Positions 1 to 64,000 of a DNA stretch of 64,000 nt are shown here, piece after piece. Each line of letters begins with the position of its first letter. The stretch's first letter is position 1. The stretch comes from Phocaeicola salanitronis DSM 18170 (lineage in GTDB: Bacteria; Bacteroidota; Bacteroidia; Bacteroidales; Bacteroidaceae). The stretch spans positions 2,108,001 through 2,172,000 of the forward strand of contig NC_015164.1 of assembly GCF_000190575.1 (NCBI RefSeq). Reading direction: 5' to 3'. Made by a program: the position numbers and the translations under genes. The notes beneath the pieces were generated by a model. That model was not told where the DNA came from and did no database searches. It was given only the letters and a program-made list of their open reading frames with translations.

Positions 1-2194
1 GGTCGTACCGGAGATGACCCGCAGCCAGAAGGTTCGCTATCGGATTGTCCGGACCTGAAAAGATACGGAGCTCGGCACGAGGCAAGATTGCCTTCAACAC
101 GCGTTGGTCTAATTTCTTGCCTTTCCATTGCCGGCCGAATTCCGCCATCAATGCCGTAGCGCCCGAAGCCAGACGCTCTACGCCATCGGGCGAACGGAAG
201 AGGAAAGTAAGGTCTCCCGCGTTGACAAAACTCCGGATAGAATCGGAAGCCATCTCCACTCCGGCATGCAAGTCTTTCGTATGAAACGTATTTTCTTCCG
301 TGGCAAGATGGATATCGGTGAGCGACACCCGTACCCGATGGTTCTGCTTCATATCGGTTTGGGCATGCGCCTCTATGTGCAAAGCCGGATTCAGCTTCTT
401 TTCCATCAGCTCCAAAGCTTTCAGGTCGAGCCGTTTCACTTGCCCGTCCAAGTCGGCTTTCACCTGATTCGGAAGAAGCGAGGCATTCAGATTCATCCGG
501 GCATCTACCGCATGGTCGGACACCGAAAGCGAAAGCTTTCCCTGCGAATGTTCCAGTCCGCCTTCCAGCTCCAGCCCAGAGAACAAACGGCGCCCATAAC
601 GCAAATGAGAAACGCCGCCCTTCACCTTCATCTGCGTACGGGGAGAAAAGAAATCAAGCCCCCTTCCCTCCGCCCAGAGGGAGGCATCGAACCGATAAAG
701 AGAATCGTCCGGAAGAAAAGCATGCAGGTTCAACGTATCAATCCGTATCTGTGCCCGATAGCTCTCTTCCTGCAAATCATATCCTGCGGCAAGCGTTACC
801 CTGCCCCGCTTTCCTTCACGCAAGTCCATATCCACCCCCACCCGGTTCCCTTTAAGCGAGACAAGCCCGTCCAGCCGCATCCCTTGCGGTATGGAAACAC
901 CGCCCGAAAGCGTTTCTACAAAGCCCAAATCTCCGGTGCCCATAGCCAAATGCAACGTACCGTTCCGCCGCGTACTATCCAACACAAAAGCAAGATGTCC
1001 GTCCGCTTCGGCACGGAAAGCCCCCGGAAGCGCAAACGAGAGCTGGGTCAGTTTCAAGTCGTTCAGGCTTCCGTCTATTCCGGCGCGCACCTGAAGCGGA
1101 CGGGAAGGATATTGCCGGACAAAGTCTGCGGGAATCCCCGTCACGAGCTTCAGCAAATCATTCTTGCCGATGTCTGCCATCAGGCGTGCCTGAACAGTCC
1201 CTTCCTTACCGGCATCCATGGCATCCCAGTCCATCGAAGCGTTCAACTCTAAAGCCGAATCCTGCGTCTTGATACTGAACGAAGGCACCTGCAAGGCATG
1301 GGCATCCGAAACCAGACGCCCCTCTCCCGAAGTGATTTCCAATCCCGAACGCTCTTTCAGCTCAAACGTACGGATGAATGCCCTGATGTCGTTTCCGGCA
1401 TAATAGAGGGAATCCATGCCGATATTCAAACCGGTAACCGCAATGTGCGAAGGGTCAAGCCCCACTTCTGCCGGAGGGAGAGAGCCTGTATCAAAACTGA
1501 ACCTGCCTTCTTCCAATGCAAACGAACGTGCCGAATAAGCCATGCGGTGCAGGTCGGCATTGCCTTCGCGCAAGGCAAGACGATGGAGCGAAACCGCCAT
1601 GGAAAGTGTATCCAACGGCATCTGTAAGGCAAAAGACACATTCTCGAAGTCAATCTTCTGCAACTGGAATTTCCAATATACCGGTGCCGAGGCGGCCGTA
1701 TCTTGTGCCGCCGTATCGGCAAGGCACATCGACAAGCGTGTGTCTTTCAGGGTCAGCTGGTTCACAACAGCCGTTTCAGGACTCAAGTCTACTCCATGCG
1801 AAGAAACAAAGACACTCCCTATTTCGCCCTCTAACCTCATGCCGCTGATTAAGTCCGCCGTATGAAACCGCGTATCTGACAATTCCAGCCCGTCCAGCTC
1901 CACTTGTTTCTTCAACAAAGGAAGAAGCTGCACTTTTGCGGTAAGCCTTCCGGCATCGGCAATCGTATCACCTTGATTTACCACCAGCGCCCGATGCACG
2001 ACCAAATCGAGCGGGAAACCTAACGAAATACGCCCTATCGAAATCTGCATGCCCGTGGCTTCCGACGCATACCGGGTAGCGGTACGCACCAGAAAATTCT
2101 GTATGGGAGGCAGATATACCAACACACATATCAGAACAAACAATATAAACGGGGACGCTACGATAATCCCCAACCGGCGGATATTTTTCTTCAT
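1..2194 (-). CDS. tamB: TamB-like translocation/assembly module protein, N-terminal 731 codons (3' end outside window)
   Basis: The minus frame is open from an ATG at 2192-2194 (MKKNIRRLG) to the window edge. A single N-terminal hydrophobic segment (about residues 8-28) would anchor it in the inner membrane. It is followed by long, low-complexity beta-rich sequence of AsmA/TamB type, with recurring L/I-x-L-x-G strands and blocks such as DLVVHRALV and GLELSDTRF. Family members span the periplasm and help deliver lipids or beta-barrel proteins to the outer membrane. The C-terminal DUF490 domain that would settle TamB against another AsmA-like protein lies outside the window. Long plus-strand frames here (for example 128-1252) are shadows. 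Confidence 0.75.
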   Translation of the reverse strand, partial: MKKNIRRLGIIVASPFILFVLICVLVYLPPIQNFLVRTATRYASEATGMQISIGRISLGFPLDLVVHRALVVNQGDTIADAGRLTAKVQLLPLLKKQVELDGLELSDTRFHTADLISGMRLEGEIGSVFVSSHGVDLSPETAVVNQLTLKDTRLSMCLADTAAQDTAASAPVYWKFQLQKIDFENVSFALQMPLDTLSMAVSLHRLALREGNADLHRMAYSARSFALEEGRFSFDTGSLPPAEVGLDPSHIAVTGLNIGMDSLYYAGNDIRAFIRTFELKERSGLEITSGEGRLVSDAHALQVPSFSIKTQDSALELNASMDWDAMDAGKEGTVQARLMADIGKNDLLKLVTGIPADFVRQYPSRPLQVRAGIDGSLNDLKLTQLSFALPGAFRAEADGHLAFVLDSTRRNGTLHLAMGTGDLGFVETLSGGVSIPQGMRLDGLVSLKGNRVGVDMDLREGKRGRVTLAAGYDLQEESYRAQIRIDTLNLHAFLPDDSLYRFDASLWAEGRGLDFFSPRTQMKVKGGVSHLRYGRRLFSGLELEGGLEHSQGKLSLSVSDHAVDARMNLNASLLPNQVKADLDGQVKRLDLKALELMEKKLNPALHIEAHAQTDMKQNHRVRVSLTDIHLATEENTFHTKDLHAGVEMASDSIRSFVNAGDLTFLFRSPDGVERLASGATALMAEFGRQWKGKKLDQRVLKAILPRAELRIFSGPDNPIANLLAAGHLRYD

Positions 2195-2295
2195 ACGGAC
2201 ATGCAATCGCTTTTATTGATGCGAATATAGGCAAAATAACCGAAAATACATCACATTTTGATTGATTTGATAATGCCAACTAATCGAAAAATAAT

Positions 2296-2304
2296 TAACT
2301 TTGC
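2296..2304 (+). promoter_or_regulatory. -7 box of a Bacteroidetes housekeeping promoter (TAACTTTGC)
   Basis: The box matches TAnnTTTG and lies 28 nt before the ATG at 2332. A TTTG sits at 2266-2269, but its 26-nt spacing is longer than usual, so the -33 element is uncertain. Confidence 0.6.
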
Positions 2305-2331
2305 AATATCACTAACCTAAAATAAAACTAT

Positions 2332-3237
2332 ATGAAACCAACTTTATTCGTTCTTGCCGCCGGAATGGGAAGCCGTTACGGAGGTCTTAAACAACTGGAC
2401 AGCCTGGGTCCGAACGGAGAAACCATCATGGATTATTCCATTTACGATGCAATCCGTGGAGGATTCGGCAAACTCGTGTTTGTCATCCGTAAAGATTTCG
2501 AAAAAGATTTTCGCGACAAAATCATCAGCAAATACGAAAACCACATCCCGGTAGAAGTCGTATTCCAGTCTACCGACAAACTTCCGGAAGGCTTTACTTG
2601 CCCAGCCGAACGTACCAAGCCTTGGGGGACCAACCACGCCGTACTGATGGGTAAAGACGTTATCAGCGAACCGTTTGCCGTTATCAACGCCGATGACTTC
2701 TACGGACGTGACAGCTTCGCCGTAATCGGCAAATACCTGTCCGAACTTCCCGAAGGCGCGAAAAACCAATATTGCATGGTAGGCTTCCGGGTAGGAAACA
2801 CATTAAGCGAAAGCGGAACCGTGGCACGGGGTATCTGTTCGACCGATGCGGAAGGACACTTGACCACCGTAGTAGAACGTACCGAAATCATGCGCATCGA
2901 CGGCACCGTATCTTATAAGGACGATGACGGGAAATGGGTGGGCATCGCCGACAACACCCCGGTATCGATGAACATGTGGGGATTCACGCCCGATTATTTC
3001 AAGTATTCGGAAGATTATTTCGTAGATTTCCTGAAGGAAAATATCGACAAGCCGAAAGCCGAATACTACATCCCGCTCATGGTGAACAAGCTCATCAACG
3101 AAGGTACCGCCAAGGTGAAAGTACTCGACACCACTTCACGCTGGTTCGGCGTAACGTATGCTGCCGACCGTCAAGGTGTAGTAGACAAGTTCAAAGCACT
3201 TGCAGATAGCGGCGAATATCCTTCACCCTTATTCTGA
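2332..3237 (+). CDS. sugar-phosphate nucleotidyltransferase family protein
   Basis: The 301-aa protein opens with the NTP-transferase signature LAAGMGSRYGGLKQL (about residues 8-22), which binds the nucleotide. A mid-protein VINADDFYG block supplies the metal-binding Asp of this fold. Family members make NDP-sugars from a sugar-1-phosphate and NTP, in the cytoplasm. The glycine-rich loop departs from the classic RmlA/GalU form, so the sugar and nucleotide cannot be named. It stands alone, with its own -7 box upstream and a hairpin terminator downstream, and is divergent from tamB. Confidence 0.85.
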   Translation: MKPTLFVLAAGMGSRYGGLKQLDSLGPNGETIMDYSIYDAIRGGFGKLVFVIRKDFEKDFRDKIISKYENHIPVEVVFQSTDKLPEGFTCPAERTKPWGTNHAVLMGKDVISEPFAVINADDFYGRDSFAVIGKYLSELPEGAKNQYCMVGFRVGNTLSESGTVARGICSTDAEGHLTTVVERTEIMRIDGTVSYKDDDGKWVGIADNTPVSMNMWGFTPDYFKYSEDYFVDFLKENIDKPKAEYYIPLMVNKLINEGTAKVKVLDTTSRWFGVTYAADRQGVVDKFKALADSGEYPSPLF

Positions 3238-3252
3238 TAAATCACTTATTTT

Positions 3253-3304
3253 CACCACAGATTACACGGATTTTATTATCATCCGGGTATTCTGTGGTGT
3301 TTTG
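3253..3304 (+). terminator. Rho-independent terminator of the nucleotidyltransferase gene
   Basis: A 9-bp perfect stem (CACCACAGA at 3253-3261 with TCTGTGGTG at 3291-3299) is followed by TTTT. The stem sequence is shared with the hairpin at 52895-52951. Confidence 0.7.
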
Positions 3305-3375
3305 TATGCATTTTATTCATGTATAATAAATGTTAAACAGTACATAAATGTAAAGACTATATAGCAATACAAGAA

Positions 3376-3425
3376 ATAAATAACCTACTTTTGCAAACCA
3401 TAGTTTACAAAAGTAGGTTATTTAT
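3376..3425 (+). promoter_or_regulatory. 18-bp perfect inverted repeat containing the promoter of the glutamate-synthase-type gene
   Basis: Arms 3376-3393 and 3408-3425 are exact reverse complements. AAAC/GTTT within the 14-nt loop extends the dyad. The left arm contains TACTTTTG (3386-3393), a good TAnnTTTG -7 box, and the right arm ends immediately before the ATG at 3426. Transcription starting near 3400 would leave only the right arm in the mRNA. This makes a DNA-level operator or cruciform more likely than an RNA hairpin, unless read-through transcripts arrive from upstream. Confidence 0.7.
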
Positions 3426-4739
3426 ATGAACGAAGCAAAAGAAACCTTTCGCGAATTGAATGAAAGCTTCACCACCAAAGAAGCTATCGACGAAGCAAAA
3501 CGATGCTTGAACTGTAAAAATCCTTCCTGCAAAAAAGGATGTCCCATTGAAAATGATATCCCCGGCTTTATCCACCAGCTTTCTATGGGGAACATGGGTG
3601 ACGCCATGCGCATCATCAACGAAAAGAGCAACCTGCCTGCCATCTGCGGACGTGTATGCCCGCACGAAAAACAATGCCAGGGACATTGCGTGCTCTATGC
3701 CAAAGGAAAAGGCATCCAAATCGGCAAGCTGGAACGCTTCATTGCTGATTTCGATACCGAAATGAGCCTGATACGGGAGAAACTTCCGCAAAAAACACGA
3801 GGGAAAGTAGCGGTTATCGGCTCAGGGCCCGCCGGACTTACCGTAGCGGGCGACCTGGCACGCCAAGGGTTCAGCGTCACCATCTTCGAAGGGCAAAGCG
3901 AAGCGGGAGGAGTCCTGATGTACGGCATTCCCGAATACCGCCTTCCCAAAGCCGTAGTGGCTAAAGAAATAGAAAAGATAGAGGCGTTAGGAGTCAACTT
4001 CGTGCTGAACTGTCTGGTAGGAAAAGACATTACCGTAGACCAAATGTTCGAACAAGGCTATGACGCCATTTTCATCGGAACAGGAACAGCCCTCCCGAAA
4101 TCATTAGACATTCCCGGAAACAAGCTCCGGGGAATCATCCAATCTTCCTATTTGCTCCACATGGTCAACATATTCAACCAAAACATCGTGGAACGCAATG
4201 CCGTGCCCTTAAAAGAAGGAGACCGGGTAGCGGTTATCGGATGCGGAAACGTGGCAATGGATGCCGCACGCACCGCCGTACGCATGGGAGCAGCCAGCGT
4301 GCACGTGATTTACCACCGCACGGAAGCGGAAATGAGCGCTATCCCAAGCGAATACCAAGACGCGGTAAAAGAAGGGGTGCAATTCTTATGGCAGACCTCC
4401 ACCCAAGAATTTCTTGGAGACGACGAGGGAAAAGTCATCGGGCTTCGTGCCGCAACCCCGGAAGGAATCCGGGATTTTACGTTCGACCGGGTATTGCTCG
4501 CCATCGGTTCACGCCCTGCCAACCGCATCGTGTCGACCACAACGGGTATCGAAGTAGACGATACGGGCTATGTCATCGTGAAAGACCGCCCGTACGGGAT
4601 GACCACCCGGCGGGGTGTATTCGCCGGAGGCGATGTAGTGCACCGTCCGCACACCGTGGTACTGGCAATGAAAGCCGCCAAACAAGTAGCCGCAGGCATC
4701 GCGCAATACGTAGATGCGGTAAAACTGCTTGAGGAATAA
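3426..4739 (+). CDS. gltA: glutamate synthase small-subunit-type NADPH oxidoreductase (GltA/GltD/NfnB family)
   Basis: The 437-aa protein has an N-terminal Fe-S domain with Cys motifs CLNCKNPSC, KKGCP and CGRVCPHEKQCQGHC (about residues 25-90). An FAD-binding GSGPAGLTVAG (about 130-140) and an NAD(P)-binding GCGNVAMDAARTA (about 275-290) follow. This is the electron-delivering subunit of glutamate synthase and its relatives; it moves electrons between NAD(P)H, FAD and a partner. No large glutamate synthase subunit or NfnA/ferredoxin-reductase-like partner lies next to it. It could be the homomeric GltA type or an NfnB-like subunit. The start follows directly after the inverted repeat. Confidence 0.82.
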   Translation: MNEAKETFRELNESFTTKEAIDEAKRCLNCKNPSCKKGCPIENDIPGFIHQLSMGNMGDAMRIINEKSNLPAICGRVCPHEKQCQGHCVLYAKGKGIQIGKLERFIADFDTEMSLIREKLPQKTRGKVAVIGSGPAGLTVAGDLARQGFSVTIFEGQSEAGGVLMYGIPEYRLPKAVVAKEIEKIEALGVNFVLNCLVGKDITVDQMFEQGYDAIFIGTGTALPKSLDIPGNKLRGIIQSSYLLHMVNIFNQNIVERNAVPLKEGDRVAVIGCGNVAMDAARTAVRMGAASVHVIYHRTEAEMSAIPSEYQDAVKEGVQFLWQTSTQEFLGDDEGKVIGLRAATPEGIRDFTFDRVLLAIGSRPANRIVSTTTGIEVDDTGYVIVKDRPYGMTTRRGVFAGGDVVHRPHTVVLAMKAAKQVAAGIAQYVDAVKLLEE

Positions 4740-4744
4740 TAAAA

Positions 4745-4791
4745 AATGAAGAATGAAGAATTCTCATCGGGGATATTCTTCATTCTTCATT
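4745..4791. terminator. bidirectional terminator between convergent genes
   Basis: A 17-bp perfect stem (4745-4761 with 4775-4791) is built from repeated GAA/TTC units and flanked by A-rich sequence on the left. The ATTCTTC repetition continues into the last codons of the lipoprotein gene (tail ENEE), so the repeat contributes coding sequence. Confidence 0.65.
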
Positions 4792-4793
4792 CT

Positions 4794-5444
4794 TCATTCT
4801 TCATTCTCCAAGGCGTTCCGGCTCCGGTCGTCCGGACCTTCCGGATGAATCACCCTTTCCAAACGTATATCAAAAATCAACGTTGAATAAGCAGGAATAT
4901 CACCATAATCCGAAGTACCATATCCCATAGTATAAGGAATATAGACTTCCCAATGCTCACCTTCTTGCATGTGAAGCAGAGCAGTAGTCCAACCGGTTCT
5001 TACCCCACTTACCGCGAACGAGACCGGCACATGAACCTCCGGATCCCAGTCTCCACTATAGCTCTGGTCGAACACTTCTCCGTTTATAAACCAGCCCCGA
5101 TAGTGCACCAATACCGTATCGGTCGAGAACGGCGTTTCGCCTGACTCCACATCCGCCTCGGTCAAATCCTTTACATACACATAATCGGAAACGGGTAAAA
5201 TCGTAGTGCCTTCCAACCCTCCGCCACTTTGAATCTTATAATTCGCATACCGCGTCCAACGCTCACCGGCAGGCGGATTCTCCACGACATTGGCGATGGA
5301 ATCAAGATAAGCACTGTTACGCGCCTCCCAATTCTGATAAGGGTCGGCAGACAGGTCTGTGTCTTCGCTACATGAGGCAAGGGCGCACATCAGCACGAGC
5401 ACGCCCCAAAGACACATCACATAATTCTTCATGCACACATTCAT
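4794..5444 (-). CDS. FKBP-type peptidyl-prolyl cis-trans isomerase, lipoprotein
   Basis: The 216-aa protein has a signal peptide ending in a lipobox (ALASC), so it is probably anchored in an envelope membrane. The C-terminal half has FKBP features: VLVHYRGWFINGEVFDQSY, a GWTTALLHMQEGEHWEVYIP block, and GYGTSDYGDIPAYSTLIFDI. It would speed proline isomerisation during folding of exported proteins. The ATG at 5444 overlaps the glyS stop (TAATG), implying translational coupling. An internal ATG at 5432 (MKNYVMC) would give a more typical signal peptide. Confidence 0.87.
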   Translation of the reverse strand: MNVCMKNYVMCLWGVLVLMCALASCSEDTDLSADPYQNWEARNSAYLDSIANVVENPPAGERWTRYANYKIQSGGGLEGTTILPVSDYVYVKDLTEADVESGETPFSTDTVLVHYRGWFINGEVFDQSYSGDWDPEVHVPVSFAVSGVRTGWTTALLHMQEGEHWEVYIPYTMGYGTSDYGDIPAYSTLIFDIRLERVIHPEGPDDRSRNALENEE

Positions 5445-6988
5445 TATTGCAAGGTTTTCAGCAGACTGGTGATGCTCACCTTGTCGGCGATAATATTGTT
5501 CAGGTCGGCAATAGCCACACGCTCCTGCTCCATCGTATCGCGGTTACGCAACGTCACGCAGTTGTCTTCCAGCGTCTGATGGTCTACCGTTACGCAATAC
5601 GGCGTACCGATGGCATCCTGACGGCGGTAACGCTTGCCGATAGAGTCCTTCTCGTCGTACTGGCAATGGAAATGGAACTTCAGGTCGTCCATAATCTCGC
5701 GCGCCTTTTCGGGCAGACCGTCTTTTTTCACCAACGGCATCACGGCAAGCTTCACCGGAGCCAGGGCGGCAGGGAGCTTCAACACCACGCGTGTCTCGCC
5801 GTTTTCCAGCTTCTCTTCCGTGTACGAAGCGCTCATCACGCTCAGGAACATACGGTCTACGCCGATAGAAGTCTCGATGACATACGGAGTATAAGATTCG
5901 TTGATTTCGGGGTCGAAATACTTGATGCTCTTGCCCGAGAACTTCTCGTGCTGGCTCAGGTCGAAGTTGGTGCGCGAGTGGATGCCTTCCACTTCCTTGA
6001 ACCCGAACGGCATCAGGAACTCGATGTCGGTGGCTGCATTGGCGTAATGCGCCAGCTTCTCGTGGTCGTGATAACGGTAATGGTCATCGCCGAAGCCCAG
6101 TGCCTTGTGCCATTTCAGGCGGGTTTCCTTCCACTTCTTAAACCATTCCAGCTCGGTGCCCGGCTTAACGAAGAACTGCATTTCCATCTGTTCGAACTCG
6201 CGCATGCGGAAGATGAACTGGCGTGCCACGATTTCATTACGGAACGCCTTGCCTATCTGGGCGATGCCGAAGGGGATTTTCATGCGCCCTGTCTTCTGCA
6301 CGTTCAGATAGTTCACGAAAATACCTTGTGCGGTTTCCGGACGAAGGTAGACTTTCATCGAGCCATCAGCGGTAGAGCCCATTTCGGTAGAGAACATCAG
6401 GTTGAACTGGCGCACCTCGGTCCAGTTCTTCGTGCCCGAGATGGGGCACACGATTTCTTCATCCAGGATAATCTGGCGCAGCTCGTTCAGGTCCGGTCCG
6501 GCATTCATCGCCTGTGTATAGCGTTCGTGCAGGGCGTCACGCTTCGCCTGATGCTCCAGCACGCGTGCATTGGTCGAACGGAATTCCTGCTCGTCGAAAG
6601 CATCGCCGTATTTCTTGGCGGCCTTTGCCACCTCCTTGTTTATCTTTTCGTCGTATTTCGCAATCTGGTCTTCAATCAGCACATCGGCACGATAACGCTT
6701 TTTCGAGTCGCGGTTGTCGATAAGCGGGTCGTTAAATGCGTCTACGTGCCCCGAAGCCTTCCAGATAGTGGGGTGCATGAAGATTGCCGAATCGATTCCC
6801 ACGATATTTTCGTGCAAGAGCACCATGCTCTGCCACCAGTATTGCTTGATGTTGTTTTTCAGTTCCACACCGTTCTGTCCATAGTCGTAAACGGCTCCCA
6901 GCCCGTCGTAAATTTCACTCGACGGAAACACAAAGCCATATTCCTTACAATGCGAAACCAATTTCTTGAAAACGTCTTCTTGTGCCAT
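5444..6988 (-). CDS. glyS: glycine--tRNA ligase (dimeric type)
   Basis: The 514-aa protein charges tRNA-Gly in the cytoplasm and is of the single-chain alpha2 class II type. Visible features are the N-terminal KLVSHCKEYGFVFPSSEIY, the motif 2 region FRNEIVARQFIFRMREFEQME, the motif 3-like SIGVDRMFLSVM, and a C-terminal anticodon-binding domain starting near LAPVKLAVMPLV. Length is normal for the family. It is the first gene of a two-gene unit with the FKBP lipoprotein. A 546-aa antisense frame (5372-7012) is a shadow. Confidence 0.95.
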   Translation of the reverse strand: MAQEDVFKKLVSHCKEYGFVFPSSEIYDGLGAVYDYGQNGVELKNNIKQYWWQSMVLLHENIVGIDSAIFMHPTIWKASGHVDAFNDPLIDNRDSKKRYRADVLIEDQIAKYDEKINKEVAKAAKKYGDAFDEQEFRSTNARVLEHQAKRDALHERYTQAMNAGPDLNELRQIILDEEIVCPISGTKNWTEVRQFNLMFSTEMGSTADGSMKVYLRPETAQGIFVNYLNVQKTGRMKIPFGIAQIGKAFRNEIVARQFIFRMREFEQMEMQFFVKPGTELEWFKKWKETRLKWHKALGFGDDHYRYHDHEKLAHYANAATDIEFLMPFGFKEVEGIHSRTNFDLSQHEKFSGKSIKYFDPEINESYTPYVIETSIGVDRMFLSVMSASYTEEKLENGETRVVLKLPAALAPVKLAVMPLVKKDGLPEKAREIMDDLKFHFHCQYDEKDSIGKRYRRQDAIGTPYCVTVDHQTLEDNCVTLRNRDTMEQERVAIADLNNIIADKVSITSLLKTLQ

Positions 6989-7034
6989 TTTTCTTTATCT
7001 TTAAATTATTAATTCCGAAACTCATAAATGCGCA

Positions 7035-7042
7035 CAAAGATA
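7035..7042 (-). promoter_or_regulatory. -7 box of the glyS promoter
   Basis: On the minus strand this reads TATCTTTG, an exact TAnnTTTG, 46 nt upstream of the glyS ATG. Confidence 0.55.
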
Positions 7043-7111
7043 CGGATTTATCCATAAAAAAGAAGCACAAGTTTATTAATTTATGCGAATCAGGAACAAA
7101 TCGCCCCGTTT

Positions 7112-7249
7112 TCATTCGGGCTTCTCGTGAAAGAGCTGCACCGCACGCGCAAACTCCCCACTGATTTGCACCGCCCGCGGATGGTCGATGCGGAACAAGA
7201 GGGCAACAATGTTCTCCACGCCTTCATCGTCCGTTATCGTCGAGCTTAA
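7112..7249 (-). pseudogene. possible 3' remnant of a protein gene
   Basis: A 45-codon stretch ending in a stop has coding-like composition (…ITDDEGVENIVALLF…GEFARAVQLFHEK…) but no sensible start. Upstream it runs directly into the palindromic repeat at 7281. I do not recognise the parent family. It may be the tail of a gene destroyed by repeat insertion, or a chance frame. Confidence 0.25.
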
Positions 7250-7280
7250 ATAATTAAATGAGTATTGGCAAACATCCCAT

Positions 7281-7366
7281 GTAGGAGCGTATCGCATACG
7301 CCCGAATGCGTCCACTTATCCACGCGGATGCTTTCGGGGCGTATGCGATACGCCCCGAAAGTCAAT
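7281..7366. repeat. palindromic GCGTATCGCATACGC repeat, copy 1
   Basis: Two arms carrying GCGTATCGCATACGCCC and GGGGCGTATGCGATACGCC face each other across a GC-rich centre with TCCACGCGGA. A second copy is at 60582-60660. It is intergenic and lacks an ORF. Confidence 0.75.
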
Positions 7367-7375
7367 TAGGTAAAA

Positions 7376-7496
7376 TGTGTGTCACGCCGGATTTGTAATC
7401 CGGAACCATTAGCTGATAATGCGGATTGCAATTGGCTTCGCCGACCTACGGTTTCGCACGCAGAATTACGCTGGATTATAAATCCAGCGTGACAAA
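7376..7496. repeat. composite palindromic repeat (ATCCGGCGT family), inverted orientation
   Basis: It is bounded by GTCACGCCGGATTTGTAATCC on the left and a hairpin AATCCAGCGTGAC on the right. The centre contains TTGGCTTCGCCGACCTACGG, which recurs in reverse complement in the element at 41987-42149. Such elements are structured, intergenic and non-coding. The rest of the 7250-7521 gap holds only the palindrome at 7281. Confidence 0.75.
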
Positions 7497-7521
7497 ACAT
7501 TCACCCATTCCAAATCTATCT

Positions 7522-7677
7522 TCACCATACCTCAAAAGATTCGGGTTCCCGTCCTGTCCGTTTTTTACATTCTTCTTTCAAATAATCCTCCATCATACGG
7601 ATTACTTCTTTTTTCTTCCTCCGGTGTTCCTCCAGCCTGCGCATCAGTTCCTTGCGGGTAAAAGCAGCCTGTTCCAT
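7522..7677 (-). CDS. small hypothetical charged protein
   Basis: A 51-aa product starts at the ATG at 7675-7677 (MEQAAFTRKELMRRLEEHR). It is almost entirely amphipathic helix rich in Lys, Arg and Glu, and ends in ESFEVW. A longer frame to 7758 exists, but its extra residues look non-coding. No function can be assigned; a short helical nucleic-acid- or protein-binding role is possible. Confidence 0.5.
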   Translation of the reverse strand: MEQAAFTRKELMRRLEEHRRKKKEVIRMMEDYLKEECKKRTGREPESFEVW

Positions 7678-7767
7678 AATTTTATTCTTTTGGTTGAGGT
7701 CAAAGATAAGCAAAAGAATCCGTATAGCCCTCAAATCTTGCTTACTACACGCATTCATCCAATGCTT

Positions 7768-7872
7768 TTATGAGATTTTATGAGATTGCTGTTTCCGCAA
7801 CTGATTCACTCCCCACATAATAATCCCTAAAGCTATCAATCCGAAAAAAGACAAAAACAAAATCAATTCCAT
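7768..7872 (-). CDS. 34-aa single-pass membrane microprotein
   Basis: The frame begins with ATG at 7870-7872 and encodes MELILFLSFFGLIALGIIMW followed by a short polar tail (…QLRKQQSHKIS). It starts 3 nt after the stop of the 38-aa gene upstream, so the two are probably co-translated. It has one clear hydrophobic helix. The family is not recognised; it could be a small subunit of a membrane complex encoded elsewhere. Confidence 0.45.
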   Translation of the reverse strand: MELILFLSFFGLIALGIIMWGVNQLRKQQSHKIS

Positions 7873-7875
7873 AAC

Positions 7876-7992
7876 TCATTTTTCTTTATTAGAATTTGCC
7901 AATAATATACATATAAGACCCGCAGCTACCGTCAATAAGACAACAACTGTTCCCAATCCGAACAACAAGGCACGATTTACGTCCAGTTTCAT
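7876..7992 (-). CDS. 38-aa single-pass membrane microprotein
   Basis: ATG at 7990-7992 encodes a short polar head (MKLDVNRALLFG), one strongly hydrophobic helix, and a polar tail (NSNKEK). It is immediately followed by the 34-aa membrane ORF with a 3-nt gap. A TATCTTTG box on the minus strand at 8301-8308 could drive both, but the MITE-like element at 8025-8218 now lies between box and gene. Confidence 0.45.
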   Translation of the reverse strand: MKLDVNRALLFGLGTVVVLLTVAAGLICILLANSNKEK

Positions 7993-8024
7993 AATACCAG
8001 CCAAAACCACGCCACCAAAAACTA

Positions 8025-8218
8025 AGAAGCTGTTTTGAATTTCTCCAAAAAGTTTTTCTTGGCTTGATGTATCCGTTTTCGTGTGTGCTTTGGGCGATTT
8101 TTTGGTCTTTTTCGCTCCTGTTCTTCGTCAGATAGCCCGCTATCTTCCTCATCACAGAAACGAAAATGCCTCAAAAACTCATCCCAAATCATCGCACGAT
8201 AAATTCAAAACAGCTTCT
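8025..8218. mobile_element. MITE-like element with 18-bp perfect terminal inverted repeats
   Basis: AGAAGCTGTTTTGAATTT (8025-8042) is the exact reverse complement of 8201-8218. The 194-bp element has no transposase but contains a GATAGCGGGCTATC hairpin and the block CGTCAGATAGCCCGCTATC, which recurs in the element at 60535-60851. Its ends resemble those of the IS5-type remnant at 38058-38280. Confidence 0.65.
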
Positions 8219-8300
8219 AACTTAGAAATATCAATACAATATTTTCCAAGTTCACCAAGCATCACTTGCTTATTTGTTTTCCTTTCATCCTCCATCTTTA

Positions 8301-8308
8301 CAAAGATA
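8301..8308 (-). promoter_or_regulatory. -7-like box facing the microprotein genes
   Basis: CAAAGATA reads TATCTTTG on the minus strand. Apart from this and the MATE box at 8374, nothing is seen in 8219-8407. Confidence 0.3.
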
Positions 8309-8373
8309 CGCCTTTCTCCTGAAAGCGCCAATCTTTTTCTTCCTTTTTTCAGTCCACCATCCGCCAAATTCAC

Positions 8374-8381
8374 TAAATTTG
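8374..8381 (+). promoter_or_regulatory. -7 box of the MATE gene promoter
   Basis: TAAATTTG matches TAnnTTTG and lies 26 nt before the ATG at 8408. It supports that start over the upstream in-frame ATG at 8081. Confidence 0.5.
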
Positions 8382-8407
8382 CACCGGCAATCCATGAAAA
8401 AACGGTT

Positions 8408-9763
8408 ATGAAACACAAGCACATCGACAAATATACCCTGATGACCACCGCCCCCATCCCCCGGCTGATAGGGTCGCTTGCCATACCCACCATCGTCAGC
8501 ATGCTGGTCACTTCATTCTACGTGATGATAGATACCTATTTCGTAGGGAAAATCAACACCCAGGCCACCGCCGCCGTAGGGATTTCCTTCTCGGTCATGG
8601 CTATCATACAGGCGTTCGGATTCTTCTTCGGACACGGGTCGGGCAATTTCATCTCGCGCCGGTTGGGGGCGCGCGACTATCAAAGCGCCGAGAAAATGGC
8701 GGCAACGGGATTCTTCAGCGCCTTCATCATGGGATGCCTCATCACGCTTTTCGGGCTCTTGTTCCTGACCCCTATCTGCCGCATATTGGGCTCTACCCCC
8801 ACTATCCTGCCCTATACCGAGACCTATCTGGGCATCATCCTGCTGGGAGCGCCCTTCATGGCATCGTCGCTGGTGCTGAACAACCAAATGCGCTTTCAGG
8901 GCAACGCCGCCTACGCCATGGTGGGCATCACCGCCGGCACGGTGCTCAACATCGGGCTGGCTCCGCTGTTCATCTTCGTATGCGGCATGGGCATCGCCGG
9001 AGCGGCATACGCCACGCTGTGCGGACAGGTGTGCAGCTTCGGCATCCTGCTCTACATGGACAGCCGGGGAGAAAACATCCGCATCCGCCTGAGCAACTTC
9101 ACGCCACAACCAGCTTATTTCCGCGAAATCCTTTACGGAGGAAGCCCCTCGCTCTGCCGGCAGGGACTGGCAAGCCTTGCCGCCATCCTGCTCAACGTAG
9201 CCGCCGGACGGTATGGCGACGCCGCCATTGCGGGCATGTCTATCGTGGGACGTATCTGCATGTTCATCAACTCTTTCCTCATCGGTTTCGGCCAAGGCTT
9301 CCAGCCCGTATGCGGCTACAATTACGGCGCAGGCATCTACCCACGCGTACAACAGGGCTTCTGGTTCTGCGTAAAAGTAGGGGTAGTGTTTCTCACCCTA
9401 TGCTCAATTGTCGGCTACATCTACGCACCCGAAATCGTGGCATGGTTCCGCGAAGACGACGCCGAGGTAATCGCCGTAGGCGCGCGTGCCTTGCGCTGGC
9501 AGCTTATCACATTGCCATTGGGCACGTGGGTCATCCTTTGCAACATGCTGCTGCAGACCATCCGCAAGCCCGTGCGCGCCGTGCTGCTCGCCTCCGCACG
9601 CCAGGGGCTGTTCTTCATCCCTGCCATCCTCCTGCTGCCTCACCTCTTAGGCCTGCAAGGGGTAGAGATGAGCCAGGCTGTAGCCGACTTCTGTTCGTTC
9701 ATCTTCGCCCTGCCCGTAGCGATTCCGGTACTCCGCTCGCTCCGGCAAGCCCCTGCCGCGTAG
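8408..9763 (+). CDS. MATE family multidrug/sodium antiporter
   Basis: The 451-aa protein starts MKHKHIDKYTLMTTAPIPRL and has about 12 hydrophobic segments in two similar halves. MATE-like blocks include VSMLVTSFYVMIDTYFVGKI in the first half and GQGFQPVCGYNYGAG in the second. It exports cationic compounds or toxins across the inner membrane using an ion gradient. The frame is open back to 8081, but the extra N-terminus reads through the MITE end and promoter, so 8408 is chosen. The gene is convergent with the VOC gene. Confidence 0.9.
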   Translation: MKHKHIDKYTLMTTAPIPRLIGSLAIPTIVSMLVTSFYVMIDTYFVGKINTQATAAVGISFSVMAIIQAFGFFFGHGSGNFISRRLGARDYQSAEKMAATGFFSAFIMGCLITLFGLLFLTPICRILGSTPTILPYTETYLGIILLGAPFMASSLVLNNQMRFQGNAAYAMVGITAGTVLNIGLAPLFIFVCGMGIAGAAYATLCGQVCSFGILLYMDSRGENIRIRLSNFTPQPAYFREILYGGSPSLCRQGLASLAAILLNVAAGRYGDAAIAGMSIVGRICMFINSFLIGFGQGFQPVCGYNYGAGIYPRVQQGFWFCVKVGVVFLTLCSIVGYIYAPEIVAWFREDDAEVIAVGARALRWQLITLPLGTWVILCNMLLQTIRKPVRAVLLASARQGLFFIPAILLLPHLLGLQGVEMSQAVADFCSFIFALPVAIPVLRSLRQAPAA

Positions 9764-9790
9764 AGCAACTAATATATAAGTTATTAACAC

Positions 9791-10192
9791 TTACTTTTCT
9801 AACAACTCAACATAACCGATATCCGGATGATGAAAGTAACAAATGCGCTTACCTCCCAAGACTCCGACAGGAACCGGATGAAACAACCGCCGGTATCCTT
9901 GTGCATCTAATTCGTGGCAAGCTTCATCGAAAGCGTCTGCCTCATACCCCAAATGGTAAGGCATGACACCTCCTGCGCGAAGCAATTCCGCCTCTAACGA
10001 ATCGGACTGCAACTGACGCACCAATTCTATTACAGTCCCCTCTTCTTTCGTCAAATAGCAAAGTTCGACGTTTAACCCTTCATCGTAAAGCACTTCTCCC
10101 ACCTGATATCCCAACAATGCAAACCGCTTTGCGGAAACACGGATATCAGCAACAGTGTAACCCACATGATGTAATTTCAAATTCACTCTCAT
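9791..10192 (-). CDS. VOC (glyoxalase/bleomycin-resistance fold) family protein
   Basis: The 133-aa protein has the paired beta-alpha-beta-beta-beta units of vicinal-oxygen-chelate proteins: HHVGYTVADI at the N-terminus, ELCYL, MPYHLGYEAD and a final GYVELLEK. The metal-type residues (HH near residue 8, E near 57, H near 100, E near 130) resemble methylmalonyl-CoA epimerase and glyoxalases. The substrate is unknown. It is the last gene of the leftward accessory locus, 200 bp beyond the nitroreductase and preceded by 22-bp tandem repeats, so it may have its own control. Confidence 0.75.
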   Translation of the reverse strand: MRVNLKLHHVGYTVADIRVSAKRFALLGYQVGEVLYDEGLNVELCYLTKEEGTVIELVRQLQSDSLEAELLRAGGVMPYHLGYEADAFDEACHELDAQGYRRLFHPVPVGVLGGKRICYFHHPDIGYVELLEK

Positions 10193-10248
10193 AGATTCAA
10201 ATTTTCAAACAGACGAATGCCCGAGAACAGGCAATAGAATTGCATTAA

Positions 10249-10336
10249 AAACGAACATATACTGACTTTGCCAATGAAGATATATTACTTGACCAACGAA
10301 GATATATTATTTGGCCAACGCAGTATATATTACTTT
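10249..10336. repeat. 22-bp tandem repeats upstream of the VOC gene
   Basis: Three units of exactly 22 bp (10271, 10293 and 10315) share CCAAyGmAGwATATATTAyTT. A degenerate fourth unit lies at about 10249. Similar units occur at 29842-29886. The two-helical-turn period suits stacked binding sites for a regulator. Confidence 0.65.
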
Positions 10337-10394
10337 TTAATAGGCATTCCACTCCTTTTACCGCAATTCTTACCACTTAACAGGACACTCTTTC

Positions 10395-10940
10395 TTAATA
10401 TTTATCGTAATGCAATTTCTTTTCATCCCACTTCTCCTTAGGAAGAGGAAGAACAACCGGATGCCCTACCAAAATCAAATTCAGCGGCACTATGTGGGCA
10501 GGAATCGCCAACAATTCACGCAACTTGCCCACACGGCTTTCCAACGGATAAATGCCCGTCCACACTGCTCCCAGCCCGATAGCATGTGCCGCCAACAACA
10601 AATTCTCGGATGCAGCCGAACAATCTTGCACCCAATAAAGCGTATTGTCTTCTTTATCAACCTCATTGATATGCTCATAGAGAGAAATGTCCCCGCACAC
10701 CACAATGCCTGTACATCCCCTGTTTATCATCTTGGCATAGGGCAAGCAGTCTTTCAAACATTGCTTCACTATTTCATCACGCACCACAATAAAATGCCAA
10801 GGCTGCAGATTCATGGAACTGGGTGCAGCCATTGCCGCCTGCAGCAAGATGTGCAACGCCTCATCGCTTACCGGCTCGTCTGTAAACCTCCTGACCGTAA
10901 CTCGTGTCAGGATATTGGTTATTGTTTCGTTCTGTATCAT
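10395..10940 (-). CDS. nitroreductase-family flavoprotein
   Basis: The 181-aa protein has FMN-contact motifs typical of the family: VRRFTDEPV (about residue 17), AAMAAPSSMNLQPWHFIV (about 33-50) and GLGAVWTGIYP (about 120-130). Members use FMN to reduce or oxidise small organic compounds. Within NRPS clusters related flavoproteins can oxidise azoline rings or amino-acyl groups. It starts 10 nt after the NRPS stop, so co-expression is very likely, and a tailoring step on the NRPS product is the natural inference. Confidence 0.85.
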   Translation of the reverse strand: MIQNETITNILTRVTVRRFTDEPVSDEALHILLQAAMAAPSSMNLQPWHFIVVRDEIVKQCLKDCLPYAKMINRGCTGIVVCGDISLYEHINEVDKEDNTLYWVQDCSAASENLLLAAHAIGLGAVWTGIYPLESRVGKLRELLAIPAHIVPLNLILVGHPVVLPLPKEKWDEKKLHYDKY

Positions 10941-10950
10941 TTCTACTTCA

Positions 10951-13434
10951 TTATTTTAAATCGACCTTATCAGTATCTTCGCCTCTATTTTCAACAACCA
11001 ATGAACGGATATACTCAACGATTGGTTCAATACTTTCTGGAGTATGCAAATAAGACCAATGATCAGCTTCTACATAAAACAACACACAATCCGGATAATA
11101 TTGTTTCCATAATTTAGGAGTACGATTATAAAAATATCGTGCTTTCTGCCTCTGTTTTTCCGTTACCGTTGATTTTTTTGAAAGAGGCATAAAATCACTC
11201 ATAAACTGATTAGCCAAAATAGAAGTAACCTTCCCTTCATAATGAAAATCAGGCATCGTACAGACCATCCTTAAATCCCGTTCAAAACGAGCTTGATTTA
11301 TTTCACTTGAAAGAAAATCCATATCCAAAGGTATATAATCTTCTTTATCTTTACTGCGTTTTACTTCTCCATCTAATACTATAACATGAGGAAATAAAGA
11401 ATATTCATTACTTAATTTATAAGCCAATAACAGACCTAATTCTCCCCCCACACAAAATCCAGTAATAGCAGCTATTTTATACTGAGAAACAACGGAAGCT
11501 AGTTGTTTCATATAATATTTAACAATATCATCACATGAAACAGTAACTTGCCACGGAGCTTCATGATAAGATTCCAATACGTAAATAGCATACAAATCAG
11601 ATAGAGCCTGAGCTAGTTTCGTATATAGGAAAGAAAAACTAGTATAACCACTTACAATTATCAACACAGGTTTTCCTTTTACAGGTTGATTAAACCAATA
11701 GTTTCGTTTCATGGAATGATTTTTTATGATCTTTCTGATAGTACGATTTTCATATATATCGTTAACAGATACATATATTCCTAAAATTTCCAACGATATG
11801 GGAATCTGCATTATTTGAATGGAAGTCATTCCTAAATCATCAAAGAAATCACTATCAATATCAACAAAATCCTGACCTATTATATGCCCTATTACATGCG
11901 CCATCATATCTTCTTGAGAATTCCTTTTTTTATCTAGTTTTTTTACAAAATTTTGTTTCACATTTTTCAATTTTTCTAGATCTACTTTCCCATTAATTGT
12001 ACGAGGAAATTCGTCTATAATAACCCAAGAAGATGGTTGCATATAAAAAGGAAGAAATTCTTTCAGTTTCCATCTTATCTGTTTTATAACAGATTCTACT
12101 AAACAGTTATTTTTTAATTTAACATAAGCAACAAGTGAATCATTTACCACCAGCACACAAGACTGTACAACGTCTTCACATGCATCTATTTGTTGAACTA
12201 TTTCTCCTAATTCTATTCTATATCCATTAATTTTAACCTGCGTATCTTTTCGACCTATAAAATCAAAACTACCATCTTTCATAAGACGTACCAAGTCTCC
12301 TGTTTTATAAAGAATAGGTGCTACTTTTGCATCAGCAAATGGATTTGCAAAAAATTTTTGTCGATTAAGTTCAGAACGATTTAAATATCCTAAGGTCAAC
12401 TGACCTCCTCCCAAACACAATTCACCAATCTCACCAACTTTTACACAAGTTAAGTCCTCATGAACCACATGTGCTACAACTCCAGGCACAGGAGTCCCTA
12501 TATTTTGAATATTAATATCAGAATCTACAATTTTTACCGTACTCATCACTGTATTTTCTGTTGGACCATAACCATTAATCAAACGATAAGAATATTGATT
12601 TACACGTTGCACTATATTAGGAAGCATTTTTTCTCCAACAACGGCCAATGTATCTAAGGATTTAAAATTCAAATCTTGGAATAATACAACTAAAGAAGGT
12701 GGCAATGTCATAAAAGTCACACCTGTTTTACGAATCAATTCAGACAATAATTGTACATCACGACGCTCTTTCTCTGTAGCCATTATCAAAGTACCACCAT
12801 AAAACAATCCTGAATAAATTTCAAGAATAGATGCATCAAAATTAATACTTGCAAAATTTAAAATTTTACTCTTTTCTGAAATGTTAAAAACTGAAGGCAA
12901 TGATAAATTATGCAACATATTCAAAAGATTCTGATAAGTAATAGGAACACCTTTCGGTTTCCCTGTTGTTCCAGACGTATAAATAACATAAGCGTTTTTT
13001 TTATTCACGTCATCAATCAATGAAATTTCTCTTTCTTTATTATCCTCAGCTTCTTGCTCTAACAAATCAATTACAGTTATATCAGAAAATTGCTTTGTCA
13101 AATTACCTTCAGTAATAATAATTGGCATTTTACAATCTTCTATAATATATTTCATTCGTTCTATCGGCAATTCAGGATCTAAAGGGACATAAGTATAACC
13201 TAATTTACATATTGCCCAAATAGCAGATAATAAACAAAATTTTCTAGGAAGACATACTCCCACATAAACGCCCTTATCATCAACTATTTTTGATTCTCTT
13301 ATTATTCGTTGTGCAATTCTATCTGCAAATTCGTCAAGTTCTCGATAAGAATAACACTTATCTTCTATTTCAAGCGAAGTCTTATCTAAATACTTTAATA
13401 TGTTATTATTGATTATTTCCTGTATAGTATCCAT
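10951..13434 (-). CDS. single-module nonribosomal peptide synthetase-like enzyme (A-T-TE)
   Basis: This 827-aa protein has three domains. The adenylation domain (about 1-500) has YVIYTSGTTGKPKG, NFDAS, NGYGPTE, YKTGDL and a final NGKVD. The carrier domain has DDLGMTSIQ with Ser538 as the phosphopantetheine site. The thioesterase (about 600-800) has GFCVGGE, with Cys661 where most enzymes have Ser, and the likely catalytic His in EADHWSYL. There is no condensation domain. The Asp of FDAS suggests an alpha-amino acid substrate; my manual specificity code reads about D-A-L-T-A-V-G-V-M-K, perhaps hydrophobic or aromatic. Codons are markedly more AT-rich than in surrounding genes, a sign of transfer. 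A carrier-modifying PPTase is not in the window. Confidence 0.88.
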   Translation of the reverse strand: MDTIQEIINNNILKYLDKTSLEIEDKCYSYRELDEFADRIAQRIIRESKIVDDKGVYVGVCLPRKFCLLSAIWAICKLGYTYVPLDPELPIERMKYIIEDCKMPIIITEGNLTKQFSDITVIDLLEQEAEDNKEREISLIDDVNKKNAYVIYTSGTTGKPKGVPITYQNLLNMLHNLSLPSVFNISEKSKILNFASINFDASILEIYSGLFYGGTLIMATEKERRDVQLLSELIRKTGVTFMTLPPSLVVLFQDLNFKSLDTLAVVGEKMLPNIVQRVNQYSYRLINGYGPTENTVMSTVKIVDSDINIQNIGTPVPGVVAHVVHEDLTCVKVGEIGELCLGGGQLTLGYLNRSELNRQKFFANPFADAKVAPILYKTGDLVRLMKDGSFDFIGRKDTQVKINGYRIELGEIVQQIDACEDVVQSCVLVVNDSLVAYVKLKNNCLVESVIKQIRWKLKEFLPFYMQPSSWVIIDEFPRTINGKVDLEKLKNVKQNFVKKLDKKRNSQEDMMAHVIGHIIGQDFVDIDSDFFDDLGMTSIQIMQIPISLEILGIYVSVNDIYENRTIRKIIKNHSMKRNYWFNQPVKGKPVLIIVSGYTSFSFLYTKLAQALSDLYAIYVLESYHEAPWQVTVSCDDIVKYYMKQLASVVSQYKIAAITGFCVGGELGLLLAYKLSNEYSLFPHVIVLDGEVKRSKDKEDYIPLDMDFLSSEINQARFERDLRMVCTMPDFHYEGKVTSILANQFMSDFMPLSKKSTVTEKQRQKARYFYNRTPKLWKQYYPDCVLFYVEADHWSYLHTPESIEPIVEYIRSLVVENRGEDTDKVDLK

Positions 13435-13448
13435 TGAAGCTATTTTAT

Positions 13449-15809
13449 TTAATTATTAAATTTATAAGATAAAGTTAACATATACCATAATCCACGTTGA
13501 CGAATTGGGGCTATACTACTTCCTCCTTGCTCATATGTTTTATTCAAGAGATTATTAATATTAAATTCGACATTAAACCTATTAAATTTATAATCAATCC
13601 CTACATCCCAAACAGCACGTGCTGGGATACCTAATTCCTCAGAAAACATATTCCCCTGCTCATCAGGTATTTCGTATAATGAAGTCTGATCTGATAATAC
13701 ATTTAAATGGGTATGAACATTGAAATTTCGAAAAATTTCATACATCAAAATGAGATTTGATGAAATTGTCGGTACGTTATACACATCATGACCTTTCACA
13801 TTATATTTATCAGAAGATAAAACATACTGCCAAGTCAAATTAAACCAACCTTTAAAGCGTCGAAATGAATATGAAGAAGATAATTCACAGCCAATATTTT
13901 CCAACCTACCTGCATTCGTATAAACCAATCCATCGGGTACTATAAAATCAGTAGCTTTATTATAAAAACAATTAATATCAAAATTCAAATCTTTAAACCA
14001 ATCATTAGCAACAAAAGTTAACTGATAAGAATGCAAATACTCCGACAATAAATTTTCTCCTCCTGTAGTTGTATCAAGCGTATTATTCCGATAAAAATAA
14101 GGTGCATCCACAAAAGATTTAGCATAACTAAATTTCAGATTCCATTTAGGTTGTATCAAAATTAAAGCTAAACGAGGAGAATATTCTTGTATTACTTGAT
14201 TATTCCGACGTTTTTTATAATCATAACGTAAGCCTGCATTCAAAATCAAAAAATCTTTCCATTGGTGTTTTACTTGCGCATAAGCACTCACACTTATTTC
14301 AGACCCAACATATAAATTTTTTTTATCATCATAAGTAACAAGGACTCTATCAAAATTATCTCCTTCAACATAATAAGAATCACTAAGATGAAATCTATCG
14401 AATTGCAAGCCCGCGCTTATTGTACCTTTATGATTTTCACTTAAATTATATTGATAATTTCCCTTTAAGAATCCCCCCCAAGTCGTTTCTTGCCAATTAT
14501 GATATTGAAATGCACCTTTTGTCGAAATAATTGTATCATTTGTTCCAACAGGGAAAAACATATTATATCCTACATCTGGAACAGTATCTCCTGCTATTTG
14601 GTATCTACTTTGATTTTCCATATCCAAAATAAATCCAGCATTCATTTGAAAACGTTCCCATTGCTTTTCGATAGAAGCATTTAAATGATGAGATAATTTA
14701 GCAAACCCAGGAGCGTTACCTTGAAAAGTTCGATAGCGGTCATACGAATAGGGAGCAAAAAAATAACTCATTGAATAAGGTGCTACAGTTTTACTAAAAT
14801 TTGTATTATACAACAAACTAAAATCTTTCCAACCTAAATTCAATCCTACATCAAATGACGGTTTTTTGTTAAAACCACCAATAATTATATCACCGGGAAC
14901 AGGCAAAACCCCCATTTGCTCTTCAACCGGAACATTCACCTTTTCTCCTGAAGAATTATAAACAGATGCCCATCCCATAATGTTCCAATCCAAATATTGC
15001 TTTCCAAACAAAAAGCTACTCTTTACCTGACCATAGTTTCCAACGCCTATTTTTACTTCAGCCCCATTGATTTCATAACCAGTATGTGTAATAATATTAA
15101 CCACAGCGGTTAATGCCACACCACCATAAAGAGAAGAAGCCGGACCACGCAAAACCTCTATCTGTTTCACTTTATCTAAGCTAATACTAAAATCAGGACG
15201 CGAAGTATTCGTTGAATAACTATTCAAACGGTGTCCGTTAAGCATTATAAGTATTTTCTCTTGACCAGATGAATATATACCACGCATAGCAATGTTCATT
15301 TCTTCATTTGACTCAATATCTGTCATACCTGGAACAAAAGCAAGCAAGGCCTCTTTTAAATTCCTTGCCCCCGATGCCTTAATCATCTCTTCCGTTATCA
15401 ATGTAACCGGTACCGGAGCTTCTTCTATGGATTCGGCCTGTTGTGAAGCTGTGGTAATAGTAGCTTCTTCACCTCGTTTCAGACGTTCTATCATATCTGC
15501 AAAGCGCAAGGGGTCATGGATGGATGTGCTATAATACGGGTCTTCTTTCAAAAGGAGAGAAGCATATTTTTCAGCATCCTGTACATGGTCTTTTCCTAAA
15601 TAGCACAACGAAAGCAAGCGGTAGGCACTGGTCTTCAATGCCCCGTCAAACCCTGCGATATTCTCATTCAACAAACGAATGGAAGCATCAAAATGTCCTA
15701 TGGTATATTCTTCTTCTGCCTGCATATAAATCTGGCGCAGCTCACTATCGTCTTGCGCCCATGCCATGGATGCTGCCAGCAAAAAGAAAGTAACAATCCA
15801 TTTTCTCAT
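13449..15809 (-). CDS. TonB-dependent outer-membrane receptor with N-terminal TPR-like domain
   Basis: The 786-aa protein has a signal peptide (cut near SMAWA/Q), then a helical repeat region (about 20-105: QIYMQAEEEYTIGHFDASIRLL…). A plug follows (about 125-240: PVPVTLITEEMIKASGARNL, VLRGPASSLYGGVALTAVVN). A 22-strand-type barrel runs to the C-terminus, ending TLSYKFNN. It would import a scarce ligand, such as a siderophore-like molecule, and possibly signal. The TPR-like extension between signal and plug is unusual. It overlaps the kinase gene by 4 nt (ATGA) and precedes the NRPS by 14 nt. DNA up to about 15.3 kb (barrel) is AT-rich, while the plug and TPR region is not. Confidence 0.88.
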   Translation of the reverse strand: MRKWIVTFFLLAASMAWAQDDSELRQIYMQAEEEYTIGHFDASIRLLNENIAGFDGALKTSAYRLLSLCYLGKDHVQDAEKYASLLLKEDPYYSTSIHDPLRFADMIERLKRGEEATITTASQQAESIEEAPVPVTLITEEMIKASGARNLKEALLAFVPGMTDIESNEEMNIAMRGIYSSGQEKILIMLNGHRLNSYSTNTSRPDFSISLDKVKQIEVLRGPASSLYGGVALTAVVNIITHTGYEINGAEVKIGVGNYGQVKSSFLFGKQYLDWNIMGWASVYNSSGEKVNVPVEEQMGVLPVPGDIIIGGFNKKPSFDVGLNLGWKDFSLLYNTNFSKTVAPYSMSYFFAPYSYDRYRTFQGNAPGFAKLSHHLNASIEKQWERFQMNAGFILDMENQSRYQIAGDTVPDVGYNMFFPVGTNDTIISTKGAFQYHNWQETTWGGFLKGNYQYNLSENHKGTISAGLQFDRFHLSDSYYVEGDNFDRVLVTYDDKKNLYVGSEISVSAYAQVKHQWKDFLILNAGLRYDYKKRRNNQVIQEYSPRLALILIQPKWNLKFSYAKSFVDAPYFYRNNTLDTTTGGENLLSEYLHSYQLTFVANDWFKDLNFDINCFYNKATDFIVPDGLVYTNAGRLENIGCELSSSYSFRRFKGWFNLTWQYVLSSDKYNVKGHDVYNVPTISSNLILMYEIFRNFNVHTHLNVLSDQTSLYEIPDEQGNMFSEELGIPARAVWDVGIDYKFNRFNVEFNINNLLNKTYEQGGSSIAPIRQRGLWYMLTLSYKFNN

Positions 15810-16645
15810 GCTTTAATCGGTATTATTAATGAAAATGTAGTAAACCGGCCCTCTTCTGAATCAAACTCAATGCGTCCGTGATGTTTCTCCTCAATGATAC
15901 TACGGGTGATAAACATTCCCAGCCCCGTACCTTGTCCTGTAGGCTTGGTCGTAAAGAAAGTCTCGAACAGCCGTTGTTTCACTTCAGGGCTCATCCCTAC
16001 CCCATTATCGGTGATTGAGATAACCAACTCTTCCGCCTGCCGTGCCACCTTGACCGAGACCGTCGGCTTATAGTCGGCATCCCCGTTCTGCGCCTTATCC
16101 CACACAGCATAACAAGCATTGTTCATCACATTCAATACGGCACGGCTCAAATCCTGAGGCACTACAGACATCATCGGAATATCCTTTCCATAATCTTCCA
16201 AGATAGAGATATTAAAATTCTTCAGATTTGCCCGCATCGCATGATACGAAAGCCATACATATTCCTTTACCAGCTTGCATACATCCGTCGGAATAAACTC
16301 GTCTTCTTTCCCACGCGAATACAATAATATATTCTGAATGATGCTGATAGCCCGGTCGCCATGTTCCTTTATCTTTTGCAGGTTCTCTTTCAGGCTTTCC
16401 ATTATATCCCGGATATCCTCTACGTCATCCCCGTCAATATCTGCCGTATTGGCTTCGATATCTTCTTCCAAATCTTTTATCAAGTCTCCAGAAAGCTTGC
16501 TGAAATTGATGACAAAGTTCAACGGATTACGTATCTCGTGTACGATTCCTGCCGTAAGCAAACCCAATGTAGCCATTTTTTCCTGCTGCCTTAACTGGTC
16601 TTGCAAACTTTCTACCTGCCGCTTCAATTGTTCTATCGTTTCCAT
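15806..16645 (-). CDS. soluble sensor histidine kinase
   Basis: The 279-aa protein starts METIEQLKRQVESL, a coiled coil, with no membrane segment. The H-box is intact (GIVHEIRNPLNFV, His36). The ATPase domain has an N-box (VLNVMNNACYAVW), G1 (ITDNGVGMSP), F (FETFFTTK) and G2 (GQGTGLGMF). It closely resembles the C-terminus of the upstream propeller kinase, suggesting duplication. The ATG at 16645 lies 34 nt after that gene's stop; longer starts to 16774 would overlap it by 95 nt and give an unlikely basic leader. It could be the catalytic partner of the degenerate propeller kinase. Confidence 0.85.
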   Translation of the reverse strand: METIEQLKRQVESLQDQLRQQEKMATLGLLTAGIVHEIRNPLNFVINFSKLSGDLIKDLEEDIEANTADIDGDDVEDIRDIMESLKENLQKIKEHGDRAISIIQNILLYSRGKEDEFIPTDVCKLVKEYVWLSYHAMRANLKNFNISILEDYGKDIPMMSVVPQDLSRAVLNVMNNACYAVWDKAQNGDADYKPTVSVKVARQAEELVISITDNGVGMSPEVKQRLFETFFTTKPTGQGTGLGMFITRSIIEEKHHGRIEFDSEEGRFTTFSLIIPIKA

Positions 16646-16679
16646 ATCTTGAGATTTTTGAGTTAATCTTTTTGTTTTC

Positions 16680-19600
16680 TTAATTATTCTCTTCCCCTTT
16701 CTCATCCGCATCATTCTTTTTCCCATTTTCCGGATGGTGGACAGGTACAGAAATAACAAATTCGGTATATTCATTCTTAACCGATTGTATAGTTATGTCC
16801 CCGCCATGATTGAGTATGATTTCCCGGCTAAGATACATACCTACTCCCACCGCTTCTGCCGTAGTTTTCGTGGTAAAGAACGGATCAAATACCTTGTCTA
16901 TAATAGAGGACTCAATGCCAACACCATTATCATAAATACTTACTTTCGCCTGGCTTGAATCGGCATCAATGAAAACCCGCAACCGTATCAAGGGTTCGAA
17001 AGCCTTACCTTGCTGACGTTTTTTCCGAAGCGCATACATGCTATTTGCCAGCATACTCATCACGACCTTGCTGAACTGTTCTGCATCCACTTCCGCTACA
17101 ACCATCGCTTCCTTATCCGGTGATTCTATCCGGATATGACACTCAGCTATATCTTCAGCATAATACGCATGAAGCATCTCTATATTCTTACGGCAAATCG
17201 ATGCCAGATTAATCAGCGTCGGATTCACACTCCGGTCTTTCAGCATTTCCTCCATTGCTTTCAATATACGCGTCGTGTTCAATCCATGCTCTTCAATCTT
17301 CTTCAGGTTCGTATTCAGCATATCAAGTGCGTCAACGGAATCTTCGTAAATGTCCGAAGTCATATTCTCCTGGTCATCGTCCAGGTTATCCTTGATGTCT
17401 TTTACCAGCCCGATGCTCATGTGCGAGAAATTGTTCACATAATTCATCGGGTTCAGAATACGGTCTACAAGCCCTTTGGTCAACGCACCCACCGTAGCCA
17501 TCTTCTCTTGACGGATAAGCTGGTATTGAGCCTTGCTCAAATCATCGAGGGCAATCTCCAGCTTTTTGGATTTTTCTTCAATCTCGTCCTTCTGATTACG
17601 TATTTGCGAGGTCCGTTCTTCCACGATATGCTCCAGACGCATCTTCTCCGCCAAAAGCCGGCGCATACGCCACCTTATCAAAAACAGGATGAGCAATGAA
17701 AGTGCAACGATATACAATACGATGCTATACCAACGTACATAAACAGGATAACGCACGGTTAAAGGCAATGTCAACGATTCCATCGTACGCCCGTACCGGT
17801 CGCGTGCCATAACCTGAAATGTATAACGCCCCGAACGTGGATTGGCAAAACGTGCCGAAGTCTCCGTACTCCAATCCGACCATTCGTCACCGGCATCCAA
17901 CCGGTAACGGTATTCCGTTGCCCCCAGAACAGAGAACAAGTCCGAAGAGAAATACACCTTGATATCACGGATGCCGCTATTAAATGAAAGCTCTTTAAAA
18001 GGAAGCGTAACCCCCAGGCAGTCTCCCTCATCAAATCCGCCCCATACCACCGAATCATTATCAATCACAATGCGCCGGATGTATACATGAGATTTCTTTG
18101 CATAATCCGGTTCTTTCACCGCCATATTCCAATGAATCAGTCCGAAATTTCCTCCCAACCATACATCATCCCCGTCGGTCTCCATTGTTCCTATTGTCAA
18201 ATCATGTATGGGACGCAAAAGGGCATTTATCTCCTCTATCCCTTGTTTTTTGGTGTATATATGCAGGTTTTTCCCGTCATTATTTGTTCCCCAGACACGC
18301 CGGCCCGGCTCGGGATAAACAAACTGGGGATATTGGATATCCGAAGACCACAAAGAGCGGTCCGCCACTTCTACCAACTTTTTCCCTGCCTTATCCCACT
18401 TAAACAACCCTACATGGCTCAACACAAATATGATTCCATTCTGGACGAAAAGCGTATTGTTAAAACTGTCTTTCTCCCCTTTGGCATTTTCGGGAGCCAG
18501 AATAACATACCCGGAATAGTCTCCTTCGCAACGGAACACCTGTCCATAAATATTCCTTACCCACAACGTCTTATCGTCATCTACATAAAAATAGGTAGCC
18601 TTCTCGATAATGTTCAGCTGTTTCCTTTCACCCTGCCGGACCTGATAAACACCATCCACTTCACCCGTATAATACGTTCCATCTCCGCAAACATAGGCAG
18701 AAAGCGTATGGCTGCCCGTTATTTGCCGTGCCTGCCTGCCATATACGGCATACAAGCCGCCAGCCGTAGAAGCATAGACATTCCCTGCCGCATCTTGCTG
18801 GAGCTGCCAACAGGCATGCTGGATTGCCCGAATCGGTTCAAAAACATCACCTTCCTTGTAGAACAAGCCCTGCAAAGTGCCTACGTAAAGCCCGTCGGCG
18901 GTATGGCAAATGGACTGCACTTCACCCGATAAGCCCTCGTTAGAGCGGAAATAAGTATATGCCGTATGTATATTTACTAAAAAAAGACCATTATCGGTAG
19001 CTCCCCACACATAACCTGACGAGTCTACATAAATGCCATTCACATTGTTATTGCACAACCCGTTTTGCTCTGTCAGCGCATACACTTCATTCCCCTCTTT
19101 ATCCAACATCACAAAACCATTTCCAGCCGTAGCCAACAAGACCGAGCCATCCTCCAGCGTCAACCGCTTGTTTACCAATGCCTCTTTATAATACCGGATA
19201 TCATCGGATTTGTCCTGATTAACAATAAAACCGTCCATGGAATCATCCTGAATATCCGCATCACCCAGCGAAGTCGTAACATAAATCTTCCCATCCTTCT
19301 CCCCGATATCCGTCACTTCGCCCAAAAAGCCTTTATTGTTTTTAGAGAATACCATCTGCAATTCCAGTTCTCCATTCCCGTCTGAGGTCAGATATCCGAA
19401 CAGATTGTATCCGCCTACCCAGATTCGTCCCCGGTTGTCCTTAAATAATTTCGTAATCCGGAATACCCCCGGAGCATGAATCGTATGCCACTCCGTCTGG
19501 TCGTAATACAATACCCCTTCGAAATTGGCAACATACACCCGCCCGCTATCATCACTCACAATATCAAAATTACGGTTGTGCGCATGATAAACCGCAGGAG

Positions 19601-19703
19601 AATAATTGACAAAGAAAGGAATCCCGCCCTTTGCCTCTATTTGCCCTATACCGGCAAGCAGCAAAAACACCAGACACAGAAGATATCGTTTCATCGTCTT
19701 CAA
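16680..19703 (-). CDS. propeller-sensor histidine-kinase-like protein lacking the phosphoacceptor His
   Basis: The 1007-aa protein has a signal peptide, a long periplasmic region of two-component-regulator propeller repeats (DDSGRVYVANFEGVLYY, DNRGRIWVGG, DSSGYVWGATDNGLFLV), a Y_Y_Y-type Ig domain (about 560-650), one membrane helix (about 655-680), a coiled coil and a kinase core. Where histidine kinases read HExxNP it reads GLVDRILNP, with Asp747 in place of His. The ATP-binding boxes are intact (ANSMYAL, YDNGVGIES, FDPFFTTK, GVGMYLS). It has no receiver or AraC domain, unlike Bacteroides hybrid sensors. Its start overlaps the WD40 gene by 4 nt. Confidence 0.88.
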   Translation of the reverse strand: MKTMKRYLLCLVFLLLAGIGQIEAKGGIPFFVNYSPAVYHAHNRNFDIVSDDSGRVYVANFEGVLYYDQTEWHTIHAPGVFRITKLFKDNRGRIWVGGYNLFGYLTSDGNGELELQMVFSKNNKGFLGEVTDIGEKDGKIYVTTSLGDADIQDDSMDGFIVNQDKSDDIRYYKEALVNKRLTLEDGSVLLATAGNGFVMLDKEGNEVYALTEQNGLCNNNVNGIYVDSSGYVWGATDNGLFLVNIHTAYTYFRSNEGLSGEVQSICHTADGLYVGTLQGLFYKEGDVFEPIRAIQHACWQLQQDAAGNVYASTAGGLYAVYGRQARQITGSHTLSAYVCGDGTYYTGEVDGVYQVRQGERKQLNIIEKATYFYVDDDKTLWVRNIYGQVFRCEGDYSGYVILAPENAKGEKDSFNNTLFVQNGIIFVLSHVGLFKWDKAGKKLVEVADRSLWSSDIQYPQFVYPEPGRRVWGTNNDGKNLHIYTKKQGIEEINALLRPIHDLTIGTMETDGDDVWLGGNFGLIHWNMAVKEPDYAKKSHVYIRRIVIDNDSVVWGGFDEGDCLGVTLPFKELSFNSGIRDIKVYFSSDLFSVLGATEYRYRLDAGDEWSDWSTETSARFANPRSGRYTFQVMARDRYGRTMESLTLPLTVRYPVYVRWYSIVLYIVALSLLILFLIRWRMRRLLAEKMRLEHIVEERTSQIRNQKDEIEEKSKKLEIALDDLSKAQYQLIRQEKMATVGALTKGLVDRILNPMNYVNNFSHMSIGLVKDIKDNLDDDQENMTSDIYEDSVDALDMLNTNLKKIEEHGLNTTRILKAMEEMLKDRSVNPTLINLASICRKNIEMLHAYYAEDIAECHIRIESPDKEAMVVAEVDAEQFSKVVMSMLANSMYALRKKRQQGKAFEPLIRLRVFIDADSSQAKVSIYDNGVGIESSIIDKVFDPFFTTKTTAEAVGVGMYLSREIILNHGGDITIQSVKNEYTEFVISVPVHHPENGKKNDADEKGEENN

Positions 19704-21250
19704 TCTTTAATTTTGTTTACTAATTTAAGCCGTATGCGGGGAACATTACGCCCTACATAATACGACCATTCATCATCGGTAAAATCCCGCTTCAGTTTGC
19801 TTTGGATAAGAGCAGCCATCTCGTCGGGAGAAATCATGATGCGCGACACTGCCCCACTCTCATCTCCTGTCCATATCGTATTATCTTCCGCCATGCAAAT
19901 GCAATGCACCCATCCGGATAAAGTCTTCAACGATACCGCCTCCTGCTTGCTGGCACTGATGTCCCACAAGCTTACGGTGCAATCATAACTGGAAGAGAAC
20001 AAGTATTGCCCTTTAAATTCAAGTTGAGTTATACGGGAACGATGCCCCACAAGCGATTTTACCACATTCCCCGTCTCATCTATCAGATAAATATTTCCAT
20101 TCTCTACTCCGACCGCTCCCATTTTCAAGTCAGACGACCAGGAAAAAGCCGTAACTTGCTCTTTAATAAAATGTTCCTGAGGAACCAGTTCCCCTTCACG
20201 CCCTATCCTCCATAAGCCGTTTTCCTTACCGAATGCCAACCATTGGTTTTCTTTACATCCCAAAGCGGCAAGAGGTTCTGATAGAGAAATGGTTTTCTTT
20301 ATCCGGTCCTCCTTCTTATCATATATATAAAGGTGCATAGCCGAAGCCAAAAGCAGCTGTCCATTGCCGAAAGGAACAATCCTCATCCACCCGTTATCTT
20401 CCGGCAAGAGAAAGGTCTCTGCCGATTTCCCGTTTATGACAAGCATCCTCCCATCGTATGACAAGGCATACACCACATTATTTTCATCCCAATAAACATC
20501 TCTGAAACTATACTCCGGATTGCTGAACAACACTTCATTCCCAACAAATCCCTCATCATAACGCCATCGGTTCACCTCTCCATAGTTACTCACCGAGACA
20601 TAACTGTTTTTACCGTCCGAAGACTGAACTATCTTCGTGACACCTCCCTTATGGAGATTCCTGGACACAAAACTTTCACTGGTCTGTCCCAAGGCATTAA
20701 AAATAACAGGCTGATACACATTCCCTTTATATTCGGATGTATATTTCCACGAAGCATACGCAAGCAAAGCCGCCACATCTTTATTGCCAGCCCTATATTG
20801 CACATTGGAAAGCAAAGCCAAAGCACGTCCCAATGCCACATTGCTCAACGTATCAGCCACATTCCTTGCATATTCGGCACGAAGTTGCTGTTGTACGGCA
20901 AGCTCACGCTGGTTCTCCGCCATATTTCTAGCTTCAACCGCATTGCGGGAAAAAGCTTCCGCCTTTTTCTGCTCTTCTTCGGCACGTATGCGCATCTGCT
21001 CGGCCACTCCCATCTGGAATACCGCTTCTTCGCGTTGCTTCTCGGAAATATCTTTTTGCTGATAAGCTATGTCTTCCATCTGTTTGCTGATACGTTCCAC
21101 CACATACGACTTACCTTCTTTTTCCTTATACTCATCCAGCTGAGCCCGTAAAGCATCCACCCGCCGGGATAAGCCGATATTGAAATATCCCAATATCACC
21201 ACCACAACGAGAAGAAAAACACTCAAGATATGCCAACCATGCTTTTTCAC
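19700..21250 (-). CDS. membrane-anchored coiled-coil WD40 protein
   Basis: The 516-aa protein has one N-terminal hydrophobic helix (about residues 7-26), then a long coiled coil (about 30-135, KQREEAVFQMGVAEQMRIRAEEEQ-like). A LALLSNVQYRAGNKDVAALLAY helical linker follows, then a WD40-like propeller (about 190-480; VKSLVGHRSRITQLEF…SSSYDCTVSLWDIS). The C-terminal FTDDEWSYYVG segment is also found in WD40 parts of large bacterial STAND/caspase-like signalling proteins. No effector or NTPase domain is fused. As first gene of the kinase-receptor-NRPS operon it is probably a scaffold or sensor. The side of the membrane is not certain. Confidence 0.8.
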   Translation of the reverse strand: MKKHGWHILSVFLLVVVVILGYFNIGLSRRVDALRAQLDEYKEKEGKSYVVERISKQMEDIAYQQKDISEKQREEAVFQMGVAEQMRIRAEEEQKKAEAFSRNAVEARNMAENQRELAVQQQLRAEYARNVADTLSNVALGRALALLSNVQYRAGNKDVAALLAYASWKYTSEYKGNVYQPVIFNALGQTSESFVSRNLHKGGVTKIVQSSDGKNSYVSVSNYGEVNRWRYDEGFVGNEVLFSNPEYSFRDVYWDENNVVYALSYDGRMLVINGKSAETFLLPEDNGWMRIVPFGNGQLLLASAMHLYIYDKKEDRIKKTISLSEPLAALGCKENQWLAFGKENGLWRIGREGELVPQEHFIKEQVTAFSWSSDLKMGAVGVENGNIYLIDETGNVVKSLVGHRSRITQLEFKGQYLFSSSYDCTVSLWDISASKQEAVSLKTLSGWVHCICMAEDNTIWTGDESGAVSRIMISPDEMAALIQSKLKRDFTDDEWSYYVGRNVPRIRLKLVNKIKD

Positions 21251-21288
21251 TTCGAATTTCAGTATATATCATTTAACAAAGAAAACGA

Positions 21289-21361
21289 AACTGGCTCCGA
21301 TGGCTTATGAAGCCAGTTCCGCCGTCCGATGGAACTATCTCCGTCCGCCCATGCAAGTATA
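21289..21361 (-). promoter_or_regulatory. putative promoter and leader hairpin of the WD40-kinase-NRPS operon
   Basis: On the minus strand a near-consensus -7 box TATACTTGC lies at 21353-21361. A downstream stem AACTGGCT/AGCCAGTT (21289-21318) is followed by a T-rich run about 40 nt before the ATG at 21250. The hairpin could end the upstream operon or act as an attenuator. Nothing else is seen in the 190-bp gap. Confidence 0.35.
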
Positions 21362-21440
21362 TGCGTTTTTACCAGCAACAAGCCGGCCTTACAACATACC
21401 CACACTTGCGGACAAAAGAAACGTCCCCTTTTAATAGGTT

Positions 21441-22007
21441 TTATTTGCTTGCCAACGTTTTCAATATCTCGAAAGCCAGCAAATAACAATGCCCTCCGGT
21501 GCGCGCCGAAACCAAGTCTCCGTCGACCACAACATCTGCATCAACATACTCTACACCATAGTTCTTGGCATCGCCCAACAGATTATTATGCACGGTCATC
21601 TTTCTTCCTTTCACCAGTTCGGCTACAGGAGAGAACAACCACAAGCCGTGGCAAATCACTCCCTTAACGATGTCCTTGCGCGCAAATACTTTTTGCAAGA
21701 ACACACATGCAGGAGGAAGCTTCGTCACATCTTCGGTATACCGAAGACGGTCTGACACCATACCTGCAGGCACGATAATAGCTGCATAATCATTAAGAGC
21801 CTCATCATCAAGCGCCTCAAAGCTCTCATTACAATAAAACGGTGCCCTGAATTCATGCCCGCTAAACGTAATGCCCTCGTTGCCCCAAAGACGGGACAGA
21901 AAATGAACCTCATACCCGGCTTCCTTGAAACGGAACTGATAATAGAAGATTTCATTTTCATAGAAATCGCTTTCTATAAGTATTCCTATCTTATTTTTCA
22001 TCATCAA
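21441..22007 (-). CDS. DJ-1/PfpI family protein
   Basis: The 188-aa cytoplasmic protein has the DJ-1/PfpI nucleophile elbow (VICHGLW, Cys119-His120) and the partner Glu12 near the N-terminus (GILIESDFYENE). Family members act as glyoxalases/deglycases, chaperones or amidases; which applies here is unclear. It overlaps the RsbW-type gene by up to 17 nt (three successive ATGs are possible starts), so it belongs to the partner-switch operon. The cyanobacterial IcfG cluster also contains a ThiJ/PfpI gene as I recall it. Confidence 0.8.
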   Translation of the reverse strand: MMMKNKIGILIESDFYENEIFYYQFRFKEAGYEVHFLSRLWGNEGITFSGHEFRAPFYCNESFEALDDEALNDYAAIIVPAGMVSDRLRYTEDVTKLPPACVFLQKVFARKDIVKGVICHGLWLFSPVAELVKGRKMTVHNNLLGDAKNYGVEYVDADVVVDGDLVSARTGGHCYLLAFEILKTLASK

Positions 22008-22404
22008 TCTTTTTCTTGATAGTCAATATATTTTCATTACCTACATGTTCATACGACACGTTATCCATCATCTGAACCGTAAGGAAGATTCCAAGTCCCC
22101 CTATCTGGCGTTCTTCCAGCGGAAGAGAAACATCCGGCATATCCCTTTCCAACGGATTGAACGGCACACCTCCATCAATAAACTTCAGCGTGATGCATCC
22201 GTCGGCCTTCTCTATCTGAATCTTCAGATAACCTTCCACGCCTTCAGGGTAAGCATAACTTACCACATTGACCACCAGTTCCTCGCAAACCAGATGAATG
22301 GCATACAATTCCTTGGTGCATGATGCCACCTCCCCGGTCTGGAGGATGGCATCAATGATTTCTTCCGTTCTGCCTGCAATAGGCTTGAAAACCAATTCTT
22401 TCAT
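21991..22404 (-). CDS. RsbW-type serine kinase/anti-sigma-like ATPase
   Basis: The 137-aa GHKL ATPase has an N-box (CEELVVNVVSYAY, Asn46), G1 (FIDGGVPFNP) and G2 (GGLGIFL). RsbW-like proteins phosphorylate STAS partners on Ser and bind a target protein when the STAS partner is phosphorylated. Twelve nucleotides separate it from the STAS gene at 22417, the normal RsbV-RsbW order. No sigma-factor gene lies nearby, so the controlled target may be something other than a sigma factor. Confidence 0.87.
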   Translation of the reverse strand: MKELVFKPIAGRTEEIIDAILQTGEVASCTKELYAIHLVCEELVVNVVSYAYPEGVEGYLKIQIEKADGCITLKFIDGGVPFNPLERDMPDVSLPLEERQIGGLGIFLTVQMMDNVSYEHVGNENILTIKKKIDDEK

Positions 22405-22416
22405 AGCATTACCTGC

Positions 22417-22728
22417 TTACTTGCTTACGAAAGAAATGTAGTTCTGCAGACCTGTCATTTCAAACACGCTACGGATATCAGCAGCGCAATTCACAAACTC
22501 AATTACAGGGTTTCCGCCCAATTTCTGCTTGGCAAAAATAATGGTACGTATACCGCTACTGGCAATATAAGCCAGCTTGGTGGCATCAAAGACAACTTTT
22601 TCTATGCCCTTGCCTTTGTATCCGTTCAATTCTTCCATAAGGGCAGGAGCATTGCCTGTAGTAAGCTGGTCACCTAAAACGATAGTCAAGGTATTACCTT
22701 CCTGATTGATTACAAATTGATTATCCAT
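22417..22728 (-). CDS. STAS-domain anti-sigma-factor antagonist (RsbV-like)
   Basis: The 103-aa single STAS domain carries the phosphorylation-site signature DATKLAYIASSGIR with Ser57 and Ser58. It would be phosphorylated by the adjacent RsbW-type ATPase and dephosphorylated by the PP2C protein encoded at 27093. It lies between glgX and the ATPase gene. The signature is intact, so it should be a competent switch component. Confidence 0.87.
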   Translation of the reverse strand: MDNQFVINQEGNTLTIVLGDQLTTGNAPALMEELNGYKGKGIEKVVFDATKLAYIASSGIRTIIFAKQKLGGNPVIEFVNCAADIRSVFEMTGLQNYISFVSK

Positions 22729-22771
22729 ATCTTTTTAATTTATAATTTTACAATTTACTATTTACAGTTTT

Positions 22772-24913
22772 CTATTTCCCAACCAAAATCATGATAGAAC
22801 GCGGCCCTACCAGGATTTCCTGCTGGTTTTCAATCATACACTCTTCTCCCGGTTCGCAAATATCGTCCGGAGCAGCCATTTCCGTATTGGCAAATACATG
22901 CCATGCCATGCCTTCGGGCAATTGCGGGAGTTCGAACCCATGCATGTCCCAATGCATATTCATGGCTACATAAATAAAATCATCAGGCACCCCGTCTGTC
23001 TCCGCATACCGTCCGTTCAGCATAAAGGCTGCGGTCAGATTGTTATATCCGGTATCAGGACGCCATGCTTTTACACCGTGCCATGAGAAATCGGGATATC
23101 CCAGATTACGGTAATCACAATGCCCGAAATGATATTCGAAACGCAATGCTTTATGAGCCTGACGGAAGCGGATAATCTTACGGAAGTAATTATAAATGTC
23201 CTCATTCTTCTGCAGATTCGTCCAATCGAGCCATCCGATTTCATTATCCTGACAATAAGCATTGTTATTTCCATATTGGGTATTCCCCATTTCGTCACCC
23301 GATAATATCATCGGAATACCCTGGCTTACCATCAACAAGGATATTGCATTCTTTATCTGTTTATGACGCAGGTAGTTGATTCCCGCATCTTCACATTCGC
23401 CTTCCCAGCCGCAATTCCAGCTATTGTTATTGTCTTCTCCATCCCGGTTGTCCTCGCCATTCGCTTCATTGTGCTTGCCATTATACGATACAAGATCCAT
23501 CAATGTAAATCCATCATGTGCTGTAATAAAGTTCACACTTGCCTTAATGCCTCGGTTTTGAGAGGCATACAAGTCGGCTGAACCTGCGATACGTTCTTTC
23601 ACATCGCCCAATACATGTTCGTCACCTTTCAGGAACCTGCGGATGCTATCCCGGTATTTCCCGTTCCATTCCGCCCAGCGCCCCCATGAAGGAAATGCAC
23701 CTACCTGATACAAGCCTCCGGCATCCCATGCCTCAGCTATCAATTTGGTTTTACCCAAAATAGGGTCATGAGCCAATGACTCCAGCAAAGGCGGATTAGG
23801 CATCGGACATCCATTCTGGTCACGTCCCAAGATAGCCGCCAAATCGAAACGGAATCCATCCACGTGATAATCGGTTACCCAATAACGCAAGCTTTCTACA
23901 ATCATATCCCGCACATTGGGGTTATTGCAATTCAACGTATTGCCGCACCCGCTGAAGTTAAAATAATAACCTTCCGGAGTCAACATGTAATAAGTCTTAT
24001 TGTCAATACCCCGATACGAGATATAAGGCCCATTCTCATTCCCTTCTGCCGTATGGTTGAAAACCACATCCAGGATAACTTCAATACCATTCGCATGAAG
24101 TTGCTTGATAAGATTTTTCAATTCATCCACCTGCATACCGAAACGCCCGGTAGATGCGTATGCGGCTTTAGGGGCAAAGAAGCCTACATTGCTATATCCC
24201 CATACGTTGTAAAGCATATGCCCATCAACCGGAGAAGGCTTGCTGTTCTCAAATTCGTCAAACTCATGAATCGGCATCAATTCCACGCAATTCACGCCTA
24301 ACTCCTTCAAATAAGGAATCTTTTCGGCTATGCCGGCAAAGGTTCCGGGATGCTTTACATTCGCATCCGCACCGCATGTAAAATTACGGACGTGCATTTC
24401 ATAGATGACCAGTTCATTTACCGGAGTTTCCAACGGAAGGTCGTCTTCCCAATCAAAGTCATCACAAACCACACGGGCACGGTATTGATATACATTGTCC
24501 CAATCGGGCTGGGCACCCCATACGTCACGTCCTGCAATCAACTTGGCATACGGGTCCATCAAGATTTTCGTCTTATCAAAACGATGACCTTCCTTCGGAT
24601 TCCACGGCCCGTCCATCCGATAACCATATTCGATATTCTCGAAATCCAAATCGAAGACCATCATCGAGAATACATTTCCCATCTTAAATTCCTTCTGGAA
24701 AGGTATTTCGACAAACGGTTCCGGTTCATGATTATGGAAAAGAACCAACGTACAATCCGTAGCGTAACGGGAATAGACCGAAAAGTTTACAGCATTTCCC
24801 ATTACGGTAGCCCCGAAAGGATAAGGACGCCCTGTACGCAATTTCAATCCTTTATACTCATGTGTCGGGAATAAATCTACTCGCTGCATACTTACCCTAT
24901 TTGACTTTGACAT
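22772..24913 (-). CDS. glgX: glycogen-debranching enzyme, GlgX/isoamylase type (GH13)
   Basis: The 713-aa protein has an N-terminal CBM48 region (about 15-130) and a GH13 barrel. Catalytic blocks are DVVFNHTAEG, DGFRFDLAA (nucleophile Asp), LIAEAWDAGG (acid/base Glu) and FITAHDGFTL. It hydrolyses alpha-1,6 branches in glycogen or limit dextrins in the cytoplasm; there is no signal peptide. It overlaps the upstream STAS gene by 22 nt and is embedded among partner-switch genes, so expression is tied to that regulatory set. This co-location is the strongest hint that the switch governs glycogen or carbon storage. Confidence 0.92.
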   Translation of the reverse strand: MSKSNRVSMQRVDLFPTHEYKGLKLRTGRPYPFGATVMGNAVNFSVYSRYATDCTLVLFHNHEPEPFVEIPFQKEFKMGNVFSMMVFDLDFENIEYGYRMDGPWNPKEGHRFDKTKILMDPYAKLIAGRDVWGAQPDWDNVYQYRARVVCDDFDWEDDLPLETPVNELVIYEMHVRNFTCGADANVKHPGTFAGIAEKIPYLKELGVNCVELMPIHEFDEFENSKPSPVDGHMLYNVWGYSNVGFFAPKAAYASTGRFGMQVDELKNLIKQLHANGIEVILDVVFNHTAEGNENGPYISYRGIDNKTYYMLTPEGYYFNFSGCGNTLNCNNPNVRDMIVESLRYWVTDYHVDGFRFDLAAILGRDQNGCPMPNPPLLESLAHDPILGKTKLIAEAWDAGGLYQVGAFPSWGRWAEWNGKYRDSIRRFLKGDEHVLGDVKERIAGSADLYASQNRGIKASVNFITAHDGFTLMDLVSYNGKHNEANGEDNRDGEDNNNSWNCGWEGECEDAGINYLRHKQIKNAISLLMVSQGIPMILSGDEMGNTQYGNNNAYCQDNEIGWLDWTNLQKNEDIYNYFRKIIRFRQAHKALRFEYHFGHCDYRNLGYPDFSWHGVKAWRPDTGYNNLTAAFMLNGRYAETDGVPDDFIYVAMNMHWDMHGFELPQLPEGMAWHVFANTEMAAPDDICEPGEECMIENQQEILVGPRSIMILVGK

Positions 24914-25209
24914 TCTTCTACCGTATCGAAGTATTTAAAGAAATGTTCGAAGCCTGTAATAGCCATTACTTCCCTCACCTCTTTAGATACACCTACCAAG
25001 TACACATTCAAGCCATTGGATGCAGCTACTTTATAAGCATAAAGCATGACACGCAATCCGGCACTCGATACATACTTACATTCAGACAAGTCCAAAATCA
25101 CACTTTTGTTTTCATCCAAAATAGACAATATGACTTGCTGTTCTTCTTTGCTGGATGAAGCGTCCAACACAGAACCTACTTTATGAACTTCCGCACTCAT
25201 CTTTTTCAA
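24892..25209 (-). CDS. second STAS-domain anti-sigma-factor antagonist
   Basis: The 105-aa STAS domain has DLSECKYVSSAGLRVML, with Ser48/Ser49 at the phosphosite. Its start overlaps the AGE-family stop by 4 nt; an internal ATG at 25200 (MSAEVHK) is an alternative. Two STAS proteins for one RsbW-type ATPase implies two inputs or outputs. One phosphatase acting on two STAS substrates is also what I recall for the cyanobacterial IcfG system. Confidence 0.85.
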   Translation of the reverse strand: MKKMSAEVHKVGSVLDASSSKEEQQVILSILDENKSVILDLSECKYVSSAGLRVMLYAYKVAASNGLNVYLVGVSKEVREVMAITGFEHFFKYFDTVEECQSQIG

Positions 25210-27062
25210 TCTTTAGGAACAATAACGACTTTGACTTTCGGACGATATTCTACGGCAGGCAGCTGTATGGTCAACTTATCTGCATCGAAATTCTTCCATT
25301 CCCGTCCGTCAATCCATACTTCCTGCAATTTCACGCTTCCTACAGGCAAGATATCGGGTTGTACACGCAATACATTATCCTTGAAACCATTTACCATAGG
25401 TTTGAAATATAAGGTCAACGGTTTCTTGGTATTCAGCAAATTGGTATAAGTAGCTGCCAGATAAGCTAATTCTACTGAATGGTAAGCACTCATCGAGTGG
25501 CTTCCCTTCTTACGTTCCGTACCCAGCAGGTAAGGCAAGCCATTAGCCAATACATTGAAATAAACGGCTCCGTCTTCATGGTCAAGGAAATAAGTATTAT
25601 AGAAGGCAGCTGATTCACGTGCATATTTCAAATATTCCTCTTTGCCATAGATACCATACAGAATCTCGTATGCCAAAATCGCCTGCTCCTGTTGCCACCA
25701 TGCCTTACGGTCGTGCCATGCGAAACGATAATATTCTTGATTGCCATGCAAACGGCGTTCCATCACATCATACCAACCGCCACGCTGTACGTCCAAACCT
25801 ACTTGAGGCATGACCTCTGCAATGTGCTGGGCAAATTCTTCATACGATTTCTTCGGGCAGATGCTATTGATACGCATCAAGTTCCATGCAATCTTCAGAT
25901 TATGCCCCACTACCGCACGGTCTTGTTGCCATCCCCATGTCAGGTCATGACTCCAATCGTCCATAAAACGCTCATTTACAAACGGGCTATTCTCATAATC
26001 CGGGAAATGTGTAGTGATAGTATCGGCTGTATATTCCAAGAAATCCTTGTATTTCTTTTCCTCAGTAGCCAGATACAAGTTAATCAAATAAGCAGGAGCA
26101 TGATCACCTACAGAGTTCCAGTTCTTACGCATCCGGTTCGGGCCAAGGCTTGAACTGTCCGGACTCAACAATACCGGGTCTATATGCGAATAATATCCTT
26201 CTCCTTTCTTATCCTTGAAGAAACGTTCGAAAAGGTCGATAGTCAATTCAGCATCGCGCAAAATAGAAGGGTCACCGTTCACACGGTAAGTCTGAATCGG
26301 ACCAGCCAATGCATAAATCTGCTCATACATCGGGATGGCATCGTAATCATCGCCAAACTCAGAAGTAAAGATTTTCTTTTCTTTGTCCCCATCAATGTCA
26401 ATGCCATGATACCAATAAACCACATTCTCATCTACATCGTAGAAACGCATGTGTTTTTTCAGGTATTCCACACCTTTTTCAGCTGTTTCCAAGAAAATGT
26501 CTTCACCTGTCAGCATAAAAGCGGAAGCCATACCGTAAATCATACGTGAAATCGTATCGGTTTCCTGGCGGAAAGAGTTCACTTCCCGTTTGCCGCCCAG
26601 GCTTACCGCCGTACGGTATTTTTCATAATCGATTTCACCATCACCGAACTGCGCACGGACAAAAAAGTTACAGATACTTTTTGCCTGATTAGCCCACCAG
26701 TTGGATTCTTCAAAACGGAACTTACCTAATTCTCTTTCCGGAAAATCTATCTGTTTTGCTTCAAATGTATACTGCCCGTCATGTTGGGGATAGAAAATAC
26801 CAAAGACAAAAGCCATACGGCCATTTTGAGACAAAAGCTGATAAAGATTACCAGTAGCATCCTGGTAAGGTTCGTCCAAATTACGCATCAAACGCGCAAA
26901 TGTAGTATCTGTTAACAATACAGGGAAAGAACGTTTATCTGTTGTTGTCAACGTAAAACATTTCTCACTTTCATTAAAATCGCTTACATATCCGGCAATC
27001 AGATCTGTAAATTCAAACTGCATCTTATCGGCAGGTTTGAATACTTTAAAATTGTCTTTCAT
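25206..27062 (-). CDS. AGE-superfamily (N-acylglucosamine 2-epimerase-like) alpha/alpha-barrel protein
   Basis: The 618-aa protein has an N-terminal beta-rich region (about 1-110) and an (alpha/alpha)6 barrel. Family blocks include VVGHNLKIAWNLMR, VQRGGWYDVMERR and WHDRKAWWQQEQAILAYEIL. AGE proteins epimerise or isomerise sugars such as N-acylglucosamine, mannose or cellobiose. The N-terminal extension and length (typical AGE proteins are about 400 aa) mark a distinct subfamily. It lacks a signal peptide and sits between the PP2C and STAS genes. The substrate is unknown; a role in sugar metabolism near glycogen is plausible. Confidence 0.75.
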   Translation of the reverse strand: MKDNFKVFKPADKMQFEFTDLIAGYVSDFNESEKCFTLTTTDKRSFPVLLTDTTFARLMRNLDEPYQDATGNLYQLLSQNGRMAFVFGIFYPQHDGQYTFEAKQIDFPERELGKFRFEESNWWANQAKSICNFFVRAQFGDGEIDYEKYRTAVSLGGKREVNSFRQETDTISRMIYGMASAFMLTGEDIFLETAEKGVEYLKKHMRFYDVDENVVYWYHGIDIDGDKEKKIFTSEFGDDYDAIPMYEQIYALAGPIQTYRVNGDPSILRDAELTIDLFERFFKDKKGEGYYSHIDPVLLSPDSSSLGPNRMRKNWNSVGDHAPAYLINLYLATEEKKYKDFLEYTADTITTHFPDYENSPFVNERFMDDWSHDLTWGWQQDRAVVGHNLKIAWNLMRINSICPKKSYEEFAQHIAEVMPQVGLDVQRGGWYDVMERRLHGNQEYYRFAWHDRKAWWQQEQAILAYEILYGIYGKEEYLKYARESAAFYNTYFLDHEDGAVYFNVLANGLPYLLGTERKKGSHSMSAYHSVELAYLAATYTNLLNTKKPLTLYFKPMVNGFKDNVLRVQPDILPVGSVKLQEVWIDGREWKNFDADKLTIQLPAVEYRPKVKVVIVPKD

Positions 27063-27092
27063 AAAAAAAGGTCTTTTATTGTACTACATGTG

Positions 27093-28259
27093 TTATTTCA
27101 ATCGTTTCAATATCAACATCGTAATGTCATCGCTTTGAGGTTCGTTCCCGACAAAATCCTTCAAGTCTTCCAAAATAGCTTCCGCTATTTCTTCGCTCCC
27201 TGCACCCGGTACACTCTTCAAGGTTTTCTCTAATCCGCTTTCCGAAAACATTTCCCGGTTTTCATTAAAGGCTTCTGTCACACCATCGGTGTAGAGAATC
27301 AACGTGTCTCCCGGCTCCAAAGTCAAGCTCGAATTTGTATAGACAAAATCATCAAATACGCCTACGATAAAATTCTTGGAAAGCGGTAATGGTTCTACGG
27401 TATTATTCTTACGCAATAAATACGGAGGATTGTGCCCTGCATTCGTATAGTCCACCTCGCCGGTCTTGATATTGTAAATACCATAAAAGACCGTTACAAA
27501 CATCGAGTCAAGACTTTCGTTACACAACAATTTATTAGCATAATTGATGCATTCATGAGAAGGGACTCCCCTGATGCCTGTAGCACGAATCAATGTCCGG
27601 CTTACTGCCATAAACAAGGATGCCGGGACACCTTTCCCCGATACATCGGCTATTACAAAGCCGATTCGTTCTTCGTCTATCTGGAAAAAGTCGTAGAAAT
27701 CTCCACCCACATCTTTCGCCGGAGTCATTGAGGCATAAATGTCAACAACATCAGCCAACTTAGGGAATGGCGGAAATTTACGAGGCAATATAGCCTGCTG
27801 AATCTCACCAGCCACCGCTAAATCATTTTTAATAGACTCCAACTGATCATGTTCATTCTGCGATTCTCTGACAAAATTTATTTGCTCAATCGCCTTTTCT
27901 ATCGTGCGTGACAAATCATCCAAATCAATCGGTTTAGTAGCGAAATCAAATGCACCGTTGTTCATCGCCGAACGGATGTTGTCCATATCGCCGTATGCAG
28001 ACACCATAATGCATTTCAATGCCGGATTCCTCATCTCGTTGATGCGGGTCAACAAAGTAAGCCCATCCATTTCGGGCATATTGATATCACTCAAAATAAT
28101 ATCAAAGTCTTTCTTTTCCAACACCAATTGCAAGGCTTCCAAACCATTATGCGCAAAGGTGAACTCGTATTCACCCTTGCGGATTTTCCGACGAAAATAC
28201 TGGGTCAGCAGTATTTCCAAGTCCTGTTCATCGTCTACGCTTAAAATTTTAATTGCCAT
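27093..28259 (-). CDS. response regulator with PP2C/SpoIIE phosphatase output (RsbU/IcfG-like)
   Basis: The 388-aa protein has a receiver domain (1-120) with acidic pocket DD9-10, phosphoacceptor Asp58 (ILSDINMP) and Lys109 (TKP). A short coiled linker leads to a SpoIIE phosphatase (about 165-385) with metal-binding blocks KDVGGDFYDF, ADVSGKGVPA, NAGHNPP, LYTDGVTEA and SDDITM. It would dephosphorylate the STAS proteins when its receiver is phosphorylated. It is the only receiver domain in the window, so the histidine kinase at 15806 is the obvious candidate partner. Confidence 0.9.
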   Translation of the reverse strand: MAIKILSVDDEQDLEILLTQYFRRKIRKGEYEFTFAHNGLEALQLVLEKKDFDIILSDINMPEMDGLTLLTRINEMRNPALKCIMVSAYGDMDNIRSAMNNGAFDFATKPIDLDDLSRTIEKAIEQINFVRESQNEHDQLESIKNDLAVAGEIQQAILPRKFPPFPKLADVVDIYASMTPAKDVGGDFYDFFQIDEERIGFVIADVSGKGVPASLFMAVSRTLIRATGIRGVPSHECINYANKLLCNESLDSMFVTVFYGIYNIKTGEVDYTNAGHNPPYLLRKNNTVEPLPLSKNFIVGVFDDFVYTNSSLTLEPGDTLILYTDGVTEAFNENREMFSESGLEKTLKSVPGAGSEEIAEAILEDLKDFVGNEPQSDDITMLILKRLK

Positions 28260-28303
28260 ATCTTATTCATTCTAATAATTTATACCTTTAAATTCTTTCT
28301 ACG

Positions 28304-29524
28304 TCACTTCGTAGATATGCAATTTTCTAACGGTTTTTTCGGCAAAGTATGAGCAAATGCCACCACCAAAAAACCGATTATCACAGAAGTAACGGCACAC
28401 ACAATAAAACGCATTCTACCAGAACCATCCATCGAATTATCTACAAACAAGTCCGTATAAAGCGGAGACACAAATTGTCCCACTTGAGCCACCGACATGA
28501 TAATAGCTACTCCTAAAGTCCGCTGGCGCGGAGTGACAATGCGCGGCAAGAAAAGAGAAATGGGAGGCAAAGCGAAGCCGCCGCCAAGCCCCACGACCAA
28601 ACATCCTGCCATCAAGACGCTATACGAATGAGAGCAAGCGATAATGACATATCCTGCCGCCATTATCACCGTGGCAAAAGGCATGGTCCAGTCTTTCAGA
28701 TTCCGCATAATCCAAGCCAACAACACACCGGCAATAATCGCCGGGATACGCATCAGAGAAAGCGCATAGCCACACTCTTTCGCATTGCCGATACCCTCCA
28801 CGTCCATAAACAACGCCAAGTCGGTATTTATCACAAAGTAACAAGCAAATATCATCATGGCAAAAAACGCTAAAACAAATATCTTCTTATTCATTCCCGT
28901 TTTCTTGCCTACACCACCTGCAGCATTTTTGGGGGAAGCCAACGGTGGAATAGAAGGCATAAACAAAGCGGTCAATACGATTGATATAACCACAAAGGCG
29001 TAACACAAGAACGAATAACGCCACGAAATACTTGCCAACACACCCGACAAACTCATAAAAAGCAAACCGCCCAACTGGTTAAAAGAGCCTTGTAAGCCCA
29101 AAAGCTTGCTACGTTTATTGGTATCCGGAGCAAAATCAAATATCAGTGAAGTGGATAAAGGAGTCATAATGCCTAAACCTATTCCGAAAAACAAACGCAT
29201 TAACAACAAAAGCCGGAAATCGTTCACAAAACCTCCAGCCACACCAAATACAAGAAAAAGTATCATCCCGGTAAGCAAAAGCTTTTTCTTGTCTATCTTA
29301 GCAGTAAGACGCGCGGAAAACAATCCTATCGGCATCATTATCAACGTAGGCAAGGTTAAAACCAACTTGGCTTGTGTTTCCGAAATATGCGGGAATGCAT
29401 CCCGTATAGCAGCCAAGGCAGGAGATACTGCCGTAGGTGCCATAATAGTAAGCACAGATACCGATAAAATAGACGGTATCAACATTTTCGAATATTTCTT
29501 TGTCTCTTCCATTTTTATATTCAA
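28304..29524 (-). CDS. major facilitator superfamily transporter
   Basis: The 406-aa membrane protein has 12 predicted helices. MFS features include ARLTAKIDKKKLLLTG between helices 2 and 3 and FGIGLGIMTPLSTSLI in helix 4. The cargo is unknown; export of a small molecule or sugar uptake are both possible. An internal start MEETKKYSKM at 29512 is also plausible. It heads the partner-switch module, 44 nt upstream of the PP2C gene. Confidence 0.88.
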   Translation of the reverse strand: MNIKMEETKKYSKMLIPSILSVSVLTIMAPTAVSPALAAIRDAFPHISETQAKLVLTLPTLIMMPIGLFSARLTAKIDKKKLLLTGMILFLVFGVAGGFVNDFRLLLLMRLFFGIGLGIMTPLSTSLIFDFAPDTNKRSKLLGLQGSFNQLGGLLFMSLSGVLASISWRYSFLCYAFVVISIVLTALFMPSIPPLASPKNAAGGVGKKTGMNKKIFVLAFFAMMIFACYFVINTDLALFMDVEGIGNAKECGYALSLMRIPAIIAGVLLAWIMRNLKDWTMPFATVIMAAGYVIIACSHSYSVLMAGCLVVGLGGGFALPPISLFLPRIVTPRQRTLGVAIIMSVAQVGQFVSPLYTDLFVDNSMDGSGRMRFIVCAVTSVIIGFLVVAFAHTLPKKPLENCISTK

Positions 29525-29929
29525 TTATCCTCCCATTTTTTATAAGAACATGCGGACAGGCTTGCCTACAGTCACACTCAAGCGCAGATAATTCACCACG
29601 CCTCCTATATACGAAGGCTTATCCGCATTGTAACGACAAAGCATCATTGATAAACAACTTTCTGCCAAACACATGTGCCGATGATGAACCGGCATTATCA
29701 TTCAGGAAAGATATGGTAGAATAAATATTTGTCCGATCCGGCAAAAGAATTTTCCGTGCCATGAATGTCCGTATTCAACCTGATTAATATGTCCGGAAAA
29801 TGAATATATACTTCATAAGCAATTCCAGTTAACTGCTACAGCCCACGAAGATAACTGACTTGGCAAAGTAAGTATATATTCATTTTGCACACCATTGCTC
29901 CGGTTCATTACGGACATGCATTTTTATAT
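29525..29929. promoter_or_regulatory. intergenic region with an extended dyad (29763-29918)
   Basis: Nested inverted repeats centre near 29841: a 17-bp perfect pair (29797-29813 with 29870-29886), an outer imperfect 19-bp pair (29763-29781 with 29900-29918) and the palindrome CAGTTAACTG (29826-29835). The units at 29842-29886 resemble the 22-bp repeats upstream of the VOC gene. No ORF is convincing. It separates the ThDP-enzyme module from the MFS/partner-switch module. Confidence 0.55.
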
Positions 29930-31588
29930 TTATACCCTCCCCAAACTGAAAGGCGGATACACTTCACTATCTACCAACACATCAATAATGCAAGGCTTGT
30001 TCAACGCGATGGCATCCTGCAACGCCGGCAAGAATTCTTCCAATTTTTCTACCCTATATCCTTTCGCTCCACATGCTTCGGCATACTTCACAAAATCCGG
30101 ATTCTCAAACTGCATATATGCCTCGTCATTATACATATTCAGCAAGAACTTCTTGATGATATTAAATTCACTGTTATTGAATATAATCCAAATAACAGGA
30201 ATGTTATATTGCACTGCTGTCATCAATTCGAATCCTGCCATCTGATAGCATCCATCACCCACGCCTGCAATCACCACTTTATCCGGATTAGCGCATTTCA
30301 CTCCCAAGCAGCCGTTCGTATGGCTTGCCATCGGTCCGAAACTTCCCGGATTCTGATAGCGCTGATTCTTATTCAACTGCAAATAACAGCTCAACCACAA
30401 CATGTGCGAACCGGCATCACCCATTACAATGGCATTGTCTGGCAGATTCTGAGACAAGACACGGACGATATCTCCCGGAAAAATCCGTTGGGCATCCGTA
30501 TGCACCGGTTCCTCATAATAATGTCTGTTGGGCAATGTACCGATTTGCAAGGAGGGCAAATTACGTTTCTCCAACAAAGGCAATAACTCCTGAAGTGCCA
30601 ATTTGATATCGCTTACCACCGCTACATCAGCTTTATACACTTTATTGATTTCAGCCGGATCAATATTCACATGAATCAACTGTTTATTCGCATATAAATC
30701 CGGTTGGAATGAGAATGTAGCATTTTGAGCGAACGAATTTCCCATCGCGAGCACGACTTCCGCCTCCTGAAAATACGTATTAGCAGCCTTGTCACCCGAT
30801 GTTCCATACATGCCTAAACACAAAGGATGATTCTCCGGCAATAATCCTTTGGCATCCATTGTCTGGACAAACGGTATTTGATACCTTTCTATTAATTGGA
30901 GCAATTCGCCGGATGCCTCACTACGCACGCAACCATAACCAATCATCGCCAGCACTTTCTTATTCTTACTGATTGCATCAGCCAATGCATCCGCCGCTTT
31001 TTGCAGAGCTTCTTCCGTTGCCTTAACCGCTTTTACACGGATGTTAATCGGACGGAAATTGGTTACTTCTGCCGTAGTCACATCTTTCGGTATATGGATA
31101 TGCACCGGTCCCGGACGCCCGTCGAATGCTGTATTTATAGCGTCTTCCAAGATATCACACGTATCTTCTGCCCGCTCCAATACATACGATTTTTTAGTCG
31201 TAGCCGAAAACATCACCTGCGAATCAGGCGTACGGCTCAATCCTGTAGATTCGTTCAACGCACCTTTTCCCCGTTGTCCCATTGAAGTATATCCTGTTAT
31301 AGCCAATATGGGCAACGAATCGGATAATGCTACCGCCATGCCTGAGAACAAATTAAACGCACCCGGACCTCCCGTCGCAAAGCACACACCCAAATTATTC
31401 GGGTTAAACATAGTGTAGCCACATGCCATGAACGACGCCGCCTGCTCATTGCGGATAATAACGGTCTTTATTTTTTTCGAATCGCGCAGAGCCAACAACA
31501 TAGAGGCGTTTACCTGTCCGCTCCCTCCAAATACATAGCTCACGCCGATATCTTCCAGTGCTTTTACGATGGTTTGGTTTACATCCAT
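29930..31588 (-). CDS. thiamine diphosphate-dependent enzyme, acetolactate-synthase-like
   Basis: The 552-aa protein has the three ThDP-enzyme domains. The N-terminal Pyr domain has the activating Glu48 (IRNEQAASFMACGYT), a middle domain follows, and the C-terminal PP domain has GVGDGCYQ…NN for Mg-ThDP. Relatives include acetolactate synthase, oxalyl-CoA decarboxylase and other 2-oxoacid carboligases or decarboxylases. There is no ilvN or ilvC nearby and no CoA-specific signature that I can see, so branched-chain synthesis is unlikely. With the tautomerase, DJ-1-like and cupin genes it suggests processing of an oxo-acid or aldehyde. Confidence 0.85.
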   Translation of the reverse strand: MDVNQTIVKALEDIGVSYVFGGSGQVNASMLLALRDSKKIKTVIIRNEQAASFMACGYTMFNPNNLGVCFATGGPGAFNLFSGMAVALSDSLPILAITGYTSMGQRGKGALNESTGLSRTPDSQVMFSATTKKSYVLERAEDTCDILEDAINTAFDGRPGPVHIHIPKDVTTAEVTNFRPINIRVKAVKATEEALQKAADALADAISKNKKVLAMIGYGCVRSEASGELLQLIERYQIPFVQTMDAKGLLPENHPLCLGMYGTSGDKAANTYFQEAEVVLAMGNSFAQNATFSFQPDLYANKQLIHVNIDPAEINKVYKADVAVVSDIKLALQELLPLLEKRNLPSLQIGTLPNRHYYEEPVHTDAQRIFPGDIVRVLSQNLPDNAIVMGDAGSHMLWLSCYLQLNKNQRYQNPGSFGPMASHTNGCLGVKCANPDKVVIAGVGDGCYQMAGFELMTAVQYNIPVIWIIFNNSEFNIIKKFLLNMYNDEAYMQFENPDFVKYAEACGAKGYRVEKLEEFLPALQDAIALNKPCIIDVLVDSEVYPPFSLGRV

Positions 31589-31616
31589 AATAAATCCTTT
31601 TTATTATATGTTAGTT

Positions 31617-31856
31617 TTACTTCTGTTTATCAGCCCACTCATCCTCGTTAAACTTTGCTTTCGCGCTTTTAGGAGGATTCTCAGAAAATAATTTTCCGCC
31701 TGTAGCTGCCTCGTTCAAACCGTATCCGTTAAAAAAAAGATAAATACGGTCTTTAGGCACTCCGCTTACTTCGGAAAAGGTAGAGATGAACTTATCGGCT
31801 ACAATCTTCTTTTGCTCGTCGGTCATCTCAATGCTATGAATTATTATTGCCGGCAT
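31617..31856 (-). CDS. 4-oxalocrotonate tautomerase-like protein
   Basis: The 79-aa protein starts MPAIIIHSIEM; removal of Met exposes Pro1, the catalytic base of the tautomerase superfamily. The rest fits the short beta-alpha-beta subunit (PKDRIYLFFNGY), with a longer C-terminal tail. Such enzymes interconvert enol and keto acids. It starts 28 nt upstream of the ThDP-enzyme gene. It is preceded by a terminator hairpin after the DJ-1-like gene, so this pair may be partly separate from the genes above. Confidence 0.82.
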   Translation of the reverse strand: MPAIIIHSIEMTDEQKKIVADKFISTFSEVSGVPKDRIYLFFNGYGLNEAATGGKLFSENPPKSAKAKFNEDEWADKQK

Positions 31857-31870
31857 TTTGCTTTTTGATT

Positions 31871-31920
31871 AAAAAAGGAATAAGTCATGTGCGGAATTAA
31901 CCCCACACATGACTCTCCTT
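31871..31920 (-). terminator. intrinsic terminator after the DJ-1/Hsp31-like gene
   Basis: A 9-bp stem AGTCATGTG/CACATGACT (31883-31891 with 31906-31914), flanked by AAGGA/TCCTT, is followed on the minus strand by CCTTTTTT. It would stop or attenuate transcription before the tautomerase gene. Confidence 0.6.
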
Positions 31921-31927
31921 ATAATTA

Positions 31928-32701
31928 TTATTTAAGAGAATTCAACACTTTCACAATCATATCACCGTATGCGATAGATGATTCTACCGAAGTACCGGTA
32001 ATAAACGGATGATCGTAATAAACTTGCGGGTCTTCACGACTTGCATTGATACGTGCTATACAAGCGCCGTTAGGACCTACAGCGTCACGAACCAAGTCTT
32101 CGATAGGCCACAAGAATCCCGGAGTAATCACATTCGTACCGCAATTGTCAGGAGTTGCACCATACAATTCGTATGACATAGCCATACCCGGACCATAGAA
32201 ATCCCATGCACGTGGATGAGCACAAATCTTCTTGCCATACACAATCGACTTATAATCATTTTCCGGGTCGCGGAGGAATACCAATGTAGAAACGGCATAG
32301 CACAATGCAGCCACAATCTTACCGCTCTTATAAGCATCCATAATCAGCTTATGCAATTCCCAGCAATTACACATATCCAACATAGCACCCGGACCGCCAG
32401 TCAAAGCAATCGCATCATAATCAGCCATGTTTACTTCTGAGAATTTCAACGGATGTGCCCATTCTTCGCCATCTACCAATTCCTTGCAGCGGTCGCAAAC
32501 TTCTTTCGGATTAGTCTTGATATTCTGTACACCGTCTACAAAATCAGGGTCTACACTGATTTGGAAAGGAAGCGGTTTCTTTCCTTGCGGAGTAGCCAAA
32601 GTCACTTCAAAACCAGCTTTCTTACATGCATCCCACGGAGCCTGCAATTCCTCACCCCATGAACCATAATTCGTTGCAATAATTAAAACTTTCTTTGCCA
32701 T
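31928..32701 (-). CDS. DJ-1/PfpI superfamily protein, Hsp31-like
   Basis: The 257-aa protein carries the elbow AALCYAV (Cys134), an N-terminal acidic partner in YGSWGEELQAP and the GGPGAML loop. Size and the cap-like insertions (about 50-90 and 165-200) resemble Hsp31/glyoxalase III proteins, which detoxify methylglyoxal or repair glycation. It follows the repeat-protein genes and precedes the tautomerase. This is the second DJ-1-fold gene in the locus; the two are not close paralogs. Confidence 0.82.
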   Translation of the reverse strand: MAKKVLIIATNYGSWGEELQAPWDACKKAGFEVTLATPQGKKPLPFQISVDPDFVDGVQNIKTNPKEVCDRCKELVDGEEWAHPLKFSEVNMADYDAIALTGGPGAMLDMCNCWELHKLIMDAYKSGKIVAALCYAVSTLVFLRDPENDYKSIVYGKKICAHPRAWDFYGPGMAMSYELYGATPDNCGTNVITPGFLWPIEDLVRDAVGPNGACIARINASREDPQVYYDHPFITGTSVESSIAYGDMIVKVLNSLK

Positions 32702-32760
32702 AATCTCAATAGGTATTTAAAATTAAACATACAGGGAAAAAACCTGCTTTTTTAACACTC

Positions 32761-34074
32761 TTACTTTGTAATAACCAATTTATCCGCATTCAGAACTTGG
32801 AAGGTATCGCCACGTTGCATCGCCTCGTCACGCTGATAAACCAAGCCTTCAGCTTTTACATCCGACACGGCATTATCTCCCGTCAGTGTCAAACGAGTAT
32901 GCGCGAAATCAAAGATTCCGCTATTGCAGACAAACAAATCTTTCGTTTCTGTAAAGTTCCGGGCTTCCGTATGCCATTCGCCTATCTCTACATGATACGG
33001 AAAATCTTTAGCCGACTGAGCGTTTACGCCCACTTCCGCTACCAGAAAATCATAGGGCCCCGACTTTGACACCGTAATCGAGCCGGTATTTTCCATGCGA
33101 TGAATATGTTCTTCCTTGCCTACCATCTCGCTATAGATACCAAACGCAACCGCCTTCGGAGTAGAAGCCTCGCTTCCTTCCAAATGAATCTTCACCGTAC
33201 CCTTATTGACCAAAGGAGGAACAAGCTGGGTATTCGGCAATGAATGTTCATAAAAAGCACATGCCAAAGGATAAGATTGGTACAAGAACGACACCTTATT
33301 AACAATGAAATGCGCACGCGAAACAATATCAATATCTCCGGCATTAATCAAATGCGTATTGGCAAAACGGGCTATCGTCATGATTCTTCCTGTCGAATTG
33401 ATTCGGATAGAACCATAATTGGCAATCGTTCCGCCAGTACCTGTTGTAGCCAACACACGGACGGTAGAAGCCTTCTCGACATCCACATTGATTTTCCCGT
33501 TATTGATGATGGTCACATTATTGACCGGAAGAGCGATGACACGGGTCTGTGTATCGAATGAGCCGTTACCCAACAATTCGATAGTCCCATTATTGATAAC
33601 CGTCGAATTCTCACCCGCCAACAACGTTTCTCCATATACAGCCGTTTCCAAATCCTTCTCCTGATCGAAATAAATCCGGATAATTCCCTCGTTGATAATG
33701 GTCGAATCCTTACCGGCAGCCATGGCAAAACATTTCACGAAACGATATGTTCCGTTCGGGTCATCAGGCGTAGCCTTTACTTGCGCCTTATAAGCGTCAA
33801 CAATGTCATGCATATGTATCTCGATGACGCCTTCATTTATCAAAGTCGCATTCGGAGCCAAACGCTGCTGTCCCGGATTTTCTTCATCATCCATCAATGC
33901 CGCCAAAGCATACAGAACGATATTACGCCCCTTAAGCACTTTACCGGCGGCAATCGCCTGCTCAGTAATATCCGCTACATTACCTGCCTCTGGCTTAGTG
34001 ATAACCAGATGTTCACGGTTGACATAATACCCTGCGCTCCCTACACGGACACTTTTTCTTACTATATTTTCCAT
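32761..34074 (-). CDS. repeat protein with predicted beta-helix, no signal peptide (paralog 3)
   Basis: The 437-aa protein is built of irregular repeats around the motif ST-(V/I)-INNG-x-I (NATLINEGVIEI, DSTIINEGIIRI, NSTVINNGTIELL, NVTIINNGKINV, GTIANYGSIRI, HLINAGDIDI, RMENTGSITV). This pattern typically folds as a right-handed beta-helix. The N-terminus (MENIVRKSVRVGSAGYYV) has no signal peptide. It is 14 nt from the lipoprotein paralog and shares repeat order with it and the 35987 gene, including the ending RNFTETKDLFVCNSG. The function is unknown. Confidence 0.7.
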   Translation of the reverse strand: MENIVRKSVRVGSAGYYVNREHLVITKPEAGNVADITEQAIAAGKVLKGRNIVLYALAALMDDEENPGQQRLAPNATLINEGVIEIHMHDIVDAYKAQVKATPDDPNGTYRFVKCFAMAAGKDSTIINEGIIRIYFDQEKDLETAVYGETLLAGENSTVINNGTIELLGNGSFDTQTRVIALPVNNVTIINNGKINVDVEKASTVRVLATTGTGGTIANYGSIRINSTGRIMTIARFANTHLINAGDIDIVSRAHFIVNKVSFLYQSYPLACAFYEHSLPNTQLVPPLVNKGTVKIHLEGSEASTPKAVAFGIYSEMVGKEEHIHRMENTGSITVSKSGPYDFLVAEVGVNAQSAKDFPYHVEIGEWHTEARNFTETKDLFVCNSGIFDFAHTRLTLTGDNAVSDVKAEGLVYQRDEAMQRGDTFQVLNADKLVITK

Positions 34075-34089
34075 ATTCTATTTTCTGTT

Positions 34090-35577
34090 TTATTTGTCAG
34101 ACAAAGACACCTGATTATTTTCTTTATCCCATGTCAGATTAACATTTCTTTCATCAGCTGCTTTTATGTCAAAGTTTTCATATCCGGAATACTCATAACG
34201 AAACATCGTTCTTCCTCCATTATAAAGCAATGCTTCCGGAGCTACACTGTAAGAAGTTCCGTCCACATAATCTTCTCCTTTCTTCAGCAGCAATTCTCCT
34301 CCGCCAAAATCCATATTGACACCTTGACCGTAAAACAAATCCTGAGTTTGGGAAAAATCGCGTAACGTCGTATTCCAACGTCCCAGCTTAATGCAGCAAG
34401 CTTCTTCTCTTACCGCAGGACGAGTTATGAATCCAGCCTCTGCCATTCTGAAATCTATCGGACCGCTTTGTGACACTTCGATGCTTCCATCATTGATGAC
34501 ATTCACCTGCAAATCTCCCCCTCCGGCACTCATCAAGTCACAATACATGCCATAACCTTGACTTACCGAATTAGAGCGTTCACTTCCTTCAATGGCAATG
34601 CTGATACTGCCCCGGTTCACCAAAGAAGGCATCTGCGTACGTCCGTCCGACAAAGGGTCGTACATCGCACAAACGACAGGATTCTCAGCGTTGCCCACAG
34701 CGGTATATCCTTCAGGAAGGTCAACCATGGTCAAGTCAACCACACCATTGTTTATCAAATTAGAATCCCCGTAACGGGTCATGCAAAGTATATAACCAGG
34801 TAACCGCATCTGCATCGTACCATCGTTTATCACATTCGATTTAGTACCGCCCGTAGTAATCATACGCGCGTCTTCACACATATCCAATTCTGCGGTCATG
34901 ACACCGTTATTGAATGCGGAAATGCTATTACCGAATGTTGCCATACCACGCAAACGGGTAGCTACAGAACCGTTTCCATAAAAATGAATTTCGCCGTTAT
35001 TAATCATCGATGAGTTTCCGCCTCCGTTCATTCCCATGACATAAATCGTAGAAGTCACAGACGGATCATGGTCAAAATACACATTGATGACCCCTTCATT
35101 AATAATCGTACTATTCGTTCCGACAAACATGGCGATCAAACGAAGATAAGTATAAGGACGTTCCGGGTCATCCGGAGTCTGAATCTGGTCCTTATACCGT
35201 TCCACTAAGTCTTTGGTATGAATGGTAATGGTTCCCCGATTGATAAGCACCACATCCTCTACCGTATTCAACGTATCCATTGCAAGCATCCCGCCATTAT
35301 CCGTAAAGTTAATGCCAGCCATAGCGCAACAATTAAGCGTTGTCTCCGTCACACGGCCACTTGTCGTCAGAATAGTGGAAGTCATTTCGAATACCACATC
35401 GTCCTCGCTCATCCCCAAGACAATATCTTTCGTATTGACCACCGTAGTACCCGACTCACCCGTTATCAATATTTCTTCCTCTTCTTCCGGAACGAATACA
35501 GGCTCTTCATCCTCCGAGCAAGACGATATGGCAAACAGCAATATGCCCCAAAACCATAATCCAATAATTTTTTTCAT
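34090..35577 (-). CDS. beta-helix repeat lipoprotein (paralog 2)
   Basis: The 495-aa protein has a type II signal peptide (MKKIIGLWFWGILLFAISSC) and then an acidic stretch EEPVFVPEEEEE. INNG/INEG-type repeats follow (NSTIINEGVINVYFD, NSSMINNGEIHFYG, SNVINDGTMQMR, SNLINNGVVDL), ending in RDFSQTQDLFYGQG as in its paralogs. The acidic residues after Cys may favour surface export in Bacteroidetes. It is the only exported member of the trio; a surface scaffold or adhesin is possible. Confidence 0.75.
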   Translation of the reverse strand: MKKIIGLWFWGILLFAISSCSEDEEPVFVPEEEEEILITGESGTTVVNTKDIVLGMSEDDVVFEMTSTILTTSGRVTETTLNCCAMAGINFTDNGGMLAMDTLNTVEDVVLINRGTITIHTKDLVERYKDQIQTPDDPERPYTYLRLIAMFVGTNSTIINEGVINVYFDHDPSVTSTIYVMGMNGGGNSSMINNGEIHFYGNGSVATRLRGMATFGNSISAFNNGVMTAELDMCEDARMITTGGTKSNVINDGTMQMRLPGYILCMTRYGDSNLINNGVVDLTMVDLPEGYTAVGNAENPVVCAMYDPLSDGRTQMPSLVNRGSISIAIEGSERSNSVSQGYGMYCDLMSAGGGDLQVNVINDGSIEVSQSGPIDFRMAEAGFITRPAVREEACCIKLGRWNTTLRDFSQTQDLFYGQGVNMDFGGGELLLKKGEDYVDGTSYSVAPEALLYNGGRTMFRYEYSGYENFDIKAADERNVNLTWDKENNQVSLSDK

Positions 35578-35610
35578 CGAGAATCAACTATTTTGGTCCG
35601 ATACTCATGC

Positions 35611-35952
35611 TTATTTATCCCACGGAAAAACTGTCTTGACCGGAGCGAACACATCAATGGCTTCCGTTTCACCTATAGCTACAAAACCATGAGGCACATC
35701 TGCGGGAACCAAATAAGCATCGCCTTCTTTCAGTTCATATTCCTTATCGCCAATCGTAAGGCGGAAACCACCCTTGATGACATATCCGAATTGTTCCTGC
35801 GGATGCGTATGCATACCTACCACACTTTGGTCAGACATATTCCAGTGCAATACATTCAGATTCTTGCCCATGGCGAAATCTTGACGGATTACACCTTTAC
35901 CCATATCTACTTTTTCTACTTCTTTGTGATTAATCACCATCTTGTTGTCCAT
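35611..35952 (-). CDS. cupin-domain protein
   Basis: The 113-aa single-domain cupin has the metal motif GMHTHPQEQFGYVIKG (His48, His50, Glu53) and the second motif GDAYLVPADVPHGF (His88). It is cytoplasmic and could be a small dioxygenase, an isomerase or a ligand-binding protein. It lies between two beta-helix paralog genes in the same operon, an unusual setting that ties it to that system. Confidence 0.82.
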   Translation of the reverse strand: MDNKMVINHKEVEKVDMGKGVIRQDFAMGKNLNVLHWNMSDQSVVGMHTHPQEQFGYVIKGGFRLTIGDKEYELKEGDAYLVPADVPHGFVAIGETEAIDVFAPVKTVFPWDK

Positions 35953-35986
35953 AATTCTCTATATTTTAATGATATAACATTCATTC

Positions 35987-37282
35987 CTACTTGCTGATTA
36001 TACATGTGTCACCCCGATGCAAAGCAACAGGAAGCTGATAAACCAATTCAGATACATCAGGCAGTACACCTCCATCCTCCAATATTAAGTTTAGCTCCGA
36101 CAAGTCAAAACACGCACTTTGGCACACGAACAAGTCGTGTGTCTGCGAGAAGTCACGGCTGTGCGTTTTCCACGTACCGATTTTCAACTTCACCGGATTG
36201 TCTTCTTTCAACTGCATGTTCACGCCCAATTCTCCCGTTACATAATTCACAGGTCCTTCTTGAGTTACTTCCACTGTCCCTTCATTGGAAACGAAACGAA
36301 CCGGAGTTTCCCCATTATCTTTATTTTCCATCTGATAATAAAATCCGAAAGCAATCGCATCAGGACCAGAAGCTTTGCTACCTATCAAATGCACCTTAAT
36401 CACTCCCCTATTGACTATCGGACTCGGCAATAAAGCACCCGGACGGAAATGCTCATACATACCCGTGGCCATTGGCGGGAAATTAAATAAATAAGGAATC
36501 TTCCCTTCAATCAAAGTGGCCAATGAAGTAACATAAATTTCACCGTCATTAAGCATTTGTGTACCTGTCACGCTTCCCATCGTCATCACACGTCCGGCCA
36601 CACGCACTTCAATACGCCCTTTATTCCAAAGCGAACCATACATACCGGCTGTATGTAACACACGGGTTTGGAAAGCACGTTCCACATCTACCGTAATCAG
36701 TCCTTCATTCACCACATGCAAATGGTCGGCTACACCTCCTACACCACGCACCAATGCTTGCCAGGAACCATTGCCATAGAAATGAATTTCTCCTTTATTA
36801 ACCAACATCGAATCAGCTTCCGCCCACATGGCACAACAATACATCGTAGTCTCGGCATCGGCGTCATGATCCATATAGACATTAATGACACCTTCGTTTA
36901 TCAATACCGAATTTGCACCTGCAGCCATTGCATACCCACGCAAGGCATCGACCTGATAAGCATCCCCACACCGCTGTGCATTCCGAATATGAGCAGCATA
37001 CAATTCTTTGAAATGAATGTCAATGACACCTTTATTTATAAGAGTAGCATTCGGAGCCAACATCATATCTCCTGGCGAAGAAGGATCTTCCGTCAATGCC
37101 ACCAATCCGCAAATCACATTATTCTGCAGCTTCCGGCTGACATTGAATTGTGCTCCGGCGGCATAACGATAAATAAACAGATTCTGTTCCGAGGCATCTT
37201 CTATGCTTAAATGAAGTTCATTGACAGCATAAGCTCCTTCTCCAACTATCATCGCTTGAGGTGATACGATATTTTGTTTCAT
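35987..37282 (-). CDS. repeat protein with predicted beta-helix, no signal peptide (paralog 1)
   Basis: The 431-aa protein repeats the same motif (NATLINKGVIDI, NSVLINEGVINVYMDHD, DSMLVNKGEIHFYG, LHVVNEGLITVDV, TQMLNDGEIYV, RFVSNEGTVEV) and ends with SRDFSQTHDLFVCQSA. It starts MKQNIVSPQAMIVGEG without a signal peptide. As first gene of module A it follows a promoter-like region with direct repeats. Three paralogs with matched repeat order suggest tandem duplication and perhaps assembly into one structure. Confidence 0.7.
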   Translation of the reverse strand: MKQNIVSPQAMIVGEGAYAVNELHLSIEDASEQNLFIYRYAAGAQFNVSRKLQNNVICGLVALTEDPSSPGDMMLAPNATLINKGVIDIHFKELYAAHIRNAQRCGDAYQVDALRGYAMAAGANSVLINEGVINVYMDHDADAETTMYCCAMWAEADSMLVNKGEIHFYGNGSWQALVRGVGGVADHLHVVNEGLITVDVERAFQTRVLHTAGMYGSLWNKGRIEVRVAGRVMTMGSVTGTQMLNDGEIYVTSLATLIEGKIPYLFNFPPMATGMYEHFRPGALLPSPIVNRGVIKVHLIGSKASGPDAIAFGFYYQMENKDNGETPVRFVSNEGTVEVTQEGPVNYVTGELGVNMQLKEDNPVKLKIGTWKTHSRDFSQTHDLFVCQSACFDLSELNLILEDGGVLPDVSELVYQLPVALHRGDTCIISK

Positions 37283-37336
37283 ATCTGATTTCTGTTTTAT
37301 TCAATTCATAAAATTTATTTTTGCTCAAATGCATGT

Positions 37337-37465
37337 CAAAGCTAGTACAAATTAAAGACTTGACCTACCTCTTGCTTCTACACTTTATTTCAAAAAGTCC
37401 GAAAAGATGTATCAAACGCCTCTTAATGCAATATCAAAATGTCCTAAATGAATATCAAAAAGTCT
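37337..37465 (-). promoter_or_regulatory. promoter of module A with 21-22-bp direct repeats upstream
   Basis: On the minus strand TAGCTTTG (37337-37344) is a perfect -7 box about 55 nt before the ATG, with no -33 element at normal spacing. Upstream, units starting at 37388, 37410, 37432 and 37453 share TATCAAAA-GTCC. An activator-dependent promoter is the likely reading. Confidence 0.5.
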
Positions 37466-37804
37466 ATTTATCACTACTTGCTATTGATTTACAACAGCCT
37501 GCAACATGCAATATATAATACATCACTTTTTCAGATTACATTTTAAACCTATTTTGTCTGGACACAAAATTCACCCATTAAATAAAAAACAAAATGTAGC
37601 TTATGGGCGTAAATATACTCATTATTTTATTTAAACGCAATCTTTTTAATGTATATTCATCATATTAAGAACAAAGTTAGGCAGTACAAGTTAACATGCC
37701 CTACAATGTGGGCTAGAAAAGTTTCATGAAAATCACCACTATGTCTCACGAAAATCACATCAGGCAAGCAATAAACTGATTATCAAAAGTTCTCTCCTTT
37801 CAGA

Positions 37805-37839
37805 AACTGTTTTGAATTAATCAAAGAATCAAAACAGTT
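37805..37839. repeat. short inverted repeat resembling the TIRs of the IS5-type remnant
   Basis: AACTGTTTTGA and TCAAAACAGTT (11 bp) face each other across 13 bp. The preceding AG and following sequence resemble the ends at 8025 and 38058. Confidence 0.45.
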
Positions 37840-37898
37840 AAAGTTGCTGATTGGGTCATATTATCAATCCAAATGGTATCTTTTTATAGTTTCCATCT

Positions 37899-37973
37899 CA
37901 AAACCGTACGTTCTCCAATTGAAAACCGTACGTTCTCGATATGAAAACCGTACGGTTTCCATATGGAGAACGT
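37899..37973. repeat. 22-bp tandem repeats with core AACCGTACG
   Basis: Units at 37899, 37921 and 37943 are exactly 22 bp. The third contains the palindrome AACCGTACGGTT, and an inverted partial copy GGAGAACGT follows (37965-37973). The rest of 37470-38057 is AT-rich with no supported gene. Confidence 0.7.
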
Positions 37974-38057
37974 AAAAAGAAGACAGTTTGAAACAGATAC
38001 TGAACCTTTCAATCATACATTGATTTGTATCTGCCAAACAAACTTATCGGAGAAATT

Positions 38058-38280
38058 AAGGAGCTGTTTTGAAATGTGCAAGGTATCCGTCACCTCTTTA
38101 AACGGATGTTTCCGGTTCCTCGCTTGCGGTTCTAAAATCTTTGGTATAACTTGCCACTGTTTTTCAATCAGGTCGGGTGGATAGTGTGTCATTCCTGTGT
38201 CTTTCCGTGTTTTCTGTGTTCCATTAAAATGCACAATTTCATACCGCGTGAAGTATAAATCAATTCAAAAACAGTTTCTT
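38058..38280 (-). mobile_element. internally deleted IS5-type insertion sequence remnant
   Basis: Ends GGAGCTGTTTTGAA (38060-38073) and TTCAAAAACAGTTTCTT (38264-38280) are imperfect inverted repeats. On the minus strand from about 38192 a frame reads MTHYPPDLIEKQWQVI…KILEP, the usual N-terminus of IS5-family transposases, and then breaks off at the other end. The right end abuts the AraC-regulator stop codon. Confidence 0.65.
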
Positions 38281-40087
38281 ATTTTTCCTCGTCCAACGAA
38301 AGTTCTCTGCTTCTAAATTCAGAAGGCTTCATGCCATACCGCTTATGGAACTGGATATTAAAAGCTCCTTTAGACATTTGAGCTTCTTTGGCGATTGCGT
38401 CCAACGTCCACTGTGGGTGCTCACGCATTAAGCGGACAGCATAATCAAGGCGGCAATTTTGTATGTACTGGGAAAAGCTGCAACCGGCAAACACCTTAAA
38501 CAAAACCGCAAACTTATTGGCTGGGACATGAATCTCTTTCAACAATTCCTTCTTGTTAAATCCCGGACACAGATACAGCCGGCGGCTCATGATTTCATAA
38601 CTCACACGGTCGTATAATGCACGGTCTCTTTCCGTTAATTCCGGAAGGGAAGGCACATCGTCTGCTTCTTCTTCCGCACCTGCCGTCTCAGGCTCCGGAT
38701 TATCCGGCGCGTTATCCAACCGCTGCAGTTCTTCCCGCAAACGGATATTTTCTTCTTGGCGGATAAAAAGCTCATCTTTGTAAGCCATCAGTTCGTCAAT
38801 CGTCCGCGCCATCGTATCATTTTTCAAACGGATTGTGCGGTTCGATTTCAATATATGGCGGATATATAAGCACGCTACAACCAAAATAACGATAAAACAG
38901 ACAATATACATGTTGCGCTTCTGAATGGAAGCCGCCTGCCGCTCTATCCGGTACGCCTGTTCATCCGTCTTATAAATCTCGGCAAGCTCCAACGCATCTT
39001 CTTTCCTCTCCTTTTTGCGAAGCGAATCAATCAGGGCAAGCATCGTCTCCTGCACACGCGAAGCCGCCTTCCAATCTCCCTTTCCCTGATAAGCCTCCAG
39101 CTCGGTCTGCAAATGCGGATTGATGTAATCCCAATTGACCGTATCTGTGGTCTCTTTCAAGATTTGTTTTTCGCGCCCTATATAATAAAGGGCTTCATCG
39201 AAACGTTTTGCCAATATCAAGCAAGGAATGCGGATATACTCCCCATCGGATGTAGAGGAATAAGCGTTCTGTTCCACCCTACGGTACAGGCTGTCCCCTT
39301 CCGCCTTGTTCCCTATTGTGTACGCTATACAACAATAAACCACGTCCGTCTCGGCACGACGCATGTCAAAAATACCTTCGGGCGTATCTTCACTCGCCTC
39401 CAGTCCGCGTAAAGCCTTCGCAATAAGGGGACGCATGGCAAGGGCTTCTGCGTAACGGTCTTTGTCCCACAACAACGAAACTTTCATGCCAAGCGCATAA
39501 AAAAGGTCATCCCATGTCTTATAGCAAGGATGCTTACGGACTTCCTCATCCAATATGCCGATAGCAAGGTTCATGTGCCGGAAAGCCTCATCGTATTGTT
39601 CCATTTCCATCAGGTTCATCCCCCACATGACATGCAGGTTCGCCTCGTATGTCTTGTCCCCGGTCTCTTGTATTAGCTTCATCCCTTCGGCACAATATTT
39701 CACACTCCCGGCATAATCTCCGTTATTGTGACAATCTTCTGCCATCGTAAACACAAGCGACAAAAAACGTTCGGGGTCTTTGCGTGACTCAGGCAGCGCA
39801 TATGCCTTACGCGCATAAAACAAAGCCGTCTTATAATGCGACAAACCATTATGATAAACAAAACAACGCAAATCGTTAATGTCGAAGGGGGAAAGCAAGC
39901 GCCGGTCTTCTGCCGTATCAAGCAAAGCCAGCGCCTCGTCCGGACGGACAAATGTTATCTGCTGTATATGTCCGGCCGTATACAAACTGTCCCACCCCGT
40001 TTCCTTTCCCCGATGGGGGTCAGAGACACAGGCACTGAGAAGAATTGCCGTCAGCAAAGAACATATAGCAAACACCGTCTTACCCAT
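38279..40087 (-). CDS. TPR-transmembrane-AraC transcriptional regulator
   Basis: The 602-aa protein has an N-terminal signal or lipobox-like segment (LLSAC), a long TPR-type helical region (about 50-370), one membrane helix (about 385-405: MYIVCFIVILVVACLYI), a coiled coil, an acidic linker and a C-terminal AraC DNA-binding domain (about 495-600: WTLDAIAKEAQMSKGAFNIQFHKRYGMKPSEF). It probably senses a periplasmic signal while binding DNA at the membrane. It faces the same way as the accessory locus and ends about 1 kb upstream of it. Candidate targets are the 22-bp repeats at 37388 and 37899. Confidence 0.85.
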   Translation of the reverse strand: MGKTVFAICSLLTAILLSACVSDPHRGKETGWDSLYTAGHIQQITFVRPDEALALLDTAEDRRLLSPFDINDLRCFVYHNGLSHYKTALFYARKAYALPESRKDPERFLSLVFTMAEDCHNNGDYAGSVKYCAEGMKLIQETGDKTYEANLHVMWGMNLMEMEQYDEAFRHMNLAIGILDEEVRKHPCYKTWDDLFYALGMKVSLLWDKDRYAEALAMRPLIAKALRGLEASEDTPEGIFDMRRAETDVVYCCIAYTIGNKAEGDSLYRRVEQNAYSSTSDGEYIRIPCLILAKRFDEALYYIGREKQILKETTDTVNWDYINPHLQTELEAYQGKGDWKAASRVQETMLALIDSLRKKERKEDALELAEIYKTDEQAYRIERQAASIQKRNMYIVCFIVILVVACLYIRHILKSNRTIRLKNDTMARTIDELMAYKDELFIRQEENIRLREELQRLDNAPDNPEPETAGAEEEADDVPSLPELTERDRALYDRVSYEIMSRRLYLCPGFNKKELLKEIHVPANKFAVLFKVFAGCSFSQYIQNCRLDYAVRLMREHPQWTLDAIAKEAQMSKGAFNIQFHKRYGMKPSEFRSRELSLDEEK

Positions 40088-40203
40088 ATTGAATCTATTT
40101 ATCCGTCCGCAAACTTACAATAAATTGTGGAATATCCAACGGATAAAATACATAATGAGAAGATTAATGTAATAAAAATAACGGAATGACGTTTCGTTAA
40201 CCT

Positions 40204-40249
40204 AGTTAGTCACGGCGATTACGCCGGATTACAAAATCCGGCGTAACAA
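40204..40249. repeat. solo hairpin of the ATCCGGCGT palindrome family
   Basis: TTACGCCGGATT and AATCCGGCGTAA form a 12-bp stem around ACAA. It probably doubles as a terminator for the outer-membrane protein gene. Confidence 0.6.
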
Positions 40250-40272
40250 GCATCATCCGAAAGCGAAAGGGA

Positions 40273-40899
40273 TTAGAACTTGAAGCCTGCGCTGAAGAAG
40301 AGGTCATAATTACGCGGGCCGTCCTTATAAAGCCTGCACAAGCCGAAATCGGCATCCACGCCCACTATCCAATGGGGGAAATCGAGCGCGGCACCGATTC
40401 CGATACCGGCATCGAAGCGGCGGAAGCCGTCCCAAATTTGAGTCCCGCCGACATCTCCATCCTTAAACGTTTTCCATGACATAGTCATGTCATCCACATC
40501 AACTTCCGTTTTACCGTTTACGCCTACGGCGATATACGGGCCTGCCGTAAATACCAAATCAAAATTATCGGTGGCGCGCATGTGGAACGCCGCCATCAAG
40601 GGAACCTGAAAATAATTCTGGTTTATCTGCACATCGCTGTTTACGCCTTGTGAAGAAATGTCCGACTTAACCCCCTTCGAGACCCAGCTCAGCCCGGGCT
40701 GGAAAGAGAACCATGCGTTCAACGGGATATCTGCCGATATTCCGACACGCGGATTGAACAACGCATTCGAACCCTTTGCCGCATCACCCGTCCAGCCGCT
40801 CATGCCGATGCCCACCTCGAACATCATCGTCGGCCTCATCTGTGCCGACACCGTAAGCATCGACAACATACATACCGCTAACAGAAATAACTTTTTCAT
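40273..40899 (-). CDS. outer-membrane beta-barrel (porin-family) protein
   Basis: The 208-aa protein has a signal peptide (cut near VSAQ) and alternating aromatic and glycine-rich strands (MMFEVGIGMSGWTG, WFSFQPGLSWVSKG, FDLVFTAGPYIAVGV, FDAGIGIGAALDF) ending in a C-terminal Phe (FSAGFKF). This fits the OmpA-like/PorT barrel family of Bacteroidetes. The role is unknown. Confidence 0.8.
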   Translation of the reverse strand: MKKLFLLAVCMLSMLTVSAQMRPTMMFEVGIGMSGWTGDAAKGSNALFNPRVGISADIPLNAWFSFQPGLSWVSKGVKSDISSQGVNSDVQINQNYFQVPLMAAFHMRATDNFDLVFTAGPYIAVGVNGKTEVDVDDMTMSWKTFKDGDVGGTQIWDGFRRFDAGIGIGAALDFPHWIVGVDADFGLCRLYKDGPRNYDLFFSAGFKF

Positions 40900-41045
40900 A
40901 CGCTTATCATTTTAGTTTGTTTTGCATAGAACAAATATAAGGCTTTTAATCGGTATGCAAAACAAAAAACGGCGATATTGCACAGAAATCATTACGTTTC
41001 GACAAAGTTTTTCTTCCGGAGACGCGGAGGAATGCATGCATCCGG

Positions 41046-41234
41046 TCAACCGTTTTTATGCCGGTTGGCACGGCGGCGGCGGTATTCCGCCTTCATCTTT
41101 GCCGAACCGGAGCCGTGCGCACCGGTGATATAGCCTTTCTTTTTTGCCTTTGTCTTTACTTTCTCTTCTTTCTTCTTTTTCGGAGCGGCGCCCTTAAAGA
41201 CAATCCTTTCCGTTAAAATTTTCTCTATATCCAT
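41046..41234 (-). CDS. small very basic hypothetical protein
   Basis: The 62-aa frame (MDIEKILTERIVFKG…) is Lys/Arg-rich in its second half (KKKKEEKVKTKAKKK and YRRRRANRHKNG), so RNA or DNA binding is possible. The ATG is 45 nt downstream of the B3/B4 gene. No family is recognised, and the frame could be fortuitous. Confidence 0.45.
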   Translation of the reverse strand: MDIEKILTERIVFKGAAPKKKKEEKVKTKAKKKGYITGAHGSGSAKMKAEYRRRRANRHKNG

Positions 41235-41278
41235 AGGTTTTGGGTTTTATTCAATTAGGTAAAATGCGGATATTCATT

Positions 41279-41941
41279 TTATTCAAAATAAACAATCTCT
41301 ATGTCTTGGGCCTCTGCAAACTCTTTCATCAGCCCTACCATATAATCGACGGATTCGGCCAGCCCCTCGCTCCCGCCATACGCATTCATTATCGCCAACA
41401 CGTGCGTGGTGCCGATGCTCATCTTTGTCCGTTCGTGGTCGCTGGTAGGGGTACCGATTCCGCCCGCCGCATCCCGGTAGACCGGCATGCCCTCGATGTT
41501 CAGCGTGCCCCTGCCGATGCCTTCGTATGGTTCGCCCGCCCGTCCGATACCCAGCACCAGGCGGTCGCCCTGAATCTTGTCGCGGTCGAAACCTCCTATC
41601 GAATTCCCGCTATAGATAGAAGCCAGGTTTATCAAGTCGACCAGCGTGTCAATCTGATACAACGGGATGCCCCGCAAGATGCGCCGGCACAACGCCTCGG
41701 ACGAAGGGCGGTAGCGGCTGGGGTCTTTCCCGCATTTCTTATAAGCCTGGCGGGTGGCCTGAATGGCAGGCATTTCCTTGATGGAATCGACGGTATATTT
41801 CGCGCGATACAGGGCGGTAAACTCGTCAATCCGTTTCCATAATCCGGCATTGTAAGCCGAATTCTTTACCGTAGCAAATACTGCCGCTCCCCGGAACTGA
41901 GGCCATGCGCGGCGTAATTCGTCTGATACTTCTATTTGCAT
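41279..41941 (-). CDS. B3/B4 domain protein (PheT-like tRNA-editing domain homolog)
   Basis: The 220-aa protein matches free-standing B3/B4 domains as found in the phenylalanyl-tRNA synthetase beta chain: an N-terminal VSDELRRAWPQFRGA, then YRPSSEALCRRILRG, DLINLASIYSGNSIGGFDRDKI and AGGIGTPTSDHERT. Such stand-alone proteins may edit or hydrolyse mischarged amino acids; the exact function is unsettled. A composite palindrome lies just upstream. Confidence 0.8.
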   Translation of the reverse strand: MQIEVSDELRRAWPQFRGAAVFATVKNSAYNAGLWKRIDEFTALYRAKYTVDSIKEMPAIQATRQAYKKCGKDPSRYRPSSEALCRRILRGIPLYQIDTLVDLINLASIYSGNSIGGFDRDKIQGDRLVLGIGRAGEPYEGIGRGTLNIEGMPVYRDAAGGIGTPTSDHERTKMSIGTTHVLAIMNAYGGSEGLAESVDYMVGLMKEFAEAQDIEIVYFE

Positions 41942-41986
41942 AAGTTTTTTTGAGTTCGTAAGTTTTTGAGTTTGTAAGTTTCCAAT

Positions 41987-42149
41987 GTCACGCTGGATTT
42001 GTAATCCAGCGTAATCAAGCCCTTGCGGAACCGTAGGTCGGCGAAGCCAATTGCAATCCGCATTATCAGCTATTGGGTTCGGATTACAAATCCGATGCTT
42101 TCATTACGCCGGATTACAAATCCGGCGTGACCAAAATCCGGCGTGACCC
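41987..42149. repeat. composite palindromic repeat (ATCCGGCGT family), long copy
   Basis: It has outer arms TGTCACGCTGGATTTG and CAAATCCGGCGTGACC and three internal hairpins, including CGGATTACAAATCCG. The internal GTAGGTCGGCGAAGCCAATT is the reverse complement of sequence in the 7376 copy. A CCGCGAAAATCTGCGTTAAT motif at 42159 also recurs at 59945. Confidence 0.8.
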
Positions 42150-42219
42150 AAAAAAATAATAATCCGCGAAAATCTGCGTTAATCTGCGTTTCTGAGCAGA
42201 CACATTATATACTTAAAAC

Positions 42220-42990
42220 TCAACACATCATTATGCCCGACAATATCCGCCCGGAAGCGGTGCCTTGCCTGCGTGCGGAGAAAAAGTCTTCATTATCCGT
42301 ATACGTACAGATGCCGCTCACTTCGATACGGGACGGCTCTATGCCGAAAGCCATGAGCTGCATCCGGTTGGCTTCCCATAAGTCGATGTGCCACTTCTCT
42401 TTACGGACGGCTATGCGCTCCATATCGAAGCCTGCCCGGCGGAACGCCTCGCAGACCTCATCGCCTACCTCGAACGCTTCTTGCGAAATGCCGGGGCCGA
42501 TGCAGGCGCAAACGTCTTTCCCTTCCGTCCCGTAGGCTTGACGCATCTTTTCCAAGGTTTTGCTTACGATGCGCGACACCGTCCCGCGCCAACCGGCATG
42601 GATTGCGGCTATCGCCCGGCGGCGGACATCATAGCACAACACGGGGATGCAGTCGGCGGTAGAGATGCACAGGCAGGCTTTCGGCACATCGCTCACCAGC
42701 GCATCCACCCCTTCGAGCAGACGCGCCTTTTCGCTTTCAGGCTTCCGCAAAAAAGCCTCGTCTATCACCCGCACTTCCGTTCCGTGTACCTGGTGCGGAA
42801 TCAGCAATCCGGCGTCCTCGGGCAACAACGAGCAAAGCAACCCGCGGTTTTTCCTTACGGCATCGCAAGCGTCACCGCAATAGGCGTTGCAATTGAATGT
42901 GGCGTACGCCCCTTCGCTATACCCTCCATGACGGGTCGTAGAGAAACAAAAAATGTTGGAATACAATTCCGTCAAACCGTATTTCAACAT
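42220..42990 (-). CDS. pgeF: peptidoglycan editing factor PgeF (YfiH/laccase-domain family)
   Basis: The 256-aa protein starts MLKYGLTELYSNIFCFSTTRHGG, 25 nt after the obg stop. Conserved metal and catalytic blocks are ADCIPVLCYD, IAAIHAGWRGT and CIGPGISQEAFEVG. The family removes wrongly incorporated residues from peptidoglycan precursors and was formerly annotated as polyphenol oxidase. The frame is open to 43092, but that start would overlap obg out of frame. Confidence 0.88.
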   Translation of the reverse strand: MLKYGLTELYSNIFCFSTTRHGGYSEGAYATFNCNAYCGDACDAVRKNRGLLCSLLPEDAGLLIPHQVHGTEVRVIDEAFLRKPESEKARLLEGVDALVSDVPKACLCISTADCIPVLCYDVRRRAIAAIHAGWRGTVSRIVSKTLEKMRQAYGTEGKDVCACIGPGISQEAFEVGDEVCEAFRRAGFDMERIAVRKEKWHIDLWEANRMQLMAFGIEPSRIEVSGICTYTDNEDFFSARRQGTASGRILSGIMMC

Positions 42991-43015
42991 TCTTTTATCG
43001 CTGGTCAGCCGTCCG

Positions 43016-44194
43016 TCATTTTTCCGGTTCATCGTCCCAATCTTCCTCCTCGTATTCATAATCGAAGTCGTCATCGTCTTCTTCATACGCATATCCGAAG
43101 TCTTCGTCTTCGCCCATTTCCTTCAATTCCTGAGACAACGCACTGATGTCTTTCGGGCGGTGCACAATCGAGGCGTGGCGCAAGCCCTCCAGCTGATTGC
43201 TGTCCTTATTCAATTCGGTCCACAGGATATCTTTCAATTCCTGAATGCCCATGCCCGTAACGGAAGAAATAAACACGTGGGGCACATTTTCGGGAAGCGT
43301 CGGCTTCAGCATCTCCATCAGCTCCTCGTCGAGCACATCACACTTCGTAACGGCAAGCACGCGCTGCTTGTCAAGCATTTCGGGATTGAACTTCGCCAGC
43401 TCATTCAACAGCACATCATATTCATGACGGATGTCATCGGCATCGCCCGGCACCATGAACAGCAGCAAAGAGTTGCGCTCGATATGGCGCAAGAAGCGCA
43501 AGCCAAGCCCTTTCCCTTCGCTCGCCCCTTCGATGATGCCCGGAATATCCGCCATCACAAACGATTTCCCGTCGCGATAAGACACGATGCCCAGGTTTGG
43601 CTCGAGCGTCGTAAAAGGATAATCGGCTATCTTCGGACGGGCTGCGGAAATCGTAGAAAGCAAGGTCGACTTGCCGGCATTGGGAAATCCCACCAAACCG
43701 ACATCGGCAAGCAGCTTCAACTCCAATATCACCATCATCTCCTGCATCGGTTCGCCCGGCTGGGCAAAACGGGGAGCCTGACGGGTGGGCGTGCGGAAAT
43801 GCCAGTTTCCCAAGCCTCCACGGCCGCCTTTCAAGAGCACCACTTCCTGCCCGTGTTCGGTAATGTCGCACACGTATTCGCCGGTCTCGGCATTGTATGC
43901 CACCGTCCCGCAGGGCACTTCGATAATCTTATCGGCACCGTCTTTCCCGAAGCTCCTGCTTTTCGAGCCGTTTCCTCCGTGCTCGGCAAATACATGGCGC
44001 TCGTATTTCAAATGGAGCAACGTCCAATAGTTGCGGTTTCCCCGCAAAATCACATGACCTCCTCTTCCGCCGTCTCCCCCGTCGGGACCGCCATTAGGCA
44101 TGTACTTCTCCCGACGCAAGTGTGCAGACCCGCGCCCTCCCTTGCCGGAGCGGCAATATATCTTCACATAATCTACAAAATTCGATTCAGCCAT
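43016..44194 (-). CDS. obg: GTPase Obg/CgtA
   Basis: The 392-aa protein has the glycine-rich N-terminal Obg domain (about 1-160: [35 protein letters not shown]) and a GTPase domain with G1 [11 protein letters not shown]3 DIPGI and G4 TKCD. The C-terminus is acidic ([16 protein letters not shown]), which is common in Bacteroidetes. It works in 50S ribosome assembly and stress control. It lies between adk and pgeF. Confidence 0.95.
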
Positions 44195-44250
44195 ACGATG
44201 TAAGTTATTGAGTTTGTAAGTTCTTAAGTTTGTGAGTTATTGAGTTTGAC

Positions 44251-44391
44251 TTGTCACGCTGGATTTGCAATCCAGCGTAATCAAACCTTTGCGGATTTGC
44301 AATCCGCATTGTCAGTAAATGGTTTCGGATTATAAATCCGATTCTTTCATTACGCCGGATTGCAAATCCGGCGTGACAAGTGTTTTTAAGT
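44251..44391. repeat. composite palindromic repeat (ATCCGGCGT family), third copy
   Basis: It has the same layout as 41987-42149: TGTCACGCTGGATTTGCAATC at the left, internal CGGATTTGCAATCCG and CGGATTATAAATCCG hairpins, and CAAATCCGGCGTGACA at the right. It lies between adk and obg. Confidence 0.8.
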
Positions 44392-44447
44392 TTCCGAGTC
44401 ATGCCGCTAAAAACTTATCAACCCAAAAACTTAAAAACTTATTCGCC

Positions 44448-45017
44448 TTACAGGCTCTCTACCGCCTTGCAGATGTCTGCAAAAATCCCGTCCATCGTGC
44501 CCAAGCCGTTGATGTGCAGGTACTTACCGTCGTTCTTGTACCAGTCAATCAGCGGAGCGGTCTGCGAATGATACACCACCAGGCGTTTCTTGATGGTTTC
44601 TTCGTTATCATCGGCACGTCCGGTTTCCTGCCCGCGCTTGATCAGGCGGACCATCAGTTCGTCTTCGGGCACTTCCAAATCCAACATGATTGAAACTTCC
44701 TGCCCGCGTTCGTCCAACATCTTCTTCAAGGCTTCGGCTTGCGCAATGGTGCGGGGGAAACCGTCGAAGATAACGCCTTTGCTGTCCTTAAAACTATCGA
44801 ACACACTTGCAAGTATATCAATCATCAAGGCATCGGGTATGAGCTGGCCGTTGCTTATGTATTCGTTAGCCGTCTTGCCTAACTCCGTCCCGTTCTTTAT
44901 CTCGGCACGCAACACATCTCCCGTAGAAATGTGGTTCAAGCCATATTTTTCTACAATACGCGCGCTCTGAGTCCCTTTGCCCGAACCCGGAGCTCCAAAA
45001 ATTACAATATTCAACAT
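44448..45017 (-). CDS. adk: adenylate kinase
   Basis: The 189-aa protein has the P-loop GAPGSGKGTQSARI, GFPRTIAQAEAL and RLIKRGQETGRADD. It converts ATP + AMP to 2 ADP. It is the short form without the zinc/LID insertion. It follows hpt at 41 nt, so nucleotide salvage genes are clustered. Confidence 0.95.
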   Translation of the reverse strand: MLNIVIFGAPGSGKGTQSARIVEKYGLNHISTGDVLRAEIKNGTELGKTANEYISNGQLIPDALMIDILASVFDSFKDSKGVIFDGFPRTIAQAEALKKMLDERGQEVSIMLDLEVPEDELMVRLIKRGQETGRADDNEETIKKRLVVYHSQTAPLIDWYKNDGKYLHINGLGTMDGIFADICKAVESL

Positions 45018-45058
45018 CTTGTTTACCTTATTATTAAATAATACAATAAAAAATGCGA

Positions 45059-45595
45059 TTACTCTACTACGGAATAAATGTCCCGATAGTTGCGCCCGAA
45101 ACCTTCATAGTCTAACCCGTATCCTACGATAAAATCGTTCGGGATACGCATCGCCACATAAGGAATATCCAAATCCACCTTCAGCTTGTCGGGCTTCACC
45201 AGCAGCGTGGCTATCCGGATTTCCTTCGGATTCCGCGCGCGAAGCGTTTCCAGCAGGCGCTGCATCGTCAAGCCCGTGTCTACAATATCCTCCACGATTA
45301 CCACTGTACGCCCAGCGATGTCTTCGCCCAGCCCTACCAGTTCTTTTATCTTCCCGGAGGAAGACATTCCCTCGTACGAAGCCAGCTTTACGAATGAGAT
45401 TTCACAAGGTATCGTAAGCCGTTTCATCAAATCGGCAGTAAACATAAAAGAGCCGTTCAACACACTGATAAAGAGCGGATTGGCATCCGCCAAATCCCGA
45501 TTGATTTCACTTGCCACACGCTCTACCTCCTTCAGGATATCGGCTTCCGGAATAAACGTTTTAAACTGCTTTTCCTTGATCTGAATAACATCCAT
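45059..45595 (-). CDS. hpt: hypoxanthine phosphoribosyltransferase
   Basis: The 178-aa type I phosphoribosyltransferase has the PRPP loop VVIVEDIVDTGLTM, an N-terminal LFISVLNGSFMF and a C-terminal DFIVGYGLDYEG. It salvages hypoxanthine/guanine to IMP/GMP. It is divergent from the nnr gene, with a -7 box on the minus strand at 45622-45629 (TAATTTTG). Confidence 0.93.
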   Translation of the reverse strand: MDVIQIKEKQFKTFIPEADILKEVERVASEINRDLADANPLFISVLNGSFMFTADLMKRLTIPCEISFVKLASYEGMSSSGKIKELVGLGEDIAGRTVVIVEDIVDTGLTMQRLLETLRARNPKEIRIATLLVKPDKLKVDLDIPYVAMRIPNDFIVGYGLDYEGFGRNYRDIYSVVE

Positions 45596-45621
45596 ACTGA
45601 TACTGCTTTATAAAATTGGGA

Positions 45622-45629
45622 CAAAATTA
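45622..45629 (-). promoter_or_regulatory. -7 box of the hpt-adk promoter
   Basis: CAAAATTA reads TAATTTTG on the minus strand, 27 nt upstream of the hpt ATG. Confidence 0.5.
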
Positions 45630-45698
45630 CGAATTTTCCCTCAAACTTCTGTACTTTTTTTGTACTTTTACCCGCAAAACAGCTATTAAGACATAAAG

Positions 45699-47216
45699 AT
45701 GAAAATACTTACTTGTACACAACAGAAAGAGGCGGATGCATATACCATCGCCAACAACAACATACTTTCCATTAACCTGATGGAAAAAGCGGCATCGCTC
45801 GTCGCCGATGAAATCTGTAAACGCTGGGACCGCTCGCACCGCATCATCGTGTTTGCCGGAGCGGGAAATAACGGTGGAGACGCCGTAGCTGCCGCACGCA
45901 TCCTGTTTACGAAAAATTATGATGTGGAGGTCTACTTGTTCAATATCAAAGGTACAATCTCGGAAGATTGCATGACCAATATCCAACGCCTTCAGGAATG
46001 CGGCTTCACGGCTTATCACGAGATTAGCAACAGCTTCGAGCCCCCCAAACTGGAAGCCGAAGACGTAGTAATAGACGGCCTGTTCGGCTCGGGACTGAAC
46101 AAGCCTCTGAGCGGCGGCTTCGCATCCGTAGTAAAATACATCAATGCCTCCAGCGCGCAAGTGGTCTCCATCGACCTTCCTTCAGGGCTAATGGGCGAAG
46201 ACAACTCGAACAACGCCCGCGCCAACATCATCCGGGCAAACCTGACCCTAAGCATACAATTTCCCAAACTCGCCTTCCTCTTCCCCGAGAACGAAGACAT
46301 CGTAGGCGAATGGAAGCTGCTTCACATTGGCATCAGCCCCGAATTCATCGCGCAGGCAGATACACCTTATTATATTACCGAAGCGCAAGACGTGAGCCAG
46401 CTCATCAGGTCGAGAAAGCGTTTCGCGTTCAAGAACAACTTCGGACACGCCCTGCTTATAGCCGGCTCAAACGGAATGGCAGGGGCTTCTATCCTGGCGG
46501 CACGCGCCTGCCTGCGCTCGGGAGTGGGGCTGCTCACCGTACACACTCCCGTATGCAACCACGACATCCTGCAAACGGCTGTACCCGAAGCCATGGTGCA
46601 GAACGACGTGCATGAACATTACTTCGCCGAACCGGTCGACCTCGACAACTACCAAGCCATCGCCATCGGACCGGGCATCGGCCAGGAAGAAGAAACGGCA
46701 CTTGCCACCTTCGACCAGCTTGCAGACTGTTATATCCCCGCCATACTGGACGCGGATGCCATCAACATCATAAGCTCGCACCGCAATTACCTGAACCGCC
46801 TGCCCCGCCAAAGCATCCTCACCCCGCATATAGGCGAACTGGAACGCATCATCGGAAAGTGCAACAACAGCTTCGAACGGCTGACAAAAGCCAAAGAGCT
46901 TGCCGCTTACCTGCAATGCTACATCGTATTGAAAGGCGCCTACACGGCGGTAATCACCCCCGAAGGGAAATTCTATTTCAATCCTACGGGAAACCCGGGC
47001 ATGGCTACGGGAGGAAGCGGAGACGTATTGACTGGAATCATCCTTGCCCTATTGGCACAAGGATACCCGCAAGAAAACGCCGCACGCCTGGGGACATATA
47101 TCCACGGACTTGCCGGCGACATCGCCTGCCGGCGCATGGGAGAAATCTCTCTGACCGCCGGCGACATCATTGACGCATTACCCGAAGCATGGAAAATTCT
47201 TTCAGAAATCAAATAA
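45699..47216 (+). CDS. nnr: bifunctional NAD(P)H-hydrate epimerase/dehydratase
   Basis: The 505-aa fusion has an N-terminal YjeF_N epimerase (about 1-215: FAGAGNNGGDAVAAARIL, DGLFGSGLNKPLSG) and a C-terminal YjeF_C/CARKD ADP-dependent dehydratase (about 225-500: LLIAGSNGMAGASILAARA, GNPGMATGGSGDVLTG). It repairs hydrated NAD(P)H. The order and size match the usual bacterial fusion. The stop overlaps the next start (TAATG). Confidence 0.95.
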   Translation: MKILTCTQQKEADAYTIANNNILSINLMEKAASLVADEICKRWDRSHRIIVFAGAGNNGGDAVAAARILFTKNYDVEVYLFNIKGTISEDCMTNIQRLQECGFTAYHEISNSFEPPKLEAEDVVIDGLFGSGLNKPLSGGFASVVKYINASSAQVVSIDLPSGLMGEDNSNNARANIIRANLTLSIQFPKLAFLFPENEDIVGEWKLLHIGISPEFIAQADTPYYITEAQDVSQLIRSRKRFAFKNNFGHALLIAGSNGMAGASILAARACLRSGVGLLTVHTPVCNHDILQTAVPEAMVQNDVHEHYFAEPVDLDNYQAIAIGPGIGQEEETALATFDQLADCYIPAILDADAINIISSHRNYLNRLPRQSILTPHIGELERIIGKCNNSFERLTKAKELAAYLQCYIVLKGAYTAVITPEGKFYFNPTGNPGMATGGSGDVLTGIILALLAQGYPQENAARLGTYIHGLAGDIACRRMGEISLTAGDIIDALPEAWKILSEIK

Positions 47217-48271
47217 TGAGACGTAATATGAAAAAAAACGTTTTTGCGCTAAGCCTCCTTGCATGCACGGCGCCCATCGCCGCACAAGACATCAGCCCGT
47301 ACCTTCCGGGCGAAGACGAAGGCATCGTCTATTTCCTGCCGAAAACAATGCTGGAAGTAAACGTGATAGCCACACGCGTCACGTATCATCCCGGAGAATT
47401 ATGCCAATACGCAAACCAGTATTTACGGATGAACAACGTAAGTCCCGAACCGGAAACGTATTGGGAAATCAAGCAAATAGAAGTACGTTCCGCAGGAGTG
47501 CCCGACTCTACAAAAGCCTACCTCGTCAAATTGAAGGACAAAAGCAGCATGAGCAACGTGGAACTGACCGAAGAAGGGCTGATTGAAGCGATTAACACTT
47601 CCGCACCCGAAAAAATGCCGATGGAATACGTGCTCGAAAAGCCGCAAAAGCACGAGAACCCACGCAGATACATGACCGAGGACATCTTGCTGGCAGGGTC
47701 TTCCGCCAAGATGGCAGACCTTACCGCCAAGGAAATCTATAACATCCGGGAAAGCAAAAACCTGATTTTACGCGGACAGGCAGATGCCATGCCTAAAGAC
47801 GGGGCTTCCCTTCAATTGGTTATCGACAACCTGGACACACAGGAAAAAGCACTGACCCAGCTCTTTACCGGAACGACCGACCGTGAAGACAAAGTGTTCA
47901 CCGCCCATATCGTCCCCCAAGACGGACTTACCGATAAAGTCGCACTGCGCTTTTCCCGTTCCTTAGGCGTCCTTCCAGCCGAAGATTTAGCGGGAGAGCC
48001 TATCTACATCAACCTGAAAAGCACCGTGCCGCTCCCCACTGTTACTGAAGACAATAAGAAAAAGAAAAAACTGGAAGGGGCTATCTACAATATTCCGGGC
48101 AAAGGGAAAGTAACGGTCAGCTACCAGGGAAAGACATGCTTTGAAGCTGAATTGCCTATCACACAATTCGGAACAACCGAAGTATTGGTCAACGATTTAT
48201 TTAAAAAAGTCAATACCCGCGTCATTTTCAATCCCGAAACCGGAAGCATCCTGAAAATAGACAAAGACTAA
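47216..48271 (+). CDS. DUF4831 family protein
   Basis: About 351 aa, with a signal peptide (MKKNVFALSLLACTAPIAAQ) best seen from the in-frame ATG at 47228. The next block, GIVYFLPKTMLEVNVIATRVTYHPGELCQYANQYL, is typical of DUF4831. The protein is probably envelope-located. The ATG at 47216 overlaps the nnr stop as TAATG, implying coupling. The function is unknown. Confidence 0.75.
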   Translation: MRRNMKKNVFALSLLACTAPIAAQDISPYLPGEDEGIVYFLPKTMLEVNVIATRVTYHPGELCQYANQYLRMNNVSPEPETYWEIKQIEVRSAGVPDSTKAYLVKLKDKSSMSNVELTEEGLIEAINTSAPEKMPMEYVLEKPQKHENPRRYMTEDILLAGSSAKMADLTAKEIYNIRESKNLILRGQADAMPKDGASLQLVIDNLDTQEKALTQLFTGTTDREDKVFTAHIVPQDGLTDKVALRFSRSLGVLPAEDLAGEPIYINLKSTVPLPTVTEDNKKKKKLEGAIYNIPGKGKVTVSYQGKTCFEAELPITQFGTTEVLVNDLFKKVNTRVIFNPETGSILKIDKD

Positions 48272-48288
48272 GTCACGTCGATAGATTA

Positions 48289-48331
48289 AAAATATAGCTG
48301 CAAATGCAATAACTTGCAGCTATATTTTTAC
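48289..48331 (+). terminator. terminator of the nnr-DUF4831 unit
   Basis: A 15-bp perfect stem (48289-48303 with 48314-48328) ends in TTTTTA. Confidence 0.8.
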
Positions 48332-48360
48332 CCGTAATCAATAAGAAACGGCAAAAGCCT

Positions 48361-48368
48361 TACCTTTG
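48361..48368 (+). promoter_or_regulatory. -7 box only 4 nt before the start codon (leaderless AraC gene)
   Basis: TACCTTTG is a perfect TAnnTTTG. The ATG is at 48373, so transcription would begin at or next to the start codon. Confidence 0.5.
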
Positions 48369-48372
48369 TAAA

Positions 48373-49194
48373 ATGATTCTAGAGGATTTCAAATTTTACA
48401 AGCCATGTAAGTTACTGCAACCTTACGTCAGGTATTATTGGGTATTCAAAAGCAATCAACCGCTGAATACCCTTACTTTTCCTATTGGTTGTCCTCAAAT
48501 CATTTTTCATAAACAGACACCGCTCTATATCCCTGAACTAAACACGACCCAAGACAGACTGGCTATCAGCGGTCAGGTTAATTTCCCGTCACACCTATAT
48601 GCAAACGGAAACGTAGAAATGATAGTGGTGGTATTCCACCCTCACACGATGAGTCTGTTTCTGAATTTACCCACATCGCTTTTCTACAACCAAGAGGTTT
48701 CCGGCTATAGCTTGGAAAATAAGAAATTGAATGAACTGGCTATACGAATATCCGGTTGTGAAGATAATTCTGTCTGTATAAACTATATCGAAAAATGGTT
48801 ATTGTCACAAATTGCCAACAACTTGTCCGAAACTTCATATAACATCAAGAGAATGGATGCTGCTATACGGCAGATATACAGTTTTCCTCAAACAACCGTA
48901 ACCGAATTGTCTTCCATTACCTGTCTAAGCAAAAAACAGTTTGAACGGTTATTCCATTCATTGGTGGGCATGAATCCCAAAGAATATGCCCGTATCGCCC
49001 GATTCCAAAAGGCTTTGGCACAAATGCAGCATCAAACGGGCAAAGAAATTAGCCAGGCACAAATAGCATACACAAGCGGCTATTCCGACCAATCGCACTT
49101 CATACGCGAGTTTAAGAAGCTCAGCGGATATACACCTATGTCTTTATTAAAAGTTTCAGCCCCTTATTCTGATTTGTTCACCAATCCTGTATAA
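48373..49194 (+). CDS. AraC-family transcriptional regulator with DUF6597-like N-terminus
   Basis: The 273-aa cytoplasmic regulator has an N-terminal ligand-type domain (PCKLLQPYVRYYWVFKSNQP, TFPIGCPQIIFHK) and a C-terminal AraC DNA-binding pair of helices (TVTELSSITCLSKKQFERLF; AQIAYTSGYSDQSHFIREFKKLSGYTP). The target is unknown. No better start exists downstream, so the message may be leaderless. Confidence 0.85.
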   Translation: MILEDFKFYKPCKLLQPYVRYYWVFKSNQPLNTLTFPIGCPQIIFHKQTPLYIPELNTTQDRLAISGQVNFPSHLYANGNVEMIVVVFHPHTMSLFLNLPTSLFYNQEVSGYSLENKKLNELAIRISGCEDNSVCINYIEKWLLSQIANNLSETSYNIKRMDAAIRQIYSFPQTTVTELSSITCLSKKQFERLFHSLVGMNPKEYARIARFQKALAQMQHQTGKEISQAQIAYTSGYSDQSHFIREFKKLSGYTPMSLLKVSAPYSDLFTNPV

Positions 49195-49375
49195 ATCTCC
49201 CATTTGTTTTACTCGGAATCCAACAATCCATATGCCTGACCTTTGCAAAACGTCAGACAGCTTTTCCTCTTCAGCATCTTCATATATCAGAAAATATATC
49301 CAATATTGTATTAAAACAACTTACAACCTGTTTGCATCTTGATTTAAACCAAACGTTCAAAACCAACATATAAAC

Positions 49376-49409
49376 AAAAAAGCGATTACCTATTTTTAGA
49401 TAACCGCTT
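49376..49409 (-). terminator. terminator of tRNA-Lys
   Basis: On the minus strand, AAGCGGTTATCT pairs imperfectly with GGTAATCGCTT and is followed by TTTTT, 21 nt after the tRNA end. The remainder of 49195-49375 shows nothing notable. Confidence 0.65.
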
Positions 49410-49429
49410 GGATTTCAATCCTTTAAAAG

Positions 49430-49502
49430 TGATCCGCTTGGGGCTCGAACCCAAGACCCCAACATTAAAAGTGTTGTGCTCTACCTGCTGAGCTAGCGAA
49501 TC
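49430..49502 (-). tRNA. tRNA-Lys (anticodon TTT)
   Basis: The minus strand begins GATTCGCTAGCTCAG and folds into a full cloverleaf: acceptor GATTCGC/GCGGATC, anticodon loop CTTTTAA with anticodon TTT, and T-arm TTGGGTTCGAGCCCCAA. CCA is not encoded. Confidence 0.95.
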
Positions 49503-49717
49503 AAACCTGTTTGCCATCATTTCTGATTTGCGAGTGCAAAGGTATGTCTTTTTTCTGAATCTGCAAAGGAATCTTCAAAAAAAGTACAAATATCTTTGCC
49601 TGATGCCTTAATAATCCTCAATTAACAGCTGACAGATTGATTTTTCTTTGTTTTTTCCCTACATTTGGCAAAGTATTTGTAAGTTTTCCTGAAAACCATT
49701 TTAAAGAATTGAATTAT

Positions 49718-50395
49718 ATGATGTATTGGATTTTATTTATCGGCATCGCCATTCTCAGCTATCTGGTGCAAGCCAACCTGAAAAGTAAATTCGACAAGTA
49801 TTCACGTATGGCACTTTCCAACGGAATGACCGGACGAGAGATTGCCGAAAAGATGTTGCGCGACAACGGCATTTATGATGTACGGGTAACCAGTACCCCG
49901 GGAATGCTTACTGACCATTATAACCCAGCCAATAAAACCGTCAACCTCAGCGAAGGAGTGTACAATACCTGCAGCATAGCCGCGGCAGCTGTAGCCGCAC
50001 ACGAATGCGGACATGCTGTACAACACGCACGAGCCTACGCTCCGCTTCAGATGCGTTCGGCATTAGTTCCCGTAGTGCAGTTCTCTTCTTCCATCGTGCA
50101 ATGGGTGTTATTGGCAGGAATGTTCCTCATCAATACTTTCCCCCAACTGATGTTGATTGGCATTTGCCTTTTTGCGATGACCACCTTGTTCAGTTTCATT
50201 ACCCTTCCTGTGGAAATTGATGCCAGCCGACGCGCTTTGGTATGGCTGAGAAGTGCAGGAGTGACCAACAATTACAACCAATCTCAGGCGTTCGATGCCT
50301 TGAAATCGGCAGCATATACGTATGTAGTAGCCGCACTAGGCTCGCTCGCCACCTTAATATATTATATCCTGATTTTCACTAACCGCCGCGAGTAA
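49718..50395 (+). CDS. zinc metallopeptidase, YugP family
   Basis: The 225-aa protein starts MMYWILFIGIAILSYLVQ with an N-terminal membrane helix. The zinc motif AAHECGHAVQH (HExxH type) is followed by two more membrane segments and a tail that ends in a further helix. Upstream in-frame codons to 49637 look non-coding. Substrates of the family are unknown; quality control at the membrane is one idea. Confidence 0.85.
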   Translation: MMYWILFIGIAILSYLVQANLKSKFDKYSRMALSNGMTGREIAEKMLRDNGIYDVRVTSTPGMLTDHYNPANKTVNLSEGVYNTCSIAAAAVAAHECGHAVQHARAYAPLQMRSALVPVVQFSSSIVQWVLLAGMFLINTFPQLMLIGICLFAMTTLFSFITLPVEIDASRRALVWLRSAGVTNNYNQSQAFDALKSAAYTYVVAALGSLATLIYYILIFTNRRE

Positions 50396-50429
50396 GGACA
50401 TTTTATATTTAACGTAACGGTTTTTTCCG

Positions 50430-50437
50430 TATTTTTG
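50430..50437 (+). promoter_or_regulatory. -7 box of hisS
   Basis: TATTTTTG, 28 nt before the hisS ATG. Confidence 0.5.
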
Positions 50438-50465
50438 CACCGCTAAACTTTAAACCGATTTTATT

Positions 50466-51830
50466 ATGGCAACAAAACCCTGCATACCCAAAGGAACCAG
50501 AGACTTTTCGCCGGAAGAGATGGCGAAACGCAATTATATATTCAGTACAATCCGTGAGGTATTCCGCCTCTACGGATTCCAACAGATAGAAACCCCCGCT
50601 ATGGAGAACCTCTCCACCTTAATGGGGAAATATGGCGACGAGGGCGACAAGCTCTTATTTAAAATACAGAACTCGGGCGATTACTTCTCAGGACTGACCG
50701 ATGAAGAACTGCTCTCACGCAATGCAGCCAAACTCGCCTGCAAATTTTGCGAGAAAGGCTTACGCTACGATCTCACCGTACCGTTTGCACGCTACGTAGT
50801 GATGCACCGTGATGATATCGCCTTTCCCTTCAAACGTTTCCAGATTCAACCCGTATGGCGTGCCGACCGTCCGCAAAAAGGACGTTACCGTGAATTTTAC
50901 CAATGCGACGCCGATGTAGTGGGAAGCGATTCACTCTTGAACGAAGTGGAACTGGTGCAGATGCTCGACACTGTATTCTGCAAGTTCGGCATACGGGTAG
51001 CCATCAAAATCAACAACCGAAAAATCCTGAGCGGCATAGCTGAAATCATCGGTGAGGCAGATAAGATAACAGATATTACCGTCGCTATCGACAAACTAGA
51101 CAAAATCGGATTGGAGAACGTCAATGCCGAACTGGCTTCGAAAGGTATCCCACAAGAATCCATCGCCAAGCTCCAGCCCATCATCCTGTTGAGCGGGACA
51201 AACCAAGAAAAGCTCGCCACCTTGAAACAGACGCTGGCTTTGAGTGAAACGGGTATGAAAGGAGTAGAAGAAAGCGAATTCATCCTGAATACGATTGCAG
51301 GACTGGGCATCCGTTCGGAAGTGGAACTTGACCTCACCTTGGCGCGTGGACTGAATTACTATACAGGAGCCATCTTCGAAGTGAAGGCGCTCGACGTACA
51401 AATAGGAAGCATCAGCGGAGGAGGACGGTATGACAATCTGACAGGCATATTCGGTTTACCGGGCGTATCAGGCGTAGGCATCTCTTTCGGTGCCGACCGT
51501 ATCTACGATGTATTGAACCAACTCGACCTCTATCCGAAGGACGCTTCGGCAAGCACACAAGTATTATTCGTTAACTTCGGCTCAGCAGAAACCGCTTACG
51601 TACTCCCCATCTTGGCAAAAGTACGCGAAGCAGGTATTCGTGCAGAAATCTTTCCCGATGCTTCGAAGATGAAAAAGCAGATGAGCTATGCTAACGCCAA
51701 AGCCATCCCCTTCGTGGCGATAGCGGGAGAGAACGAAATGCAGGAAGGCAAGCTCACGCTCAAGAATATGACAACGGGCGAACAGCATCTGGTCACTCCC
51801 GATGAACTAATCGCAACCGTAAAACTTTAA
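50466..51830 (+). CDS. hisS: histidine--tRNA ligase
   Basis: The 454-aa class II synthetase has motif 2-like RAFQ-type [25 protein letters not shown], the HisA-type [15 protein letters not shown] and GGRYDNLTG motifs, and a C-terminal anticodon-binding domain from about 360 ([10 protein letters not shown]). It charges tRNA-His. It is monocistronic with its own promoter and terminator. Confidence 0.96.
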
Positions 51831-51838
51831 CTTAAGAC

Positions 51839-51885
51839 ACAGAGACGCAAATGATTCCTTATACTACATTTGCGTCTCTGCGCTT
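51839..51885 (+). terminator. terminator of hisS
   Basis: AGAGACGCAAATG and CATTTGCGTCTCT form a 13-bp stem, with T-rich sequence downstream. Confidence 0.75.
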
Positions 51886-51953
51886 TTATCCTGCACCACC
51901 TTATCACGTAGCAGCCATTGCCTTTCGACTTTAACACTTAGGGCATGAGCGCA

Positions 51954-51985
51954 TTTGGATAGTTGGCAGAGATTTACTATCTTTG
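51954..51985 (+). promoter_or_regulatory. complete Bacteroidetes promoter of yicC
   Basis: TTTG (51954-51957), 20 bp and TATCTTTG (51978-51985) match the -33/-7 consensus with ideal spacing, 24 nt before the ATG at 52010. Confidence 0.7.
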
Positions 51986-52009
51986 CAAGACTTTATAAAA
52001 ACAAAGTGT

Positions 52010-52885
52010 ATGATACAATCAATGACCGGATACGGCAAAGCGACCGTTTCATTCGGAGATAAAAAAATAAACGTCGAAATCAAATCACTTAACAGCAAGG
52101 CACTTGACCTTTCGACACGCATAGCCCCTCTCTATCGGGAAAAAGAAATGGAAATACGGAATCGTATTTCGAAAGCACTGGAACGTGGGAAAGTGGATTT
52201 CTCCCTTTGGATTGAAAAAGAAACAGGCGAAACCGCTACCCCTATCAATGCCACACTCATAGAAAATTATTACAAACAAATCTGCCACATTGCCGAAACC
52301 TATCATATTCCGGTGCCGGAAGACTGGTTTGCCACACTGCTCCGCATGCCCGACGTACTGACACGGGTAGAAGTACAAGAACTCTCGGATGAAGAATGGA
52401 GCGTAGCCAGTCAAGCCATCGACGAAGCGATACAGCACCTCGTAGACTTCCGCAAGCAAGAAGGAGCGGCACTGGAAAAAAAATTCCGTGAAAAGGCAAA
52501 CAATATTGAACGCCTGTTACACTCACTGGAAACTTACGAAAAAGAGCGGGTGACAAAAATACGCGAACGCATCACCGATGCGCTGGAAAAGACCATTCAA
52601 AAGGATTACGACAAAAACCGGCTGGAACAAGAATTAATCTACTATATCGAGAAGCTGGATATCAACGAAGAAAAACAGCGCCTTGCCAACCACCTGAATT
52701 ATTTCCGCGAAACGCTTGACAACGGAATCGGTCAGGGCAAAAAGCTGGGTTTCATAGCACAAGAAATGGGACGCGAAATCAACACTACCGGAAGCAAATC
52801 GAATCATGCATTGATGCAGAACATCGTGGTACAAATGAAAGACGAGCTGGAACAAATCAAAGAACAAGTACTGAACGTAATGTAA
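52010..52885 (+). CDS. yicC: YicC family endoribonuclease-like protein
   Basis: The 291-aa protein starts MIQSMTGYGKATVSFG, the family hallmark, and ends with KLGFIAQEMGREINTTGSKSNH…VVQMKDELEQIKEQVLNVM. YicC proteins are implicated in RNA turnover. An upstream ATG at 51983 would lie inside the -7 promoter element. It lies just upstream of gmk, a common pairing. Confidence 0.93.
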   Translation: MIQSMTGYGKATVSFGDKKINVEIKSLNSKALDLSTRIAPLYREKEMEIRNRISKALERGKVDFSLWIEKETGETATPINATLIENYYKQICHIAETYHIPVPEDWFATLLRMPDVLTRVEVQELSDEEWSVASQAIDEAIQHLVDFRKQEGAALEKKFREKANNIERLLHSLETYEKERVTKIRERITDALEKTIQKDYDKNRLEQELIYYIEKLDINEEKQRLANHLNYFRETLDNGIGQGKKLGFIAQEMGREINTTGSKSNHALMQNIVVQMKDELEQIKEQVLNVM

Positions 52886-52894
52886 ATTTCATAC

Positions 52895-52951
52895 CACCAC
52901 AGATTACACAGATTTCATAATTAATTGATAATAGCTGTGTAATCTGTGGTG
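52895..52951 (+). terminator. 17-bp stem-loop between yicC and gmk
   Basis: CACCACAGATTACACAG (52895-52911) is the exact reverse complement of 52935-52951, followed by AAAAAC rather than a T-run. It ends 15 nt before the gmk ATG, so it may act as a processing or attenuation site. Confidence 0.6.
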
Positions 52952-52966
52952 AAAAACAATATTTCT

Positions 52967-53533
52967 ATGAACGGAAAACTGATCATATTCTCCGCACCTT
53001 CGGGTTCGGGCAAGTCGACTATTATCAACTACCTGCTAAAGCAAGGGCTGAACTTACGGTTCTCCATCTCTGCCACCAGCCGTCCGCCCCGTGGTACGGA
53101 ACAGAATGGAGTGGAATATTTTTTTCTCTCGCCTGAAGAATTCAAGGAAGGCATAGCGAACAATGAATTCGTAGAATACGAAGAGGTCTATCCCGGCCGT
53201 TTTTACGGGACTTTGAAATCGCAAGTAGAAAAGCAACTTGCTGAAGGACAAAACATCATTTTCGATGTAGATGTAGTAGGCGGATGCAACATCAAGCGCT
53301 TTTATGGCGACCGCGCTCTATCGGTCTTCATCCAACCGCCTTCTATCGAAGAACTGCGCAAGCGTCTGGAAGGACGAGGAACCGACTCACCGGAAACAAT
53401 TAATAGCCGGATAGCCAAAGCGGAATTCGAACTTAGCTATGCCCCGAAATTCGACATTGTCGTAGTAAATGACCAATTGGAGAAAGCCGAAGCACAAACG
53501 CTGGAAGCCATCCGTAATTTTTTAAACAGCTGA
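52967..53533 (+). CDS. gmk: guanylate kinase
   Basis: The 188-aa protein has the P-loop SAPSGSGKSTIINYL, the GMP-binding FSISATSRPPRGTEQNGVEY and VEYEEVYPGRFYGT. It converts GMP to GDP. The ATG at 52967 (MNGKLIIFS) gives the normal family length; an ATG at 52946 would lie inside the hairpin. Confidence 0.95.
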   Translation: MNGKLIIFSAPSGSGKSTIINYLLKQGLNLRFSISATSRPPRGTEQNGVEYFFLSPEEFKEGIANNEFVEYEEVYPGRFYGTLKSQVEKQLAEGQNIIFDVDVVGGCNIKRFYGDRALSVFIQPPSIEELRKRLEGRGTDSPETINSRIAKAEFELSYAPKFDIVVVNDQLEKAEAQTLEAIRNFLNS

Positions 53534-53568
53534 TTCACCTGTTTCGTTTAACCCAAAACTTACACACA

Positions 53569-53751
53569 ATGCCTAAAGACCCGAAAAAACTCCTGCTCAT
53601 CCTGATGATTGTAGCGGTTTTCATTGCGCTGACCGCTTTAGCCGTAGGTATATTTGCCCTCAGCCTGAAACAATACATCATTGCCGCGGCAATGTTCATA
53701 GTAGCCGCATGGCAAGTAGTAAATTTCTTCAAATGGAAAAAACTCATTTAA
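53569..53751 (+). CDS. small membrane protein
   Basis: The 60-aa protein has two hydrophobic helices ([20 protein letters not shown] and [19 protein letters not shown]) and short basic ends. It sits 35 nt after gmk and overlaps the nadD start by 19 nt, so it is probably translated in this operon. The function is unknown. Confidence 0.65.
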
Positions 53752-54335
53752 AAGCAGGAATATTCGGAGGAACGTTCAACCCAGTACACATCGGACACCT
53801 CGCCCTCGCCAATTATTTGTGCGAGTACGAAGACTTGGACGAAGTGTGGTTTCTTGTGACTCCGCAAAATCCGTTTAAAAAGGATATCCGCCTGTTGGAT
53901 GACCGTATCCGGTTGGAAATGGTAAAAACCGCAATAGACGGCTATCCCCGCTTCCGAGCTTCCGATTTCGAATTCAGCCTGCCTCGCCCTTCTTATACCG
54001 TCGATACACTCCGGAATCTATCCGACACTTATCCGGAACGGGAATTTATCCTGATTATCGGAGCAGACAACTGGGAAAAGTTCAGCCTATGGAAGTCCCC
54101 CGAAGAAATCCTCCGAAAGCATCGGATTCTGGTTTATCCACGCTCCGGATACAGCCTGCATATCCCCGATGCTATGTCAAAACAGGTGAAAGCAGTACAA
54201 ACGCCCTTGCTCGAAATCAGTTCTACTTTCATCCGGAAATCAATAGCTGAAGGGAAAGACATCCGTTACTTCGTACATCCCGCTGTGTACCGCATCATCC
54301 TAGAAAAACGACTTTATCAAGTGAATAATGAATAA
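53733..54335 (+). CDS. nadD: nicotinate-nucleotide adenylyltransferase
   Basis: The 200-aa protein starts [23 protein letters not shown], with the HxGH nucleotidyltransferase motif, and has an [21 protein letters not shown]-terminal ATP-binding block. It makes deamido-NAD in NAD synthesis. The start overlaps the small membrane gene. Confidence 0.95.
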
Positions 54336-54346
54336 GCAAATACATT

Positions 54347-55228
54347 ATGAGTGAAAACGTTAAACCCAATTCCCTTCAAGCCTGGATATTGGCGGCACGC
54401 CCCAAAACATTGACTGCTGCATCCATCCCCGTCATGATAGGATGCGCGTTAGCAGAAGCACACGGACATTTTCATGCCATACCTGCCGTCCTTTGTTTCC
54501 TGTTCGCCTTTCTGATGCAGATAGACGCAAATTTCATCAATGACCTGTATGATTTTCTGAAAGGAAGCGACCGCGAAGACCGGTTAGGTCCTGAACGGGC
54601 CTGTGCACAGGGCTGGATTTCACCAAAAGAAATGAAACGGGGCATCCTCCTCACCACTATTCTTGCCGGAGCAAGCGGACTTGGGCTTCTTTTCTATAGC
54701 GGATGGGAAATGATTCCTGTGGGCATAGCCTGTATCATCTTCGCTTATCTCTATACCAAACTTGCCTATCAGGGCTGGGGCGACCTCCTGGTATTGGTGT
54801 TTTTCGGTTTTGTACCCGTCGGATGTACTTATTACGTAATGGCGCACACATGGAACCTGCCCGTCACCATTGCATCGCTCGCCAGCGGACTGGTTATCGA
54901 CACTCTATTGATGATAAATAATTTTCGTGACCGAGAACAAGACAAGATTAGCGGGAAACGTACATTAGTCGTCCGTTTCGGAGCGAAAGCAGGACTGATT
55001 ATCTACTTTTTTTTAGGTTTTACGGCATGCTGGCTTTGCTTTTATTTTCTTGGACAAGGCAAATTATATGCAAGCCTTCTTCCTCAGATTTACTTGCTCC
55101 TCCATATTCTGACCACCGCACGTATGGCACGCATCGGAAAAGGGAAAGCTCTGAACGTCATCTTGGGAGAAACATCAAGAAACATGTTCCTCTTCGGCAT
55201 CCTGCTCTCCATCGGCTTGGTGCTATAA
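54347..55228 (+). CDS. menA: 1,4-dihydroxy-2-naphthoate prenyltransferase
   Basis: The 293-aa UbiA-type membrane protein has the first Asp-rich motif in DANFINDLYDFLKGSD and the second in NNFRDREQDKISGKRTLVVRFG, with about 8-9 helices. It attaches the prenyl chain in menaquinone synthesis. Its 3' end overlaps the convergent ispF by 6 nt. Confidence 0.92.
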   Translation: MSENVKPNSLQAWILAARPKTLTAASIPVMIGCALAEAHGHFHAIPAVLCFLFAFLMQIDANFINDLYDFLKGSDREDRLGPERACAQGWISPKEMKRGILLTTILAGASGLGLLFYSGWEMIPVGIACIIFAYLYTKLAYQGWGDLLVLVFFGFVPVGCTYYVMAHTWNLPVTIASLASGLVIDTLLMINNFRDREQDKISGKRTLVVRFGAKAGLIIYFFLGFTACWLCFYFLGQGKLYASLLPQIYLLLHILTTARMARIGKGKALNVILGETSRNMFLFGILLSIGLVL

Positions 55229-55705
55229 TCCTTTCGATATCAGTGCTACGGCGTATGCCGAGATGCCTTCCTCACGCCCTGTAAAACCCAACCGCTCGGT
55301 AGTAGTGGCTTTAATCGAGACATCTTCTACGTCCACATCCATTACTTCTGCCAGCACCTGCTGCATCTGCGGAATAAAGTTCTTCAACTTCGGGCGTTCG
55401 GCACATACCGTTGCATCGATATTCCCTACCGTATAACCTTTTGTAGCAATAAGCGCAACGGTCTTCTTCAACAATATTTTGCTATCAATGTGTTCAAACT
55501 CACCTGACGTATCGGGAAAATGATAACCAATATCACGCATATTGGCTGCGCCTAATAAGGCATCGCAAATGGCATGAATCAACACATCGGCATCTGAATG
55601 CCCCAACAAGCCCATTGAATGTTCAATCTTTATCCCACCCAACCAAAGGTCACGTCCTTCTACCAAACGATGGACATCAAACCCAAATCCTGTACGTATC
55701 TTCAT
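55223..55705 (-). CDS. ispF: 2-C-methyl-D-erythritol 2,4-cyclodiphosphate synthase
   Basis: The 160-aa protein has GFGFDVHRLVEGRDL, GHSDADVLIHAICDALLGAA and TTERLGFTGREEGISA. It catalyses a step of the MEP isoprenoid pathway. It overlaps the FAH gene by 4 nt and is probably co-transcribed with it. Confidence 0.96.
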   Translation of the reverse strand: MKIRTGFGFDVHRLVEGRDLWLGGIKIEHSMGLLGHSDADVLIHAICDALLGAANMRDIGYHFPDTSGEFEHIDSKILLKKTVALIATKGYTVGNIDATVCAERPKLKNFIPQMQQVLAEVMDVDVEDVSIKATTTERLGFTGREEGISAYAVALISKGL

Positions 55706-56319
55706 CGTATGTTAAAATCAAGTACTTTTCTGTCTTCCAAATATCCTTCCAAATGATTGCCTATCGTTACGGGACCAACACCCGCCGGCGTACCCGTATA
55801 CAAAAGGTCACCAATCTTTAAGGTGCAGAACTGACTTACGTAAGCGATAATTCTATCTACAGGAAAAAGCATGTCGCACGTATTCCCTTCCTGCACTTTG
55901 CAACCGTCAATATCAAGACGGAAACGTATATTCTGAATAGTGGCAAACTGTTCCACCGGAATCCAATCGCCGATAGCTGCAGAATTATCGAATCCCTTAC
56001 ATAATTCCCAAGGCTTGCCTTCAGAGCGGAAACGGCGTTGCAAGTCACGTGCCGTAAAATCAATACCTACCGTTACAGCATCATAATACCGGTGCGCGAA
56101 CCGTTCGGCAATATTTTTCCCTAACCGGCTGATACGCACCACCAACTCGGTTTCATAATCCACCTGCCGGCAAAAGTCCGGGATAAAAAAAGGCTTGCCA
56201 TCTTTCAAGAGCGCCGAATCGGGCTTCATAAAAATAACCGGCTCTTCAGGCAAAGGCTCCGTAGCGTGCAACTCCTTGCAATGCAAGGGATAATTCATTC
56301 CTACTGCTATAATCTTCAT
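55702..56319 (-). CDS. fumarylacetoacetate hydrolase family protein
   Basis: The 205-aa single-domain FAH-fold protein has metal-binding and catalytic blocks VDYETELVVRI, YDAVTVGIDFTARDLQ, GKPWELCKGFD and a C-terminal GDLLYTGTPAGVGPV. Relatives are acylpyruvases or oxaloacetate decarboxylases; the substrate here is not certain. Confidence 0.9.
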   Translation of the reverse strand: MKIIAVGMNYPLHCKELHATEPLPEEPVIFMKPDSALLKDGKPFFIPDFCRQVDYETELVVRISRLGKNIAERFAHRYYDAVTVGIDFTARDLQRRFRSEGKPWELCKGFDNSAAIGDWIPVEQFATIQNIRFRLDIDGCKVQEGNTCDMLFPVDRIIAYVSQFCTLKIGDLLYTGTPAGVGPVTIGNHLEGYLEDRKVLDFNIR

Positions 56320-56418
56320 TTTCCGTATTCGTATAAGTTTTCACCACTGGGAAACACAGAGTGCCACAAAGGAAATTAAACATTAAAGGCTCTGCATACT
56401 TCAGTGGCAAGATTCGAT

Positions 56419-57069
56419 TCAAGTATTCATTTCATTCAACCGATTAAACATCACCGCCAGATGGGCATAGAGCGAGGTATTCTGCACCACAATGTGTTCG
56501 GGCACCCGGATACGGAAAGGCGTAAAGTTCCATACCGCTTTGATACCTCCAGCCACCATTTTATCGGTAATTTCCTGAGCGATGGAAATAGGAACAGTCA
56601 ATACTCCGATATTCACCCGCTCCGTCCGCATACGTGCTTCGAACTCATCAGTATGATAAATAGGAATCCCATTAATGCTAGTCCCTAACAACTCGGGTTT
56701 GATATCGAAAGCGCCCACTATCTTTAGTCCGAAATGCGCCAACCCCGAATCACCTAACAAAGCTCCTCCCAAACTTCCCACGCCAAACAAGTAAGCACGA
56801 TGCAGATTGGTGAAACCCAAAAAGTCCTCAAGCACCTGCACCAGCCGTTCTATTTCATACCCGACACGTGTACGCCCCGTAATATCCACATACGACAAAT
56901 CTTTGGCTATCTGCGATGCATCAATATTGATTTGCCTCGAAATTTGCGTGGAAGAAACGAACTTTTCGCCTTTCTCTCCCATCAATTTGGCACACGAAAG
57001 ATACCACGGAAGCCTGCGCAAGGTAGGTTCGGGAATCTTATCCGTATTTTTAGCTGATTGTAGTGTCAT
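56419..57069 (-). CDS. rex: redox-sensing transcriptional repressor Rex
   Basis: The 216-aa protein has an N-terminal winged-helix domain (about 1-85: PEPTLRRLPWYLSCAKL, FVSSTQISRQINIDASQIAKDLSY) and a Rossmann NAD(H) domain (LFGVGSLGGALLGDSGLAHFG). It represses fermentation and respiration genes at low NADH. The gap 56320-56418 shows no gene. Confidence 0.95.
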   Translation of the reverse strand: MTLQSAKNTDKIPEPTLRRLPWYLSCAKLMGEKGEKFVSSTQISRQINIDASQIAKDLSYVDITGRTRVGYEIERLVQVLEDFLGFTNLHRAYLFGVGSLGGALLGDSGLAHFGLKIVGAFDIKPELLGTSINGIPIYHTDEFEARMRTERVNIGVLTVPISIAQEITDKMVAGGIKAVWNFTPFRIRVPEHIVVQNTSLYAHLAVMFNRLNEMNT

Positions 57070-57094
57070 GGCTCCTATTTTCGTTCAATTTCCG

Positions 57095-57155
57095 CAAAAA
57101 TACGCCATTTATTTGAAATTTATGCACAAAATACTGAAAAATGTATTTAACTTTG
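57095..57155. promoter_or_regulatory. divergent -7 boxes of rex and the SUI1 gene
   Basis: Minus strand TATTTTTG at 57095-57102 serves rex. Plus strand TAACTTTG at 57148-57155 lies 23 nt before the ATG at 57178. Confidence 0.5.
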
Positions 57156-57177
57156 GATGTACTTTAAAACATATTAT

Positions 57178-57516
57178 ATGAAAAAAAACGACTGGAAAGA
57201 CCGACTGAATATTGTATATTCCACAAACCCCGACTTTCACTACGAACAAGCAAGCGAAAAAGAGACTGAAACTCTTGACAAAAACAAGCAGCCTTTACGG
57301 GTAAATATCGAGAAAAAAGCAAGAGGCGGAAAAACCGTAACCCTCATAAAAGGATTTGTCGGTACGGAATACGACCTGAAAGAACTGGGCAAACTACTCA
57401 AAACCAAATGCGGGACAGGAGGCTCGGTTAAAGACGGTGAAATCCTGATACAAGGAGATTTCAAGCAACGCTTGGTTGAAGTATTACGCAGCGAAGGATA
57501 CACACAGACCAAATAA
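57178..57516 (+). CDS. SUI1/eIF1-like translation factor
   Basis: The 112-aa protein starts MKKNDWKDRLNIVYS. The C-terminal SUI1 fold has VNIEKKARGGKTVTLIKGFVG, LKELGKLLKTKCGTGGSV and EILIQGDFKQRLVEVL, the YciH/eIF1 pattern. It is likely to act at the ribosomal P-site decoding centre. A start at 57157 overlaps the promoter. Confidence 0.88.
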   Translation: MKKNDWKDRLNIVYSTNPDFHYEQASEKETETLDKNKQPLRVNIEKKARGGKTVTLIKGFVGTEYDLKELGKLLKTKCGTGGSVKDGEILIQGDFKQRLVEVLRSEGYTQTK

Positions 57517-57574
57517 ATCCTAAGCCTAACACAGGATGGCAGACTTTTCCTGCCAACTTGTCAGTCAGGCTGTT

Positions 57575-57590
57575 TGGCACGGTTTTAGTA
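57575..57590 (+). promoter_or_regulatory. sigma-54-like element upstream of groES
   Basis: TGGCACG-N4-TAGTA resembles the consensus TGGCACG-N4-TTGCA; the -24 half is perfect and the -12 half is degraded. It lies next to a repeated GTCAGTCAGGCTG. It may instead be a heat-shock-specific element of this phylum. Confidence 0.4.
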
Positions 57591-57658
57591 GAAAGAAAAG
57601 TGACTTGCTTCGGCAAGCGAGACAAAAAACGTATAACAACAAAAAACAATATTACATT

Positions 57659-57931
57659 ATGAACATTAAACCATTAGCAGACAGAGTGCTGATTCTTCCG
57701 GCACCTGCAGAAGAAAAGACAATCGGTGGCATCATCATCCCCGATACAGCAAAAGAAAAACCGTTGCAAGGTGAAGTTGTAGCCGTAGGCAATGGCACAA
57801 AAGACGAAGATATGGTCCTGAAAGCAGGCGACCAAGTATTATATGGCAAATATTCGGGCACAGAAATCGAACACGACGGTGTAAAATACCTGATTATGCG
57901 TCAAAGCGATGTGCTCGCCGTACTCAATTAA
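57659..57931 (+). CDS. groES: co-chaperonin GroES
   Basis: The 90-aa protein ([34 protein letters not shown] mobile loop) caps GroEL. It is followed by groEL after 33 nt. An in-frame upstream ATG at 57536 is not used, because it would precede the promoter. Confidence 0.96.
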
Positions 57932-57952
57932 TAATGAATAATGAACAATTAA

Positions 57953-59596
<1,644 letters not shown>

Positions 59597-59619
59597 TATA
59601 TCTCTTACCCGATAAAAAG

Positions 59620-59655
59620 AAAGCGGGGGTACGTAAAAGTGCCTCCGCTTTTTTG
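59620..59655 (+). terminator. terminator of groES-groEL
   Basis: AAGCGGGGG and GCCTCCGCTT form an imperfect stem followed by TTTTTT. Confidence 0.75.
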
Positions 59656-59666
59656 TGTTTTTCACT

Positions 59667-59976
59667 GAACCGCAGATTAACGCAGATTTTCGCAGATATA
59701 GTTAATCGGAAATGGATTGCGAAAAATCAGTGTGATTCTTTATCGAACACAGAGACGCAGAGACACGGAGAAATAATTATATAGAAAAAGCAAAGATCAT
59801 AAAGCCAGCACTTTGCACCGTGAACTCTGTTCTCTCAAAGAAATAAAACTCTGTGCCTTTGTGTCTCTGTGTTCCAATCCATTTTTCGCAAACCAATTTT
59901 GTTCTACTATAATATTGCAAGAAAGACTCTGTAAAAATAAAATAATCCGTGAAAATCTGCGTTAATCTGCGGTTTT
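59667..59976. repeat. nested inverted-repeat element
   Basis: The outer pair is ACCGCAGATTAACGCAGATT near 59671 and AATCTGCGTTAATCTGCGGT near 59953. The inner pair is ACACAGAGACGCAGAGAC near 59748 and CTCTGTGCCTTTGTGTCTC near 59850. There is no ORF. The outer arm also occurs at 42159. Confidence 0.6.
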
Positions 59977-60017
59977 CTTCGTACTTTTAGGGACACGAAA
60001 CTTAAACCTGAAAGCTT

Positions 60018-60485
60018 ATGACGAAAGAAGAATTGATGCGCAAAGCTATAGAACTGTCGGTACGCAATGTAGCCGAAGGAGGAGGCCCCTTTGGAGCCGT
60101 CATCGCACGCAACGGGGAAATCATCTCCACAGGTACCAACCGAGTAACCCCCGACCACGACCCTACCGCCCATGCCGAAGTAAGCGCCATCCGTGCAGCG
60201 TGCCGGGAACTGGGTACGTTCGACCTGAGCGGATGCGAAATCTACACCTCGTGCGAACCTTGCCCCATGTGTCTGGGAGCCATCTATTGGGCGCATCTGG
60301 ACCGCATGTATTACGGAAACGACAAACACGATGCCGCCCGTATCGGATTCGATGACGCATTCATCTACAAAGAACTGGAACTGAATCCTGAAGACCGCCG
60401 CCTGCAAGCGGAACGCCTCTTGCCCGAAGAAGCCCTCAAAGCTTTCACCGACTGGGAAAATAAGACGGACAAAACCGCCTATTAA
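60018..60485 (+). CDS. nucleoside/guanine deaminase
   Basis: The 155-aa CDA-fold protein has the zinc motifs HAE (about residue 51) and PCPMCLGAIYWA. It lacks features needed for certain assignment as tRNA adenosine deaminase. The C-terminal LLPEEALKAFTDWENKTDKTAY suggests a guanine deaminase of the GuaD type. Confidence 0.88.
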   Translation: MTKEELMRKAIELSVRNVAEGGGPFGAVIARNGEIISTGTNRVTPDHDPTAHAEVSAIRAACRELGTFDLSGCEIYTSCEPCPMCLGAIYWAHLDRMYYGNDKHDAARIGFDDAFIYKELELNPEDRRLQAERLLPEEALKAFTDWENKTDKTAY

Positions 60486-60534
60486 GCCCTTGCAACTGTT
60501 AATCTTCGCAAAGTACAGGAGGTCTGATGAAATA

Positions 60535-60851
60535 AGAGCCTGTTTAAATTTTATGAATGTCCTCATTTTGCCAAATTGCCTGTAGGGGCGTATCGCATAC
60601 GCCCGAATACGTCAACTAATCCACGTGGATGTCTTCAGGGCGTATGCAATACGCCCCTACATTGGCTGTTTGCGGATATTCATATTAAATTTTCCAATAA
60701 AGTAATATTCTATCAGGTTCTTTTTCGTTTGTTTCCGGTCTGTTTCCCCGATTTTATTCGTCAGATAGCCCGCTATCCTCCTCATAAAATCAGAAAAACA
60801 TCCTCGAAAACAATTCACAAAATTAACCTGAGCAAAATTTTAACAGGCTCT
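60535..60851. mobile_element. MITE-like element containing a palindromic repeat
   Basis: Ends AGAGCCTGTTTAAATTTT (60535-60552) and AAAATTTTAACAGGCTCT (60834-60851) are inverted with one mismatch. Inside are the 60582-60660 palindrome and CGTCAGATAGCCCGCTATC, shared with the element at 8025-8218. Confidence 0.65.
60582..60660. repeat. palindromic GCGTATCGCATACGC repeat, copy 2
   Basis: GTAGGGGCGTATCGCATACG faces CGTATGCAATACGCCCCTAC (one mismatch), with TCCACGTGGA at the centre. It is homologous to 7281-7366 and lies inside the MITE-like element. Confidence 0.8.
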
Positions 60852-60927
60852 AAATATGTGTGCAAAATTAATCGATACCTCACCACAGAGACACACAGCG
60901 TTTTTAAGGAATATGCCTCCTTCGGAT

Positions 60928-61005
60928 GAACATAAGTGCATCGGCCGTTGAACATAAGTGCGTCGGTCATTTAACATAAGTGCATCAGCCATCGCACTTA
61001 TGTTC
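60928..61005. repeat. 22-bp tandem repeats GAACATAAGTGC with terminal inverted copy
   Basis: Three units (60928, 60950 and 60972) are exactly 22 bp. GCACTTATGTTC at 60994-61005 is the reverse complement of the unit start. It lies in a convergent gap, so it is not obviously a promoter element. The rest of 60852-61396 has one terminator and no gene. Confidence 0.75.
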
Positions 61006-61074
61006 ATTCATCATGCCACTCAGCATGGCAACATGAAGACATTCATTCAAGTTTATTACCCCGCATAACCCGCA

Positions 61075-61117
61075 ATAAAAAACAAAAAAGGCTGCAAAGC
61101 TTTACGCCCTGCAACCT
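61075..61117 (-). terminator. terminator downstream of the Na/Pi transporter gene
   Basis: On the minus strand, AGGTTGCA pairs with TGCAGCCT and is followed by TTTTTTGTTTTTT. It lies about 280 bp beyond the stop codon. Confidence 0.5.
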
Positions 61118-61396
61118 CCATTATTCATTCCATTTTCATTTACTTTTTACCTACATTCAAAAAAATCCTAATCTTCTGTCAACGTGTCATGTCTTCCCAG
61201 ATACGCACATTGTTGTTCTTCATTTCCAGAAGACCTGTTACAAGAATTTTTTTCACCCTTTTAAGCATACTAGTTATCCTGTTTTTATGTTTTACGACAC
61301 AAAAATACAGGTTTTATGGCATACATTGTCATGTTTTACAACACATATTTATACAAATCAGCCAAATTCTTGATGTAAGTCAATCTTTAGCAGGCT

Positions 61397-63091
61397 TCAG
61401 GCTTTTTTCTCCTTGGTTTCGGTATGCGCCTCCACCACATTCACCACATAATCACCCAACTTCTCACACTCGGCGATAAGGTCCATATAATGTACGCCTG
61501 TCTGGTAATTGTATGCCTTCTCGTTGATATCCACTACATTCCGGTCTTTCAACTGGTCGCGGTAATTGTTAATCTCGTGTTCCAAGTTGAACGAACGGTT
61601 CACATCCACCGCATGATGTGTATCCTCAATTAAAGCTATCATCTGCGTCAAGGCAGTATCGGTCAACTGAAACATCTGCTCAATGTGACCATACTGCTCA
61701 TCGGTAAACTCCACATTGGCACGCCGCTTGTGGCTCATCGTGCGTGCCAGATTGTAACAGCTGTCCCCGATGCTTTCTATTTCGCTCACCTCACGCAACA
61801 TTTCGCGTATTTCCAGCTTGCTTTCCGAACTTAACCTCCCTTCAGACACTTGGGTTAAGTATGTGGCAATCTCCACCTCCATGTTATCGCTAATGCCTTC
61901 ATATTTCTCTATGCGGGCAAACAACTTATTGAACTCATTCTCATTCGTGGTATGAAGCAAGTTACGCACCATTCCGAACATTCTCTGAATACGTTCGGCA
62001 AAGAGATTGATTTCCTTACGGGCCTGCAAAAGAGAAAGCTCCGCCGTAGAAAGCATACCGCCCGAAATGAATTGCAGACGATATTCCTCTTCCGTTTCCT
62101 TTTGCGGAATCAGCCTGCATACCGTCCGTTCTATTAACTTGACGAACCATATCAGAATCAACACATTGCATACATTAAAACACGTATGAAACGCCGAAAG
62201 CTTGAACGAAACCGCAACTCCACCCGCATTACTTACCTGCATCCAATCGTCAATAATCCAGTCCACCATACTCAAGAAGGGCTTAAATAAGATTAACACC
62301 CACATCACGCCGAAAACATTAAACATCAGGTGCGCCAAGGCAGCCCTCCTCGCCTGCGTATTGGCGGTAAGCGCCGCAAGATTGGCGGTAATGGTTGTCC
62401 CGATGTTCTCGCCCAGCACCAACGCCGCTCCAAGCTCGAAACTAATCCAGCCATTGGCACACATAATCAAGGTTATCGCCATCGTAGCGGAAGAAGCCTG
62501 CACAATCATCGTCAAAACCGTTCCGATAAGCACAAACAAGATAACCGAAAAGAATCCCATATCGGTATAATTCTGCACAAATGCCAGCATATCGGGGTTC
62601 TGACTCAAATCAGGGGCATTCTTTTTCAATAAATCAAGCCCCATGAACAGGAAAGAGAAACCGAAGATAAACTCGCCGATAGACTTGCGCGAACTTTTTT
62701 GCGAAAAAAGAAGCGGAACGCCGAAAGCCAAAAGCGGAAGGGCAAAGACGGAAATATCCACCTTAAAGCCCAAAGCCGAAATAATCCAAGCGGTGACCGT
62801 AGTCCCGATGTTGGCACCCATAATGACACTGATGGATTGTGATAAGGTCAACAAACCCGCATTTACGAAACTCACGACCATAACCGTCGTAGCGGAAGAA
62901 GATTGCACCAATGCGGTGATGAGCGTACCGGTCAACACACCTGTCACCCGGTTAGTCGTCATTGCTGTCAGGATATTCCGAAGGCGGTCACCCGCAAATT
63001 TCTGAAGTCCCTCGCTCATGATTTTCATGCCATACAGGAAAAGGGCAAGCGAGCCTAGCAATGCTAAAAAATCATAAAAACTATACTCCAT
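61397..63091 (-). CDS. Na/Pi cotransporter family protein with PhoU-like domain
   Basis: The 564-aa protein has two QSSS-type inverted repeats in the membrane half (ALVQSSSATTVMVVSFVNAG and MIVQASSATMAITLIM), about 8-9 helices in total. A C-terminal PhoU-like helical domain follows (about 345-560). It probably takes up phosphate with sodium at the inner membrane. Confidence 0.93.
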   Translation of the reverse strand: MEYSFYDFLALLGSLALFLYGMKIMSEGLQKFAGDRLRNILTAMTTNRVTGVLTGTLITALVQSSSATTVMVVSFVNAGLLTLSQSISVIMGANIGTTVTAWIISALGFKVDISVFALPLLAFGVPLLFSQKSSRKSIGEFIFGFSFLFMGLDLLKKNAPDLSQNPDMLAFVQNYTDMGFFSVILFVLIGTVLTMIVQASSATMAITLIMCANGWISFELGAALVLGENIGTTITANLAALTANTQARRAALAHLMFNVFGVMWVLILFKPFLSMVDWIIDDWMQVSNAGGVAVSFKLSAFHTCFNVCNVLILIWFVKLIERTVCRLIPQKETEEEYRLQFISGGMLSTAELSLLQARKEINLFAERIQRMFGMVRNLLHTTNENEFNKLFARIEKYEGISDNMEVEIATYLTQVSEGRLSSESKLEIREMLREVSEIESIGDSCYNLARTMSHKRRANVEFTDEQYGHIEQMFQLTDTALTQMIALIEDTHHAVDVNRSFNLEHEINNYRDQLKDRNVVDINEKAYNYQTGVHYMDLIAECEKLGDYVVNVVEAHTETKEKKA

Positions 63092-63181
63092 TTATAATTA
63101 AGTTAAGATGTCAATTGGCATTCGGCGTTTATTCCGTAAATTAACGGCAAATTCTGATTAAATGCAACACGTATTACAATT

Positions 63182-64000
63182 ATGTTACAAATATATTGTA
63201 AAAACATCAATCAAACAAGAAGTTTCCCCGAAGGAAGCAATCTTTTGGAGATTTACAAGGGCTTCGGACTGAATATGCCGTACGGCGTAGTAAGCGCAAA
63301 AGTCAACAACAAGGTAGAAGACCTCAACTTCAGAGTGTACTACAACAAGGACGTAGAATTCCTCGATGTCACCAACCCTTCGGGGATGCGCACCTACTTC
63401 CGTTCGCTTTGCTTCATTCTTGCCAAAGCAGTAGAAGACCTCTACCCACAGGGAAGTATCTCGCTGGAACACCCCGTATCGAAAGGATATTATTGCGACC
63501 TGCACCTGGACCGCTCCATAGGGCTTGACGACGTTATCCGCATCAAGCAAAGGATGCAGGAAATCATCGATGCCGACATCCCTTTCCAACGCATTGAATG
63601 CCACACGGCGCAGGCGGCGGAAATGTTCCTCCATCACGGAATGATGGACAAAGCGAAACTGCTCCGCACTTACGACCAGTTATATACGTTCTACTACCGG
63701 CTGGGAAACACCACCGATTGCTATTACGGAAGCCTCGTGCCCAGCACGGGCTACATCCGCCTGTTCGACATCGTGAAATACTACGACGGGCTGCTGCTCC
63801 GCGTACCCAACCGGAAAGACCCTACCCGGCTGGAAGACGTGGTGAAGCAAGAAAAAATGCTTGAAGTGTTTCAGGAATACCACCGGTGGAACGAGATTAT
63901 GGGTATCGCCACCGTGGGTGACTTCAACATCGCATGCCACAAGGGCTTTGCCACCGAACTGGTCAACGTATCCGAAGCACTTCAGGAAAAGAAAATCGTC
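63182..64000 (+). CDS. nucleoside kinase with TGS-like N-terminus (5' part, 273 codons)
   Basis: The frame opens with ATG at 63182 (MLQIYCKNINQTRSFPEGSNL) and runs off the window. The N-terminus resembles a TGS/ThrRS-like domain and an HHGM-containing middle part (AAEMFLHHGMMDKAKLL). Full-length proteins of this kind in Bacteroidetes carry a uridine-kinase/PRK P-loop domain that would lie outside. It is divergent from the Na/Pi gene. Confidence 0.8.
   Translation, partial: MLQIYCKNINQTRSFPEGSNLLEIYKGFGLNMPYGVVSAKVNNKVEDLNFRVYYNKDVEFLDVTNPSGMRTYFRSLCFILAKAVEDLYPQGSISLEHPVSKGYYCDLHLDRSIGLDDVIRIKQRMQEIIDADIPFQRIECHTAQAAEMFLHHGMMDKAKLLRTYDQLYTFYYRLGNTTDCYYGSLVPSTGYIRLFDIVKYYDGLLLRVPNRKDPTRLEDVVKQEKMLEVFQEYHRWNEIMGIATVGDFNIACHKGFATELVNVSEALQEKKIV

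Follow-up and report, generated by a model that had tools for sequence, protein, structure and literature searches.

A partner-switching gene run with AGE-superfamily and GlgX enzymes in Phocaeicola salanitronis that may act on its own enzymes

Within the 64,000-nucleotide stretch of Phocaeicola salanitronis DSM 18170 analysed here (the window), all seven genes of a run at 21441–28259 were located on the minus strand by an ORF list and a profile search. An earlier note, made from the sequence alone, had placed seven families there, and ORFs and Pfam confirmed each: Response_reg plus SpoIIE (PP2C), GlcNAc_2-epim, STAS, CBM48/alpha-amylase, again STAS, HATPase_c_2 and DJ-1_PfpI. The run starts with a REC-PP2C phosphatase of the SpoIIE type, the IcfG counterpart (27093..28259; PF00072 and PF07228). 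Its metal-binding residues D187, D190, D325, D377 and D378 are present in 55/55 relatives scoring above 190 bits, and the phospho-acceptor region of REC is kept in 10/10 Bacteroidales rows. The next gene (25206..27062) encodes a long AGE-superfamily enzyme of 618 aa, in which some 165 N-terminal residues precede the Pfam match (PF07221 at 168–501). Residues H321, H387, H528, W455, W456 and E459 are invariant in 80/80 relatives (best 80 of 579). At loci of other phyla among these 80, the protein is 61–69% identical, and we regard it as an uncharacterised enzyme whose role should be broad.

STAS1 (24892..25209; PF01740) occupies the position of Slr1856 and has the phospho-site serine. It is followed by GlgX, an isoamylase-type debranching enzyme (22772..24913; CBM48/alpha-amylase), whose 685 bits exceed the cut-off of 640.9 for NCBIfam TIGR02100. 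The residues which we take to be catalytic are found in 72/72 (D357 and E394) and 71/72 (D467) aligned relatives. STAS2 (22417..22728; PF01740), in the position of Slr1859, carries its phospho-site at Ser57. The ATP-binding boxes of the RsbW/SpoIIAB-like serine kinase (HATPase_c_2; 21991..22404; PF13581) are intact, with E42, N46, D77, G102, G103 and G105 in 59/59 relatives. The run ends with a DJ-1/PfpI protein (21441..22007; PF01965), whose C119-H120 pair is present in 67/67 aligned relatives. The overlapping or near-overlapping ends described before hold in part: the AGE and STAS1 genes share 4 bp, and the choice of start codon decides whether STAS1/GlgX and kinase/PfpI overlap or lie nearly end to end; GlgX may truly start at an internal ATG past the STAS1 stop. 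Elsewhere, gaps of 30 bp (REC-PP2C/AGE), 43 bp (GlgX/STAS2) and 12 bp (STAS2/kinase) were found.

The unit is larger than seven genes, with five further genes upstream and three downstream, all on the minus strand. Immediately upstream of REC-PP2C lies an MFS transporter (28304..29524; PF07690), present in 14/15 Bacteroidota loci among the best 80 of 579. Further upstream are a TPP-dependent, acetolactate-synthase-like enzyme by Pfam (29930..31588; NCBIfam scores under cut-off), a 79-aa ORF which we presume to be tautomerase-like (31617..31856), a second DJ-1 protein (ThiJ_like; 31928..32701; PF17124) and a protein we assume to be cupin-like (35611..35952); among the best 80 of 579 loci, these four have relatives at 40, 28, 41 and 26, respectively. 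In Selenomonadaceae, PfpI and the second DJ-1 are joined as one protein. Downstream, we read 19700..21250 as a WD40 protein with a coiled-coil (PF00400). This gene occurs in 10/80 loci (best 80 of 579), without exception in Bacteroidota, and appears to be a Bacteroidales addition. Next is a propeller/Y_Y_Y sensor kinase (16680..19703; Pfam) in which D replaces the phospho-accepting H, as in 9/9 readable Bacteroidales relatives. The last gene encodes a soluble histidine kinase with an intact HEIRNP box (15806..16774; PF00512 and PF02518), possibly the kinase for REC-PP2C. A promoter pattern assumed to be of the Bacteroides type matched four times in the window (2.05 expected), with no match inside this gene run.

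AGE, GlgX and STAS occur together at 73/80 loci of the closest AGE relatives (best 80 of 579), and a chance neighbourhood was therefore rejected. AGE, STAS, GlgX, kinase, PP2C and PfpI are all present at 40 of these 80 loci, a low count because contig ends truncate loci and kinase-phosphatase fusions received a single label. The order AGE-STAS1-GlgX-STAS2 is constant in cyanobacteria, Omnitrophota, other phyla and plasmids of Streptomyces, Deinococcus and Runella, and the module was found in at least 12 phyla as well as on plasmids (9 of 17 plasmid records inspected). A strain-specific oddity was rejected, since the neighbourhood recurs in other genomes, phyla and plasmids. The earlier note had held that restriction to one strain would undo the link between these genes; a search across groups showed that this objection does not apply, though the AGE gene was found in just 2/201 genomes of the host's family, one of them the window's own. 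Among sampled genomes, it was detected in 13/395 Bacteroidota (5 of the 13 only 43% identical) and 19/244 Cyanobacteria, all three counts being AGE matches in samples per group with the centre genome included. On the four Streptomyces plasmids inspected, of eight found, GlgE-pathway genes adjoin the module. A role in alpha-glucan metabolism would fit these neighbours and the presence of GlgX; of the glycogen or sugar flux proposed earlier, glycogen flux is a putative output.

In some relatives, parts of the switch are fused to enzymes. AGE is joined to a STAS2-like domain in 120/120 listed proteins (best 120 of 3115 matches; the query was one such fusion), and the fused STAS domain scores STAS2-like in every one of these 120. 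When Pfam was applied to seven AGE~STAS proteins, six matched both families at E 0.001 and one (P0268) matched none; the STAS score of P0250 fell under the curated cut-off, though it matched at E 0.001. Some source databases already label such proteins epimerase plus anti-anti-sigma factor, and the AGE~STAS fusion as such can thus be seen in public annotation. A Pfam-confirmed fusion of GlgX and kinase was detected in two Bacteroidales genomes (L106, L107), which carry AGE-STAS1-PfpI at separate loci (L051, L069). It is rare, accounting for 1/120 proteins among the matches listed, and G594 alone among the 149 genomes of its order matched over the whole fusion. Among the fusions found, AGE~STAS and GlgX~kinase never occurred in one genome. 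Because its parts are fused to them in some relatives, the switch appears to be tied directly to two sugar enzymes. Against this explanation, both kinds of fusion are confined to relatives, they do not share a genome, and the joining of operon neighbours is an easy mutation.

The AGE~STAS loci, including L147 and L152, have a kinase, PP2C or separate STAS in 0/11 cases, as scored at the locus. Among loci without the fusion that are flanked by 6 kb or more on each side, a kinase is present in 49/57, PP2C in 46/57 and STAS in 56/57 cases; L143 was left out (AGE broken), and L127, 41% identical and with a 703-aa frame that gave no STAS match, was placed with the unfused loci. The phospho-serine is kept in 150/150 STAS domains of kinase-bearing loci. 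It is gone in 11 domains, nine fused and two unfused, every one from loci without kinase and PP2C; at the kinase-less Streptomyces loci L149 and L150 it was lost without fusion. Thus, 9/11 AGE~STAS loci have lost the serine and 2/11 have kept it, and among the best 120 of 3115 fusion proteins, found with a query that itself lacks the serine, it is kept in 32. Residues R674 and K682 next to the phospho-site (P0243 numbering) are invariant in 42 aligned fusions, so the fused STAS domain is retained while the switch site goes. These retained serines count against the best explanation, and so does the serine present in 29/31 unfused STAS domains from loci where no kinase was found; 22 of these 29 are at loci with less than 6 kb on one side, 7 are not. 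Output to enzymes rather than to a sigma factor gains support from the apparent joint loss of kinase, phosphatase and phospho-serine.

In a tree of GlgX proteins, with 40 of the 73 regulated GlgX sampled, a long branch (100*) separates 11/11 GlgX of fused loci from the 40 regulated and two kinase-fused ones. One GlgX from a locus without STAS and kinase groups with those of fused loci, and five of unknown context sit on the regulated side, which is therefore not confined to the module for certain. Fused AGE proteins are placed among unfused ones in the AGE tree (25 listed fusion proteins above 690 aa and 9 loci). The STAS tree comprised 40 each of STAS1 and STAS2 with at least 85 bits, 30 of the 120 fused domains and 8 from loci. 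STAS1 forms one clade separate from STAS2, and the AGE~STAS domains form one group, which implies few independent losses, a further point against the best explanation.

We conclude, with a joint probability of roughly 0.55 for the explanation as a whole, that kinase, STAS proteins and PP2C probably constitute a switch whose outputs are the operon's own enzymes, and that the window carries an alpha-glucan/sugar module, spread horizontally, in its regulated form. This builds on what was observed: gene content and order, conserved catalytic and phospho-sites, the fusions in relatives and the joint losses. The RsbW-like kinase would phosphorylate both STAS1 and STAS2, at least one of which would be dephosphorylated by REC-PP2C, itself probably driven by the histidine kinases encoded downstream. 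STAS2 may be a detachable partner that binds the AGE enzyme as a separate protein, and the kinase/STAS1 pair would act with GlgX through presumed binding of the kinase. The phospho-state would then set the bound partners and, in turn, the activity of the two enzymes or their cooperation; the sign of this control, the signal at the input and the module's sugar chemistry are conjectural. An elaborated form, which we offer tentatively as somewhat doubtful, is a phospho-switched enzyme assembly with STAS2 on AGE and the kinase on GlgX. STAS-kinase binding, set by serine phosphorylation and PP2C, would join or part the enzymes without transcription, and lineages no longer needing control would have hard-wired STAS2 into AGE and discarded kinase, phosphatase and phospho-serine.

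Action on enzymes rather than on a sigma factor is the most likely reading of the sequence evidence. The suggestion of a non-sigma output in the earlier note is strengthened by both kinds of fusion and the joint losses, yet stays a suggestion. A sigma-directed switch, in which the kinase is an anti-sigma factor (for RpoD or ECF factors here, for SigC in cyanobacteria) and AGE and GlgX are merely co-transcribed regulon members, appears rather unlikely. The genome encodes a single Sigma70_r3 sigma factor and only one clear RsbW-like kinase, and its free STAS proteins are just the two of this run. As had been claimed for the vicinity, an RpoD-like ORF was present neither in the window nor in 108 neighbour loci, and these searches, which covered Sigma70_r3 and RpoD-like factors, yielded no cognate alternative sigma factor. 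On these grounds, a SigB/SigF switch of the conventional kind, with a dedicated sigma factor, was rejected; RpoD or ECF factors are possible targets of the kinase. The kinase stays under the NCBIfam equivalog cut-offs for RsbW (31.6 vs 145) and SpoIIAB (24.5 vs 135), and for TIGR00377 (anti-sigma factor antagonist, cut-off 53.45) STAS1 scores 65.3 and STAS2 41.3. All solved relatives found for the kinase belong to the anti-sigma F factors (E between about 5e-4 and 1e-3), which favours a sigma target, as does Slr1861, reported in the accessible text of PMC12329169 as an anti-SigC factor together with another STAS protein, Ssr1600; that claim rests on RNAP composition and modelling, and the pull-downs cover the Slr1861-Ssr1600 pair. 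However, a sigma target leaves the AGE-fused STAS and the GlgX-fused kinase unexplained.

The fusions could be reconciled with the SigC report, and with the carbon phenotypes of icfG and slr1859 mutants (PMC12329169, as far as accessible), if the kinase/STAS set acted on the enzymes everywhere and, in cyanobacteria, additionally on a sigma factor via an extra STAS such as Ssr1600. One kinase would then need two outputs, and we consider this unlikely. That STAS merely serves the structure or folding of the AGE enzyme, which would make fusion and serine loss uninformative on regulated enzyme control, accords with fused STAS domains that retain other residues, often without the phospho-site. It is highly improbable, as a purely structural role does not require the separate STAS to keep its serine wherever a kinase is present (150/150). 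Control of the operon's own enzymes offers a testable link between icfG-type enzymes and the switch, as the fusions and matched losses pair STAS2 with AGE and the kinase with GlgX. Such a link is absent from the icfG literature covered (PMC12329169, in part). If this is true, partner switching, known chiefly as a means of controlling sigma factors, would also govern how metabolic enzymes assemble, and would do so within a portable module.

Among known systems, cellobiose 2-epimerase and N-acylglucosamine 2-epimerase are homologous to the window's AGE protein over the barrel, with histidines aligned to 5zig that we take to be catalytic. Unlike known AGE-superfamily enzymes, it has 618 aa with the extra N-terminal stretch, and its score of 22.3 bits lies well under the 600 required by the NCBIfam N-acylglucosamine 2-epimerase equivalog. 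The kinase family with its catalytic boxes, the STAS phospho-serine and a SpoIIE-type phosphatase are shared with SpoIIAA/SpoIIAB and RsbV/RsbW. In contrast to these, the locus contains no RpoD-like gene, the genome lacks a second Sigma70_r3 sigma factor, and genes for metabolic enzymes stand between those of the switch; relatives even have such enzymes joined to components of the switch. A literature search returned no paper joining partner switching to GlgX, Bacteroides, glycogen plus epimerase or a metabolic enzyme, and no related paper on a 2-epimerase with a STAS domain.

The claimed likeness to the Synechocystis icfG cluster (within slr1852-slr1862) was borne out for the families, AGE Slr1855, STAS Slr1856, GlgX Slr1857, STAS Slr1859, PP2C Slr1860/IcfG and kinase Slr1861, and the AGE-STAS-GlgX-STAS order also matches slr1855-slr1861 (PMC8670252, PMC12329169, both in part) and is common to the window and cyanobacterial relatives. 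With PP2C, kinase, two serine-bearing STAS proteins and AGE/GlgX/DJ-1 in this order, the run is of the IcfG type. According to the accessible part of PMC12329169, the cluster is linked to carbon and glucose use, and its kinase phosphorylates both STAS proteins; IcfG dephosphorylates Slr1856 and not Slr1859, which contradicts the earlier statement that the PP2C acts on both. Slr1857 is among the enzymes stained for activity in the accessible part of PMC4911114, which gives no outcome for it. Differences from the icfG cluster are that PP2C heads the operon, that WD40 and histidine kinase genes stand at its end, and that the host has one Sigma70_r3 factor; the PP2C here carries a REC sensor, whereas a Nostoc PP2C carries GAF. 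TPP, second DJ-1, cupin-like and tautomerase-like genes were found at 0/21 cyanobacterial loci at 40 bits. The window can also be likened to the Pseudomonas HsbR-HsbA-HsbD/FlgM system, a response-regulator partner switch that offers a precedent for an enzyme as target, since HsbA, its STAS protein, binds the cyclase HsbD (PMC5085249, PMC6482189, as far as accessible). In those accounts, the Hsb switch governs motility and biofilm by way of c-di-GMP and sigma factors, whereas in the window the counterparts are carbohydrate enzymes.

The gene run described in the earlier note was confirmed: REC-PP2C, a long AGE-fold enzyme, STAS1, GlgX, STAS2 (the STAS proteins at the Slr1856 and Slr1859 positions of the Synechocystis icfG cluster), an RsbW-like kinase and DJ-1/PfpI follow one another on the minus strand (28259 down to 21441) within this 64-kb window of a 4.3-Mb genome. 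On the same strand, the run extends upstream with an MFS gene, a gene for a TPP enzyme, a small gene of tautomerase-like type, a second DJ-1 gene and a cupin-like one, and downstream with genes for a WD40 protein, a sensor kinase with propeller and a small histidine kinase. In Selenomonadaceae, PfpI is fused to the second DJ-1, which ties the upstream genes to the module. The module proteins look active, as predicted from conserved residues: H321, H387, H528, W455, W456 and E459 of AGE are invariant in 80 relatives, and GlgX D357 and E394 are kept in 72/72 aligned relatives (D467 in 71/72), E42, N46, D77 and the glycines of the kinase in 59/59, the PP2C metal-site aspartates in 55/55 and Cys119-His120 of PfpI in 67/67. 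The phospho-site serine and the next glycine are present in 171/171 separate STAS domains aligned from L009-L143 (L-numbers denote neighbour loci of AGE relatives, or plasmids).

Three similar proteins with repeated N-x-G motifs adjoin the module (32761-34074, 34090-35577 and 35987-37282); Pfam, run on the first alone, gave no match. In Bacteroidales such proteins are neighbours of the module, as they are in locus L040 of a Lachnospiraceae member. They are possibly beta-helices, and one of the three is likely a lipoprotein, judging from its sequence. Downstream of the histidine kinases, a single AMP-binding/carrier-domain protein (10951-13434) with a tail that reads as thioesterase-like follows a TonB receptor on the same strand.

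The neighbourhood is not restricted to a single strain, as AGE, GlgX and STAS occur together in 73 of 80 loci examined (the best 80 of 579 AGE relatives) and the full six-part core in 40, some loci being cut by contig ends. These 80 relatives belong to Bacteroidota, Bacillota, Omnitrophota, Cyanobacteriota, Spirochaetota, Chloroflexota, Elusimicrobiota, Kiritimatiellota, Planctomycetota, Deinococcota, Pseudomonadota and candidate phyla; AGE identity in other phyla is 61-69%, and the AGE of Phocaeicola intestinalis is 100% identical to that of the window. A TPP enzyme is found near AGE in 40/80 and a second DJ-1 in 41/80 of the same loci, both being absent from all 21 cyanobacterial loci. In samples of each group, centre genome included, AGE was detected in 13/395 Bacteroidota (eight at at least 58% identity, five at 43%), 2/201 genomes of the window's family, 19/244 Cyanobacteria, 2/199 Planctomycetota and 2/145 Omnitrophota, while a fusion query gave an AGE match in 2/398 Pseudomonadota. 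The gene is also carried on 17 plasmid records, eight from Streptomyces. The module is rare, and either old or mobile. Since its presence is patchy and phyla are intermixed in the AGE tree (e.g., Treponema inside rumen Bacillota), the pattern points to horizontal transfer.

Several loci have features of their own. An insertion, whose frames we take to be resolvase-like and TnpB-like (IS607 type), interrupts the AGE gene of cyanobacterial locus L143 at about 10421-12590. Seven ester cyclase/NTF2-like genes stand in a row directly upstream of the module on a Runella rosea plasmid (L145, 2594-7322), and a SnoaL-like-looking family recurs in 19 loci, mostly cyanobacterial. A MinD/ParA-like gene follows PP2C on plasmids of Streptomyces (L146, L153) and Deinococcus (L148), and nine loci, seven cyanobacterial and two from Chloroploca, share a MinD-like family. 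Locus L103 possibly contains a sister module: its AGE (8631-11201) is distant, at 43% identity, and longer by about 265 residues at the N-terminus, and a PP2C-kinase fusion and two STAS genes lie near it.

Concerning the metabolic role, GlgX implies a branched alpha-glucan. On the four Streptomyces plasmids examined, the neighbours of the module include a maltosyltransferase or "maltotransferase domain" gene; two of the plasmids add GlgB, the other two TreS, and one has a named maltokinase. Sequence relatives of AGE include cellobiose 2-epimerase, and we infer glucose, or malto-oligosaccharides at their reducing end, as the substrate of AGE.

The putative switch has exchangeable inputs. According to Pfam, 11 PP2Cs differ in their sensor: REC (window, Chloroploca), GAF (a Nostoc), cNMP-binding (two Omnitrophota) or dCache (three Bacillota, one Riflebacterium); of the other two, one shows HAMP alone and one lacks any sensor match. 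Kinase and phosphatase form a single chain in three Omnitrophota loci (L041, L043, L063). In the Bacteroidales propeller kinase (16680-19703), an aspartate replaces the phospho-accepting histidine in 9/9 readable relatives, and the adjacent small histidine kinase carries an intact HEIRNP box; the two may form a split sensor, and we infer that they jointly address the REC domain.

Fusions in relatives differ in frequency. AGE~STAS is common: with one such fusion as query, all 120 proteins listed (the best 120 of 3115) contain both parts, the STAS part scores STAS2-like in 120/120, and the catalytic-type AGE residues are kept in 110/110 of those longer than 690 aa. The fused domains group together in the STAS tree, and STAS1 makes up a second group that includes one STAS2-labelled row; the remaining STAS2 fall on the side of the fused domains. 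GlgX~kinase is rare. Two Bacteroidales genomes have an AGE-STAS1-PfpI locus and, elsewhere, GlgX in-frame with an RsbW-like kinase whose boxes read as intact, followed by PP2C. One such cluster (P0121, nine member sequences) was found among the best 120 of 236 proteins matching this fusion, and in the order of genome G594 (149 genomes), GlgX matched in nine and the whole fusion in G594 alone.

Eleven AGE~STAS loci (Bacteroidota, cyanobacteria, one Gemmobacter plasmid) showed no kinase, PP2C or separate STAS within the sequence available, which in eight of them covers at least 4 kb on each side; a nearby annotated "ATP-binding protein" in one of them (L152) is of another size and gave no match to the kinase profile. 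Of 57 unfused loci that extend 6 kb or more to both sides, 49 contain the kinase, 46 PP2C and 56 a separate STAS; Fisher values for these counts ignore relatedness, which lowers the number of independent loss events. Of 192 STAS domains, the phospho-serine is present in 150/150 from kinase-bearing loci and 31/42 from loci without a kinase seen. The 11 domains lacking it, nine of them fused and two unfused, the latter from Streptomyces (L149, L150), all come from loci with neither kinase nor PP2C, and the 120 listed fusions have serine in 32 and threonine in nine cases. However, 29 of 31 unfused STAS from loci without a kinase seen retain the serine, which speaks against a joint loss; 22 of these 29 are from loci where the sequence to one side of AGE is shorter than 6 kb, seven are not.

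GlgX appears to follow the switch, not AGE. In quick, midpoint-rooted trees, one long, fully supported branch separates all 11 fused-locus GlgX, together with that of plasmid locus L151, where neither STAS nor kinase was found, from 40 GlgX of switch-bearing loci (sampled from 73), two kinase-fused GlgX, 17 whose loci carry neither label and five of unknown context. Fused AGE, on the other hand, is placed among unfused AGE, cyanobacterial fusions beside unfused cyanobacterial sequences. Loss of the switch thus appears to have gone along with a replacement of GlgX, as would be the case if regulated GlgX were adapted to the switch, although the five sequences of unknown context weaken this reading.

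Our best reading, at a probability of roughly 55%, is a partner switch with enzymes as outputs, in which STAS2 would link the switch to AGE, and the kinase with STAS1 would link it to GlgX. A switch directed at a sigma factor is the main rival and seems rather improbable to us. Sigma70_r3 matches just one protein, RpoD-like and in a 309-aa frame, in the genome, which also encodes one clear RsbW-like protein; its two free STAS proteins are both within the module operon, a third STAS match lying in a 578-aa frame. The note's statement that no sigma factor is encoded nearby holds for relatives of RpoD, as phmmer with this protein, a query which ECF factors escape, found none among the ORFs of the window and 108 neighbour loci. 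Searches of open-licence literature on partner switching with GlgX, glycogen/epimerase or metabolic enzymes, and on 2-epimerase with STAS domain, showed no report of this switch-enzyme link. Among known systems, the RsbW-like kinase of the Synechocystis cluster, Slr1861, is reported to act on SigC (PMC12329169), which favors the sigma-directed switch. For enzymes as outputs, HsbA-HsbD offers a precedent of a STAS protein binding an enzyme (PMC5085249).
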